The notes beneath the pieces are model-generated. The model did no database searches. It was not told where the DNA came from and saw only the letters and a program-made list of their open reading frames with translations. A DNA stretch of 64,000 nt from Mactromeris polynyma (Eukaryota > Mollusca > Bivalvia > Venerida > Mactridae). Location: NCBI GenBank assembly GCA_032209605.1, contig JASFXZ010000008.1:1736001-1800000 (forward strand), in the 5' to 3' direction. A program made the position numbers and the translations under genes. Below are positions 1-64,000 of this stretch, piece by piece; the stretch's first letter is position 1; each line of letters opens with the position of its first letter.

Positions 1-332
1 ACACGAATCTTAGACTTATCTAGTTGACCACTTATTATGTTACTTAATAACTCAAATTCGCGAATTTCACTTAAGATTCGTGTTACCACTTATTCATTTT
101 TGACTTATATATGTAAGTGGTAACACGAATCTTAAGTGAAATTCGCGAATTTGAGTTATTAAGTAACATAATAAGTAGTCAACTAGATAAGATTCGTGTT
201 ACCACTTACATGTAGAAGTCAAAAATGCATTTATAAATAAGTGATAACACGAATCTGAAGTGAAATTCGCGAATTTGAGTTACTAAGTAACATAATAAGT
301 GGTCAACTAGATAAGATTCGTGTTACCACTTA
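1..332. repeat. Three-copy inverted array of a ~95-bp palindrome-ended unit
   Basis: Three units (about 1-92, 114-208, 238-332) each start with TAAGTGGTAACACGAATCTT or its variant and end with its reverse complement. The core contains AATTCGCGAATT. Unit 1 is inverted relative to units 2 and 3. The roughly 25-bp spacers, which contain GTCAAAAATG, are also inverted copies of each other. A decayed partial copy follows near 427-500. The structure fits a satellite-like or MITE-derived array. The first unit is cut by the window edge. Confidence 0.75.
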
Positions 333-1247
333 AATCTAGTGTAATACATCATAAAAAGGTAAGAGGTGGCAGTTCTGGGCACTTTCAAGCCTGTTTCTAG
401 TTTTATGAAATTTATCTTACCGAACATTTATCACGAATATTAACTAGATAGCTAGATAATTATCGTAATAATTAAGTGGTTAACACGAATTAATTCGCGA
501 ACGCTATCATGCTAACTGGGGGCAGTAATATGCCACCATAATATACCGAACCGGCCCGGATCCAGAAATTCCCGACTGGGGGGGGGGCAAACAAATGCCA
601 CGCACTTGAGGTGGGGGTAGGTACGGGAGGGATTTATCCCCCACCTTTAAGGGGGTCCGGGGGATCTTCCCCGTAAATTGTTTACAATATATATATGAAA
701 TTGTGGCTTCTGGTGCATTTCGTAGTCTAAATGTTTAGGAATCATTCATGCGAATTGCACTTGTATTATCTTGTTAAAGTACCACCATTTTAACAAATTT
801 CCAGGGGACAGCCCCTCCTGTACCTACTCCCAATCAGCCTTCAGTAAAAACCCTTGTCACAAGTGAATAAGAAGCCCATTTCGTCATAAACTCTGTGAAA
901 TAGTGTAGATATTAAAACGTTCATGCTGATTTGGCAGACTCTTTTTAATGTCCAAAATGAACATGATGAGGGAGCACACTTAAAACTTGTATTAACTGTT
1001 AGTATATACTTAAACTACAAACAGGTTTATGTATGCTCCCTGAAATAATATAAATGTGTTTATCATCTCTGACATAAAATAATTGGCTGTGAGCGCAGAA
1101 AAAATGGCCCATCTGGCACAGAAATCACAATTCAATTTTTTTACACGAGAACATTATTTAATTATTTGCCTCTATAACAACAATTTTGAAATGAAGTTAT
1201 GTTGCATAGTTTTTAAGTATAGCGTTTTGAAAATACACCTACCCCCG
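333..1247. other. Intergenic stretch, no gene seen
   Basis: AT-rich background with a short G-rich patch at about 541-670 containing a run of ten G. I see no convincing coding frame, RNA gene or terminal repeats. Confidence 0.5.
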
Positions 1248-1538
1248 GACAAAATCCCCTTCACTCGTTTTGTACAAGGTGGACAAAATCCCCTTCGTGA
1301 ATTTTACAAGGCGGCAAAAAAAACCTTCATGAATTTTACAATAAGTAGGACAAAACACCCTCTGATATTTTTTTTCAACAGTGGATATAACATCCCTTAA
1401 GTATTGCATCTTTGCCTTTGTTATTATTGCAAAATATCTTATTATTTGAGGGGATTTTGTCCTACTTGTAAAATTCATGAAGGGGATTTTGTCCACCTTG
1501 TAAAATTCACGACGGGGATTGGAGGGGATTTTGTCCGT
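1248..1538. repeat. Foldback element with internal ~32-bp repeats
   Basis: The left arm (about 1248-1374) and the right arm (about 1448-1538) are reverse complements around a loop of about 75 bp. Each arm is built from repeats of about 32 bp containing GGACAAAATCCCCTTC and GTGAATTTTACAAGG. The short frames on both strands here follow the repeat and are not genes. Confidence 0.7.
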
Positions 1539-2862
1539 ATACCGTAATTTGTCTTGTCAGGTTTTATGGACGGTAATGTCGCGACATACTCATAACAAGC
1601 GGTGCTAATTCTAAAGAATTGTAATATTCTCGAATTTCTATAATGAATACTAGCAAGTTTATTATGATGATTAACATTCATAACTGGAAGTAGTTGTGTA
1701 TTCATGCAATTTGTTTCGATACGGATTTGCTTGCAACACCTATATCAATTAAACGGTTAAAGGTAGATAGTCTTCTTTTTTATCAAAACACACTAAGAAA
1801 TAATATTTTGAAAAAGGCACGTTAATGCCTTCATACAGACATACTCAAAAATACTGCATTATAACTTTTCGTAGAAGTTTTCCGGAATCGTGGATATGTC
1901 CTATATGCAAACGCTAACACGGCATGTACGTCGAAATAGAAACTCCTGTATCGGACTCGTGTATTTGTGGTTTTGGGAACATGTTTACAAACTGTATGTA
2001 GGCATTTTCTCATGTTTATGACTAAGCAAATTAAAAAAATACCTTCAATATATTTACCTTTAAAAATACAGAAACTGATGATAAATTATCATAATTCGTG
2101 ATTTTATGGTAGATTCGAGGTTAGAGCGATACATGCGTACAAATACCAACCAACATTTAAAACAGCGTATTTGCATATCACACTGCAAAATTTGCTTGTA
2201 TGAAAGGGCCACAATTATGATGGTTTCTTGTTACTCAATCTTTTGAATTATTTAATTTCCTTTTGACTCGGTAAAGTTGAAATTAAGAATGCATGCAGGT
2301 ATAATGTTTCGTCGCGGTAGTGCGAACGTATTAAAAATACAAAGAAAACCATTGTTTGTTTTAGTTTAATACAAATTCTTATACGATGAGGAAAATGTAA
2401 TTTAGGATTTAATCATTTTGAAATGCAATTCTAATAGGAATATGTGAAAATAGTAGAGTAGGCTTGTTCTAGAAAAACAAAAGTTTAGGCCCAAGTATTA
2501 TATTCCCTTCCGTAAATTATTGAATTGTTTAAAATTATTTTAAGAAATTTTATTTTCACTGTTTCACACTAAAACAACACCACGACAGTTCTCAGTCTCT
2601 GTTACAATTGATGCTCAATAATCTGTGTTTTACAGACGCTTTCAACATGATAAGGAAATTGAAAGCGCCTGTCTGATGTAGAGTGAAAAGCACAATATTT
2701 TTCTAGACGGTCTCAAGGCCGATGAGCACATCAGGGGGCCAACTTTTATTGCACTTGCTTCCGCTATGCTGGTAGTATACAAGAGGAAATCGACCATAAC
2801 TCATAACTGGGTTACCAACCAGCCTGCTCCTCCGTAAGCAACTGACAACTTCTTTGTTTGTA
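1539..2862. other. Intergenic stretch, no gene seen
   Basis: AT-rich sequence. Only short frames without recognisable motifs or splice context are present. Confidence 0.5.
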
Positions 2863-3535
2863 TTTGCGTTTATTTATCGTCGCCACCGGTTTCCCATATG
2901 GGCGACGCCTCCAGAAGAATGTTAGTCATTTTAGAATTTTGGAGGATAGTGAATGATACAGAAGATGCCCCAGTTCCAGATGCACTCCTGGTTCTTTTAC
3001 GTGCTCGATGTAAAGCATCATTCACGGGACATCGGTTTTTAAAGTCTCGTCCGGAAGACTGTTAGAACGGTCAGTGATGGAGCGGGGAATCGAACCTGTG
3101 ATCCCTGGACTAACGATCCGCTAAAACTTCTCCACATAAATCATAGTACAGAGGTGGAGGAAGAATGACTTTGGATACATTATCTTCAGTCAAATTGCCA
3201 TGGAAGAATATACGCGCCTCGCCGAGATTTCGAACCCACGACCTCTAGATTAGCAGTCGATCGTTCTACCGACTGAGCTAACAGGACAGGCTGTATCACG
3301 CTTCGAAATTGGTTTAACTTGTTTATCTTTAACATCGATTATGAAACAATTTCTAAAAGATTATACAAATTGCTTTCAATGAGTTTTTCCTGAGTAACTA
3401 ATCAGTACTTGTGCTAAATTCAGGGAAACCTTGTTACGTTTGTTATCAAAACTCGGTCATCGCGGGGCTCGAACTCAAGGCCTTCGGATCAATGGTAAGG
3501 CTCTCTGTTCAACCACTACATGCCTCCATAGAGGC
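2863..3535 (-). repeat. Cluster of tRNA-derived SINE heads
   Basis: On the minus strand three tRNA-like heads lie in a row: about 3060-3130 (B-box-like GGTTCGATTCC), 3218-3292 (A-box TAGCTCAGTCGG, then GGTTCGAAATC) and 3455-3530 (GAGTTCGAGCC). The 3218-3292 copy looks most like a complete tRNA, but it lacks clean pairing at its ends and sits among relatives, so I call it a SINE head. At 2868-2912 a motif GCCACCGG..TCCCATATGGGCGA is shared with 9163-9201. Confidence 0.6.
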
Positions 3536-4479
3536 TTAGAATGGCAACATTTATGATAAGAATATATAATGAAAACAATCCTAAATAGATATTATATAAT
3601 GTACTATGTACCTTAATAGTTTGTGCTTCAAGTGTCGGTGCTTAACCCGGTATAATACATACATTAATGGTTTGTGATTGGACTCTTAATTCTATTAAGT
3701 GTCCAGTTAAGTAGATCTACACAGCTTTATTTACTGTCAGTGAGTATACGCCCCTGGTTAATTTAAATACAAAGTACAAGAACAAACAGTTTATTGCATT
3801 AAAATATAACATGTTTCATAGCAACATAATGTACATAACGTCAAAAGGCATGGTTTTGCAGGAGCACATGATGTTATAAAGTACATATTAATCAAATATT
3901 TCACGTTTCGTTACATGTATATAAACAAACAGTTATGATGATCAAAATATTGACTTACAGTATGTGTTCAGGTTTCTGATATTAAGGATGTATATGATAT
4001 AGTTAATACATAATCAACTTCTAACATTTTTTACTGTTTAGTATACTGGTCAAAAGTCCCGTCCCGCCATTTTGTATTTTGAGAATATTTACTGCATATA
4101 AAAAATAAAGCGATATTTTCTCGTATATAATGTTTGTTTATGTAATTTTGTTCACCTTTCCCATTGTATGTATGTTGTTATGACAATGCACTTTGTGAGT
4201 TTTTGTCAATAAACTTTGAAATTGAACTTAATCTGAAACGATGATTGTGATTTGTAAAGGTTTACATCATATTTTTATTCAATGAAAGTAAGACAAGACA
4301 GACTTACAGACTCTATAAGCTAACTTCATTGCTGCCTATATTACATCGTATAAAACAACATCATTGTTCTGCTCTGTGTTTGCTTATATTCCATGTTTGA
4401 CATTTAATTATAACATATATATGAATGTATTTACGTATAGTATTCCCCGTATTTAGAGTAAATGATGTTTAGTCCTACG
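3536..4479 (+). repeat. Unannotated stretch with a possible LINE 3' tail at 4030-4230
   Basis: No gene seen. The end of a non-coding block at about 4205-4228 reads CAATAAACTTTGAAATTGAA. This resembles the 3' tail of the LINE just downstream, which ends AAAGATATTGAATTGAA at about 7849-7865. It may be the 3' remnant of another non-LTR element. Confidence 0.35.
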
Positions 4480-4584
4480 TGTACTTGCTAATTTATAACA
4501 CATAATTGTGTCCATGTGATATCGTGTTCTCACCTTATGGCATTGGTGCTGATATAATTACCACACCCTATATTTTGTGTATAT

Positions 4585-5022
4585 ATGCCTGCTAACAACG
4601 ATGTAGAATATTATAAATCTGTATTAAGTGAAGTACAGTCATTAGCATCGCATTATAGCCAGATTGGTAATGTTATAATTGCAGGGGATATGAACGGTCA
4701 ATGTGTAGTGAACCCAGATATTAACAGAGTGAATGCAAAATCTCAGATTCTCACCAACTTTATAACGGACAACAACCTAGTCTCAGTGCAATACAAATTC
4801 GGCTTAGACAACCAAGGTACATACATCCCTACTGGGAAGATTATTGACCACGTGCTTGTTGAATCATCATTCATCAATATGGTTGACAACTTTGCGATTG
4901 AAGATTGTGCAAATATCCTGACATCAGATCACCTACCTCTTATTATCAATGTGTCCGCTTCGCCCCTAAACATCGGACCAGCCGATTCGTACCAACATAG
5001 CTTGGAACAAGTGTACTTATGA
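4585..5022 (+). pseudogene. LINE endonuclease domain, C-terminal part
   Basis: The frame shows GDMNGQ, matching the conserved GDFN-type motif of exonuclease-endonuclease-phosphatase folds, followed by IIDHVLV and TSDHLPLIINV. The last carries the catalytic SDH motif near the domain end. The natural N-terminus is absent: a related reading (PYILCIY) precedes the ATG in another frame, so the ATG at 4585 is a by-product of a frameshift. The frame stops at 5022, and homologous sequence continues in a different frame from 5027. Confidence 0.8.
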
Positions 5023-5026
5023 GCAT

Positions 5027-5431
5027 TTGTCTCTTTATAGACAGGTATTGAACGAAGAATTGAACTGTATATCATGTGCCGATACTAGCAGATGCTGCCC
5101 AGATTTCATAAACAGCTTAATTGTCAACGCTATTCACAAAGCTAGTTGTGTTCTTCCCGTTAGCCGTTTTAATAAGAAAGCGAAACCATATTGGTGTCCA
5201 GAAGTGAAATTAGCACACACAAAAGCGCGCAAACTACGCCGGATATGGATAAACGAGGGTCGTCCAAGAGGAATTATCAACAACTCATACCGCGCGTATA
5301 AAGAGGCAAAGCGATGTTTTAGATGCATACAGCGCACTAAGCAACGTGAATACGAAGAGAAAACAATGGACGATATAGCGAAAGCTGCATCCGAGGTTGA
5401 CTACCGCCAGTTCTGGAAGTTACTTCGCTGA
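5027..5431 (+). pseudogene. LINE linker between endonuclease and reverse transcriptase
   Basis: A basic, Lys/Arg-rich segment includes KPYWCPEVKLAHTKARKLRR and ends VDYRQFWKLLR. This is characteristic of the region between endonuclease and RT in LINE ORF2 proteins (W-x-P...L..A...A..lrr, then FWKLL). A stop codon follows directly, and the RT resumes downstream at 5480 in another frame. Confidence 0.75.
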
Positions 5432-5479
5432 CATAGTGGTAAATCCTCTACCATTTGTAACGAGCTTACTGTTAAGAAC

Positions 5480-7132
5480 GTGACATACAACAATGAAAAT
5501 GTAATTAACGGCTTTGACTCTTATTTCTCGGATGTGTTTGATGTCAATCCGGAACAGAGCGATAATTCAGTGACAAGCGAACTTAAATCTCTACTTACCC
5601 AAAACGATAACGAACTCACCAATGAAATATCAAGAAGTATATCGAATGAAGAAACCCAATCTGTTGTAACGACTCTGCAAACGAAGAAAAGCCCGGGCGT
5701 AGATAATGTTTTCAACGAACACGTGAAATATGGTAGCAGCATTATTATAGAAGCGTTAGCTGTATTATTCAATGCTATAATACATAATGAAAAGACACCA
5801 CGTCAATGGGCAACCAGCATACTAATTCCAATATATAAAGGAAAGGGGAAACCAAAGGCGGATCCAAACAGTTATAGACCCATCTCCCTTAGTCCAACCT
5901 TCAGCAAAATCTTTGAAAAAATGATTCTCCACAGAATAAACAACTCAAATGATACGAAGAGAATCGACTTTCCATCAGAGCAGCAACAAGGATTCCGCAA
6001 AAAACTTAGCTGCATTACGACTGCGTTCAACTTACAAGAAACCGTCTACCAGCAAGTTGAACGCAACAAAAACGTATACGTTGCCATGTTAGACCAAAAA
6101 GCCGCATTCGACTCAGTATGGCACGACGGCCTCTTCGTGAAAATTGGACAGTTTGGTCTGGTTGGTAAGATACTGAGAATACTTAAGTCTTCATACGAGG
6201 ATCTAACATGCATAGTCAAGTATAATGGAGGACTATCGAAGACAATACACGTACGGAAATCGGTCCGCCAGGGCGGTGTTTTATCCACGTTTTACTACCT
6301 ACTCTACGTTGATCAATTGTTACGAAACCTTGAGACAAGTAACAATGGATGCACAGTATTAAACACCAAGGCCGGAAACCCTGCATACGCAGACGATATC
6401 AGTCTTGTAGCGCTCTCACCACTAAATCTACAAAGAATGATGGACATCGTTTATCGATACTGCAAACTGTGGAAAATAGACATAAATGTAACAAAATCTG
6501 AAGTCATTGTGTTCTCCAAGAAAAAAGATCTACCCAACGTAGCAGCTATGTACGGACGGAACATCATTAAGCAGACTAGGAACGCGAACCATCTGGGAGT
6601 CCGACATGATTCACACCTAAAATGCAACCGCAGAATAGAAGAAAGATGCCAAAAGGGGAAAAATGCGTTTTTTGCAATGACTGCACAAGGTGTTCACCCA
6701 TTCGGTTTAAACCCTCTAATCTCATGTCAACTCTATGTTAAGATAATTATACCAATCATTCTATACGGCTGTGAATTGTGGAATAATGTGACTAAATCTG
6801 ATACCAACACTATTAACAGAACACAACATTTTATTGTTAAGAAGATACAAGGTTTACATGTTCGCACGAGATCAGATATGTGTGAAGCTATGCTAGGGTT
6901 AAATAAGTTGTACTCATATGTTATTATAAGAAAGTTAATGTTCTTGCACCAAATGCTAAGTCTTAATACAAAATGTGTGACTAGAAATATATTTCTACGC
7001 AGATATTTCCAATTTATACAAGACAGAAGCGCTAATATGGGATTTATTCCCGATATCTGTAATATACTGTGCTCTCTTGACCTAAGAAATTTTATCAATG
7101 ATTATCTGACACCCGGAATCTTTACCATCTAA
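5480..7132 (+). pseudogene. LINE reverse transcriptase
   Basis: The open frame is 550 codons. KKSPGVDNV (69-77), NSYRPISL (130-137), the LDQKAAFD block (204-211; catalytic Asp at 205), VRQGGVLS (262-269) and YADD (303-306) are all present, so the RT active site is intact here. The frame ends at 7132, and the rest of the ORF2 C-terminus continues in another frame from about 7130, implying a one-base indel. The upstream endonuclease is also out of frame. I therefore treat the locus as a dead copy with a surviving RT frame. Confidence 0.88.
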
Positions 7133-7166
7133 GTTACAATGGAAAACTACTATAAAACAACTAGTA

Positions 7167-7628
7167 TTGGCGCGCGAAACTTCCTCATGGTTTGAGAGAA
7201 TCATGTCCAACGAAGACTTTACACATTTTAGACAGATCCATCCATCTATTTCAAAAGTAATTGTATACCAAGTGTTAAATAAGAATTCTTACAAATATAT
7301 CAGATTGTTCATATCTAGATTGTGGTGCAAAATACTGAAAGACAATACTCAACAATGTAATAAATGTACGCTAGTAATTAATGATATGAATGTTCATTGT
7401 GTGCGTGATTGCATTGAAAATCAACAGGAACGATGGGATTTCTTCTCTGACGTCACCCAAATTAATGTCAGCCTTGCCATTGAACTGTTTAATATGACCC
7501 CAGAATGTTTTTATCTCTCACTTCTTGATGCAGAGATATTCTCATCAGATGAATTTATGTCTGTGCGAGATATATTTCTCAAACGCGCATTCACATATGT
7601 ATATAGATGTTTTAAAACTGACAAGTAA
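7167..7628 (+). pseudogene. LINE ORF2 C-terminal domain with Cys/His cluster
   Basis: The frame continues the ORF2 homology after the frameshift at about 7130. It contains CNKCTLVINDMNVHCVRDC, a C-x2-C...H...C zinc-knuckle-like cluster typical of the end of LINE ORF2 proteins. The true domain probably begins near 7133 in this frame, before the first ATG. Confidence 0.7.
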
Positions 7629-7870
7629 CTACTTTGTGTATTGATAATACATGTACATGTATAAGGTGACACTGGTATAATACAGTGCGCTCATATCTGC
7701 GAATGGTGAATTTGTGTCTTATTTAGACAATACGCTATACCTAGTTGATATGGAAAATAATTTGTTGTTAATATGTATATAGTGCTGTAATACCTCATGT
7801 AAATATTCACTTGTACATATATATCATATCACCATCTATGGTGGAAATAAAGATATTGAATTGAATTGCA

Positions 7871-8485
7871 TATACTATATAATATATATCAGTGAGGTAC
7901 AAAAGCATCAGAGGAAAAAAGTCAATATAAATAGACTCAACTTTATGATGTTACAGAGTTGTGTATATGTAACTATAATGTATACAATAAGAAGACAAAC
8001 ATAGTTTGTTTCAAAAGACAGGTTAAATGTTATATATGCAATAGACAGTGACAAAATATAGTAAACATTTTAGATGAGTTTTTCTATTGGATGGAACATA
8101 TAGTTTCTTTGATGAAAATGCGAAGTATTTCACATTAAGATGTTTGTTATGACGATATGTTCATAAATAATTTGAACTAGAACAGGTTAAGTCGTATATG
8201 CCTAAGTCTTATGAAAAATTGCCAATTCGCATAATACAAAGTTGAATTTTCGACTTTCATATTTGCTAGTTTTATATTCAGCATTGCTTGAGGTCATGTC
8301 TGCTAGGTTTAGTTCCGAAATGGTTCAAATGTAACTCAAAAGTGAAGTTCATTTTTTTATTATACATGTGCCACTATAAGTTTTCAAAGGACTCTATTAC
8401 AATTAATCCTATACAAGGTAAAAACAATTAAAACCAATATTCTACCACTTTCATCCCATGGACAGTTTTCAGCATGTTATACCCC
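7871..8485. other. Intergenic stretch, no gene seen
   Basis: AT-rich sequence after the LINE tail. No supported feature. Confidence 0.5.
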
Positions 8486-9333
8486 AGTCACAATTAGCTT
8501 GCGATTGGTTTGCGAGTAGTTTGCGACGGATTTCAAGGCACTTTCGGCCGGGGCCCCACGGGATTCCTTGCGGCTGCCGGGTCATTTTTGGGAATCGGGC
8601 GGGCATCGAGTTACTTTTAACTCGGACTTAAAAACCTGGTGCGGCATTTTGCATCGCAAACTGATCGCCAATAAATCGGTCGATACCTTGCCGATGTCCG
8701 GCAGGGCATCGCACACATCGGGCGGGCGCCGGGCCAAATTTTGGACAACCCAGACAATCCATCAGACGCCGCCCAGATGCCGATCAGACCCCGGCGTCTG
8801 GCCGACAACCCACCGGGACTCGCAGGGTATAAATGGCGGCTCATCGCATCATCCATCATAACAAAATTATTATCCACTCGCGCTCTACACATATGCTTAC
8901 AATATATACACACAAATTGACAAACGGCCGCCGGATCGCGGCCGTTCATCGCTGGCCACTCGACAGGCACACTACAGATGATCGTTCGGCCGCCGTACGG
9001 CATGTAAGAATTGGCCGGCAACCGGTCGGATACCGCAGGGGAATCGCAGGGACATAGACAGGACATCGGCCCAGTGCCTTTCGGACACCGGCCAAGAATT
9101 CGACCCCATTTTCTGGAAGGTCGGCCGACCTCCCCAGTACCCGTCATGGACGTGGATTTGAGTTTATTTACCCTCGCCACCGGGATATCCCATATGGGCG
9201 AGCTATGGCAGCGTGCGGGGCACTTTTAAATGTGACTGTGACCGCTCTATCGCGCGATTTTTCGACGACCTCTACACGCCGACCGATGCCTAGAAATCGC
9301 ACACGCCGCCCGGCCACCGCTTTAATTGTGACT
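8486..9333. mobile_element. GC-rich element with 11-bp terminal inverted repeats
   Basis: AGTCACAATTA at 8486 is mirrored by TAATTGTGACT ending at 9333. The enclosed roughly 850 bp is strikingly richer in G+C (CGGCC- and GCCG-rich) than the flanks. Overlapping frames on both strands show no family motifs and follow from the GC content. Near the right end is GCCACCGGGATATCCCATAT, shared with 2880-2900. It could be a non-autonomous DNA transposon; no target-site duplication is clear. Confidence 0.45.
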
Positions 9334-9714
9334 TAGGTATTATATAGGTCTTCATATATCTTAAATACTTCGGTGGTATCTTTACTAAATCAGTAATTCT
9401 CAAACTTAAACTTAGTTTTAAATAATCTATAAAATTTACATTTACTTGAAGAATTAAGAATAGAAAACCAGTCGTTAATAAAAAGATCGGTTAGGTGATG
9501 TACTTTTAACAGAATGTAAGATCATACGGGAAATACGATGAGATCTCACCTATATTTTATAACCGAAAACTTCGTACAATAGGTCGCGGTCAATACCATG
9601 GCATTTAAACATTCACCATTTGCATACCTATTATAGATAAACTGTTATGATTTGGAAGCCGTGGGTCAAATTGCCCTTGTAGCATATAGTTTTCCCCTTA
9701 CTTCAAATACTAAC

Positions 9715-9951
9715 TTATAAGCTGGACGCCATCTTTGTCGTCACAATTTGCACCTGATCATTATCCACTCTTCTGACGTGAAGGCATCGATAGTTTCCTT
9801 CTTTATTCAGATGCACTGTTCCTGATTCAGAAATAATACAGTTTGTTCCAGGAGACAGTAATGAACACAACAGAACAGAATATAAAACTTTATTCAAATT
9901 ACGGACTTTTAAAAGCGTTGTACTTAATGTACCCCGTATACAAGTGTACAT
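9715..9951 (-). CDS. Short unassigned frame, possible exon
   Basis: A 78-codon minus-strand frame has a hydrophobic stretch (VLYSVLLCSLL) like a weak signal or anchor. It is followed by a Cys-containing segment ending RVDNDQVQIVTTKMASSL. Composition of the second half looks protein-like, but I see no clear splice sites, polyadenylation signal or known domain. It may be an exon of an unrecognised gene or chance. Confidence 0.2.
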   Translation of the reverse strand: MYTCIRGTLSTTLLKVRNLNKVLYSVLLCSLLSPGTNCIISESGTVHLNKEGNYRCLHVRRVDNDQVQIVTTKMASSL

Positions 9952-10479
9952 AATGTGTCATGCATAAGTAAAGATATTGGCTATCAATAACTGATAATCA
10001 TCAATGGACATATTATAATGATATAAACCAAATGCACTTCATATAACAATCAAGTTTATGTTTTTGTTAAAGTAACTAGCAAAATCAGTTGTTGTAACGG
10101 TCAATGTCATTATACAATAGTTGGTTACATACTGTTTAGTGGTATATTGTCATAGTATGTATGGTCGTTAATGAATGAGAGAATGTTGTCCATAAGGTAC
10201 AAATTAATAGATACGTTAATAATATCAGTCGTTCAGAATTGCAGGTGATACGGACAAGGAGATACGCTTCTATATTCGAACACATACACTAGGCTTCTTA
10301 AAAACAAGGTATGAAACTATATTTTATTTATGTTCTTCTAACGATTTTAAGTACACACTTAATCATCAAATTATTATTTCTGAACGATTTTGTTTCAGAA
10401 GAAATCTGGTAATTGTATCTGAATAGGTTATATTATAAACATATACATACATATTCATAATACAGTATACTGTCGTTAT

Positions 10480-10745
10480 ATAAAGTAAAGTAAAGTGTTT
10501 ATTTATTATAGTGTCGCACATATTTAATGGGCCAGCCATTTCTGACTTATGAGACACCTACTTTCTGAGCACATTTACTTCCCGATTCCTATCCTTTAAT
10601 GCCAGGCACCCGGCAGGTAGGCACACGGTAACCATTATTTAACTAGCTGGCGGCTCACCAACCGGCCAAATCAGAACGGACCCCTACCGGGATTTGAACC
10701 TTCGACGTCCCGCTCGAATTGTTAGCGACCGGAGAAAGTAGTTCG
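10480..10745 (-). repeat. tRNA-derived SINE, family B copy 1
   Basis: On the minus strand a B-box-like GGTTCAAATCCCGG is followed by a body containing TGTGCTCAGAAA and AGTCAGAAATGGC, and an A/T-rich tail of CTTTACTTTACTTTA type near 10480. The same body recurs on the plus strand at about 21610-21835, which defines a family. Confidence 0.65.
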
Positions 10746-10864
10746 TGTTAAAGATAATACGAAATAGACTGGGGGCATCTCCATAATGTCAGCATAATTA
10801 TTTTGAACCGTAATTTTAGAATACAAATAATAAAATTATTGCTTAATTAAATACATTGTAAGTG

Positions 10865-11790
10865 AAAGAAACGCAGAATAACTTTCTCCAAACATGTACA
10901 GATCGTTCAGTATTGAACTAATTCATTTATTCGTTATTTGTTTACATGGGCATGTAATCAGAGTAATTAAATATTGGTTTAAAATAGTTAAATGTAATAA
11001 TGTGAAATTCATACGGATTGTATATAATTTGATGATAAGGGATTTAGAAATTCATCCTGAAAAAGTTTCCTGGGCCATATCAGTGAAACTATTATTAGAA
11101 AAAATGGGATTTTGTTATGTTTGGATCAATCAGGGAGTAGAAAATGTTAATGTATTTTTAAGAATTTTTAAAGAAAGATTATATGATAATTTTATACAGA
11201 ATTGGAGTACTGACCTGGAAAATTCAACCCGTGCACGGACTTATATTTTTTTTTGCAATTTTGGGTATCAGTTTTATTTGGATCAAATACATATTTATAA
11301 ATTCAGGGTTGCAGTGACCCGATTTAGGATGTCTGCGCATAGATTAGAAGTTGAAGCGGGTAGATGGCATAAGCCTAATAAAATTCCTTATATTGATCGA
11401 AAATGTAAATTATGTAACACTTTGGAAGATGAATTTCATTTTTTATTAGAATGTCCTATGTATATCGATATTAGGAAATTGTACATCAAAAAATATTATT
11501 GGAACAATCCTAACATGATAAAATTTATTGAACTTCTGTCTATCGAAAATAAAAACATACTTAATAAATTGTCCATATTTATTTTTAAAGCATTTGAAAA
11601 AAGAAATGAAGTTTTCTATGTTAATTAGAACCTTCTCTCAATCTAGTATGTACCGTCATTGATCATGTATATGTTTCTTTTGGATATGTGTTCATATGTA
11701 TATGAATTGTATTTATGTTTCATGTTTATTTGTAAATATGTGGTGTGATAGGCAGATTGCCTTACTTCCGTTGATAAACTAAACTAAAAA
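10865..11790 (+). mobile_element. 5'-truncated LINE, C-terminal ORF2 fragment
   Basis: The frame at 10894-11628 matches the end of an ORF2 protein from another LINE family. It contains KFRVAVTRFRMSAHRLEVEAGRW, then CKLCNTLEDEFHFLLECPMY, the Cys/His cluster with EDEFHFLL...CP seen at the C-terminus of many lophotrochozoan LINE proteins. The RT itself is missing, so this is a 5'-truncated insertion. It ends with a short 3' UTR and an A-run (AAACTAAACTAAAAAAAAAA) at about 11770-11789. The frame is open, so the insertion may be fairly young. The first ATG is not a real start. Confidence 0.8.
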
Positions 11791-12261
11791 AAAAAACTGT
11801 AATATTCAGTTGATTCACATCTCAAGTTGTGTGTTGTGCTTCAAACACCAGTTACCCTTCTCAGTGTGTAGGGTTCGTGAAAAGCCTCGGACGACTCCTA
11901 TGTTTATAATTGTCGTCTTATTTGTTTACATATGTTGATGAACATGACAAAGTAAAACTACCTCATTTATTGGCATCCATTTCTTTCATGAACGGTATTC
12001 TAAATTACTTCTGATGGCAAGTGTTACAAGCTCATTTTGGTTGACCGCAGTTTTGATTAACTTAAAATGTCTGACTTTGTACATTTTGCAAACACATACA
12101 AATCCTCCCATTGTGGTAATGATCAATAATTCAATGTATACCGGTAAATCAAAATTTCAATGGCTTGAATTTAGAAAATTCCATTCGCATCTTATACTTT
12201 GAATTGTAAGCAGGCACGCAAATATTTTGTATCTTACAATTACAGGTTCATTTTACGAAAT

Positions 12262-13374
12262 ATGGATCACCTCGAAGAGGAAGGAATTAAAAGAGTTGAC
12301 CAATCAAATACGTCGACACAGATTCCCAAAGAGGAAGGTTTCTGGGCGACCGTGGATGAGTTCGGACCTATCGAGACTGTCTCCAATTACGTTTTGTTTT
12401 TTGTATGCATAGCAACTGTTGTTAGTGATTCTATAGCGATATATGTTGTTAATCGAGGAAGGAACTTCCCACGTTTCTGTCGCGTTCTGTCAATTAATTA
12501 CCTCATAAGTGACTTAACAGGAGCTGCGATATTTGCCTTTCATCAACTATTAATATTTGCTTGTGGATACAGCTATGAAATCGTATTGATGTCGAGAATT
12601 ACATTTACCGCAATACCCATTTTAATTTCGTCTGCTTCCCTATCATTAATCTCGCTTGAAAGGGTTATGTCGTTGGTTGGTAACTTGAGACACACAGTTG
12701 ATTTTCGTGCAATGCGAATCGCCTCTTTTATATTCGCTATATGGCTATTTAATGCAGGTCTTTTATTTATGTCTGTACTTCTGAAGTTAGGAATTGACTG
12801 TCACTGGGGACTAAGTAATTGTTACTTATTTGATGAATTCAAACTGTCAAGGTACGTTTCTGTAGCAATGCTTTTGATATACGATATAATACTCATCGTT
12901 ACAAATTTAATAATTCAGAGTTTTGTCAGGCGACACGTGACACAAATAATCAAACAACAATCTTCAGTTCTTCAAGGCAGACCACGGACAAACAACAGCA
13001 ATAGTAACCAGCTCAGTCACCAGGAATACGAAATCTGGAAAACTGTTACAAACATACTCATGAGCTACTTTGTTTTGCATATACCGATGTCTGTTTCTCT
13101 TTTTATACATGAATGGTACAGTGATATGCGCAATGAACTTCAACTGAGGATTTTACGGATTATTAGCTTCCTGTGTTTACAGATAAGTTCATTCGTGCAT
13201 TTGTATTTATATGTTTTCAAGTTAAAGGAAAACAAACTGAACATGTATGTTCTACTGTCGCACATGTTTAAACGATACAAACTTCGAGCAGAACAGTTAA
13301 GAATTTCTGTCTATAACATCCCCGTAGTGGCCAACGATAACCACACTATAATTCCCCTTTCGACATGTTCATGA
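12262..13374 (+). CDS. Seven-transmembrane receptor, class A-like orphan GPCR
   Basis: A single 370-aa open exon starts at the ATG at 12262, chosen because an acceptor-like TTACAATTACAG lies 15 bases upstream and the receptor sequence begins there. Hydrophobic segments fit seven helices at about 39-63, 74-97, 107-131, 152-172, 197-221, 260-283 and 296-318. N16-T-S is a possible N-glycosylation site in the extracellular N-terminus. SDL (83-85) matches the helix II Asp; Cys101 and Cys180 or Cys187 could form the loop disulfide. The usual DRY is LERV (132-135), and no NPxxY is visible in helix VII, so it is a divergent receptor. The ligand is unknown. A 5' non-coding exon is likely but not located. 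Confidence 0.8.
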   Translation: MDHLEEEGIKRVDQSNTSTQIPKEEGFWATVDEFGPIETVSNYVLFFVCIATVVSDSIAIYVVNRGRNFPRFCRVLSINYLISDLTGAAIFAFHQLLIFACGYSYEIVLMSRITFTAIPILISSASLSLISLERVMSLVGNLRHTVDFRAMRIASFIFAIWLFNAGLLFMSVLLKLGIDCHWGLSNCYLFDEFKLSRYVSVAMLLIYDIILIVTNLIIQSFVRRHVTQIIKQQSSVLQGRPRTNNSNSNQLSHQEYEIWKTVTNILMSYFVLHIPMSVSLFIHEWYSDMRNELQLRILRIISFLCLQISSFVHLYLYVFKLKENKLNMYVLLSHMFKRYKLRAEQLRISVYNIPVVANDNHTIIPLSTCS

Positions 13375-13611
13375 GCTATATCAACAACGGAGAAAAGTTT
13401 TGAGTCATTTGAATAATGATTTAATTGGATGGATCTGGGATGAACTATTCTACAATTTGCATTGTGTATTTTTTCTGGCTAAATGTAGTTTTTGTTTGTT
13501 TGATAGACCGAAATATAGATGTTCGTTTCTTTTATAAAACATATTTTTATGAAAAATGTATCATATAAGCAGTGTAAGTATTGAATGGGTTATTCTTCCT
13601 CATATTTGAAT

Positions 13612-13882
13612 GGACACGCAGGTATGGTCTCAGTTCGTAGAGCTCTAGACCCGGCATATTTGAGTTTGACTCCCGGATTGGGCAGGTTATGTTATTATGT
13701 GACATTTGTTACGGTCATATCATCCCCATGTGGAGCAGTTGTCAGTTGCTTGCGGAAGAGCAAGTTAGTACTGGTTTATAATTAAATACAGGAAAACTGG
13801 TTAAGACAACTGGCCGCCGTATATGACTGATACATTGTTGAAAACAAACCGGCATAAACCCGATGAAACAAACACACCGAGC
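13612..13882 (+). repeat. tRNA-derived SINE with conserved core, family A copy 1
   Basis: A tRNA-like head is followed by GATTGGGCAGGTTATGT. The conserved core contains CAGTTGCTTGCGGAAGAGCA and TACAGGAAAACTGGTTAAG, and the tail ends TAAACCCGATGAAACAAA. Other copies: a core fragment at 18470-18540, 42100-42370, 50056-50322 and 59625-59885, all plus strand. The core recalls animal SINE superfamilies that share central domains (Deu/V/Meta); I do not assign which. Confidence 0.75.
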
Positions 13883-16800
13883 TGTCACCCTTGTTGTAGT
13901 TAACATGGCCACAGTTGTTTTAGATCAGTTTTTGTATGTTTTCACATAGAAAAATAGCAAAAATAACATTTCACTAAATGATTCTAGTAAAAGGACTCAC
14001 TTGCATTTTGACGATATAGCTATTTGATCAACAAACCTCTCCTAACCAATTTCAGCATTTACTTTGTCTTTCAAGAAACATGTTTTTGAACTGTTCCAAA
14101 GAAATTTAAAACAACTGATTTGTCATAAAACTTTAGAAATATTTTTTAAAACTCAATCAGGTATTCGATTATGAAATGACACGTGGACAACGTTACCTGT
14201 CATACAAAATACACGAGGAGACGTAAAATATATACACAATGGTAAGCAACCTCGAATGCAAAACCATACAATGACGGGTGTAGAAATACTGATGTGATGG
14301 TGCACCTAACCTCGCCAACATAAAACAAACTATGTAAATCCGGAAAACTCTGTTGGACATCTCCAAATCATGACAGGAGGATTAATGTCCAGTGCAGCTG
14401 ATGTGATTTTTTCATAATTTTATTTTAAAATGGCTTCCATGTATTGAAAAAAATCTACTTATAGTAGAAAGCTAACATTATTTATTTCAACGTGGTATAT
14501 CAATATCTGTACTCTAACACTATCATTTTACTAGTTTCTTTATTTCCTTGCTATCATCATTTGATGAGCCAATTTGAATTAAAGTATGTTTAAGTATCCA
14601 TTATAAACTGATTGTCGCTTATTATGTTAATGAAAACTGTACATATGTTTATTTTGAATATGGACTTTAACGGTCTATTTCAAATGTGTATTGCATATAA
14701 CTATGTTGTGAAATAAAATTACTTCTTTTTCTTTATTCAATATTGGTTCAAAAAGTTCACATATATGAAACAGTGTATTTAGTTGGTTATAGATGCAATG
14801 TCAGTGTCTTAATGTAGCATCATATGTGCACAATGTTTTAGTCAAATGCCAAACTTTCTGGACTGATGGTTTTCTCTGACTCCTTTGCATGCGGAGTAGG
14901 CTGAACTACATTCAAAACCAACCTTCGTGTAGCTGCATGCTACTCTATGGCAGCCAGTTTGACAAGTGCGTCGTTCAACTTTCATTATGTGAGCAGTATG
15001 GCTAGCGCTCTTCCAGTTGACACTGGATATAGTTTGTTACCAACTGGTTCCTAACAAGCGAGTCCAAATCCTTATGTCTTTTCCTGTCCTGTATTGAGAC
15101 TACATCTGGACTCGAACTGTCTATGGCCACATTTGAAACTACATCTGGACTCCGATACAAGTTGTGTGTAAAATATTCCTTTTGAAAATGGGGACATTAC
15201 TCTCATTGCAAATGTCGCCATTTTGAAAATAAAAGACGTTACTCTTACTGCACATATCCGTCATTTTAAAAGCAGGGTGGTACTCTTATTTGGAATGGCG
15301 TCCAGTCACGGTACAGTTATATCCCCTGTTCTCAAAATGACCGCCATTGTCAACAAAAGTATCGTCCTTATTCATGAGGTAGGTTACTATTTTTATTGAA
15401 TGGCAACTAAGAAAGGTAGAGTGATCTCCCTGTATTTGAAATGGCCTCCATGATCAACATGATTAATGTCTTTCGAAATGGAGGCGAAGTAAAATAAGAT
15501 TGACGTCCCATGTTTCATAATTGCGGCCATGTTGAACAAGGTGTGGTCACTCTCGCTGCAAACTCTTATTAGGAATGGTAACCAAACATTGTACAACACC
15601 TGAGGCAATCTGATGAAGCGTATGTTGTTTTTTCCAAAGATATTTCTTGTTTAATAGTCTCTTGAAACTGCAAAACTGTTCCATCGTCGTCAAAGGATAA
15701 TCTGAATGCATTGGCCAATGTTTATTTTTCAAACTTATTGTTGACAATACTCATATAATACCGACACTATTCTGGATACCTTAACTCCATATACAATCAA
15801 TCAAGGCGCGTTTCCCCCCAATTTTCATTTCATGTACTACTTCCAATTTTCGAAAGGGTTTAACGTCTTGTTAAAGAATATGTAAGAAGTATAGAAAGTA
15901 CCAGTTTTTGGACACTTTTCAGGTCGAATGCCTAAAAAGCATCCAACCACAAAAAATATACAGAATATGCAAACATCGTAAAAACCGACACTTCGGTTTC
16001 TAGAGCTATTGTCGAAATATAGCTTATGAATGATGCTACCAAACAATAACTTAAACGACTGATGTAGCCCTATGTCCATAAAAACAAAGATCTAAATAAT
16101 ACGATGAATAGACTCTTGGACATGGTGGCAATGAATCTATTAACCTCAAGATGGACAAAGACCTTGATTTTGGTGATCATAGAATAAATAACTCAAAGAT
16201 ATCCCGAGGATATGGAAGATGCGATTCCGAAGTAAATCCTTACAAGAAGAGTAGATAAACAATAGGCTCATAATAGTTAATTAGCCCTATATCGTTCACC
16301 TAAGTACACTCTCAAGTTGGCTGAATTAGACTAATGTGCTAATAAACTGTTCGATCTTTAGTCAAAAACCGCTATGCAGTTTTAGAAGAGGCGTTAACGT
16401 TGTTTATATTTTCAGCCATATGCATATAAGTTACAAAATAACACCCCTGCCTGGCGGCCATGTTTTCGACGGAACCTAATAATCTATACAATACTGTAAA
16501 ATGGCAACTGGACGATGTTACATACCCAAGGTTTACACCTTCAAAACTAGTTTTAGCCCCATTGATCTATTTATGCAGCAGACTGGAATCATTTATATAT
16601 CTTTGAAAGAGGACTACCTAAAAACATTGTATCCAAATTTACATCTGACATCTGACTGTATATTCAAAATTGACATCTGAACTAACAGCTGTGAAAACGG
16701 GAACGCATATCCGAACTACCAACAAACAGCTGTCCATTCGCTACCTCATATCCGAATTAATATCTTACTTCTCGCTGTGTATTCTCGAATTAACTACCAA

Positions 16801-18052
16801 CTATACACAGTGTATAACCCGATGTGTATTCCGCCGAGTGATGCGTTTTCGACAGAGGGAAGCGTTCCAGACAGGTGAGTAGTGGTATTAATTTCTGACC
16901 AATAATTCGTAGTTTCGATGTTTCTGTAGGAGCTTGTATCGTCTAAACGACGGTGAATGTCTAAATTTACTACAAAAACAAAACCAAGCGATATCGTTGC
17001 GGAATATAGCTTGTATCGTCATTTTAAATTTGACATGTAGAAAAAAATGTCAAAAATCGCCTTCAACTCGATTTCAATGGTTTTGCGATAGCACTGAATA
17101 GTTTTACTAAATACAAAATGTATATCGAACATATTATCATTTCTGAACAATTCTAGCAAGTTGCAAGTCTGTCGGTGCCGACGTTAGAACATTCCAAAAA
17201 GACCCTGGTGTGCAAACATATGATGACGTTTACCGCAGAGGATATTTTGCAATGATGACGTTGCCGGCTGAGGAGGGACAAGTACGGATGACGTTAACGG
17301 CAGAGGAAAACACTTGATAAAAGAAGGATTTTTGCTTTTCTAATCGTTTTTATACCCGATAAAGTATGGAATGTTTAGTAGAAATAAATAAATTTAAATT
17401 ATCAACGATTAATAAAAGGCGTTCATCGAGGCCATGCACGTTTGCGATTCATTGCTATTCATTCTTGATAGTCTTACGGTTCAACCAGAATGACATGAGT
17501 ACTTAAGAAGTGTTCAAATGTATGCATAGAATATAATCTAGATGTTCTCCATATAATATCTGCAGTGGGTCGGTGTACTTTCAATGATTTATCTTGATAC
17601 ATGTATTTCGATATAAGTTCATCCGCTATTTTATACACGTCATACATGTAGTACAAAAAAGAATCATTGCAACTCAACTTGTTGTCCAGTTAAAGCAAAC
17701 CAGCATACACAATTAACAACATTGCAATTACTTATAAAATCTTCATTTTTTCCAGAATGAAGATGACAACAATTATTGCGAGTGTGACTTCGATATTTAT
17801 GTAGAAGACATTGACCCCCTGGTATATGGGCATGCAAAATAGTGTCTGAAGTATAGAGAGCTAACCTTCCTGGGGTTTCTCCTCTCAATCTTCATATGTT
17901 TCTACTTCTCATCGAAGTCCGAAAGAAAAAATACATTAGCCTTATCTCTCGTATGATGCTACCCGAGTTAGAACAATGTTGGAACTATTTTAGAAAGATT
18001 TTGCAGAAGTATGGGCAAAGCGGCATTGTATTCTGTATGCACTTTCATGTAT
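13883..18052. other. Intergenic stretch with degenerate repeats, no gene supported
   Basis: No coding gene is supported. At about 15180-15590 an irregular succession of CATTTTGAAAAT- and ATGGCGNCCAT-like words suggests a decayed tandem repeat with a spacing of roughly 60 bp. At about 17220-17320 a GATGACGTT..CGGC.GAGGA word occurs three times at 38-39 bp spacing. At 16870-16880 CAGACAG is followed by GTGAGT, a good donor that could end a non-coding exon, but no partner was found. Confidence 0.45.
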
Positions 18053-18281
18053 TTGAGTATCGCTAACGGATTTATATCCTCTTCTGTAAGTGACGTCATT
18101 TCAAGAAAATGCAACACGTGAATTCTCTATTTGTAAGCAGGAAACAATATTTACTCACTTGTTTTCATATTGCCATATGAAGCAAATATTGCTCACTGTC
18201 AGTACATGGTGATGTCACATGTGACGTTTTCTGGAAATGACGTCACTCAAAAGAGGTTGGAAATTGTACAGCGGCGCTCTT
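18053..18281. mobile_element. Foldback MITE, family 1 copy 1
   Basis: This is the diverged sister of the copy at 37182-37432. It has GTGACGTCATTTCAAGAAAA near the left end and its reverse-complement-like TTTTCTGGAAATGACGTCAC near the right end, with GCGGCGCTC at the right terminus. The centre contains GGAAACAATATTTACT and GCAAATATTGCTCACTG as inner inverted arms. The left terminus is more decayed than the right. Confidence 0.65.
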
Positions 18282-19141
18282 ATTTGTTTGCATTTAAAAG
18301 TAATGGATTTTAACATAGTGCAATTCACAAATATATGGACTCTCGAAGGCAGGCATGCAAATGCTCTTCAGATACTGTGCGTTTAAAAACTGATGTACAT
18401 ACAATTCCACTCATTTATCTGAAGAAGAAACATCCGAAGCGATTTGCCCCCCCCCCCCACCCAACCTCTTTTTCATGTGGGGAAGTTGTCAGTTGCTTGC
18501 CGAAGAAAATATAGTACTGGTTGGTGACATATGAACGCTGCCTTGTGTTCATTTACGGCCAACAGTTGTGAACGTTTTGTATTGTATCCCTTGCCCATCG
18601 TATCACATTGACTGCGCACGGAGAACCAAATTGCAAAACGTTACGAAACGTGAGCCACACATACCTTTACTGAACGCAGGGCTGGTTATGTCAACTGATT
18701 GTCGTACATAACTGGAACTCGGTCGAATATCGACGTGAATTTTTAACACAAGTAAAATAACAAGGATAAGAAATACAACACGTGTATTGTTAAGTGTGAT
18801 ATCTCGTCTACGTATTATGTTCGGACAAATGTGAACTATGGACAGAAGTGCATCATGTTGCTACTATTCTATCTATATTTATCTATCGTGATTTAATTAA
18901 ACACATCCGTGATTTCTGTTAACTACGAGTAATCTCCCTTGTTGCGATAACCATGACTACAATGTGGTATATACATGTATGTTGTTTTAGAACATTTATA
19001 TTTCTCTATATAATATGATATCAACAGGCTAAACATCACGGACTTTTTAACGTAGGAAACATTTCATACTAAAGCAGAATGTATGATTATGGTTTTAGTT
19101 TCCATCTTTTTCTAAAAACCAAACACTGCAATTGTGTACCA
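18282..19141. other. Intergenic stretch with SINE core fragment
   Basis: A C-run sits at about 18446-18456, followed by a family A SINE core fragment at 18470-18540 (GTTGTCAGTTGCTTGC). Nothing else is supported. Confidence 0.5.
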
Positions 19142-19147
19142 TTTATT
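19142..19147 (-). terminator. Polyadenylation signal of alpha-tubulin
   Basis: A minus-strand AATAAA begins 48 bases after the tubulin stop codon, a usual position for cleavage and polyadenylation of this gene. Confidence 0.6.
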
Positions 19148-19194
19148 ACTTCATTCCGTGTATTTCGACTAAGTTCTTTCTAGGGCTTCTCCAC

Positions 19195-24355
<5,161 letters not shown>

Positions 24356-24496
24356 ATTGAAAAGATCTTATAATCCCAAAGTTAATAAATTGATTTTCAC
24401 GGCTTTACTATTCTCACTGCGACCTGAAGCGTCTGTTGTGAGAACACGAGTGAATGTAAAAACTTAGCAGCATCTGTTACGAAGAGAGATTTCCAG

Positions 24497-24502
24497 TATA
24501 TA
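24497..24502 (-). promoter_or_regulatory. Possible TATA element of the alpha-tubulin gene
   Basis: The minus strand reads GGTATATACT, about 140 bases upstream of the ATG-only exon. A start site near 24470 would give a 5' UTR of about 115 bases. The placement is plausible, but no transcript evidence is available. Confidence 0.3.
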
Positions 24503-24664
24503 CCAGCTTCCAAGTCAGTCCTACGACTTACTACCACCTTCTCTGACCAGCGAGAAAGTAACTGTTCATGCTCAGCAGTTGTTTATTATTGTTCCCTGAT
24601 ATTGACCCCATCTCCCTTCACATTGATTGTGTTATCTGATAGTTGAGGCATTATAAATGTAATG

Positions 24665-24845
24665 GTTAAATACAGGCAAGTTTTTCGGCGCAGCCGTACT
24701 AACATGGTTTTGCTAATTGTATATTCAGTGTTTTGTAAACCAATTAAATCTTACGTTAACCACCAAGGCAATTTCGCGCCATTTCTCGTCAATTTAAAAA
24801 TATGTCTAACCTTGAAGCAGATTGGTTAACATTTTCTATAGTGTA
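24665..24845. repeat. Dispersed repeat, pair with 59040-59200
   Basis: GGCGCAG.CGTACTAACATGG, TTACGTTAACCAC and GCAGATTGGTTAACATTTTC recur in reverse orientation at 59040-59200. The copy sits just upstream of the tubulin promoter region. Confidence 0.55.
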
Positions 24846-27040
24846 TTTTAAGATTTATCCTGTAAGTAGTTATTCCTTGTGGTCTGCTGGGCCATTCCTT
24901 GTACCTCAATTCCTAAATATGTGTACCGTTTGACCTCCTTTAGTGCCTTATGTTTTGTGGATTGTTGTTTTTCCGGAGATCTGCGTGGGGAGGCATTGTC
25001 TTATGTATGTGGCTTTCCCTGTAGTTACGTATTCTCTCTCTTTTGTTATTCATCACCACGGGGAATTGTCCGTTGTCGGAATTAACTTGAGAAGACTTTC
25101 TTTGGTTTATGTACCAGTCGCGAACTTTAATATTCTTTTAATCAGATAAATCGTCATGTAACAAGTTTATCTACATGGATGTGTGAGTTCACGACTTATG
25201 CAATAAGTAATGTTGAACTAGATCTTTATTGAAACACACTATACTGTGTCTTTGACTAATCACACTACGTAGTTATTTATTATGCCGTCTCATTCGGAAC
25301 ACCTCGGCATTATTGTCTCTGTCGAATACCGCCGAGAAGTTGCGATTGATGCAGTTTCAAATGCAGTGATCTCCCCTTACAGGGCTTGGAAATTCTGTAT
25401 TATAAAGCGTAATTGAATGACATTTAGGCATCTTTTATGTTGTACACATGTACAACAAATTTTAACCTATAGATTGAAACAAATTTGCAAACTTCAAGTT
25501 GCGCCGACCATCTTTTTTAAAGATATTTCTTGTTATGAACAACCTAGCACAATTTTGTTCTGAAAATCTTCAATGTTTGATTGGGCAATTACCAAAATGC
25601 TAAACAACAACTCTCATAACAACCTAATTATGTGTAAACATACTATAAAGTTGTAACGTACAAACAAATGCTTAATACATTTTGGCCAACACACATTAAC
25701 ATAAATTGAATCTATTGTCTTTTTCTTGCTCCATATTAAAAATAGAATTCATTTTGCATAGTTACACATAAGTTATACCATGAAGAACAGCTGGTAATTT
25801 AAAGTAACATCTTTTACATTTTAATACCATTCAATCAAATCATGTGATCAATATTTAAATGTTGAACCATACGGGAGTAAAATTCTAATGTCTTGTTCCT
25901 TTTTGCAAAGGGATATTTTTATTTTGTCCATTCAAGAATTATTCACTTATTTTACACATGTACACCCCATGTCATCAAACGCATGTTATCATTGACTGTG
26001 TTTGCAATTTTTAAAACAATGTGTTGAACCATATTTTTATAAGAGGGAAAAGTTCAATGATATTATGCATAAACATTAATTATATACAGGCTATACCTGT
26101 TAACATATAAATTCTCATATATATTTATAAAAGTGGTTTCGTGAAGAAAAATGTCTGTAATGACAACGATTTACTAAACACATATATATTTTTTTAACAA
26201 TAATGCAATCTCGAACCTCAAGTTGCTATATCTGATAACAAATATTATCAAACACTGTATTTATACTCTTCTGGAACCGGTTTTAGTTTAGGCATCGTGT
26301 CAGCAATTCAATCTTACATGTTTGTTGACCCAGGACCCTGCAATTCTAAGTGTATTGCCCTCCACTGACCACTTAACAAATGTCTGATAAGGGATCTGTT
26401 ACTCAATCTATAACGGTATAAATTGAGCTGTTTCTGGTAGTAATTATTTCGTAGGACTGGAGTGTTACATATAACTTATAGGTCTAGAGCTCGTGCGAGC
26501 GGCCTACATTTACCAGGTTTGCTCATTAGATTTTGTAATAATTTGATAATGTAGAGTGACACGCCTTGAGTTCCTTCTGTTCACTCGATATAACTCATAT
26601 GTTATAATTTGTATATAAGGTACATGTATATCTATTAGCTAATCGTTTGATAAGAAATGTGAGTGAAACTTAGCCGGAAAAATTGTGTTTCAGTCATACG
26701 TATGGTGAATTAAGGCTAGACAAAGGAAATCCTCCTCGAATATCAAGTGTATGATATTTTTACGATATCTTCTTTTCCCGAATACATGCCTACTACAATC
26801 ACATTCTCAACATCAAGTCTACATAGTTATCTTGACTTGCTTATTCGTCTTTGATAATTTCTTTAATTATACAAACAGTTCTGAAGTTTGTCTCAATTAT
26901 ATTTCAAATCAAATACCAGTTCAATTCGGTACGAGGGAGATAACTGAAGGAGAACTATGCTCTACTGAGGTCAATCTCATGCGTAGTTGTCCCCCTTTTC
27001 TGTCGTCTAAAACATTTTAACAGAATTCTATCATTCCGTT
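24846..27040. other. Intergenic stretch, no gene seen
   Basis: AT-rich sequence. Frames at about 24879-25149 and 26751-27020 lack motifs, splice context or conservation cues. Confidence 0.5.
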
Positions 27041-27044
27041 GTTT

Positions 27045-27270
27045 TTCGGCGCCGACGTATAATGCTCTCCCTTGCTACTTGACTCGCGGTGGTGCGTAAG
27101 TCAAACAATTCTAAAGTTAAATGTCAAAGCAAATTTAGGACAGTCTAACTTCGTTAGTAAACTGAACGCCGATTTGTTCAAATCTGCACTCTGTAAATGA
27201 CTAGGCTGGAATGACTAAATTCGTCTTCCCTAAATTAAGCTTAATATAGACATACGTCTGATTGTGCTAC
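27045..27270. repeat. Dispersed repeat, pair with 34150-34345
   Basis: Shared words in the same order are AAAGTTAAAT, CAAGCAAAT- or CAAAGCAAAT-like, GGACAG, GATTTGTTCAAAT and CTGTAAA, followed by a CTGGA.TGA.TAAA.TCG pattern. The second copy lies at 34150-34345. No terminal repeats were resolved. Confidence 0.4.
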
Positions 27271-27469
27271 ACATCCTTGCGGAAGTAACTAGACTTTTAA
27301 ATACTGACTGATCATTGTCGCAGTGTATGTACTTCATACAATGTACATCAAAATAAAACCAATATGATGTTAATCAATGTTATGTCAATCAGACAAAGTC
27401 AACTGTATGTCCTCTAGTTATATTTCAGAGAAACATACCTAATGTACGTGTTTAAACGAAAACTAAGTA

Positions 27470-27942
27470 CAGTAAAACTTCGAAACCTCGAACTGCCGAC
27501 GGATCCAGCAATTAGTTCGAGCCATCTTCTGTTCGGGGCGTCTAGTGTTCGAGCCATCTACTGTTCGATGCATCTACTGTTCGATGCATCTACTGTTCGA
27601 GCCATCTACTGTTCGAGCCATCTACTGTTCGAGGCAGCTAGTGTGTACGAACTGACTGAACCCGGTACGAGTGTACTATGCGTTATCAAAATGGTTAAGA
27701 ATTTATACCAATTTTGACACTTCGACGGAATTTACTCAATAAAGTTTACACTATTGTTTAAGAAATTTATGATATGGTAATTAGGGACAGCAAATCATGT
27801 TCGAGTGTTCGACCTATCTCTATTCGAGTGATCTACTGTTAGATAATATGAAATGTGAAGGAATTTCACTGGGACTTAAGAACATGTTCGAGGTATCTAC
27901 TGCGTTAGAGCCACAACTGTTCGAGGTTTCGAAGTTCTTCTG
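27470..27942. mobile_element. Pogo-like MITE with internal 18-bp repeats
   Basis: The left end CAGTAAAACTTCGAAACCTC and the right end, whose reverse complement is CAGAAGAACTTCGAAACCTC, are 24-bp inverted termini flanked by TA on both sides. At about 27515-27640 an 18-bp unit (TTCGAGCCATCTACTG..) is repeated six or seven times. It is 473 bp long. The 91-codon frame here is repeat-derived. Confidence 0.7.
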
Positions 27943-28185
27943 TACCGAGTGTTCAATGTGTCACCGTCTATGTACCACTGGGGGAGGGGGATTAGCGCCA
28001 TGAGGTGTTTGCCGTGATGTACTAGAATGTGTCCGCAAAGATGAGAGTTTTGAATTAAAACCCACCAAATATTGGTAGTACTAACTGCATGGTACATAAC
28101 CGACGTGTCCCAACTATGGTTGCATGTATGTGTTGTTCTTGTTAAACGGTTTTTATTCAGTTTTTTGCAATAATAGCACAACTTA

Positions 28186-28532
28186 CACCGTAGTCATCCC
28201 CTACGGAAAAGTACGGCATTTAGTATAGATATTTATTAACCAAAGACAAAATCTCCTTACTACGAGAAACATAATGCATATATATGCATGACATTGTATT
28301 GCTATATTGTGCTGTTGTCACATTTGTTGATAAGTTTCTATCACACGGGCCTCCGGGTCTACAGTATATTGAACATAAACTTACCTATCTATCATAATGA
28401 TCTGGCGCTTTTATTGACGTATACTTCCAATACAATTAAACGGGGTTTGTTATCTTACCCAATCGTTTGTTTAAAAAACCTACATAAATGCCGTAAATAC
28501 CGTACTTGTTCCGTAGGGAATGGCTACGGTTG
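28186..28532. mobile_element. Foldback MITE, family 2 copy 2
   Basis: Left CACCGTAGTCATCCCCTACG and right CCCTACGG-type arms are inverted repeats of about 38 bp (right arm reverse complement AACCGTAGCCATTCCCTACG). It is related to 58109-58479 and 20529-20886. Confidence 0.65.
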
Positions 28533-28662
28533 AAAATAGTTATCGTCAAGTTGCATATTATTTCATATAATATCATATGACTCAATAATCATTTTCAAAC
28601 CTTTAAGCAATGTCATTTGTCAGTACAAAAACACTCGAAGAATAAGACGTCACATACGTGTA

Positions 28663-28668
28663 TTTATT
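28663..28668 (-). terminator. Polyadenylation signal of the SOD-like gene
   Basis: A minus-strand AATAAA lies about 160 bases after the stop codon at 28827. Confidence 0.45.
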
Positions 28669-28826
28669 TCATATCGATCAAGAAGCAACTACAACTACTT
28701 CTAAACGCATGCACATTGTTAGACAAACATCTAAGTTCATCACGTTACATGCTAATATAATCTAAATATTGGTATTATAAAGTCCTTCACAAGCATTATC
28801 CGAAAAGCGCACTGTCCGAATCTTGT

Positions 28827-31800
28827 TTAATGGCCATGGTGTGAATGGTGGTCATCGACATCATGCGAATGCCCGCTATCATGGTGAGAGTGATCAACAT
28901 CGTGCATGTGAAAGTGTGCAAGATCATCAGTGTAATCTTCAATACTCCATCCAATAACGCAGCATGCAACCGGATCACCGTTTGGTGCATGAATCTGAAA
29001 GAAAAATAGTTCCAATTGTAAAAATCTAAATTACTGCTTAGTTGGATTTTTTACCGTTTTTCATGAGTATGGCTGTTATATAGATCGGTCCACCAGGGTT
29101 CCTGTGTGACCAACCAGTACTGATTTGATATACCACAAATACATTAAAACTTACCCACGTGAATCAGAGGCGGTGGAACTATAACTTTGGACATATTGCA
29201 TTTCAATTTAGATCGCATGAAATCACTATATATTCCTCCGCAGTCAGTTAAGTATGTTACTTTATATAAAGTACAACTTACATATTAGGAACTAATGTCA
29301 ATACATTCAATGACTGACATTTATATTTAAACTTATTTATTTTGGATCGTTTGTGAAACCTTACATATTCAAGAATTATGAATTGTTTGATCAACCCCGT
29401 CAAATCGGGTCTCGAACTCACGACTATCGTATCGGGTGTCAGGGGATGTTCACCTCGATCTTAACGCCTCTCTGACTGATAGTTGACTATATGAATGAAA
29501 GTAATCCGTCATTCTTACCACAACACTTCTTCCTACAACTGAATGATCCGCAAACAGTGTAAGGAATGTTTCTCTCGAGTCATCATTCACCTGACCATTT
29601 GTGGAGCTAATTGTACCCAAATCCCCCACATCACTGAAATACACAAGCCGAAATTATAAAAAGAAAAGCAGAGCTAACTCAAATATTGCAAATGATACAA
29701 TTAAAATCCCTAATATGAGCATGTTTTTCTCTACTTAAACCCAAACGATTGAGACATATACATGTATGATAAACCGCACTACGGGGAGCATGAAAGAATA
29801 CAAGTGATGGTTAAAACTGAATACGTTGATCATATTCATTACTAAATAGACCGATGTTTACACTCTGGACTTACATATCAGCATCATATGGGTCGAAGTG
29901 GTCTCCAAGTTTGCTACAGCCTTCTGACAGATCGCCAAAGAAGTGAACATGAGCGGTGTATTCAAGATCACCGGCATTGTCGGCACCCAATTTTATGAAA
30001 TCAAATTTTACATCTGTGTGCGGGGCGTTGCTCTGAAACAGAAGTATTTGATTTTTTTGACAACCAACAGGATTTAATAAGAGTTCTTATAAATCACAAA
30101 AGCATTTGTAGAATTTTGATTTGAAAATGAATGAAAAGGTCGACCATGAAATGTATAAAATAGACAGCCACCGCAAATGCACAAGGACCGCATGAAAAAG
30201 ATTTACCCCACGCCATTTATGCAACATTATGTTCCTTTTTGTGTTTACACATTTAACAGTATAATATATTATCATAAGCAGTATAGCCGGGTTCTACAAA
30301 ATCGATCGATTGTTTACAACACCTCCTATATTGATTATTGACAAATTTTGACAGGCATGATTTTCGCGTGGAAAGGACACAATCCAATCAGAGGGACCGG
30401 CTTTAACAAAGCCGCTAATCAAGGGAGATCATTCTTGATATTTATCCCAGAAAGCTGCACATGAAAGCAACTAAATATTGTCCGCGTCAGCAAGGTGACA
30501 TTATAAAGAAATAATCATAATTTAATTTTCGAACATAATTTCCTAAACTTAATCAATTATTAAATATTATAGTAGGACCATTGTTTAATTTCTTTTTGAT
30601 AGAGAATGATATACTCATTGGTAACAATAAACCGCTTGAACGCTTGGAACATGAAGCAAAATGTGATATAGTTGCGTTTTTCTGGCGTTGAGTTTATAAA
30701 CAAGTAATAATTACATGTAAGTACAATAGTAAAAGGAACTCAATGCCGAATATAAATGATGGATCAAATATGGAGTATCGCCTTGTACGGTCAATAAATT
30801 CAATTAACACATGTAGATATTATTTTCACACGTAAAATGTCATTCAATGCGATAATGACCATACTTGTTTTAATTTAATACACTTGTATTCAGCTTTTAT
30901 ATCGTAAATGTATTTGTATCGAATATTCGAATCTGTATTCGAATATTCGGACGTACAAACGAATATTCGAATATCCGAATATTCGTCGACATCCCTAAAA
31001 ATTACCATTTGGTTGAATTTCACATATCCATCGACATTTGCCGCCGGGTCGTGCATGTCACAAATAGCCTTGTGGACGTCTGTAACAAAAATCAATGCTA
31101 ATATTTCAACATAATTTCAAAAGATATCACTACTATATTCAGTTAAACGTATTTATAGTACATCGACTTCGTTTCTGTCGATGACAGCTCTAGTGTCCAC
31201 CAGTTTACTCATGTAAGTAAACGTGTTCACATGGGCTGATTTGCATACGTCAGCAATTTTGAGTAAATGCAACTCTAAATACTCATGTGTGTAAATTGGT
31301 ACATGTGAACGGGGCTTAAGATGAGTTCAATCATTGGTATCTTCATATACAACGATGCTCCTGATGGAGCCCTGCATATTACCAGGACGGAGAAGAAGGT
31401 CTTGTGGACAACATTCAGTCATTTACGCTGCCAACATTTCTAATATTCACGAACGTATTTCTTATTATTATTTACCGTAAACAGGGCAGTCAATCGACTT
31501 TAACTTACATAAGAATACTGAGTCTAAACAGAAAGTGTACATGGGATAAAATGCACAATTGTTCGATGCCATGCGGTATATTGACATATTGGTATACTTG
31601 TAATTTCTATATCTGATGGTATAAGTTTCTGTTATCTGTACAGCATCTTGGTGGGTATATATAAGTATTTATCCGGTGGTTTCTTTTTTTACTCGGCATA
31701 TAAAGCCTGTTTATGACTATGAAATTGTCGCGTATTTTCGTTTTTATGGCACTTACGTGGAACCGAATCCACTTTATGCCCGTGCATAGAGTGATCACCG

Positions 31801-34800
31801 GAAGTGTGCACGTGTACATGCACGTGGTGGTCATCTTCTTTCACTTGATGATCGTGACCATCCGAGTCACCATGGAAATAAAAGTGCATGTTTCCCCCTG
31901 AGCACGATTCCAGGTTGGCTTTTAAATCTTCATCTGAAAAAGAAACATTTATGCGTAACGGTAATGTAAACACAATGGGCTCTTGTCTGTACTTCTAAAA
32001 TGAACATACGACATTTTATATGTGTCGTTTTATCGTTTTGTTTTCGTTCTGACGACATTATCAGCTCGTGAAACATCTGAAATCGCCGATTCGCGAACTA
32101 TTCCACCGCCCAAATGTATCAATTTATACAGTATGAGGTGATTGAAACACTAAAAGCACTGTCGGTGGATTTATGTTGCCAAAGTAACCAATTCCTCGCC
32201 TATTTTGAAATGTGTTGACGGTGTTACCAATATGAAAGTCTTCTCTTGCCTTGTTTGTATGAAAGTACTTGGTTTAGCTGAGAAAGGACGAAACATTAAA
32301 CGTTTTCCGTACATACGATTCCTTGCGTTCACATACAAAGTTAGATATAGTTCTTTGATACACTACTATATAAATTAACGAAACGAAGCATACTTGACAC
32401 GTTCAAATTGTACTAGTACTTAGATTTGATTATTTTGACACTTTTTCCAAATGTTTCTACAAAACACTATCTGGTGTCACCGAAATATATATATATATAT
32501 AAGCTAAGTATTTAAACTATATACCTCTAACGACTGTTTTTAATAACCTTAATTAATTATATAGAAGAAAAGTCGTGATTAATGAAAGCATTAAGGCGAA
32601 CTATATGCGAAAACACCGATAATCGATCACCGTCATTGATTAGAAATAATCGATTCCCGACAACTGATTATCGATCTGCGATTTATAAATCAATTACAGA
32701 TTATCAACTATTGATCAACCTATCATTGATCAACGATCAACGATTATCGATCAATGGTCACCGATAATCGATACATGATCGTCGATCATCAACAGAAAAA
32801 TATGCTAAAATAAAATAGTTTGGTATAGTGTTGCTTTATTTAAACTCGATCAACAGCTTCGAGCAGTAAAAAGCGAATAACCATTAATATATTATTTGAT
32901 CACATCGCCACAGCCGCAGAAAGTAGTATCCCGGATCAAACCGCGACCTTCGGACTGGTAATGTATTGCGATAGACTGTGCTAGACGGGGATTCATGATA
33001 CATTGAGTAGGCTACTTACTTAATGTGCTCTGTAGAACGCACGTTGGTTTCAACCCAACTATGGCATTGAACACCAATCATCATTATCAGTATCATTAGT
33101 ATCGCAATAATTATTATTATTATCATCATTTCAACAGATAACACCAATGTGCGTTAGCAATTAATCAAACAAATGTGTGTAAAAATGTTTTTAAACTTAT
33201 TATTTCTGTGAGGTTTCGTCAAAATCTACAAAATATACAATGCAAAAGACGAAACGCTGACAAACATCTATATGCCTACAATAACGTATTTGTACATAAA
33301 TGGGGCGTAACTCATGGAAAAATAATTCGACCGACAGTGGTTAAGGAACATTGATTATGATGCATAAGTCAGTTTCCTTAACTATTTTCTATTTTTTTGA
33401 TATTGTTATCTTATTCAAATATTCGTGTGAGTATAACATTTTAAAGAGAAGCGACCTTAATGCGGCGCCGAGGCACATGGCCGCCGCATTAAGCGTTCGT
33501 GTACTATATGCGGCGAAGTGCGCCGCATTAAGGTCGTACACGGCCTAAATGCGGCACGGCCTATATGTGGCACTACAAAACACTCGTACTGTTTGGGTCG
33601 TACTTTATGCGAAATAATTAAATTTGACACCAATAATTGTCATTTCATGTAAGTAGTAACGAATATATAAACTTTCTATATACTCGATATGCATTAATCA
33701 ATTTACTGTACATTAAAAGTCAACGAATTTCCGAACTCATTTTGTGATAGAATACAGAACGCTGTGCCGAGAGCTATTTAAGAGTTCCAAAACCAGTTTT
33801 GGGTAGATGATTTTATTCTCTCACCCCATGCGAAAAATGTGAATTCGTGTCATTGTTTTATTTAACAGATCTAGTTCTAGTTTGCGTCATAATTTTTATG
33901 TAAACAAAACAAACAAACATGGTCATTAAAACATATTAAACATATTAAACATATTAAAACATATACTAATACTTAACTCTAATACTTAGTCTGCGGCCCT
34001 ACTCAATACTAGTCCGAAAACGATGCACTTCATGTCACAACGCAAAATATTAATACAAACAATTTTTTGCGGTCGAAACGTGTTTTTTACGTGACAGAAA
34101 ATGTACATTTATACTATTTTAACGGACGACATCTTTACATTCAGCCACGGAACGGTCGTATTAACCTCGCTCATGCTAATTGCGTAGCATCGCTGCGAAA
34201 GCCAATCAAAATTAAAGTTAAATATCCAAGCAAATGTTGGACAGCCGAACTGCGCATGTTACCTGGACGGTGATTTGTTCAAATAAGTACGCTGTAAACG
34301 CTGGACTGGAGTGAATAAAGTCGACTGCTCAATAGTAAGACGTATCCTAATACATGGTTTGAATGTAGACATACGTATCTATGATGGTGCTAAAAATCCT
34401 TAGTATAGCCCGATCCTGACCTTTATGCGTAGATATATTATACGGCAATAACGCAAACTATATCAATGTCCGCGAGCGAATCGTGCATTATCGGTGTATA
34501 TACATCGTCTGAGAATATATTTACCTACATTTGTGTAACTATGCTGTTCGTGCTATAACTCTCAACCAATAAAACTTTAACATCTTCGCTTATTTCAATT
34601 TGCATCGATCATCGTTTTAAAGATAAACATAAATACGGTAAAATATAAATCAGTCAAATTTGTTGTACATTGTTCTTCATTTTGACCCTGTCTTTAATCT
34701 TTTGAAATTTAAAATTGCACACAATTGTACACAAAAAGTCAGCTTATTTATATTACTATCGAATTGAATAAACAATAGAAACGTAGATTGACCAATTAAG

Positions 34801-34911
34801 GATTTTGCCGTGAATACCTGAATCAACGGGTTTCCTTTTCCCTCCTCCCGGCTTCCTTTTTCCGACAACAAGAACAATGCATACGGCCAAGATAAAGAGT
34901 CTGGGAACCAT
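28827..34911 (-). CDS. Secreted His-rich SOD-like protein (pernin/cavortin/dominin type)
   Basis: Minus-strand coding exons are 34818-34911, 31757-31933, 31006-31079, 29875-30032, 29519-29633 and 28827-28994. All have GT/AG junctions and agreeing phases, giving 261 aa. An acceptor TATTTCAG just before the ATG implies a 5' UTR intron. Residues 1-17 form a signal peptide; 18-28 are basic; 50-84 and 234-261 are His/Asp-rich. Residues 92-225 are a Cu/Zn-SOD fold with HVHFFGD (143-149), Cys154, GDHFDP, VGDLG (170-174), DHSVVGRSVVIHA (197-209) and CCVIGWS. Copper ligands His143, His145 and His208 remain. The loop bearing the bridging and zinc histidines is deleted, the electrostatic loop is cut to a few residues, and the active-site Arg is replaced by Pro214. 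Relatives are abundant bivalve haemolymph proteins thought to bind metals; normal dismutase activity is doubtful. Confidence 0.88.
30905..30990. repeat. Palindromic CGAATATTCG cluster
   Basis: CGAATATTCG and close variants recur several times on both sides of 30950, a dozen bases beyond the donor of the SOD-like exon at 31006-31079. Simple palindromic repeat. Confidence 0.5.
32590..32790. repeat. ATCGAT/GATAATCGAT-rich cryptic repeat
   Basis: ATCGAT, ATTGATCA and GATAATCGAT words recur about a dozen times without a fixed period, inside the large intron of the SOD-like gene. No coding function. Confidence 0.5.
33445..33565. repeat. GC-rich inverted repeat with TGCGGC words
   Basis: CGACCTTAATGCGGCGC (about 33450) is mirrored by GCGCCGCATTAAGGTCG (ending about 33535). 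TGCGGC or its complement occurs repeatedly between and after the arms. It lies in the first intron of the SOD-like coding region. Confidence 0.6.
34150..34345. repeat. Dispersed repeat, second copy (see 27045-27270)
   Basis: It shares GTTAAATATCCAAGCAAAT, GATTTGTTCAAAT and GCTGTAAACGCTGG.CTGGA with the copy at 27045-27270. It also lies within the SOD-like gene's intron. Confidence 0.4.
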
Positions 34912-37181
34912 CTTTGAGAATCCCAGATAACTGAAATATTGAAGTATGGTAATGATATTCGTATTATTGTACAGTAACTTTCGCTTTTTAAGAGATCCGC
35001 AAATGTTAAACATTTTTATTTTTCCAGTAATACTTCTTAAGTTATACGACTGAAGCGTACCACAATATATGGCAATACATTAGAAAAGTATTGCAGTTTG
35101 TAATAGAATGTCAATAAACTGCTTCATTAACCCAGGATATAACTCTAGATATTTCCTTATTAACCCAGGATATAACTCTAGATATTTCCTTACTAGAACG
35201 TTTTTTTTAAATTCAAACTCTTCAAATGTATTGCAAAAGCGAAACAGATATAAACTCATTTCAGTTAGAAACTAGTAATTAAATATGATGTTTTCATGAT
35301 TAGATAGTATTTAGCTAAAACCGTTTCAGTTTTCGATTGATATAAGCTTCCAAGACTTCGACAAGATTATATCGTAAAACAGTCAATTTAATTTTACGCG
35401 GTTCAATACAGTTTGTCTGCAATCTAAAATATACCACTATAGAAAGAAACGACTAAAATATTCTGAAAATAAAGTAAAATGTACGAACCTATGCCGAAAG
35501 CTGTTTTATGTCTGAAGTCGAGCTTGAAAATGGCAAACAACGGAAGCTCTAGCAAGCATTAGAATAACACCCTTAATATATGGACTCATTAGTCTTAAGT
35601 GGTCATAAGTGACCGTGCAATCATGTTTAATAATTTGAACGCAGCTCTTGAAGAAAGAGTTTTTTACTCTTTCCACTTTTGGTTCAAGTAGAACTGCTAG
35701 CCGTAAGTTCATAGTATCGAAAGATCTTTATCAAAACATAAATGGAACCGTAAATTACGGTGGATGAATTCTGCCACGTCATTTTGTCCTTATTTCGCTC
35801 ACAGGAGGGTGGTGTTATCACTATGGACAACGCGATATGGCGAACTAACGACGCTGGCTACGCTCAAATTGTGTCGTCCTAAATTTAGGGTGGACATACA
35901 ACAGAAGAAGCCGAACAACGACCAACACAAAATTTCCTCTCTAAAACATGAAAACATGGCAGAAATCAAACACCATACTTTATTGTTTCGATAATGACGC
36001 ATAAGCATATTGTATTGGGTTGCTTGGAACAACAATGCAATGAGCACATACCGGCGAGTTGGAAGGCAAACTCGTCTAGCAATTACGTTGATGCAGCATA
36101 TATTTTGTTTGTCCAGCCACGGACGTCACATCTCTATACTGTCGCTGTACATCTGTTACGAACGACGCGTGTAAAAGTCGGAGTACAGAGACATGTATGC
36201 GGGGCTAATATTTTGTTAACATTTTATTATTGTTCAATATTTAACGTCGACAATATCTGAAAATGCGCCCTTTGGATGAGGTGTATGTGCAAGAGAAATA
36301 ATGCATGTGCAGCATATCCAGAAATTTGACAAATCGCTGCGAATTGTCTCCCCTGAAAATGAGGCAGCGGCGATATCGATGAGTCTGTCGGGTCGATTTT
36401 CGCTAATAGTAATTTAATACAGAAGGATAAACTTGACATGCACATCGGTTACCCAATTAATCATTGGTGTATAAGCACCTCAAAAGCAGTTAATACCATC
36501 TAAAGTTTATTGAATTGTGCAGAAACTACTAAATTAGCAATTTGTAATCAAACAAAAAGTTTGGCTTAGATTTTTCATCGATTTTAGGCTAGACGTTTCT
36601 GTAAGTATTATTCTTTAGTCATTAGCGACGCGATTGCATTAAATATATCATAATATACAAATGTAAACACTACCACAATTAGTATTGTAAATGTTATAAG
36701 TTCTATATAAAATATACCGGCAAGTAGTATTCGGGCCTCAAAGTCTTTCAATTGATTGTGACATTAACTGTCCATGCAGATTGTGGTTAAAAGCTGTCAG
36801 TAAAATTAGATAATGTTAGTTATTTTAGCTTTTATCTGTCATGGTGCGGTCACGGATTTAAATATTCATCACAATAACATGATAACAATTACTAAAATAA
36901 AGTAAAAAAACAAAATGTTTCTCATAATACACGGATATGAAAATATGCAGAGAACACTAGTTAAAACAATGTGTTGATAAGGTGCTACTTCAATTTCAGA
37001 CCACGAGTTATGCCCCCTTGCTATTAAATAGTATAACTGTAAGTTACCATTATTACATAATACTGAAAACATCGAACGACCGAAATCCTTATTATGTTAT
37101 ACACACGGGCCAAGTTTCAGCAGTTTTGTAAAAAAATGATAACAATACAGTCTGCCGTCGTATTTGGTGTTACATTTTACT
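34912..37181. other. Upstream region of the SOD-like gene, no further gene supported
   Basis: A 5' UTR exon of the SOD-like gene is expected here but was not located. A 31-bp duplication (CCAGGATATAACTCTAGATA..) lies at about 35128-35190. Short frames on both strands at 35764-36445 have no recognisable motif. Confidence 0.45.
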
Positions 37182-37432
37182 AATTGAGCGCTGCTGTGGG
37201 ATTTACAACCTCTTCAGAAGGCCTAAGTGACGTCGTTTCAAGAAAACGCAACATGTGATGTCACTATTTGCAAGCAGGAAACAATATTTACTCCATATGG
37301 TCACTTCGTTTTCATATTGCCATATGGGGCAAATATTGCTTACTGTCAGTACATGGTGACGTCACGTATGACGTTTTCTGGAAATGACGTCTCTTAAGGA
37401 AGAGGTTGAAAATCGTACAGCGGCGCTCAATT
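37182..37432. mobile_element. Foldback MITE, family 1 copy 2 (better preserved)
   Basis: The left end AATTGAGCGCTGCTGT and the right end ACAGCGGCGCTCAATT are reverse complements. Inverted similarity continues through CAACCTCTTC and GTGACGTC.TTTC.AGAAAACG for about 65 bp. The total is 251 bp with no coding capacity. The sister copy is at 18053-18281. Confidence 0.75.
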
Positions 37433-38038
37433 CATGACTGATTTTGATGATAATAAACAAACGGAACATATAATATTGTGTCATACGTCATCACACGTCG
37501 TAACTTTCATGAAAACTGTGTAATATTACTGAATGCAATAAAACTGTAACATCCATTATCAATTTAATCACTTTCTCAAACAATATCTATGTAGTCATAA
37601 AATATGTAATCGGTCGGTAATGTTTTGTCAATCTGTTTCAGAAAAGAATCGTCATTGTCAAAGTTAACACAATCGTATCTGTATGGTTTTGGACTTCATA
37701 GCGTACAACATTTCTTTAATTATACAACTCACTTTTTTTGTTGATGCGAATAAAAAAAACAGACTAGTTTACTTTGTAACCTCATCTCTCAGCGGTGCTC
37801 GTTTCCATGTAATGTTTGTATCTTTGATAATAAAACTATAAGTACAAGTATATTAACATGATTTAAGTCATGTTTCTGTCTTATGTTGTCAACAGGCTAC
37901 TCTGGCAAAAACTACAAACATTGTGTGTATGATGTCTCTCTGCTTATTCGTGGAAATGTTGGACCCTAGCAGATTGTCATGTCCTCGGCAACACGTTTTG
38001 AGTCGAGATCAAAATAACTATAATTAAGCCATATTGTG
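37433..38038. other. Intergenic stretch, no gene seen
   Basis: AT-rich sequence with no supported feature. Confidence 0.5.
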
Positions 38039-38384
38039 GTAGTTCGATCAGCAACTATAGTGACTATGGTTGGGTGATAAAACTCAGTCTAGTTCATCTA
38101 TGGTCTAGTTACTCTGGTCACTCTTCGAACTTGGAGGTTTGAATACTACTTGTATATAGTATAGTATATACAAGAGGTATATATTAGAGGTGTTCCGAAC
38201 ATTAACTATGGTTCAACCACCGATTTAGTACGGTTGAACTATAGTCGTCATTCGGAACACCTCTTTAGGGTTTTCAACCCTCCACATTCTAAGAGTGACC
38301 AGGGCAACTAGACCATAGATGAACTAGACTGAGTTCTATCATCCAACCGTTGTCACTATAATTGCTGATCGAACTACCTCAGTT
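38039..38384. mobile_element. Long-armed foldback element with nested palindrome
   Basis: Outer arms (about 38039-38145 and 38276-38384) are inverted repeats of roughly 105 bp. They start GTAGTTCGATCAGCAACTAT and include AACTCAGTCTAGTTCATCTA. Inside them, 38186-38265 is a second palindrome with arms AGAGGTGTTCCGAAC and GTTCAACC/GGTTGAAC. This is either a nested insertion or a compound hairpin. Confidence 0.7.
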
Positions 38385-40367
38385 GAATAACCAATGACTT
38401 CCTGCCTATCCACCTACACAATGTAGGGTCAAGAGACAGCTTATACACTGTACAACTTTTCTAAACGTCCATGTAATGAAATACAAAGTTACGAAAAAGG
38501 TTTTATATCCCGACTAGAAATTTGGCATTTTAGTATTATACATAGTTCTCTATCGACTTTCACATAATACCTATTTATCGACATGGTTGACCAAGCGTGA
38601 CGGTGAGTACGATTTTCATGTTTTGGCACGAGAATTACGTGTATTGTGTAGTAAGTGGTAAATTTCATTGCAATCGATCCACGTTGTATGTCCAACACGA
38701 AAAACAGAAAAGATGGCGAGAATGACAACTGAAGAACGCGCCAGGTCCGTCGGTATGTGAGCGATGCTGGTACTATGATTCGACAGGTATAACTAACTTG
38801 TTAAAGTAATTAATCAATTCAAATAGAATTTGGATAATAATTGTAAAAATATTTACTTTTTGTATTATTGACCACTTTTTATTAATATTCCAGGTTGCCC
38901 GTCTGTTCAATAGGCGCAAACTCGTACTTATGTTTCTGTTCTGATATTTCGACGAAATACCAAGTGGACGTTTAGAAAGTTTGTTCAGTGTATTTGTTGA
39001 CATGAAATGTTGATGTTTACAAGAGCACCTTTCTATTTTGTTTTCTTTGGAATTAACGCCATTTTCAATATTGTTTTTCCTGGAATAAATTATCAACCAG
39101 TACTAACCTACCATTCCACAAGCAGCTGGTTACTTTACCACATAAATCGGCTGTGGAGGACGAACGACTGTAGCTAAATGTCACAGAAAGACATGCTCTG
39201 TTCCGCCTAGGAATCGAGCCAGAACCTCTCAGGTGCATTCATATCAATCGAACTTCAAAACCTAAGATCGGGAGACAACAAACTAATGCTTTCTTGATTG
39301 TGCCCTTAACAAAGTATTGCATACTACACACATTGCATCTAACATTAAGATTTGATTGATGTCCGAACGGTATGCATATCATGAGTTTAACTTTTCTCGA
39401 ACCTTGTCGTGATGTTCGGTGTAGTGCGTAATTCGTATTACTCTTGTTAGTTTTGACAACTGAGCGACTGATAATATATGATAGTCATGTCATGAGCTAA
39501 AAAGTCTGTACCTTTCACATTTGGTTTGCTTTGGCGAACGCGTGATAGAATGGTTGCGTCTGGGGGATATGAGAGACGTATTGTATCATTTTGATATTTT
39601 CTAATGTCGCTTAATTTGCCATTTAAATAATTTATGTGCGGTTGCGTTTTTTGGTTAAATTGTATTTCATTCATAAATTTTAGCAAAAAGATAAAAATAC
39701 GTTTTTACGTCAAATGTTTTAATTCCGTGTTTTGTTTTGTCAAATGGACTTATATATGGGGGCGTTTTGTATCATCAAATGCGGTTCGTCTATTTGGCCA
39801 CAATTTTAAAAGCCGATTTGTTAATTCATATACATTTGGTAATTTTGAAATAGCATTTGTACGTAAATTGTCAACATTAATTATCATTAATTTATAAATG
39901 TTTTAATTTGTCATACGGAATTTGTTTTGATCGAAAAAAATCAAATGTCTGACTGTTAAGCGGCCACAATTGTTTAATTCATCTTACATATACGAAACGA
40001 ACTTTGATAAATATATAAAAATCAAATGAACCAATCTAAGTTACACAATTTGAATGACGGTCTTGATAATAAACGTCTATACAGAAATGAATTTAATTAT
40101 GCAATGAACGCTGTTTAATGAAAGCAACAATTATTACATTCATAGTTGATGTGACAACCACTGCAAGTCAGGATTGTAATCGCCTTTGAAAGAATCACGA
40201 TGCCCGTTTGTATTTAAGTACATCATATGTCTACTGTTTAGACAGGGGCGTCGGAGAACATCATCATACTCGGACATAAAACTAGGAACTGTGCACAATA
40301 TAGTTTGATCACTCGACAAGTTGATTTAGTTTTAATACAATACGTTCTAAGTGCCAAGGGACAGACG
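38385..40367. other. Upstream region of the fusion gene, no gene seen
   Basis: A tRNA-like SINE head on the minus strand lies at about 39110-39245 (GGTTCTGGCTCGATTCC). A possible TATA-like GTATTTAAG at about 40209 lies roughly 160 bases upstream of the fusion-gene ATG. Frames at 38773-39897 show no motifs. Confidence 0.45.
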
Positions 40368-40532
40368 ATGTGGCTATTTTGTTTAAAGACGGTTTTATAT
40401 TTGGTGATAGTGGATAATGTGTGCGGACAAGGACGTATGTTATCCCCGCCAGGACGAAGTTCTTTATGGCGGGTAGGGTTTGACGCGCCCATTAACAACA
40501 ACGACAATGCACTTAGCTGTGGTGGAAACAAG
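40368..40532 (+). CDS. Fusion gene exon 1: signal peptide and LPMO N-terminus
   Basis: The ATG at 40368 starts a hydrophobic signal peptide (about residues 1-20, ending VDNVCG). The mature N-terminus would be QGRMLSPPGR. In active AA15 enzymes the residue after the signal peptide is the copper-binding His, as HGR; here the codon is CAA (Gln21). The exon ends SCGGNK with donor GTAACC in phase 0. An in-frame ATG at 40305 exists, but its extension is not signal-like. Confidence 0.85.
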
Positions 40533-43500
40533 GTAACCAACATATACGTGAAATTACCGTAAATATTTGTAAACTGATACCAGCTGACACTTAGTTCAGT
40601 CTCCCTTATCATAATAAGGGCCACATAATAAGGGCCACAAGCCTAAGTTATTGACAGAACCTATACTTTAAACCGAAATTTAAATGGGCACCGAAATTAA
40701 GCTATTAAGCTAGTCGATTTATCGTACTTTTATGCCCAATTAAGATTTTATTTCTCTTTGAACTTTATGATGAATTTGGTCAGTAGTTGCTGATTTAAAC
40801 TACTTCGTACCAGTAATTTGTCACGGCATTGTTTAGTTTTTTTCCAGTGGAATGGATCTTAATATTAAGTCTACTAGGTGAGGTTTCTCGGCTAGCATAC
40901 ATCTAAAATACTTAATATGCGTTCTCACTAATAAAGTTGTACTCATTTAGTACACTTTTTACACCATGTACGGTTTCTGCTATATATAAACATCCATTTT
41001 TCAAACCAATTATCTTGATTAGTTAATTCATCCAGTTAATGAAAACGGAACATCGAGTCGCCTTTACCTTATTGAATGCAATTCCTCGGATATATAGTTG
41101 CTGTATTTATACAAATACCACTTTTGGTATTCAGCAATGGTCGTCAAACGATATATATTAATTGTGTAGTTTTGTTTCCTGAAACAAATATGGAAAATGA
41201 CCACTCGTGTGTGATTTACTGTTTATAGTAATGCTGGAGCTCTCACCGCTGAATAAAGAGACTCCTGATTTTAGTTTTCATCAGTAAAAAAGCAATTCCT
41301 TTCCAAATAAATAAAACTGTTTATTATACAGATTTATTGCATCAACTATTTAATGCCGCTTTGATCTATGTTCTGGAGTGGTGCTGGGTGCACCATTAAA
41401 CCAAGATAACATTTCATATGGCGTTATTGCCATTGTCCGTTCCAAAGCGGTATCTTCATCCAGTATTTATGTTTGTGTTTTGTGTCCTGTTTGCTCTAAA
41501 AAATTGCTAACAAGTATGCATATTTTCATGCCTCTTGTATTTTTGAAGTGGCTGTGCCTTTGTATGTGGCATTTCCTGCTCGACTTCCATATTCATTTTT
41601 TTGTTATTTCAGAGGCGATGGGAGACCAATGGTGGAAAATGTGGCGTCTGTGGAGACCCGTGGGATGTGACACCCAGAGAGAACGAGGCTGGCGGGAAGT
41701 ATGCTGTTGGAGTGATTGCCGGCGATTATACTGCAGGTTCTCTAATAGAAGTAATAATTGATATTGCTACTGCAAGTGGAGGTTATTTTGAATTTCGACT
41801 TTGTGCAAATAACAATTTCATCAAGGTTGTGTCACAGAAATGTTTGGGTAATGGAGTTCTTTACTTGAAAGATGGAAAGACAACAAAATATGAACACATA
41901 CAAGCAGGTATAAATAAAGTATTTCTCAAACTTCCGGCAGACGTGGAATGCGAACAATGTGTGTTGCAATGGAAATATCGTACAGGTTAGTTCTAATCTC
42001 CATATTGTTTGATCCTGGGTGATAATCAAATCTGGAAAATTCCTATGTGTGCAAAATAAATAGTATGTGTAAATGATATCAATTTACTTACAACTTACAG
42101 TCTCCCGCCCGATTAGCTCACTTGGTAAAGTACGGGACTGTCACTTGGGAGATGCAGGTTTGATTGTCGGGCAAGGTAGGTCTTGTCGTTCCGTGATCAT
42201 CCGTGATATTTCCGGTCGTATGTCCTCCTCTTCTGAATCATGTGTGAAAGTCGTCTGCTGCTTACTGATAGGCAATTTAGGTCTGGTCGTTAATTAATTC
42301 CAGGAATTTTGGTTAGGTCGAGTGACTGTCATATATGACAGAAGAAAATGTTAAACAAAAGTGTTAAACCCAAATCAAACTGACAGCCAACATTTATGAT
42401 TCAAGATACGCTTCAATTTGGTCTTCAATTTTACTCGAAAAGTAATGTAATAGATGCGTCTTAGTTCCGTTTGTCTAGACGATTATAGAGTGAAAAGTAC
42501 TCAAATTTGATATTTTATGGTCTTCGCATGTTGTTTGAACCATTGTTAAATCATGGAAATGGCGACTGTTTTCTGCAACCTTTGTAACTCATTATTAAGT
42601 ACAGAGTGCAGGAGAACTGGGTCATAAGTATTTTTCATAAGTAAGCCTTTAGGCATTGACATAGTTCGGAAATAATCACACTGTGAACACAACGGACAGT
42701 TAAGGTTAGCAAATGCACATACAACGTTGTGCATTCAGTCTCACATACTGACCGGGAAAGGACATAACGCGCGTCCTATTAATTCAAGCGCTCTATTATT
42801 TATTATAGACATATCTCCACCTGCGATCTATTATCTATATTTATCTACATGTATTAGTTTTACGATGCCGGGTGAATGCCAGTTTTTATTGACGCAATTT
42901 GATAGAAATGAAATTGTCTGCATTGACCACAATAATGAGACCACAATTGGTTCGGAAGAAAGTCTATCTTAAATGAGATGTGGTTTGACTATCGAGTTAA
43001 AACATGGAGGAAACATTACTGGAAAAATGGTCCGTGAAAATACGGTCTCATTAATGAGGTGGTCATAATATAGATATGGTCCTTAAGTAATGTTATAAGA
43101 AACTGCATACTATGATAATCGTGCTTCATTTTGGCAAGTATTTAGATCTTAGATGTCTGTTCAAAGAATAACAATACAAATCAAAGCGCTGATAGCACTG
43201 GAGTTGTTCGGTATTGAACACTGGTTTTGTATTCAACACTTTCAGATTCACAGAAAGTACGAATCATCATTGTTTAACCATTAAATTTAATTGCGCAGTT
43301 AAGATTACTACCAGTAGTGGGTTTGTTATGCAGGTTTCGCTCAGATTACGCTCAGATGTTGAACTATTTTAACCGATTCACTTACGTGTTATTCTTGCGC
43401 CGCTTCCGGAAAAAGAAGTTTTCGTAGTTAAGCGATGCGACTGTCGAAAATTGCAATAGACCTAGTTGTTCTACCAAACAATTAAAAATGATATTCTGAT

Positions 43501-46500
43501 TCAATGACTTTTTGTTTACATACTTTGCATATTCCGTATGTGATAAGAAAGTTACAATGTGAAGTTAGTAATGTGTCAGTTCAGTGCAGGTGTTTAATAC
43601 CGCCATATTTCTTGTCATTAATAGCAATTGTTCAATGTGTCAATTTTCCGAAACCTTTGACGTTTTCTTGGCTGTAATATCATCTCATGGTACTCGAGTC
43701 GTAAATGTAAAGTGAAGTAGAACGGTTGAACTGATAAGAGACTGAAAGTTTGACAGATTTCTTAAATCATTACGCTTTAACGATATGAAATATACTTTGA
43801 CACATTGTCATCTGTGATCTGCATGTAAGGCACATCATAATTACCATAACGAAGATCGTTTTATGTCGTATTCCAATAAAACATGTACACTATAATTACA
43901 TCATACATATTTAAATGACGCCCTGGACAGTATTATCAAATTGTGTTCATCCTTCTCCTTTTTTGAATATCAAGTTAAAGTATATCCTGATTAAGTTGTG
44001 TACTCGTTTTGTTGAGAACACAAAGCATGTTCATGTTTTAAATAATATTTGGTTCTTAACCCTCCGCATGTTATTAGTTCTTAGCTAAACGAGTAGAAAA
44101 TTGTAATATGTTTGATTAACTCCCAACATTTATTGAACACAAAACAACAGCAGTAGCCCCGCCTCCTAGCCCCGCCTCCTAGCCCCGCTTCCTATAATTT
44201 AAGTCTCGAGGTATTTTGCCAAAATAAATAAGTCCATTTCGACGGCTGTGGAACAACATGAAATACGTTTGTCAAAATTTTGAAGACCTCGATTTTAATC
44301 GGATACGGAACTTGATTGAACCATAATTGTCCATGATGGAAGGATGACTGTATTCATGAACTTGGGAAATGGTACAAAACTTCGATCCGAAAACAATAGT
44401 TCTTTAACACAATAATCATATAACCAGCTATTGGTAAAAACACAAATAACGGACACGACGTGATATGTGTAGTAATGATATATGTGTCGCTTTTTGCAAA
44501 TAATAATTACTTTTATTAATTAGCTACATGACAAAGATCTCGTAATTACGTTGTAATTCGTCCGGAGTTGTAACTAATCAATTATGGATAATTTCCCCGC
44601 ATACTGTCTGGACGTCAGGTGTTACACGTTGAATACAACTGAAGCAATTATCAAAAAGCGACATTAATTAGCATTATGTAAAAAAATACGCATATGCGTC
44701 CAGTAAATCTTATTACAATTGAAGCTTTTTTACATCTTTCATTCGTTGTATAATTATTCTGTCATGATTGATCGAAAGCATGTTGAGGATAATGTTCATT
44801 TGTCGCAATTTAATAGATACATACTGTGAAACACCCTTCGGGAGGCGAATATTTTGGCTGTTGATAAAAGGTTGATGATTTTGAGAGGCTAAATAATAGT
44901 AAAACGTTTACTACGGAATACAATTATGCTGTTGCCTCGAAGAGATGTTGTCGCTTAAACGAGGATCATTCATGAGGGATTGGGCGGTAAAAATAAACAT
45001 TAGACACAATACTTGTCCTTTGCTGGAAACACCGAGCTAACATGAGATTTTAGATTCGTGATCGAAATTTGATATGGACCCCGACTTGGATAATGAATTG
45101 TTTAATACGATCACGGAGATCGAACGCACGACTATAAGACACTTAGTCTAACGCACAACTTTTAGAGCCCACTTCCTTTTTTATCTTGTAGAACACATTG
45201 CGTTACAATAAGACATATAAATCAATACCATTTTATTTGTTATAAGTACAGGTAGTTAATGAAAGAAATTAGAAGTCTTTAAGTTTTAAATGTATGTCGT
45301 ATTACGTTGGCGAAGTCTACAGCTGATGAACTTGTGGACTGAATATAGGATATTGTATCATTGTCTGAAGTTCATTTAAGTCAAGTGGAAAACTTAAGGT
45401 AACAAACCATTTGATGTCATTTATTTCTGTTTGAACACGTACGTTTACTGTTCTAAAATGTCACTGTGGTTAAAGCTAGTTTTTTAAGTAACCTTTATTA
45501 ATGAAAATAACAGATGCATTGTTTTATCTGTATATTAATTACTATAAAGCTGTATTCGTGTTTGACGTATATGGATAACAGAAGGGGATGTTGGTTATAT
45601 TTGTATCTTAACATCAAATTTGTGACAATCGGCAATTTATTTCACTCCTGTTAAAAAGTTTTTGTTCATGAACTGTTGATTCACGATACGCGGAATGAAC
45701 ATAATCGTGTTTTCGTAAGTTTCCGAGCGTTTCCGAGCGTTTCGTTATAGTATCGGGAAATAGTTCGTCTGTATATTGTATGTAAGCAGTTTTCTCATGA
45801 TCACTTAAAATGAGACAGAGCAACATTGTGTAGGCAACATTCACAAAACAGGACTTCGCCATACATATCTTCAGATTATAATATGAAATATACAAGAGGG
45901 GGGGGGGGCGTGGCACAGAACAAAACTCAAAGTAGAGATCGCGAGGACTAGATATAACTGCACAGCCGTTAATAGTGAAGGGGGTAATTTAGTCTGACAA
46001 CATGTCAACCTCACACTTAACTATTTGATGAATGTTTTACAAATGGGGTACAGTGGACGCTCAGTAATAGGACCATCATTGGTTTTTAAAACTAGGTCGT
46101 AGTCGTGGTAGGGTCTGATTATCGAGATAAAATAGAGACGAAATCATACAAACTGGTCCATGATCACACGCTTTTATGAATAAAATGGTCTTAACACTGA
46201 GGGGTGTTTTAAGTAAGGCTGTACTGTACATCATCAAAACCTTTATAGGAAAATATTTATATCATTTTTAATAAATTATAAATGACATTGTGTTGCTAAA
46301 CTATACAAAAACATTGTGTGTAGTGTGTAAATGGCTATTTTTATATCAATATACCAAACTTTTAACCACTGTTGTAAACTACAGTTTCTATACACAGAGT
46401 GAAATACTATTTTGATGCTTGGAAAATACTATATTCTATGCCTCACACTTGCGAAAGGGATTACCCTGAGAGATTCGACGTTATTTTGTATCTGAATCTC

Positions 46501-49500
46501 AGTTATACAAATACACCGGCTTGAGATGTATTTAATTTGGGCCCATCAAAAGGACCGACGGACGTACATAGTTTAAATTCATTAATGTTGCTTTCCTTAT
46601 TGATTTCAGCCGACCAATACGGATGCGACACAGATATAGGCACCAAAAACACTACTTGTGGATTCGGTCACGGTCCGATGCAAACAGAGTACTACGCATG
46701 CGCGGATATAGCAATTCACAAAAGAGGCGTGGATAACACTCACAATGTTTTGTACGATGTAATAGAACCCAACATAATTAACGACAACGTAACCATGTCT
46801 AAACTGAACAGGAACAAACGACAGGTTCGTTGGAATAATCCCCAATTTGGAGTGAACAAAGGGCTGCAATATTTACCCGGGCAAGATCCAGAAATGACAA
46901 ATTCTAGAATGAATCATCGAGTCAATCCGATGTTCGACAATACAATGTTCGACAATACGAGGTTCGAACCAGTGACACATCGTCAATTTACTACACCTGA
47001 TACAACATGGGGTTGGAATAATGAGCAAATGAACCGAAACCAAAATGGTTTATCTAGAATTCGCCGTCGCACCCCGCAAGTAAGACCAATGCAAGAACGT
47101 ATTCAGTTAGCAAATCCTCATTTAAATGGTGTCATATCTGCAACTATACTCGGTGGAGGGCAGGTCCGAACCGGCTTCAATCGACGACATAATGGACACA
47201 TTCCTGAGCACACTGGTCCAGTGCCAACTCTGGTCATGCCAACAGAATCATCGATTGTTCGAACCCTTTCATCTCAATCTTTTGGAAGAGATTTGAACCG
47301 TTTATTCTCTATAAACTCAAATCCAACGAGTTCACATCAAATTACAATCAAAAAAGTTTCCAGACCTAGGAAAAGATTGATCAAACAATTTTCAGACACA
47401 TCAAGAATACATCGAAAATTCTTAGACCCCATGAGCGCTAATCTCGGGCATTCAAAAGTCACTGTCCACACCGTCACACAAAAAGTGCTTCGAGGGGCTT
47501 CTCGTACTACCCCAACTCGACAGTGTGAACATTGTCCGTTCGACCAATGTTTGGATGACAAACTTCGTATGGACTATCTGTTTCCTGGCTTATTTGATAG
47601 TCCTACAAACTTTTTTGAATGCAAAAGGTACGAGCGGGTTTTTACAATAGGAAATTACGACGTCATACAAGAAGGTTTGCCAAGCTGTAATCATCCAAGA
47701 TTTAAGCGACAGCTCCAAATGCTTGATGACGATGAAATAGGATGCTGTAGCACGTAAGTTCTGTTTTAACTTTAATTAGTGTTACTTCGGCCATTTGTTT
47801 ATGTTTTGTTTAACCGACGAACCGACACTCTTTTTGCCATTTTCAAACAAGAAAAAAAGAAAAATGACAATGAACAATACTATTATGAAAACATTATGGC
47901 GCGGTACCGTGTATCGGTAACGTTCCGGCTTTTATACTCGCTAAGATACCGGCTTTTATACTTCCACGTGAGCGCGTGGAGTCACAGGATTAGCTTTGCT
48001 GATACGGCAAAATGCCGATTTGGTGGTTTGGTTTGATATTTTCCACGACAGAGAGCAAGCAAACCACAAGAGTGCTCCTCCTTTGAATAATTGGAAGTGG
48101 GTGCATATTGTTTTACCCCTGTCGGTCGGTATGACAATCGGTCAGCAGATCTTTTGTCCTCCTCTTTTCAAAACAAATCGGTAAAACTAAAGAAAACTGG
48201 CCTTACGGGTTTTCATCTACATGCATATTGACGTTATATCTACTTAATTAATATTTTGAATTTAATTACTTTACATTCGCGGCCTGATGACATGCTCCGA
48301 TACGACGTTCCCCATCACTGAGATGTAGGTGATTACAAAGGAAAGAAACAGCATTAGACAAATGAAATACATGGGACACATAAAACACATACATAACACT
48401 TGGAACACACAGACACACTGAACCTAGAACACATACATCACATGAAGACAGATTGAGCAACAAACAAAGGATAAACGATCTAAGTGCTTTTCGTTTTGAT
48501 TTATTTGCCATCATAATATTTACATGCACTGTAGAGCAAATTACTACAACTAACATTACTCACTTTTGATGACTGCTTCACGGGGCACTACACAGTACTT
48601 GCGGCCATTTTCGAGATTGTGCAGACTGAAAATAAATCTCACCGACTCAAACTCATGACCATCGTATTAGAAAACGGTCGCCTAGACCCCTAGACCAATA
48701 TACCCCCTTGAACTATTTTATAGTATCATTCAGAACAGAAACTTACCTGAAATGATAGAGACTAAATGGGAAAATATTAAATCAATCTGACTTACGTTCC
48801 TTATCGGAATGAAATAATGTATATGTCAGTGCATTGTGATCAATATCTAAAACAATTTTTTTTAAATTCTGATTCATAGATTCATTTGTCATGTCCTTAA
48901 ATATACACGAATAGACCTGCTTTAAATGTCGATGTCCAGTTTAGACACGGAAATGCGGTATAGTGTTCTTAATAACTGAAATATTCGAAATGACAGGAAC
49001 GTGTATCTAGGTATGAAGTTTCAGTCGTATTAGACTCATAACTTAGTCATGTAGTATACATCTAGTCATTGCATTCATATTTAACAAAGATGACATTTGA
49101 GCGCAAAAGTGGCAATTTCCTGACTCACAATAAAGATGACAGCAGCCATTAGTAAAAACACATGTACAATGCAAGTCATATAAAGCTCGGTGTACAGTTA
49201 CGACTTTCTGTGGTTATCATAAATTGTGGACATGTTTGTTAACATTGTACAAATATAATTTTATGTAACACAACGTTAATGACAGGTTGTAAACCGCCGA
49301 TAATGAATTAAGTATGTACAGTGTTATCGCGAACTGTAGGACTACATTATGAGTACAAGCATTACTCGGGGTTAATCAACAAGACTTATATAAAGATACG
49401 GTTGAAGTATATCATCGGCCTACAGCTGAGATTTAATAACTGAAAATAAATCGTGTTTGCTTTGTTTGTGAGATCATAGTTCGCCAAGTTTTCGTTCTGT

Positions 49501-52500
49501 TATTGTTTAACATCTTACCGACATCAATGGGGTGTTGTATAATTTTAATTTGGGCACGCACAATTTCGAAACAGTAAAGGGACAAAAACATGCAAATATT
49601 TGTTCGTACAATTCAAGCAAACTAGCGTAAAACAGGGTACAAATGCAGTGTAAAGTGTAAATGTCCTACCCACTTCTCGTGAAACAGAACTTAACCGATT
49701 TATTCATAAACAATGGGTTTTGTCATGTTCTACTTCTTGTATATATCCAAAAAGTATAAATTGGTTAAACTGATTTAAAACTCATTGATGACTTATTATT
49801 ACTTGAATGTTTTTATTTTAAAGAGCTCAGACAAATTTATCTGGCCAATTTTTTATCGACATTCAAACATAAAGTTTAAATTGCTGATAAAACACAAACT
49901 GTTGTCAAAATTCGATAGTTTGCTATAAAATGATTCTTGTTATAAAAAAGCCCTACTGGTTATCTGAAGATTCCTATTTTAGAATATCGATGTTAGATTT
50001 GTAGTGAAGTCATTGTTGATATTTTAGTAAAACATACGCGAACTTTTTGGCAACGCCCGGCTATCACCGTTGGTAGAGCGCTAGACTGTCACCCGGCAGG
50101 TCCGGGTTTTATTTCCGGGTTGGGCAGGTTATGTTCTCCCGTGACATTGGCTACGGTCATATCATCAACATGTGTATAAATTGTTAGTTGCTTGCGGAAG
50201 AGCAAGTTAGTACTAGTTGATAATTAATTCCAGGAAAACTGATTATGTCGACCTGTGACCTATACGGCTAAACAAATTGTTAAAAATGAGTAAAACCGGA
50301 TGAAAGAAACAAAAATACGCGAGCATTTAAAATATGATGATTACTTAATAATACAATGTATTTTGATGACAGGTCGCTAGTAATCATTTTGTCTTACTTT
50401 CATATAACAACAATGTTCTATTTGTATTACATGAATAAACAGTTTACACAATGGTTTCCATTGTATGTGTGGTTTCAACAAAACCATACTCTGTATGACA
50501 GTTTGAATCTGAATCAACTTGAAAAATAAAGAAACATCTATAGAATTATTAATCTGACATTAAGTACAGACTGATTTAAGGAGATTACAATTTTCGTGTT
50601 TTACGTGACATTATTTGAGAGCGAACGTCTCTTACGATAATACGTCATTGTCGTGTGCTCATGAACACACTTTTTGCAAATTCAAAAGGATTTTCAACAG
50701 GAATATATTGTCATTGTTTTCAATAAATGTGGTTGATAAAAACCACTGAAATAATGTTCATAGACATTGCAAAATTTAGTATTAGTCACGTAAGTTAAAT
50801 TTAGGTTGACCGTTGCTATTTCATGAGTTTTCATAAAACTATGGCTTCTGTGTTGCCAAACGTTTACAAATTGTCTTTCCTGCGTATAGACAAAAAATTA
50901 GAAAAAGATTATTCTGTCTAATCATCAAAAAGTTGGCTTATACACACACATGTTTGATACTGATGTATACCGTAAATCTTATTATAACATGACATGTGTG
51001 AATCATTTGTAATAAACAAAACGAATTTAAAACAGGAAACTGGTTCAAACATGAATGTGCTGCAACGTCTACATATCTCAATATAGAGCTAATGCCTCTT
51101 GTCAACAAGTGAAGTAGGCACTTAAGAGGTCAATGATTGCATTTTGCTATGGCCAAAAAAAAGGTTCCCTTTCCGGTCTCCTGTCAAAAAAAAGAGGGTA
51201 TTATTTTTGGCCTATAATATTTCTCACATAAAGCCGGCTTATGTTGAACAGCTAGTCATAATCTGTTTCAAGTTAACCAGAACGAACCAGTCTTAGTGAC
51301 ATGTTGGAGAGTATTAGCCCCGAGTTCACAAAAAAAACTTAACTGACATTTAACTCACTCTCACATTATCCAAACCATAACAGTATTGTGCATCCTCTCC
51401 AGAAACATTTGGAGATGTTTGCTGTTGCTGAAAAGTTGTTGATTCAAAGCAGTGAAAATGAGATTGTAACTCAAGAGAGTGCTGGTTTCTGACAGATTGC
51501 ACCGTATAAAAACATTTAGCTAATAAAAATAAATGACATGTAAACTATTCTTAACTATACAAACACTATAACCAATAGCATAATTATTTTATCATAAGGG
51601 TACATTAAATGAAATATCTGGATCATTTTGATACGTTTTCTGAAACAGGGACTTAAAGTTTCCCGAATATTAATCCAGTCTTTGCTCTGAGCCTGAGAAA
51701 TGTCAAAGTTAATAGGTCAATATTCTCTTCCTGCCATGTCTACGTCTGTCAGAAGTGGAATATGTCCGCGATATAGAACGGATGTAATTATGAAGGAGCA
51801 CGCAACCTTAATTGCCTCTTACATTTCAATATGCTTCTTCCTGAACTTCTTATGAAAAATACTTCTTAAATATAATGCGTGTCAAAGTTTAACATGCGTG
51901 TATACTCGCGTGATCTCCTAGGTCATTTCGTATTTGCGACTTGAATTGTTTATTAAATGTACTTAAGGTTCTGTGATAAACGGTGGCATAGAGGTGACAT
52001 GTGTGAACTTATTTCTAACTCATTCCCACGACTTACTTACTCGTTCCCACGACATACTATCTCGTGGTCACGACTTACTTACTCGTTGCCACAACATAAT
52101 TATCTCGTGGACACGACTTACTTACTCGTTGCCACAACATAATTATCTCGTGGACACGACTTATGTACTCGCTCACACGACATAGTAATCTCATGACCGC
52201 GACTTACTAACTCGTTCCCACGACTTGTTTATCTCGTTCCCAAGACTAAGTTATCTCGTTCCCACGACTTAACTATCTCGTTCCCGCGACATAATTAGCC
52301 AATCAAAATGGCCCAATATTTTCACTAGAATTTCGCGATGCTCAGATTTGTAGAAACGTTTTCCAAAACACACTAAAAATATTGTCATATGTCATTAAAT
52401 CTTTAAAATATCGTAATAATGTTTTTTATTCCGTTCGCTTTCGCCTGACATTTCGATCGCGAATTCTAGTGAAAGTATTGGACCATTTTGAGTGGCTTGC

Positions 52501-55500
52501 TATGTCGTGGGCACGAGATACTAAGTCGTGGGCACGAGATACTAAGTCGTGGGCATGAGATAAAAATACTTTCAAACATGTCACCTATATGCCACCGTTG
52601 TGATAAGCTCAATGCCGTTGTGAAATTAGCAGTAACTACTTATATAAGCCATACTGCAGCTGCAAATCACTGCAGTCATCACAATTATGACTCAGTTGTA
52701 GTACATGTTTGTACACTTGTCAGCAATAAAAGCAGTGACACTTTAGGCCATGCCAAATTGGAATTTTGTTAAGTGTCCGCGTGCGCCTAGGTTTTGCGCT
52801 CCTCGAGCCAAACAAAACAACATTTGTCTAAGCCAAAAATTCTCAAATATTTTCGATATCCATGATTCGACAACGGCAATTTTAGTTGAGATCCAACGAT
52901 GTGATTATTGTGTGAAAACTAGTCAATTTGTGTGAAAACGAGTCAGTTTTAAATCAGATTTATTCATGTATAGATCTAGTTTTGAAACAAACCATTTTGT
53001 TTTGTTTTTATGATGTTTCTTTCATCAAAGTATGCATCACTTATTATCTGAGGATATTTGCTATTTCGTTATGAGTTTGTGGTTTTATTTGAATAGGTAG
53101 CAAGGTCTCGCGAACTTAGGTTGACGCTTAACAATATTCCAATTTGGCATTGCCTTAACTTGTGTCAACAGTGTGCGTACATTAAATTTTATTAAATTTC
53201 AAATATATAAAATACAGAAATTGAAGCAACTGTATGCATTGTGCAATTAACTAACTGACTACATTCTATTTATGTATACATTCTCGAAACCTGACGGAAG
53301 AGAGAAAAAATGCTGACTAAAATTATTCTGAATGTCACACAAACTGGCCATGAATGCCAACTACAATACCGACAGGGGGTTGGTTATGTGTATAGTAGTT
53401 CTAGTCGTATGACTTCTAGTACTGTTTGAACGGTTTAGAACAGAGATATTGATGATGCTTTCACTCCTACTATTAATATTTCAAACCGGTAATTAGGTAT
53501 AGAATTGCTTCAATGAATGTGCGCCATGACTTGACTGACCGTATATAACACATATTTTCATTAATTAATGTCTAAGACACCAGTCCTATATATTTGAAAA
53601 TTGAAACTAACTGGAAAATGTTCACAAATGTAAAAATGCTCACAAATGTGAAAGGGTTACAAATGTGAAAATCATGTCTCAAGGTAAAATGGTTTTAAAT
53701 ATGAAAATGGTCTAGTGGTCTCAACTGTTAAAATGGTGAGAACAGTGAAAATGATACAAATATGAAATAATTTATCTCATATGCGAACAATTTTAAAGAG
53801 TTATATACTATTTAAGATTGACATGAATCAGGAAAACAATGGTTAGGCAATGCAATTGTCATGCGTTACCAACATCCTTTAAAATAAGGCGTAATATTAA
53901 TATATAAAGTTCATGCGGTCTCATTAAGGGCGTTGAATCGACAGTATACGGCTTAGCGCAACATGTTGCAATTAGCCAAAAGCAATATATCAAACATTTC
54001 ATTTCTTAACACCTACAACATAATATAGTTTTAATGACAAGTGTTTGCTAAAAACTTCAATTTGATTGTCGTCTGTCCAAGTTTCAAGGCTCTGAAGTAT
54101 GTACATGTATATATGAAATATAACTCTATGTCAAGAGTTCAATATGTAGCGACTATAACTTACTCCTAATGACGTTTTATTTCAAATTTGAATTTCTGAT
54201 TGTTTCAGACGACCTCAGGTGATTCTACCGTTGACTGTTGAAGCTGACAACGACACATTTAGTGTTGTTCAACTTAATGATCAGAAGAAACAGTTCATTG
54301 TTCAAGGAATCTGCAGGTAAGCAAAATATTACATTACAATCACTTGCTCCTGACTTTCCCCGCCTTTATCTATAGAGATCTATTTTCAAGTTAGATATTC
54401 GGAACCTAACTTTTGAACAGATACTTCCAGTAAGTGGAGAAAGCCGGTGTATACATTGGATTTTGCCGAATAGTTACACTGTCATTTATTACATTAATTA
54501 TACGGGATATGTCTCGTACATCCAGTAAGCATAGTGAGGGACTTATCACATTCTTGCCACGTTAATTGTAAGACACACAATGTCAATAGTTAGGACATGT
54601 CACATATGCACAATGTCAATAGATAGGGGTATGTCACATACGTACTGTGTCAATAGTAAGGGATATGTCACTTAGGTACTGAGTCAATAGTTAGGGATAA
54701 GTCACTTAGGTACAGTGTCCATAGAGAGTGATATGTCACATACGTACAGTGTCCATAGAGAGTGATATGTCACATACGTACTGTGTCAATAGTTAGGGTT
54801 ATGTCACATACGTACTGTGTCAATAGTTAGGGTTATGTCACATAGGTACAATTTTAATAGTAAGGGTTGTGTCACTTAGGTACAATGTCAACAGTAAGGG
54901 ATATGTCACATAGGTACAATGGCAATAGTAAGGGATATGTCACATAGGTACAATGGCAATAGTAAGGAATATGTCACATAGCAACAATGTCAATAGTAAG
55001 GGATATGTCACATTGGTCAGTGTCAATAGTAAGGGATATGTCACATAGCAACAATGTCAATAGTTATGGATGTGTCACTTAGGTACAATGTCAACAGTAA
55101 GGGATATGGCACATAGGTACAATGTCAATAGTAAGGGATATGTCACATAGGTACAATGTCAATAGTAAGGGATATGTCACATAGGTACAGTGTCAATAGT
55201 GAGTGATATGTCACATACGTACAGTGTCAATAGTTAGGGATATGTCACATACGTACAGTGTCAATAGTGAGTGATATGTCACATACGTACAATGTCAATA
55301 GTTAGGGATATGTCACATACGTACAGGTTCGATAGTACGGGATATGTCACATACGTACAGTGTCAATAGTGAGTGATATGTCACATACGTACAGTGTCAA
55401 TAGTGAGTGATATGTCACATACGTACAGTGTCAATAGTGAGTGATATGTCACATACGTACAGTGTCAATAGTGAGTGATATGTCACATACGTACAGTGTC

Positions 55501-58500
55501 AATAGTGAGTGATATGTCACATACGTACAATTTCATTAGTTAGGGATATAAGAACATACGTACAGTGTCAATAGTGAGTGATATGTCACATACGTACAAT
55601 TTCATAAGTTAGGGATATAAGAACATACGTACAGTGTCGATAGTACGGGATATGTCACATACGTACAGTGTCAATAGTGAGTGATATGTCACATACGTAT
55701 ACAGTGTCAATAGAGAGTGATGTGTCCGAAACCTCCGAGCAGTAATTTGACTAGTGTATCTCAAATCATTACTACTTTTAAATGCATGGGGGAGAACTGC
55801 TGCAAGGAGATTGGTCACGTCCGTCATGAGCCTTAGCTCGTGTTCTAAATCAAGAGGCTTTTCTTTACTGAAATGTAAACATGTACATTGAAAATATATG
55901 CTTAAAAAGTTTTATGAAACCCATTTCGGTTGGGTTTTTTTCTGTAAAAGTTCACTTTTTGTTATGCTTTTAACATCACTTAAATAATAAATGTTCACGC
56001 CATGAACAAAATGAAAACGGAATAAAATAGGTCAGCGACTAATAATAATGCACTAAATTCTTACACAAGCGGCGATCAGACAGTGTATCTACATTGCTTA
56101 AACTGACAAAGTTAGTTACTATGTACAATAAAAGTCAGCATATGAGCAGATAGTAAAGGAAAGAAGAAAGTATCAGTTTTAATATCATGACACTGATCCT
56201 CAACTATTTATGACCTGAATACCATCTGATATATTCAATAAGTAATAAAGTCTGCATGTATCATATATCCCACTGAAATGGACAATAAACGTGTCGATAT
56301 TGACGGGCTCAAGAGACAAATATGCTGAACTGGGTCATAGCGTTTGAAAGTCTCATAATGTATTCAGTATAACAGTTTATAGTGTTATTACATTCACCGT
56401 GAACTGGTGAATACACTTTCAGGACATTTCCATGTCAATTAAGTTAAAGAAATGCTCTCGTAAAACTATAACTGATGTTTGGTTTACTTTTCTATCAACA
56501 CACTACCATGGCCTTCTCTCTGTCAAGCTTACGGACAAACATGAACATTTCAATACAACTACATGTACATCGTATTTTGAAATGTAGTGGTACAAGTAAT
56601 ATATTCATACGTTCGCGGTTGAAAAAAACAACACAATACCAATGTTGAACAGTAAATGTCATAACAAAGTTGTTCATGCGCTTTTTTCGAGGAATTAGTA
56701 ACAACGTCATGTTTTGAGGAACACGAAAAATCGGTCAATGGCGCTTATTTACGTCAGTTTAATGTTCATATTTGTCTTATAAACTGAATACAAAGTAAAT
56801 CAATTTTTATGTTGAAAATTCTAAATTAACGGCCTTACGGTATTACTTAGTATGAGCGAGACACAACATGTTTCTCTCTCTCCCTCTCTCTCTCTCCCCT
56901 CTCCCTCTCTCTTGTTATATGGCAGTTTCCGACCACCCAAATCGCATTTCATGTCACAAACATATATACCTTCTGTTGATTCGGTATTGAGATGTATCTA
57001 AACCGAAAGTAGCCTATTTAAGATATCGAAACAAAAGTAGGGATTTTGACAAATCGTAGAAGCTGTCCTACTCTATCGTTTTTTGGAAACTATGTTTCTT
57101 CACATTAAAAAACCTTTTGCATTCATGTTTTCATGTCAGAAATTGTCACATTGAGCAGTTCATGCCCATAGTTCTTCTGAAGTTGGGAGTTGAATGTCTT
57201 ATTAATTGCAAATTATGTCTAAATGTCATTTAAAAAAGCTTACGGTGGCAAGGATGTCATCATCAAATATTTCAAACACTTTTTTACATAAATTAAATAC
57301 ATGAAAAATGTCGCTTTAAAGTACTAAACATACATAGTGTTATAGATGTATCTGGCTCATCTGAATGTATTTTTTAAAAGGGCTTCAACCAGTATTGATG
57401 TTACATTGGCTAAAACATCATTAATAAGAACCATTACAATGTATAACGGAAATCATCTTGTTTTATTATGTTACTTACTGTCAAAACTTGTAAAAACAAC
57501 TGTTTGTTAAAAATACTGAAAGTTATTTAATTTCATGATAATAAAACCATCGTTTTGCAACAAATACAGAGGAATACTTTATTAGTGTATTCTTTGATTG
57601 CGCCATATTTATTTACGTTTTGACTATTTGAAGTTTAATTATTCGAAGGCTATATCGAGAGGCATTGTTCATATTAACGACCAAATCTTTAATAGCGAGT
57701 TTATTACTATTTAATTAGTGTTAGAGTTACGTTGTCGTTCAGGACTTCAGGACACGTGCTATAGTTGTAAATATTCGCAAACGCTTCATTAAATGTCTAG
57801 TGAATCCTTTTCCAGACATTTTTACAAGTGAATCGGAGAAATCTCCTACCAACATCACCACAGTATGACAGATATTTCAAAGACAAAATCGTTTCTAATT
57901 ATTTTTCCATTGTCATACACAATCATATTTATTTCGTTTAGTGAATGATATAGTTCTTGAAATAAGTCGATAAGTATGATTTTATTATTTACCCGATGCC
58001 AATACTCACAGCAGCTCTTAGGGTCGGTCAATATATCTACCTATACACACGTCCCATCGCTTTCGACGTTGCACTGTACATAATGCATACATTGACAAAC
58101 GAGAATAACACCGTGGACACCGTATACGCCGCACATACGGTGACTACGCCTATAATACGGTATATTATATGCTCCATTTCCGGCATTATTGTAAAAAGGT
58201 TAACTTTCACGTAAAAAAACTGACGAAATCCGTCGTTTTTTCTCGAACAACTATTACTGGCCAAAACAAAATTAACTATCGGAAACTTCAATCATCTGTC
58301 GTTCGTGCTGTCTATATTGTTAGTCGGAATACAAAACATTTCAATAAAAATAAACGTTTTTTCTTACCACACTCCATCGTTTGTTTAAAAATCTATAGGA
58401 AATGCCGGAAACGGGGCGTGCGATATACCGTAATGTATGCGTAGTTACCGTGTATCCGGCGTAGACTATGGCCACGGTGAATAAAGCCGATCAAAGCATA

Positions 58501-59438
58501 CGTACTTAATCATCACTTTCTTGTAACGTACGACCTGTAATTAACTGTTGTAACAATATACAATTAATAACGTTTTACAATGTAAAAATGCATAATTGAA
58601 CATAATCATATTGAGGTATTATGTATGTTTATGATGGACATGTATAAAACGTATCGAAGCTTTGTTGAATTAATTAATTACAATAATTACATGGAATGCT
58701 TTGTATTTGAAGTTTTACGGCGTATTTTAATAGTACGTGTATTTCATTTGTGAACGGCAGACCGTAGCTTTAACCAGTGTTCCTGGGTTACCCACCAGGT
58801 ATTTTATATTAATACTTTATACAAACGTATATTAATATAATTTGATAACTGTTTTCAAAATGTCGGCGTTTTGTTCTCTTTAATAAACAAGAAATATATT
58901 GAAAAAAGATGGTCGGTACATTTTGAAGGTTAACATTTGTTGTGCAACTTAAATAAATGCCGAGATGTAACGATTGCTGGTCATTCCAGATCCAAATGGA
59001 TTTCGGTAAATTCACCGAAATTCGGTGGATTCCGGTAAGGGAACGTACCCTGTATCGAAAGTTTAACCAATCCGCGTCAAGGTTACCTAACCTTGTCGGT
59101 TGAAGAGAAATTGCTATTGTGGTTAACGTAACATTTGATTGATGTACACAACACTGATATGCAAATAGCAAAACCATGTTAGTACGACTGCGCCAAAAAC
59201 AACAATGTTATAGAATTATGAATATCACATACTGATTGACAACACAATAGTAATAAAGTATGTTTTATATTTCAGAAAAGCTAACACAACATCGTGTCGA
59301 GTGTGTTCTGTGGAAAACAATTTTCAATGGGTGTTGGTATACGATCCACGTGTGAATACAAACCCTCCCGTGTCCTTTGTTCCTGTCAAGTTTCCTCATT
59401 ACTGTAGATGTTATAATTACATGTCACTCAAAGGATAA
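40368..59438 (+). CDS. Secreted fusion protein: inactive-looking AA15 LPMO domain plus Spaetzle-like cystine knot
   Basis: Five exons (40368-40532, 41613-41985, 46610-47753, 54209-54316, 59276-59438) have GT/AG junctions and matching phases 0, 1, 2, 2, giving exactly 651 codons (650 aa). Residues 1-20 are a signal peptide; 21-215 an AA15-type LPMO; 216-484 a basic Asn/Arg-rich linker; 485-546 a Cys-containing pro-segment; 547-650 a seven-Cys knot like Spaetzle. The LPMO C-terminus (YYACADIAI) and the start of the knot (GCCS) lie in one uninterrupted exon, so the fusion is not a gene-model artefact. Furin-type RNKR (247-250) and RFKR (543-546) could release a 104-aa ligand. The His1 position is Gln21, and the second copper His is absent. 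Likely role (inference): extracellular signalling or immune ligand with a polysaccharide-binding pro-domain. It could instead be another cystine-knot family. Confidence 0.87.
41613..41985 (+). CDS. Fusion gene exon 2: LPMO core
   Basis: The acceptor TTATTTCAG is followed by RRWETNGGKCGVCGD, the AA15 signature. The segment where the second copper His normally sits reads TASGGYFEFRLC (108-119) and contains no His. EQCVLQWKYRT near the end matches the family's QCV.QW.Y.T block. The donor GTTAGT leaves phase 1. Confidence 0.9.
42100..42370 (+). repeat. SINE family A copy in fusion-gene intron 2
   Basis: The tRNA-like head CCCGATTAGCTCACTTGGTA (A-box) and GCAGGTTTGATTGTCGGGC are followed by a diverged core (TCTGCTGCTTACTGATAGGC, AATTCCAGGAATTTTGGTTA) and a GTTAAACCCAAATCAAAC tail. 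Confidence 0.7.
42371..46050. other. Fusion-gene intron 2, no exon supported
   Basis: The intron holds a diverged pogo-like fragment near 43015-43080 (GGTCCGTGAAAATACGGTCT), a threefold GCCCCGCCTCCTA repeat at 44156-44195, and a tRNA-like head at 45100-45180. A frame at 42546-42734 with CPLCSQCDYF shows no exon borders. Confidence 0.45.
46051..46220. mobile_element. Pogo-like MITE in fusion-gene intron 2
   Basis: It begins TA|CAGTGGACGCTCAGTAATAGGACCAT and ends with TGGTCTTAACACTGAGGGG then GGCTGTACTGTA. The ends are imperfect inverted repeats with TA flanks, resembling 23387-23562. Confidence 0.5.
46610..47753 (+). CDS. Fusion gene exon 3: LPMO C-terminus, linker and knot pro-segment
   Basis: The acceptor GATTTCAG is followed by DQYGCDTDI...TTCGFGHGPMQTEYYACADIAI, the C-terminal block of AA15 LPMOs. 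The frame then runs unbroken through the Asn/Arg-rich linker with dibasic sites at RNKR (247-250), IRRR (330-333) and RPRKR (431-435). It continues into CEHCPFDQC (485-493) and RFKR (543-546), and ends in GCCS. An ATG at 46537 in the same frame is intronic. The donor GTAAGT leaves phase 2. Confidence 0.9.
47754..51978. other. Fusion-gene intron 3, first part, no exon supported
   Basis: It contains a minus-strand tRNA-like head (48600-48720). A family A SINE at 50056-50322 is listed separately. Frames at 47779-48556 are not coding by any cue I can see. Confidence 0.5.
50056..50322 (+). repeat. SINE family A copy in fusion-gene intron 3
   Basis: CGGCTATCACCGTTGGTAGA head, TTGGGCAGGTTATGTTCTCC junction, GTTGCTTGCGGAAGAGCAAG core, AATTCCAGGAAAACTGATTA, and a GATGAAAGAAACAAA tail. 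Confidence 0.8.
51979..52599. mobile_element. Foldback element with asymmetric tandem expansion
   Basis: Outer termini AACGGTGGCATAGAGGTGAC (left) and GTCACCTATATGCCACCGTT (right) are inverted. Inner arms around 52295-52338 and 52450-52497 (CACTAGAATT.CGCG and AAAATGG.CCAATA words) are also inverted. Between them the left arm carries about a dozen or more units like TCGTTCCCACGACTTA. The right arm has only three complementary units, GTCGTGGGCACGAGATACTA. The overlapping frames are repeat-derived. Confidence 0.75.
52600..54208. other. Fusion-gene intron 3, last part
   Basis: A degenerate repeat at about 53615-53780 consists of ACAAATGTGAAAATG-like words at roughly 19-bp spacing. No exon is supported. 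Confidence 0.45.
54209..54316 (+). CDS. Fusion gene exon 4: cystine-knot core
   Basis: The acceptor TTGTTTCAG opens residues 561-597, TRPQVILPLTVEADNDTF onward to VQGICR. The pattern C-S...V..P....AD.....V...D...Q.....C matches the first half of Spaetzle-type knots in both spacing and residue type. The exon is 108 nt, phase 2 in and out, with donor GTAAGC. Confidence 0.82.
54570..55726. repeat. ~34-bp minisatellite in fusion-gene intron 4
   Basis: About 34 units of GTCACATACGTACAGTGTCA + ATAGTGAGTGATAT. Left units are more diverged (GGTACAATG, AGTAAGGGATAT variants) and right units more uniform, suggesting recent expansion at the right side. Confidence 0.9.
55727..58108. other. Fusion-gene intron 4, no exon supported
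   Basis: A CT-rich microsatellite lies at about 56872-56911. Otherwise AT-rich, with no recognised feature. Confidence 0.5.
58109..58479. mobile_element. Foldback MITE, family 2 copy 3
   Basis: The left arm CACCGTGGACACCGTATACG..CGGTA and the right arm, whose reverse complement is CACCGTGGCCATAGTCTACG..CGGTA, are inverted over about 53 bp. It is 371 bp, in fusion-gene intron 4. The frames on both strands here are not genes. Confidence 0.7.
59040..59200. repeat. Dispersed repeat, inverted partner of 24665-24845
   Basis: In reverse complement it reads GGCGCAGTCGTACTAACATG, TTACGTTAACCAC and GACGCGGATTGGTTAAAC, as at 24665-24845. It ends about 75 bases before the last fusion-gene exon. Confidence 0.55.
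59276..59438 (+). CDS. Fusion gene exon 5: end of cystine knot and stop
   Basis: The acceptor TATATTTCAG opens residues 598-650 (KANTTSCRVCSVENN...HYCRCYNYMSLKG), ending at TAA. It supplies four knot cysteines (604, 607, 640, 642); with 558, 559 and 596 the mature domain has seven. The terminal P-H-Y-C-R-C resembles the P-S-C-C-x-C end of Spaetzle proteins. N600-T-T is a possible glycosylation site. Confidence 0.83.
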
Positions 59439-59624
59439 CACAGTGCACGTTCTATTGTAAGCCACGTCTCAAGGAAATAGAACGATCAACACGCAACTCC
59501 ATCTCTCGGTTAGAAGTTAGCACTAGTAACTGTAACAGCAATAACAGCAGTATTACTGCTACCTCACAGTTCTAGCCGTTCTAGTAGTATTATTGTCATT
59601 TGTTCTAAAACAAATAGCCCAACC

Positions 59625-59885
59625 GGTCTGCTCTGTGGTTAGAACGTTAGTCTGTCACCCGGGAGGTCCGGATTCAAATCCTGGGCTGGGCAGGTTATGT
59701 CATTGCCTGGTTAATGGCTACGGTCATTTCCCCCACCTCTGATTCATGTGGAGAAATTGTCAGCTGCTTGCGGAAGGGCAAGTTAGTATTGGTTTATAAT
59801 TACTACCAGGAAAACTGGTAAGGTTAACTGACCCTGTAAAAAAGGAAACATTGCTGAAAAATTGCGTTAGGTCCGAATAAACAAG
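59625..59885 (+). repeat. SINE family A copy downstream of the fusion gene
   Basis: CTGCTCTGTGGTTAGAACGT head, GATTCAAATCCTGGGCTGGG (B-box-like), CAGCTGCTTGCGGAAGGGCA core, CTACCAGGAAAACTGGTAAG. The AATAAACA in its tail might serve as the fusion gene's polyadenylation signal. Confidence 0.8.
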
Positions 59886-60406
59886 CATCTAAAATAATTA
59901 CAGAAATTTATACTTTATTGCCGAAAGTATGGAATACTAAGGTCTCAGAAATGAAACGACAGAAATCCCTACCATTTTTCTCATTATCGCAATAAATGGC
60001 TATGACTTGGCAGTACCGTAATACTGACAATACTGATGAAAGTATGGAGTTGTTACAGTGACAAAACCACCAGAGCTGTTAGCAATCAGAGCAGTATTAT
60101 TGCTACTGCTGTTACTGCTACTTCTGCTAACTTCACACCGATTTCTCAGAATTCGTATTTGAGATGACATGTGTAAGGTAGAAATATAGGTTAAGAATAC
60201 AGGACAAATATATATTAAAATAAATTCGTGTGTTTTACTTAGATTGTTTTTCGGGTTCAATAAAGAAAGAATTATTTTATTAGGAAGTTAGACTTAATGA
60301 CATTAAAGTCGGTAACAACGGTTTTGTTGGAGTTTGATATAAATATCACTCATACGGACCCATCCCGGGTCTACGATAAATTCCGGTGTAAACCGACTTC
60401 AGTCTA
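59886..60406. other. Intergenic, Ser/Asn-coding low-complexity frame only
   Basis: A minus-strand frame (60000-60260) contains SRSSSNSSSNNTALIANSS. It is an imperfect inverted match to the AGTAACTGTAACAGCAATAA region at 59515-59570. No splice or start evidence; probably not a gene. Confidence 0.4.
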
Positions 60407-61025
60407 GGCACGCCTGCGTCTCATTGGAACAACACCATTTTGTTATGCGTGGAAAATGTTCCAATGGTTCTACCGTTGCCGCGCCAATGAGTCCAACATG
60501 GACGTGAACGGGGAGTGTGGTCTTATTGTTTTCCCTTTTAGAGAGAACCACCACTGCTCTTTGGAGCAAGCACTTGCTTATTGGAACCACAAGCGGAAAA
60601 CAATCGAGTCTGGTACATCTTAACGTGAACAATGTTTCCAAAATATGTATACAGACAACCCTTTGTCAATTTTAAACTATGAATGTGCCAGTGAAGTGAT
60701 AAAATACAGAGAGCGATGCCACTTTTCATAAAAACAAGATTTCGCCGAAGTCAACAATAAGCTTTGGAGAGTTATGCAAATTCTAGACGATCGGCTGTTG
60801 GTATTTGTTCCCAACTTTTACATTTAACATAAGGTAAAACAATCCTATGCGGAACTACATTCCCCGATTCTTGAATGTTACGCATATAAACCTCTAAAAG
60901 GGAAATATAAGACCACGTTCATCGTTCACGTCCTGTTTGACTCATTGGGGCGACAACGATGGAACTATTAGTACATTTTATACGCATAACAAAATGTTGT
61001 TGTTGCAATGAGACGCAGGCGTGCC
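60407..61025. mobile_element. Foldback element with ~145-bp terminal inverted repeats
   Basis: The left terminus GGCACGCCTGCGTCTCATTG is mirrored at the right (CAATGAGACGCAGGCGTGCC). Inverted similarity continues through TTTTGTTATGCGT, CAATGAGTC.AACA.GGACGT, GTGGTCTTAT and TTCCCTTTTAGAG, about 145 bp per arm. It is 619 bp in all. No transposase is seen; the minus-strand frames inside are not genes. Confidence 0.78.
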
Positions 61026-63130
61026 AGGATGAATGTCAATGAACACGAAAATATGTCAATCAAAATGAAAACTATGCATTCAAACTTTTATGTTATGATT
61101 TATTAGATTTGACGTTGTTGAGAGGTTTGATTATTCCAGTCACGTGACAGAAATTAGCCACGTGTTGTTGTGACATAATTATATTGCCTTTGCTTTCACG
61201 AAAATCGTATTTGTATTGATATTGCAGACGATATCTTATAGTATTTTTATGAAACTTGTGATTTTTTGGCCAAATATCCTTTTTTTTTATAATATGCTTT
61301 AGAATAGACAACTCCGTAACATTAACCATGCTCAAAGACGGCAGAAGTTGGTGATTGTCTTTTTTTGGGAAAATTTATTTTGTTTTAATAAAGTCATTTT
61401 TTCTCAAACACACATTAGTAATCTGTCATGGAGAATGTATTCCAAAATGAGACAATTAATTGGATATAGGGATTTTTTTTAAAGATGAGTGAAAGAAATA
61501 AGAAAAAAATATCACAAAAATGGGTATTTTACACAGAAATGGAACTAAATCATTATAAGCTTATGGTGTTTAAAGTTTCAGATAATTTCATATATTTTTA
61601 GAGCCATCATGTAAGAAAATTCGGTTCAATTTTAAAACAAGACCTAATTTAAAGACATTTTGCATATTTGTGTGTGGTGGTTTTTTTTACTAGAGCATGC
61701 GATAAATTTAGACATTACTTTATTACTTATTTTGAATTCATTCGTCATTGTCTACAAACCATCATGAAACTCCATGAAGGAAAATGAAACTCAGAAATCA
61801 TCTTTGAGTAATTGAATACAAGTCTGATAAGTTTATATTCAGGGATGTTTCTGACATTTCGTGTACAAGTTTGGAACATCGACTTAAATAGTGTATGATA
61901 GTTATGTTCACTGTATTCCTTCTCTTCGAGTGTATCGTACGTAAATTGAGCATTGTTCTGGAAAGATAATTGTTTCGTATGTTTTAAAGGGACACTATAT
62001 TAAAGTTACGTGACATATGATATATGTAAATATATCTTATAACTTGTGTTTATACATGTTAACATTGCACTACACTGATCAATAATATGTTACTTACGTA
62101 CATAGATATTTTAGTGACCTGGCATTTTAATTTTCAAAATGATGTGTTCTGTGGTATTTGTTAGTTTTGCGTTTGTTCATGGGCACTCAGCTACTTCCGA
62201 CAACCCACTTCAGCTAGTTAACCGTAAAATTCACTTGTATGAGTAGATGTTTTACAATTACAAGGGAGGTCATTGTGCATATGTTTGCAAATTTATATTT
62301 AGTAGCAGTTGCTTCCCTTGATCCACGTAAGCATTCCACCGAAATTCGAGTACATGACATTCAACACAACTTTAACTAGATGAAGAGTAACAGAATATCA
62401 TTATTATAAGTTAGAAATAGTTGTTGCACATAATAGTATTAGTTTTATTATTTATAAATAGTTATTATGTGTAATATATTAGCAAACATCTATTATTTTG
62501 TTGTTGTTGTGTTTCTTATTTTAAGGAAATTATTTTATTTGTTATTTATTGCCACCTTGTCTATTTACAAACAATTAGAATAACGATAATACTATTTGTT
62601 TAGTAAACAGCCACACTTAAGTAAAGTTACAGGGACTGTACATCACAAACATATACCAAAATATTACTCGAAACATGAACACAAGAGGTTTTACACAAGA
62701 ACATGCATGTAATACTGGGAGTACTCTGCAGTACCACATCTACAGAGAAACAGCGTTCGGGAGAGATGCAGATTTAGGCTGTTGATGAGAGGAATTGTAC
62801 TAAACCCGTGCACATTGAATGTGTAGTGCTAATTACAATGATATGAAGACTTGACATTTATTCAAATGATACAACGACATTTTTTTTCAAATGAAATAAT
62901 TATATTACAATTACTTGTAATCAAACTTTGATTGAAAAGTAACCGATTGCAATAAATAACTGATTTGATTTCAGACGAATACGATTAATGTATTACATTT
63001 ACCCCATGTGAGCATCGTATACATGTTGTTTCTGGAATACTGTCAGACAGTCAATTACTTAGACTAAAATCAATGGAAGAAGACTGCTCGCGTAAAACAT
63101 TGTAGACATTTAAAATCCGCAACTTAGGAA
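61026..63130. other. Intergenic stretch, no gene seen
   Basis: Very AT-rich, with several T-runs and short frames only. Confidence 0.5.
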
Positions 63131-63133
63131 AAT

Positions 63134-64000
63134 GTATTCAACAATCGCAGGAACGCTGATACTCATCGTGTGTAAAGCATTGTTAACAATCGCAGGAATG
63201 CTGATACTCATCGTGTAAAACACTGTTAACAATCCCAAGAACGTTGATACTCATCGTGTGAAACATTGTTAACAATCGCAGGAATGCTGATACTCATCGT
63301 GTAAAACACTGTTAACAATCCCAAGAACGCTGATACTCATCGTGTGAAACATTGTTAACAATCGCAGGAATGCTGATACTCATCGTGTAAAACACTGTTA
63401 ACAATCCCAAGAACGCTGATACTCATCGTGTGAAACATTGTTAACATTCGCAGGAATGCTGATACTCATCGTGTGAAACACTGTTAACAATCCCAAGAAC
63501 GGTGATACTCATCGTGTGAAACATTGTTAACAATCGCAGGAACGCTGATACTCATCGTGTAAAACATTGTTAACAAACGCAGGAACGCTGATACTCATCG
63601 TGTGAAACATTGTTAACAATCGCAGGAACGCTGATACTCATCGTGTAAAACATTGTTAACAAACGCAGGAACGCTGATACTCATCGTGTGAAACATTGTT
63701 AACAATCGCAGGAACGCTGATACTCATCGTGTGAAACATTGTTAACAATCGCAGGAACGCTGATACTCATCATGTAAAACACAGTTAACAATCGCAGGAA
63801 CGCTGATACTCATCGTGTAAAACATTGTTAACAATCGCAGGAACGCTGATACTCATCGTGTGTAAAGCATTGTTAACAATCGCAGGAACGCTGATACTCA
63901 TCGTGTGTAAAGCATTGTTAACAATCGCAGGAACGCTGATACTCATCGTGTAAAACATTGTTAACAATCGCAGGAACGCTGATACTCATCGTGTAAAACA
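63134..64000. repeat. ~43-bp minisatellite running off the window
   Basis: About 20 units of AACAATCGCAGGAACGCTGA + TACTCATCGTGTAAAACATTGTT. Variants (CCCAAGAACG, GTGTGTAAAGC) group locally and alternate in an early higher-order pattern at 63180-63480. The minus-strand 60-codon frame is repeat-derived. Confidence 0.92.

Follow-up and report, generated by a model that had tools for sequence, protein, structure and literature searches.

A bivalve gene predicted to join a secreted, non-catalytic AA15 (LPMO-fold) domain to a Spaetzle-like cystine knot

Results

The window, a stretch of 64 000 nucleotides from Mactromeris polynyma (contig JASFXZ010000008.1, positions 1 736 001 to 1 800 000), carries on its forward (+) strand a gene of five exons at 40368-59438, all of which have GT-AG ends and compatible phases. 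They encode a protein of 650 aa, and the single frame proposed by the initial annotation proved exact to the base. Exon 1 (40368..40532) encodes the signal peptide and the AA15 N-terminus, exon 2 (41613..41985) the AA15 core, and exon 3 (46610..47753) the AA15 C-terminus with its conserved axial Tyr, a Cys-free linker, the Cys motif of the pro-region and, lastly, the first part (GCCST) of a predicted cystine knot. The knot continues in exon 4 (54209..54316), a segment of 108 bp with phase 2 at both ends that encodes RPQVILPLTVEADNDTFSVVQLNDQKKQFIVQGICR, and finishes in exon 5 (59276..59438), which supplies CRVC...WVLVYDPR...FPHYCRC and the stop codon. The introns measure 1080, 4624, 6455 and 4959 bases, and a 34-bp minisatellite sits in the last of them. 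A 615-aa form lacking exon 4 would stay in phase, but was rejected as a product of the gene, as it would lose a strongly conserved knot block found in 11/11 aligned orthologues. An Rfam scan of the window gave nothing at the gathering cut-off and an NCBIfam search gave no match.

The protein begins with a hydrophobic leader, judged by eye to be a signal peptide of approximately residues 1–20, in agreement with the secretion previously claimed for it. This is followed by the AA15 (LPMO) domain, a variable linker, the Cys motif, a furin-type site and a C-terminal segment of 104 aa with seven cysteines. That the fusion does not depend on exon choice was borne out by exon 3, in which one open frame carries TEYYACADIAI, a block of the AA15 C-terminus, together with the linker, HPRFKR and the pair of cysteines (GCCST) that opens the knot.

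At least 11 homologues with both domains (P0001–P0006 and P0008–P0012) were found among the matches listed. These relatives were drawn from 120 listed of 194 AA15-type protein matches, of which 14/120 matched the knot HMM; the next best match had an E value of 0.52, and other long-tailed AA15 proteins were accordingly rejected, within those 120, as carriers of the same knot. Fused orthologues are present in Mactra, Mercenaria, Dreissena, Potamilus and Sinanodonta, and a further six of the 11 two-domain homologues come from contigs of 2.0-3.3 kb (longest 1973-3332 bases), compared to the 19-kb gene described here. As these contigs are too short for introns sized as in M. polynyma, the exons appear to be joined in one mRNA in the relatives, and transcripts that never join exons 4 and 5, which would have undermined the fusion, are not what the relatives display. 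Eight of the 11 homologues align over 99–100 % of the query length at 44–65 % identity, and P0011 over 96 % at 37 % identity; the best single local alignments of P0010 and P0012 span 33 and 25 % of the query, respectively, and the knot is present in both. P0011 and P0012 are without the N-terminus. Identity between the query and its 11 orthologues was 50–70 % in the AA15 domain, 16–53 % in the linker, 41–92 % in the pro-region and 58–89 % in the knot. Ruditapes isoform X2 (P0007) has an annotated end after the exon-4 sequence, giving a truncated-knot form. Taken together, the predicted proteins indicate that the fused arrangement is retained by clams and freshwater mussels, and homologues with both domains rule out its chance occurrence.

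The identity of the AA15 domain was supported by Pfam LPMO_10, which matched the protein at an E value of 1.6e-9 and passed its cut-off, by a sequence search that matched the solved AA15 structure 5msz at 5.3e-45, and by Foldseek, in which an AF2 model of the Dreissena orthologue matched 5msz at 9.7e-14. Two AF2 models were made, both on orthologues, and their usable part is a portion of the AA15 domain. The ten AA15 cysteines are kept in the 12 aligned sequences, the one exception falling in the missing N-terminus of P0012. In TdAA15A, copper is bound by His1 and His91, with Tyr184 as the axial residue (PMC5823890); the axial position of AA15 enzymes can also be Phe. The fused protein has Gln21 (40428-40430) as position 1 of the domain, the place of the copper-binding His1 in active AA15 enzymes, and a Ser (41775-41777) occupies the His91 site. 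Across the fused family, Gln stands at position 1 in 11/11 rows and His is absent from the His91 site in 13/13, although the axial Tyr is present in 13/13; the other AA15 domain rows have His at position 1 in 103/107 and at the His91 site in 105/112 (~95 %). In the AA15 tree, the 13 fused rows cluster together as a single group (support 100/99), and one non-fused AA15 group has likewise lost the His brace. AA15-type domains are abundant in the genome, with 52 exon matches at E≤0.001. The assignment to the AA15/LPMO fold made by the initial annotation therefore stands, whereas an ordinary enzyme acting on chitin or cellulose does not: because both copper-brace histidines are replaced in every fused member showing those positions, oxidation of these polymers is not expected, and the domain is a predicted pseudo-enzyme.

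The linker is bounded by furin-type motifs. RNKR follows the AA15 domain (46810..46821, +), and R-x-[KR]-R occurs here in 11/12 aligned sequences including the query, being missing in P0009. A second, less conserved basic motif, RIRR (47056..47067, +), lies within the linker, where R-x-[KR]-R is found in 9/12. The pro-region motif QCEHCPFDQC...LFPGLF...C (47521..47709, +) is conserved across the family and ends in HPRFKR (47698-47709, +), the site ahead of the knot, at which R-x-[KR]-R is found in 12/12, confirming the furin site previously read there. The linker is free of Cys in 11/12 aligned sequences, with P0011 having six. The AA15 part and the knot are probably cut apart, and the direct covalent coupling of polysaccharide sensing to signalling that had been proposed for the fusion is made doubtful by the furin-type motifs on either side of the linker.

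The predicted mature knot starts with QLQMLDDDEIGCCST (47710..47753, +). Downstream of HPRFKR the query has exactly 104 aa and seven Cys, and this segment measures 104–110 aa with seven Cys each in 12/12 sequences. Its resemblance to Spaetzle was estimated using multiple methods. Pfam Spaetzle (PF16077) scored the fused knot at 16.5 bits against a cut-off of 27 (E 0.013-0.29), with the unrelated family M157 standing beside it at 0.021; of the 10 knots scanned, 7 matched Spaetzle (best E 0.047), and no other Pfam family was matched by more than a single knot. A single BLASTP comparison of the knot with Drosophila Spaetzle gave an E value of 0.001, and PDB searches with the knot as a single query or a profile found no match. 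With shallow alignments, hhalign returned a probability of 0.2 % against Spaetzle, and column shuffles with fixed Cys columns scored equally high; HMM scores against two Spaetzles were weakly above shuffles (5–175 of 2000 shuffles as high). Aedes Spaetzle ranked first among six knot ligands whichever of the three bivalve HMMs was used, with NGF near it for the paralogue HMM (5.2 vs 5.4 bits). A fragment of human noggin trailed Aedes Spaetzle under each of these HMMs, but outscored Drosophila Spaetzle under two (paralogue and combined), as did NGF under one of the three; when the Spaetzle HMM was used, 3/12 fused-family knots scored lower than NGF. The pLDDT of the knot was <50 in both AF2 orthologue models. 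A whole-genome search with Pfam Spaetzle gave no match, but this does not show absence, as the coding sequence of the knot is divided among three exons and control genomes likewise lacked a match to the family.

Unfused paralogues of the knot are present in the same genome, namely C228 (203 aa) and a set of four copies arranged in tandem on C1, and both have the two knot introns at the same positions and phases as the fused gene. A C1 paralogue matched Pfam Spaetzle at E 4.9e-5 (24.3 bits, profile 2-95/96) and C228 at 0.0028 (18.7 bits, profile 15-95/96), both under the bit cut-off of 27. The C1 loci had E values of 2.2-2.8 in the genome search and reached significance only when the family HMM was applied to a limited stretch, and a C1 paralogue had no match in the PDB. 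C228 looks like a small secreted ligand. The description of the fused knot as ‘Spaetzle-like’ is supported mainly through these unfused paralogues, and Spaetzle-type proteins are the relatives of the knot with the best support. The C-terminal knot-type ligand of the initial annotation was broadly upheld as a prediction. As in Spaetzle, a seven-Cys segment of ~105 aa follows a predicted proteolytic site, whereas the Pfam cut-off was reached neither by the fused knot nor by the paralogues.

Discussion

Our study suggests, as a somewhat probable reading, that this gene encodes a bivalve secreted pro-ligand in which a non-catalytic AA15-like prodomain part precedes a C-terminal cystine-knot ligand. 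The secretory pathway would cut the chain at the R-x-[KR]-R motifs, and the C-terminal 104 aa would form a cystine-knot dimer acting as a receptor ligand, its odd number of cysteines being as in Drosophila Spaetzle C-106. The AA15-like piece may fold, carry or tether the latent ligand, the tether probably being to an extracellular polysaccharide matrix. The Spaetzle prodomain remains non-covalently bound after cleavage, and the AA15-like piece may do the same. A more specific and rather doubtful version is a matrix-tethered latent cytokine, in which the pseudo-LPMO binds glycan without catalysis and keeps a Spaetzle-type ligand anchored to chitin or some other extracellular polysaccharide, until matrix proteolysis or damage frees the knot. 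If this were true, the ligand would report the state of the polysaccharide, and the LPMO fold would be a glycan-addressing prodomain in animal signalling.

The same motifs would also suit a polyprotein, whose AA15-like part and knot are separated by cleavage and act independently, the fusion merely co-producing both. We regard this as unlikely, although the furin-type motifs after the AA15 domain (11/12) and before the knot (12/12) are in keeping with it, as is the fast-changing linker, which without Cys in all but P0011 leaves no disulfide through it to keep the parts together. However, the whole fused clade has lost the His brace, which hints at a shift in the role of the AA15 part that accompanied the fusion; as a non-fused group has lost the brace too, this is inconclusive. 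It is similarly improbable, in our judgement, that the knot is closer to the Trunk/PTTH/noggin type and meets a receptor other than Toll, such as a Torso-type kinase, or acts as an antagonist. Trunk in molluscs and Torso in lophotrochozoans are reported in PMC6660194, and Spaetzle was only weakly separated from NGF and noggin, the latter surpassing Drosophila Spaetzle with two HMMs; among the ligands compared, the noggin fragment represented the Trunk/PTTH/noggin type. Against this, Spaetzle alone among Pfam families matched more than one knot, its profile spans nearly the entire domain of the C1 paralogue, and Aedes Spaetzle was the best ligand for 3/3 HMMs, albeit with NGF close behind for one.

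Chitin is a component of the shell matrix, and the number of AA15-type exons in the genome would be consistent with an extracellular or shell-matrix protein, in which a dead LPMO serves as a chitin-binding module and the knot cross-links without signalling. We consider this quite improbable, given the conservation of the knot (58–89 %), the furin-type site ahead of it in 12/12 sequences and the ligand-like appearance of unfused C228. An artefact of the gene model, with two adjacent genes or a pseudogene taken as one, might be suspected from exons that span 19 kb and from the minisatellite, but is extremely improbable, as both domains meet inside exon 3 and the same layout is seen again in five named bivalve genera, as well as on short contigs.

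A literature search (mainly open-access, and missing umlaut-only spellings of Spaetzle) turned up no description of an LPMO joined to a Spaetzle-type knot, in line with the novelty first claimed. The precomputed Pfam annotation of P0001–P0012 shows PF03067 alone, and databases thereby hide the fused architecture. Animal LPMO-fold proteins are usually studied as enzymes; the bivalve lineage studied here has retained the fold without its copper site and joined it to a ligand-like knot, and so offers a concrete, testable example of an LPMO fold put to new use in the prodomain of a putative ligand. The gene also points to a little-known set of mollusc Spaetzle-type genes, with a bearing on what, if anything, feeds Toll receptors.

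Compared to known systems, the fused protein shares with AA15 LPMOs (TdAA15A, PDB 5msz) the fold, the ten cysteines, the axial Tyr and a leader whose removal would leave position 1 exposed, but the fused family has Gln for His1 and Ser, Asn, Gly or Asp for His91. Its C-terminal extension is a ligand-type knot, rather than the CBM, GH, WSC domain or GPI anchor listed for AA15 proteins in PMC5823890 and PMC8615602. Described AA15 proteins with a conserved Cys-rich C-terminal stretch have the same layout, with AA15 followed by a Cys-rich tail, although these proteins retain the full His brace and carry a tail of two six-Cys repeats (C-X15-C-X3-C-X6-9-C-X4-C-X1-C) likened to chitin-binding domains, as opposed to a seven-Cys segment behind a furin-type site. 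A Spaetzle-type gene in a clam has a precedent in the Paphia undulata ‘first mollusk spatzle homolog’ (Yu et al. 2015), cited in PMC7773633 and PMC6915886, which may correspond either to the fused gene or to an unfused paralogue. The knot resembles Spaetzle (Drosophila C-106, PDB 4bv4; Aedes, PDB 7b1c) in forming the C-terminal ~105 aa after a cleavage site, in the 36 residues from a first knot Cys to the Cys of the IEEC/QGIC block and in its C-x-C end, and it has seven Cys, as does the Drosophila chain. However, the double Cys lies at the start of the knot here and just before the C-x-C end in Spaetzle, and the next two knot Cys are separated by two residues, compared to 13. The cleavage site of Spaetzle is a serine-protease site, whereas that of the fused protein is furin-type, and it is the fused protein whose prodomain is AA15-like.

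Gene structure and homologues

Five exons on the + strand (window 40368-59438) encode the 650 aa of the fused protein, with GT-AG borders and compatible phases, and the single frame carrying both an AA15 (LPMO-fold) domain and a Spaetzle-like knot that was proposed in the initial annotation was fully borne out. Exon 3, at 1144 bp, contains the final AA15 block as well as the initial knot cysteines, and the fusion is therefore independent of exon choice, as had been argued. The gene extends over 19 kb, and its four introns measure 1.1-6.5 kb; exon 4 (54209-54316, 108 bp) is in phase 2 at both ends and has the donor GTAAGC, and the putative signal peptide was assigned by eye. Intron 4 contains a minisatellite (54577-55713) made up of 33 units of 34 bp. 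Elsewhere in the window are a 43-bp tandem array reaching the window end (63140-64000), a long open frame at 19195-20346 on the - strand, which we take to be alpha-tubulin-like, a 399-aa + strand frame (12175-13374) resembling a seven-helix receptor, and + strand frames at 4558-7628 that resemble the endonuclease and reverse transcriptase of a non-LTR retrotransposon.

A protein search with the whole query returned 194 significant matches, and among the best 120 of these the same architecture, which it had been suggested to seek in other molluscs, was found as AA15 plus a complete knot in 11 proteins. These came from Mactra antiquata (P0001, the closest among the listed matches, 65 % identical across the entire query), Mercenaria mercenaria (P0002), Dreissena polymorpha (P0008), Potamilus streckersoni (P0010), Sinanodonta woodiana (P0012, a model without exon 1) and six 'lgn' entries (P0003-P0006, P0009 and P0011, the last without its N-terminus), presumably assembled sequencing runs. 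For eight of the 11 the alignment spanned 99-100 % of the query with 44-65 % identity, and for P0011 96 % with 37 %; the top-scoring local alignments for P0010 and P0012 covered 33 and 25 %. The longest lgn contigs measure 1973-3332 bases, against a 19-kb gene with introns of the size given, and these entries are therefore most likely spliced. Two further matches, P0016 and P0040, are exon-3 reading frames. A Ruditapes protein (P0007, isoform X2) stops four residues past the exon-4 sequence (GICGSQPR), which suggests an alternative 3' end yielding a truncated knot.

Identity of the query to the 11 orthologues was 58-89 % in the knot, 41-92 % in the pro-region, 50-70 % in the AA15 domain and 16-53 % in the linker. 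Searching with the pro-region and knot only gave 14 matches among 98 candidates, none of them new, and a five-row alignment gave 4 among 536; all were the fused gene family or its single exons. No unfused close relative was seen among proteins of approximately 110-350 and 360-1150 aa, in searches whose sensitivity requires shared 5-residue words.

Loss of the AA15 copper site

The AA15 domain matched the solved Thermobia LPMO TdAA15A (PDB 5msz) with an E value of 5.3e-45. The AF2 model of the Dreissena orthologue was of moderate confidence over approximately residues 91-230 (block means 66-87) and of low confidence in the domain's N-terminal third; Foldseek aligned it to the Thermobia structure over 183 columns (9.7e-14; TM-score by target 0.66, rmsd 5.1). 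Ten cysteines are reported as conserved in AA15 (PMC5823890); the query domain has ten, and all are present across the 12 aligned sequences, save one, which in P0012 falls within the N-terminal part that this sequence lacks.

The copper ligands of TdAA15A are given as His1 and His91, with an axial Tyr184 (PMC5823890). In the query these are Gln21, Ser and a retained Tyr. The query was aligned with 124 AA15 domains scoring ≥60 bits, drawn from 118 proteins, and 13 of the resulting 125 rows were of the fused family. Position 1 was Gln in all 11 fused rows truly having the segment; P0011, which starts later, and P0012, whose aligned Gln is spurious as exon 1 is missing, were not counted. The His91 position held Asn, Ser, Gly or Asp in 13/13 fused rows. 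The 112 other rows had His at position 1 in 103 of the 107 with a letter there, and at His91 in 105 of 112. With both histidines absent and fold-bearing residues kept, the catalytic copper site has therefore been lost family-wide. The initial interpretation thus holds for the architecture but was incomplete as regards the LPMO part. Gln21 could become pyroglutamate if the signal peptide were cut before it. Of the flat-surface tyrosines of TdAA15A, Tyr24 is Asn in the query and Tyr166 is kept, and glycan binding is thus predictable neither way.

The AA15 tree, rooted at the midpoint, was built from 78 rows: 13 of the fused family, 5 unfused ones without the histidines, and the first 60 of the others, leaving out the remaining others and one row of <150 aa. 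The 13 fused rows formed a single group (support 100/99) with the two unionids sister to the remainder, the simplest reading of which is a single fusion predating the split of freshwater mussels from venerid/mactrid clams. The knot was not found in any scallop-, oyster- or true-mussel-named protein among the best 120 of the 194 matches. A second bivalve group, which is unfused (P0099, P0113, P0117, P0118 and P0119; support 100/99), also lacks both copper histidines where visible, with Arg at position 1 in three members, the segment missing in two, and Ile, Val or Met in place of His91; this loss was apparently independent of that in the fused family.

Relationship of the knot to Spaetzle

The knot, the C-terminal 104 aa, has 7 Cys; the same Cys number is found in each of the 12 sequences, where the segment is 104-110 aa long. 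Direct comparison points only weakly to Spaetzle. Pfam Spaetzle gave E values of 0.29 for the whole protein, 0.047 for knot and pro-region and 0.013 for the 104 aa, all below the 27-bit cut-off, and matched 7 of 10 orthologous knots; a single BLASTP comparison with Drosophila Spaetzle gave 0.001. Using hhalign, Spaetzle was not separated from shuffles. Against the fused HMM, 98/2000 shuffles of Drosophila Spaetzle (70/2000 with Cys held) and 9/2000 of Aedes Spaetzle (13/2000) scored as high as the real sequence, and against a two-sequence Spaetzle HMM 7/2000 shuffles of the query knot did so (18/2000), which lends modest support to kinship. Aedes Spaetzle ranked first of six knot ligands with each of three bivalve HMMs; Drosophila Spaetzle was outscored by noggin with two of the three and by NGF with one.

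By sequence comparison, the bridge between the fused knot and Spaetzle is instead provided by paralogues in the clam genome itself. Searching the 793 Mb (299 contigs) with the knot recovered the three knot exons of the fused gene and four further places. One of these, on contig C228, scored E 5.6e-5; the other three, on C1 at E 2.2-2.8, did not reach significance by themselves. When 84 kb around these places was read on the + strand with the fused-family HMM, last exons were scored at 4.9e-12 on C228 and, for four copies, at 1.3e-6 to 3.8e-6 on C1. The C228 gene (2721509-2727725, + strand) encodes an unfused, putatively secreted knot protein of 203 aa with a leader, a pro-region and CCST/DYRYE...GRCR/TNSTC..., its exon 4 having been picked from many mechanical candidates by splice signals and the GRCR end. 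The four tandem Spaetzle-type knot genes on C1 (49964272-49997879, + strand) read CCET/ELRVTAPGQVML...GEC...CRGIGICTQRY...CECMN; their first exon(s) were not found, and for one copy the recovered sequence reaches just a short distance upstream of CCET. Both knot introns lie at the same positions as in the fused gene, in phase 2, and exon 4 is 105 bp in the paralogues compared to 108 bp. Pfam Spaetzle matched C1 at 4.9e-5 (positions 2-95 of 96) and C228 at 0.0028 (positions 15-95), with bits below the cut-off in both. At least 52 AA15 matches (E ≤0.001) were found in the genome, none on C228 and the sole C1 match 15 Mb away, and the paralogues are therefore not fused to a recognizable AA15 domain.

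Predicted processing and proposed role

An R-x-[KR]-R motif follows the AA15 domain in 11/12 aligned sequences (query included; the exception is P0009), RFKR, RFRR, RVRR or RVKR precedes the knot in 12/12, and 9/12 have an additional basic motif in the linker (RIRR in the query). The stretch from the AA15 domain to the pro-region motif is Cys-free in 11/12 (P0011 has 6), so that after cleavage no disulfide there would link the AA15 part to the knot. These predicted cleavage motifs and the Cys-free linker weaken the earlier proposal that polysaccharide sensing is coupled directly to signalling, although a non-covalent complex is possible.

The product is most likely a pro-ligand processed by furin, in which the AA15-like part would serve as a prodomain module without catalysis. 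Gene structure, conservation, copper-site loss, motifs and paralogy form the observed basis of this model, to which cleavage, dimer formation, tethering and a receptor would be added as inferred steps. Direct binding of microbial products has been attributed to molluscan Toll-like receptors, and as of 2020 a spaetzle homologue outside arthropods was said to be known only from the clam Paphia undulata (PMC7773633); a Toll role is thus a question rather than a conclusion. The fused protein joins two known families in a new arrangement, one of them with an apparent loss of function.
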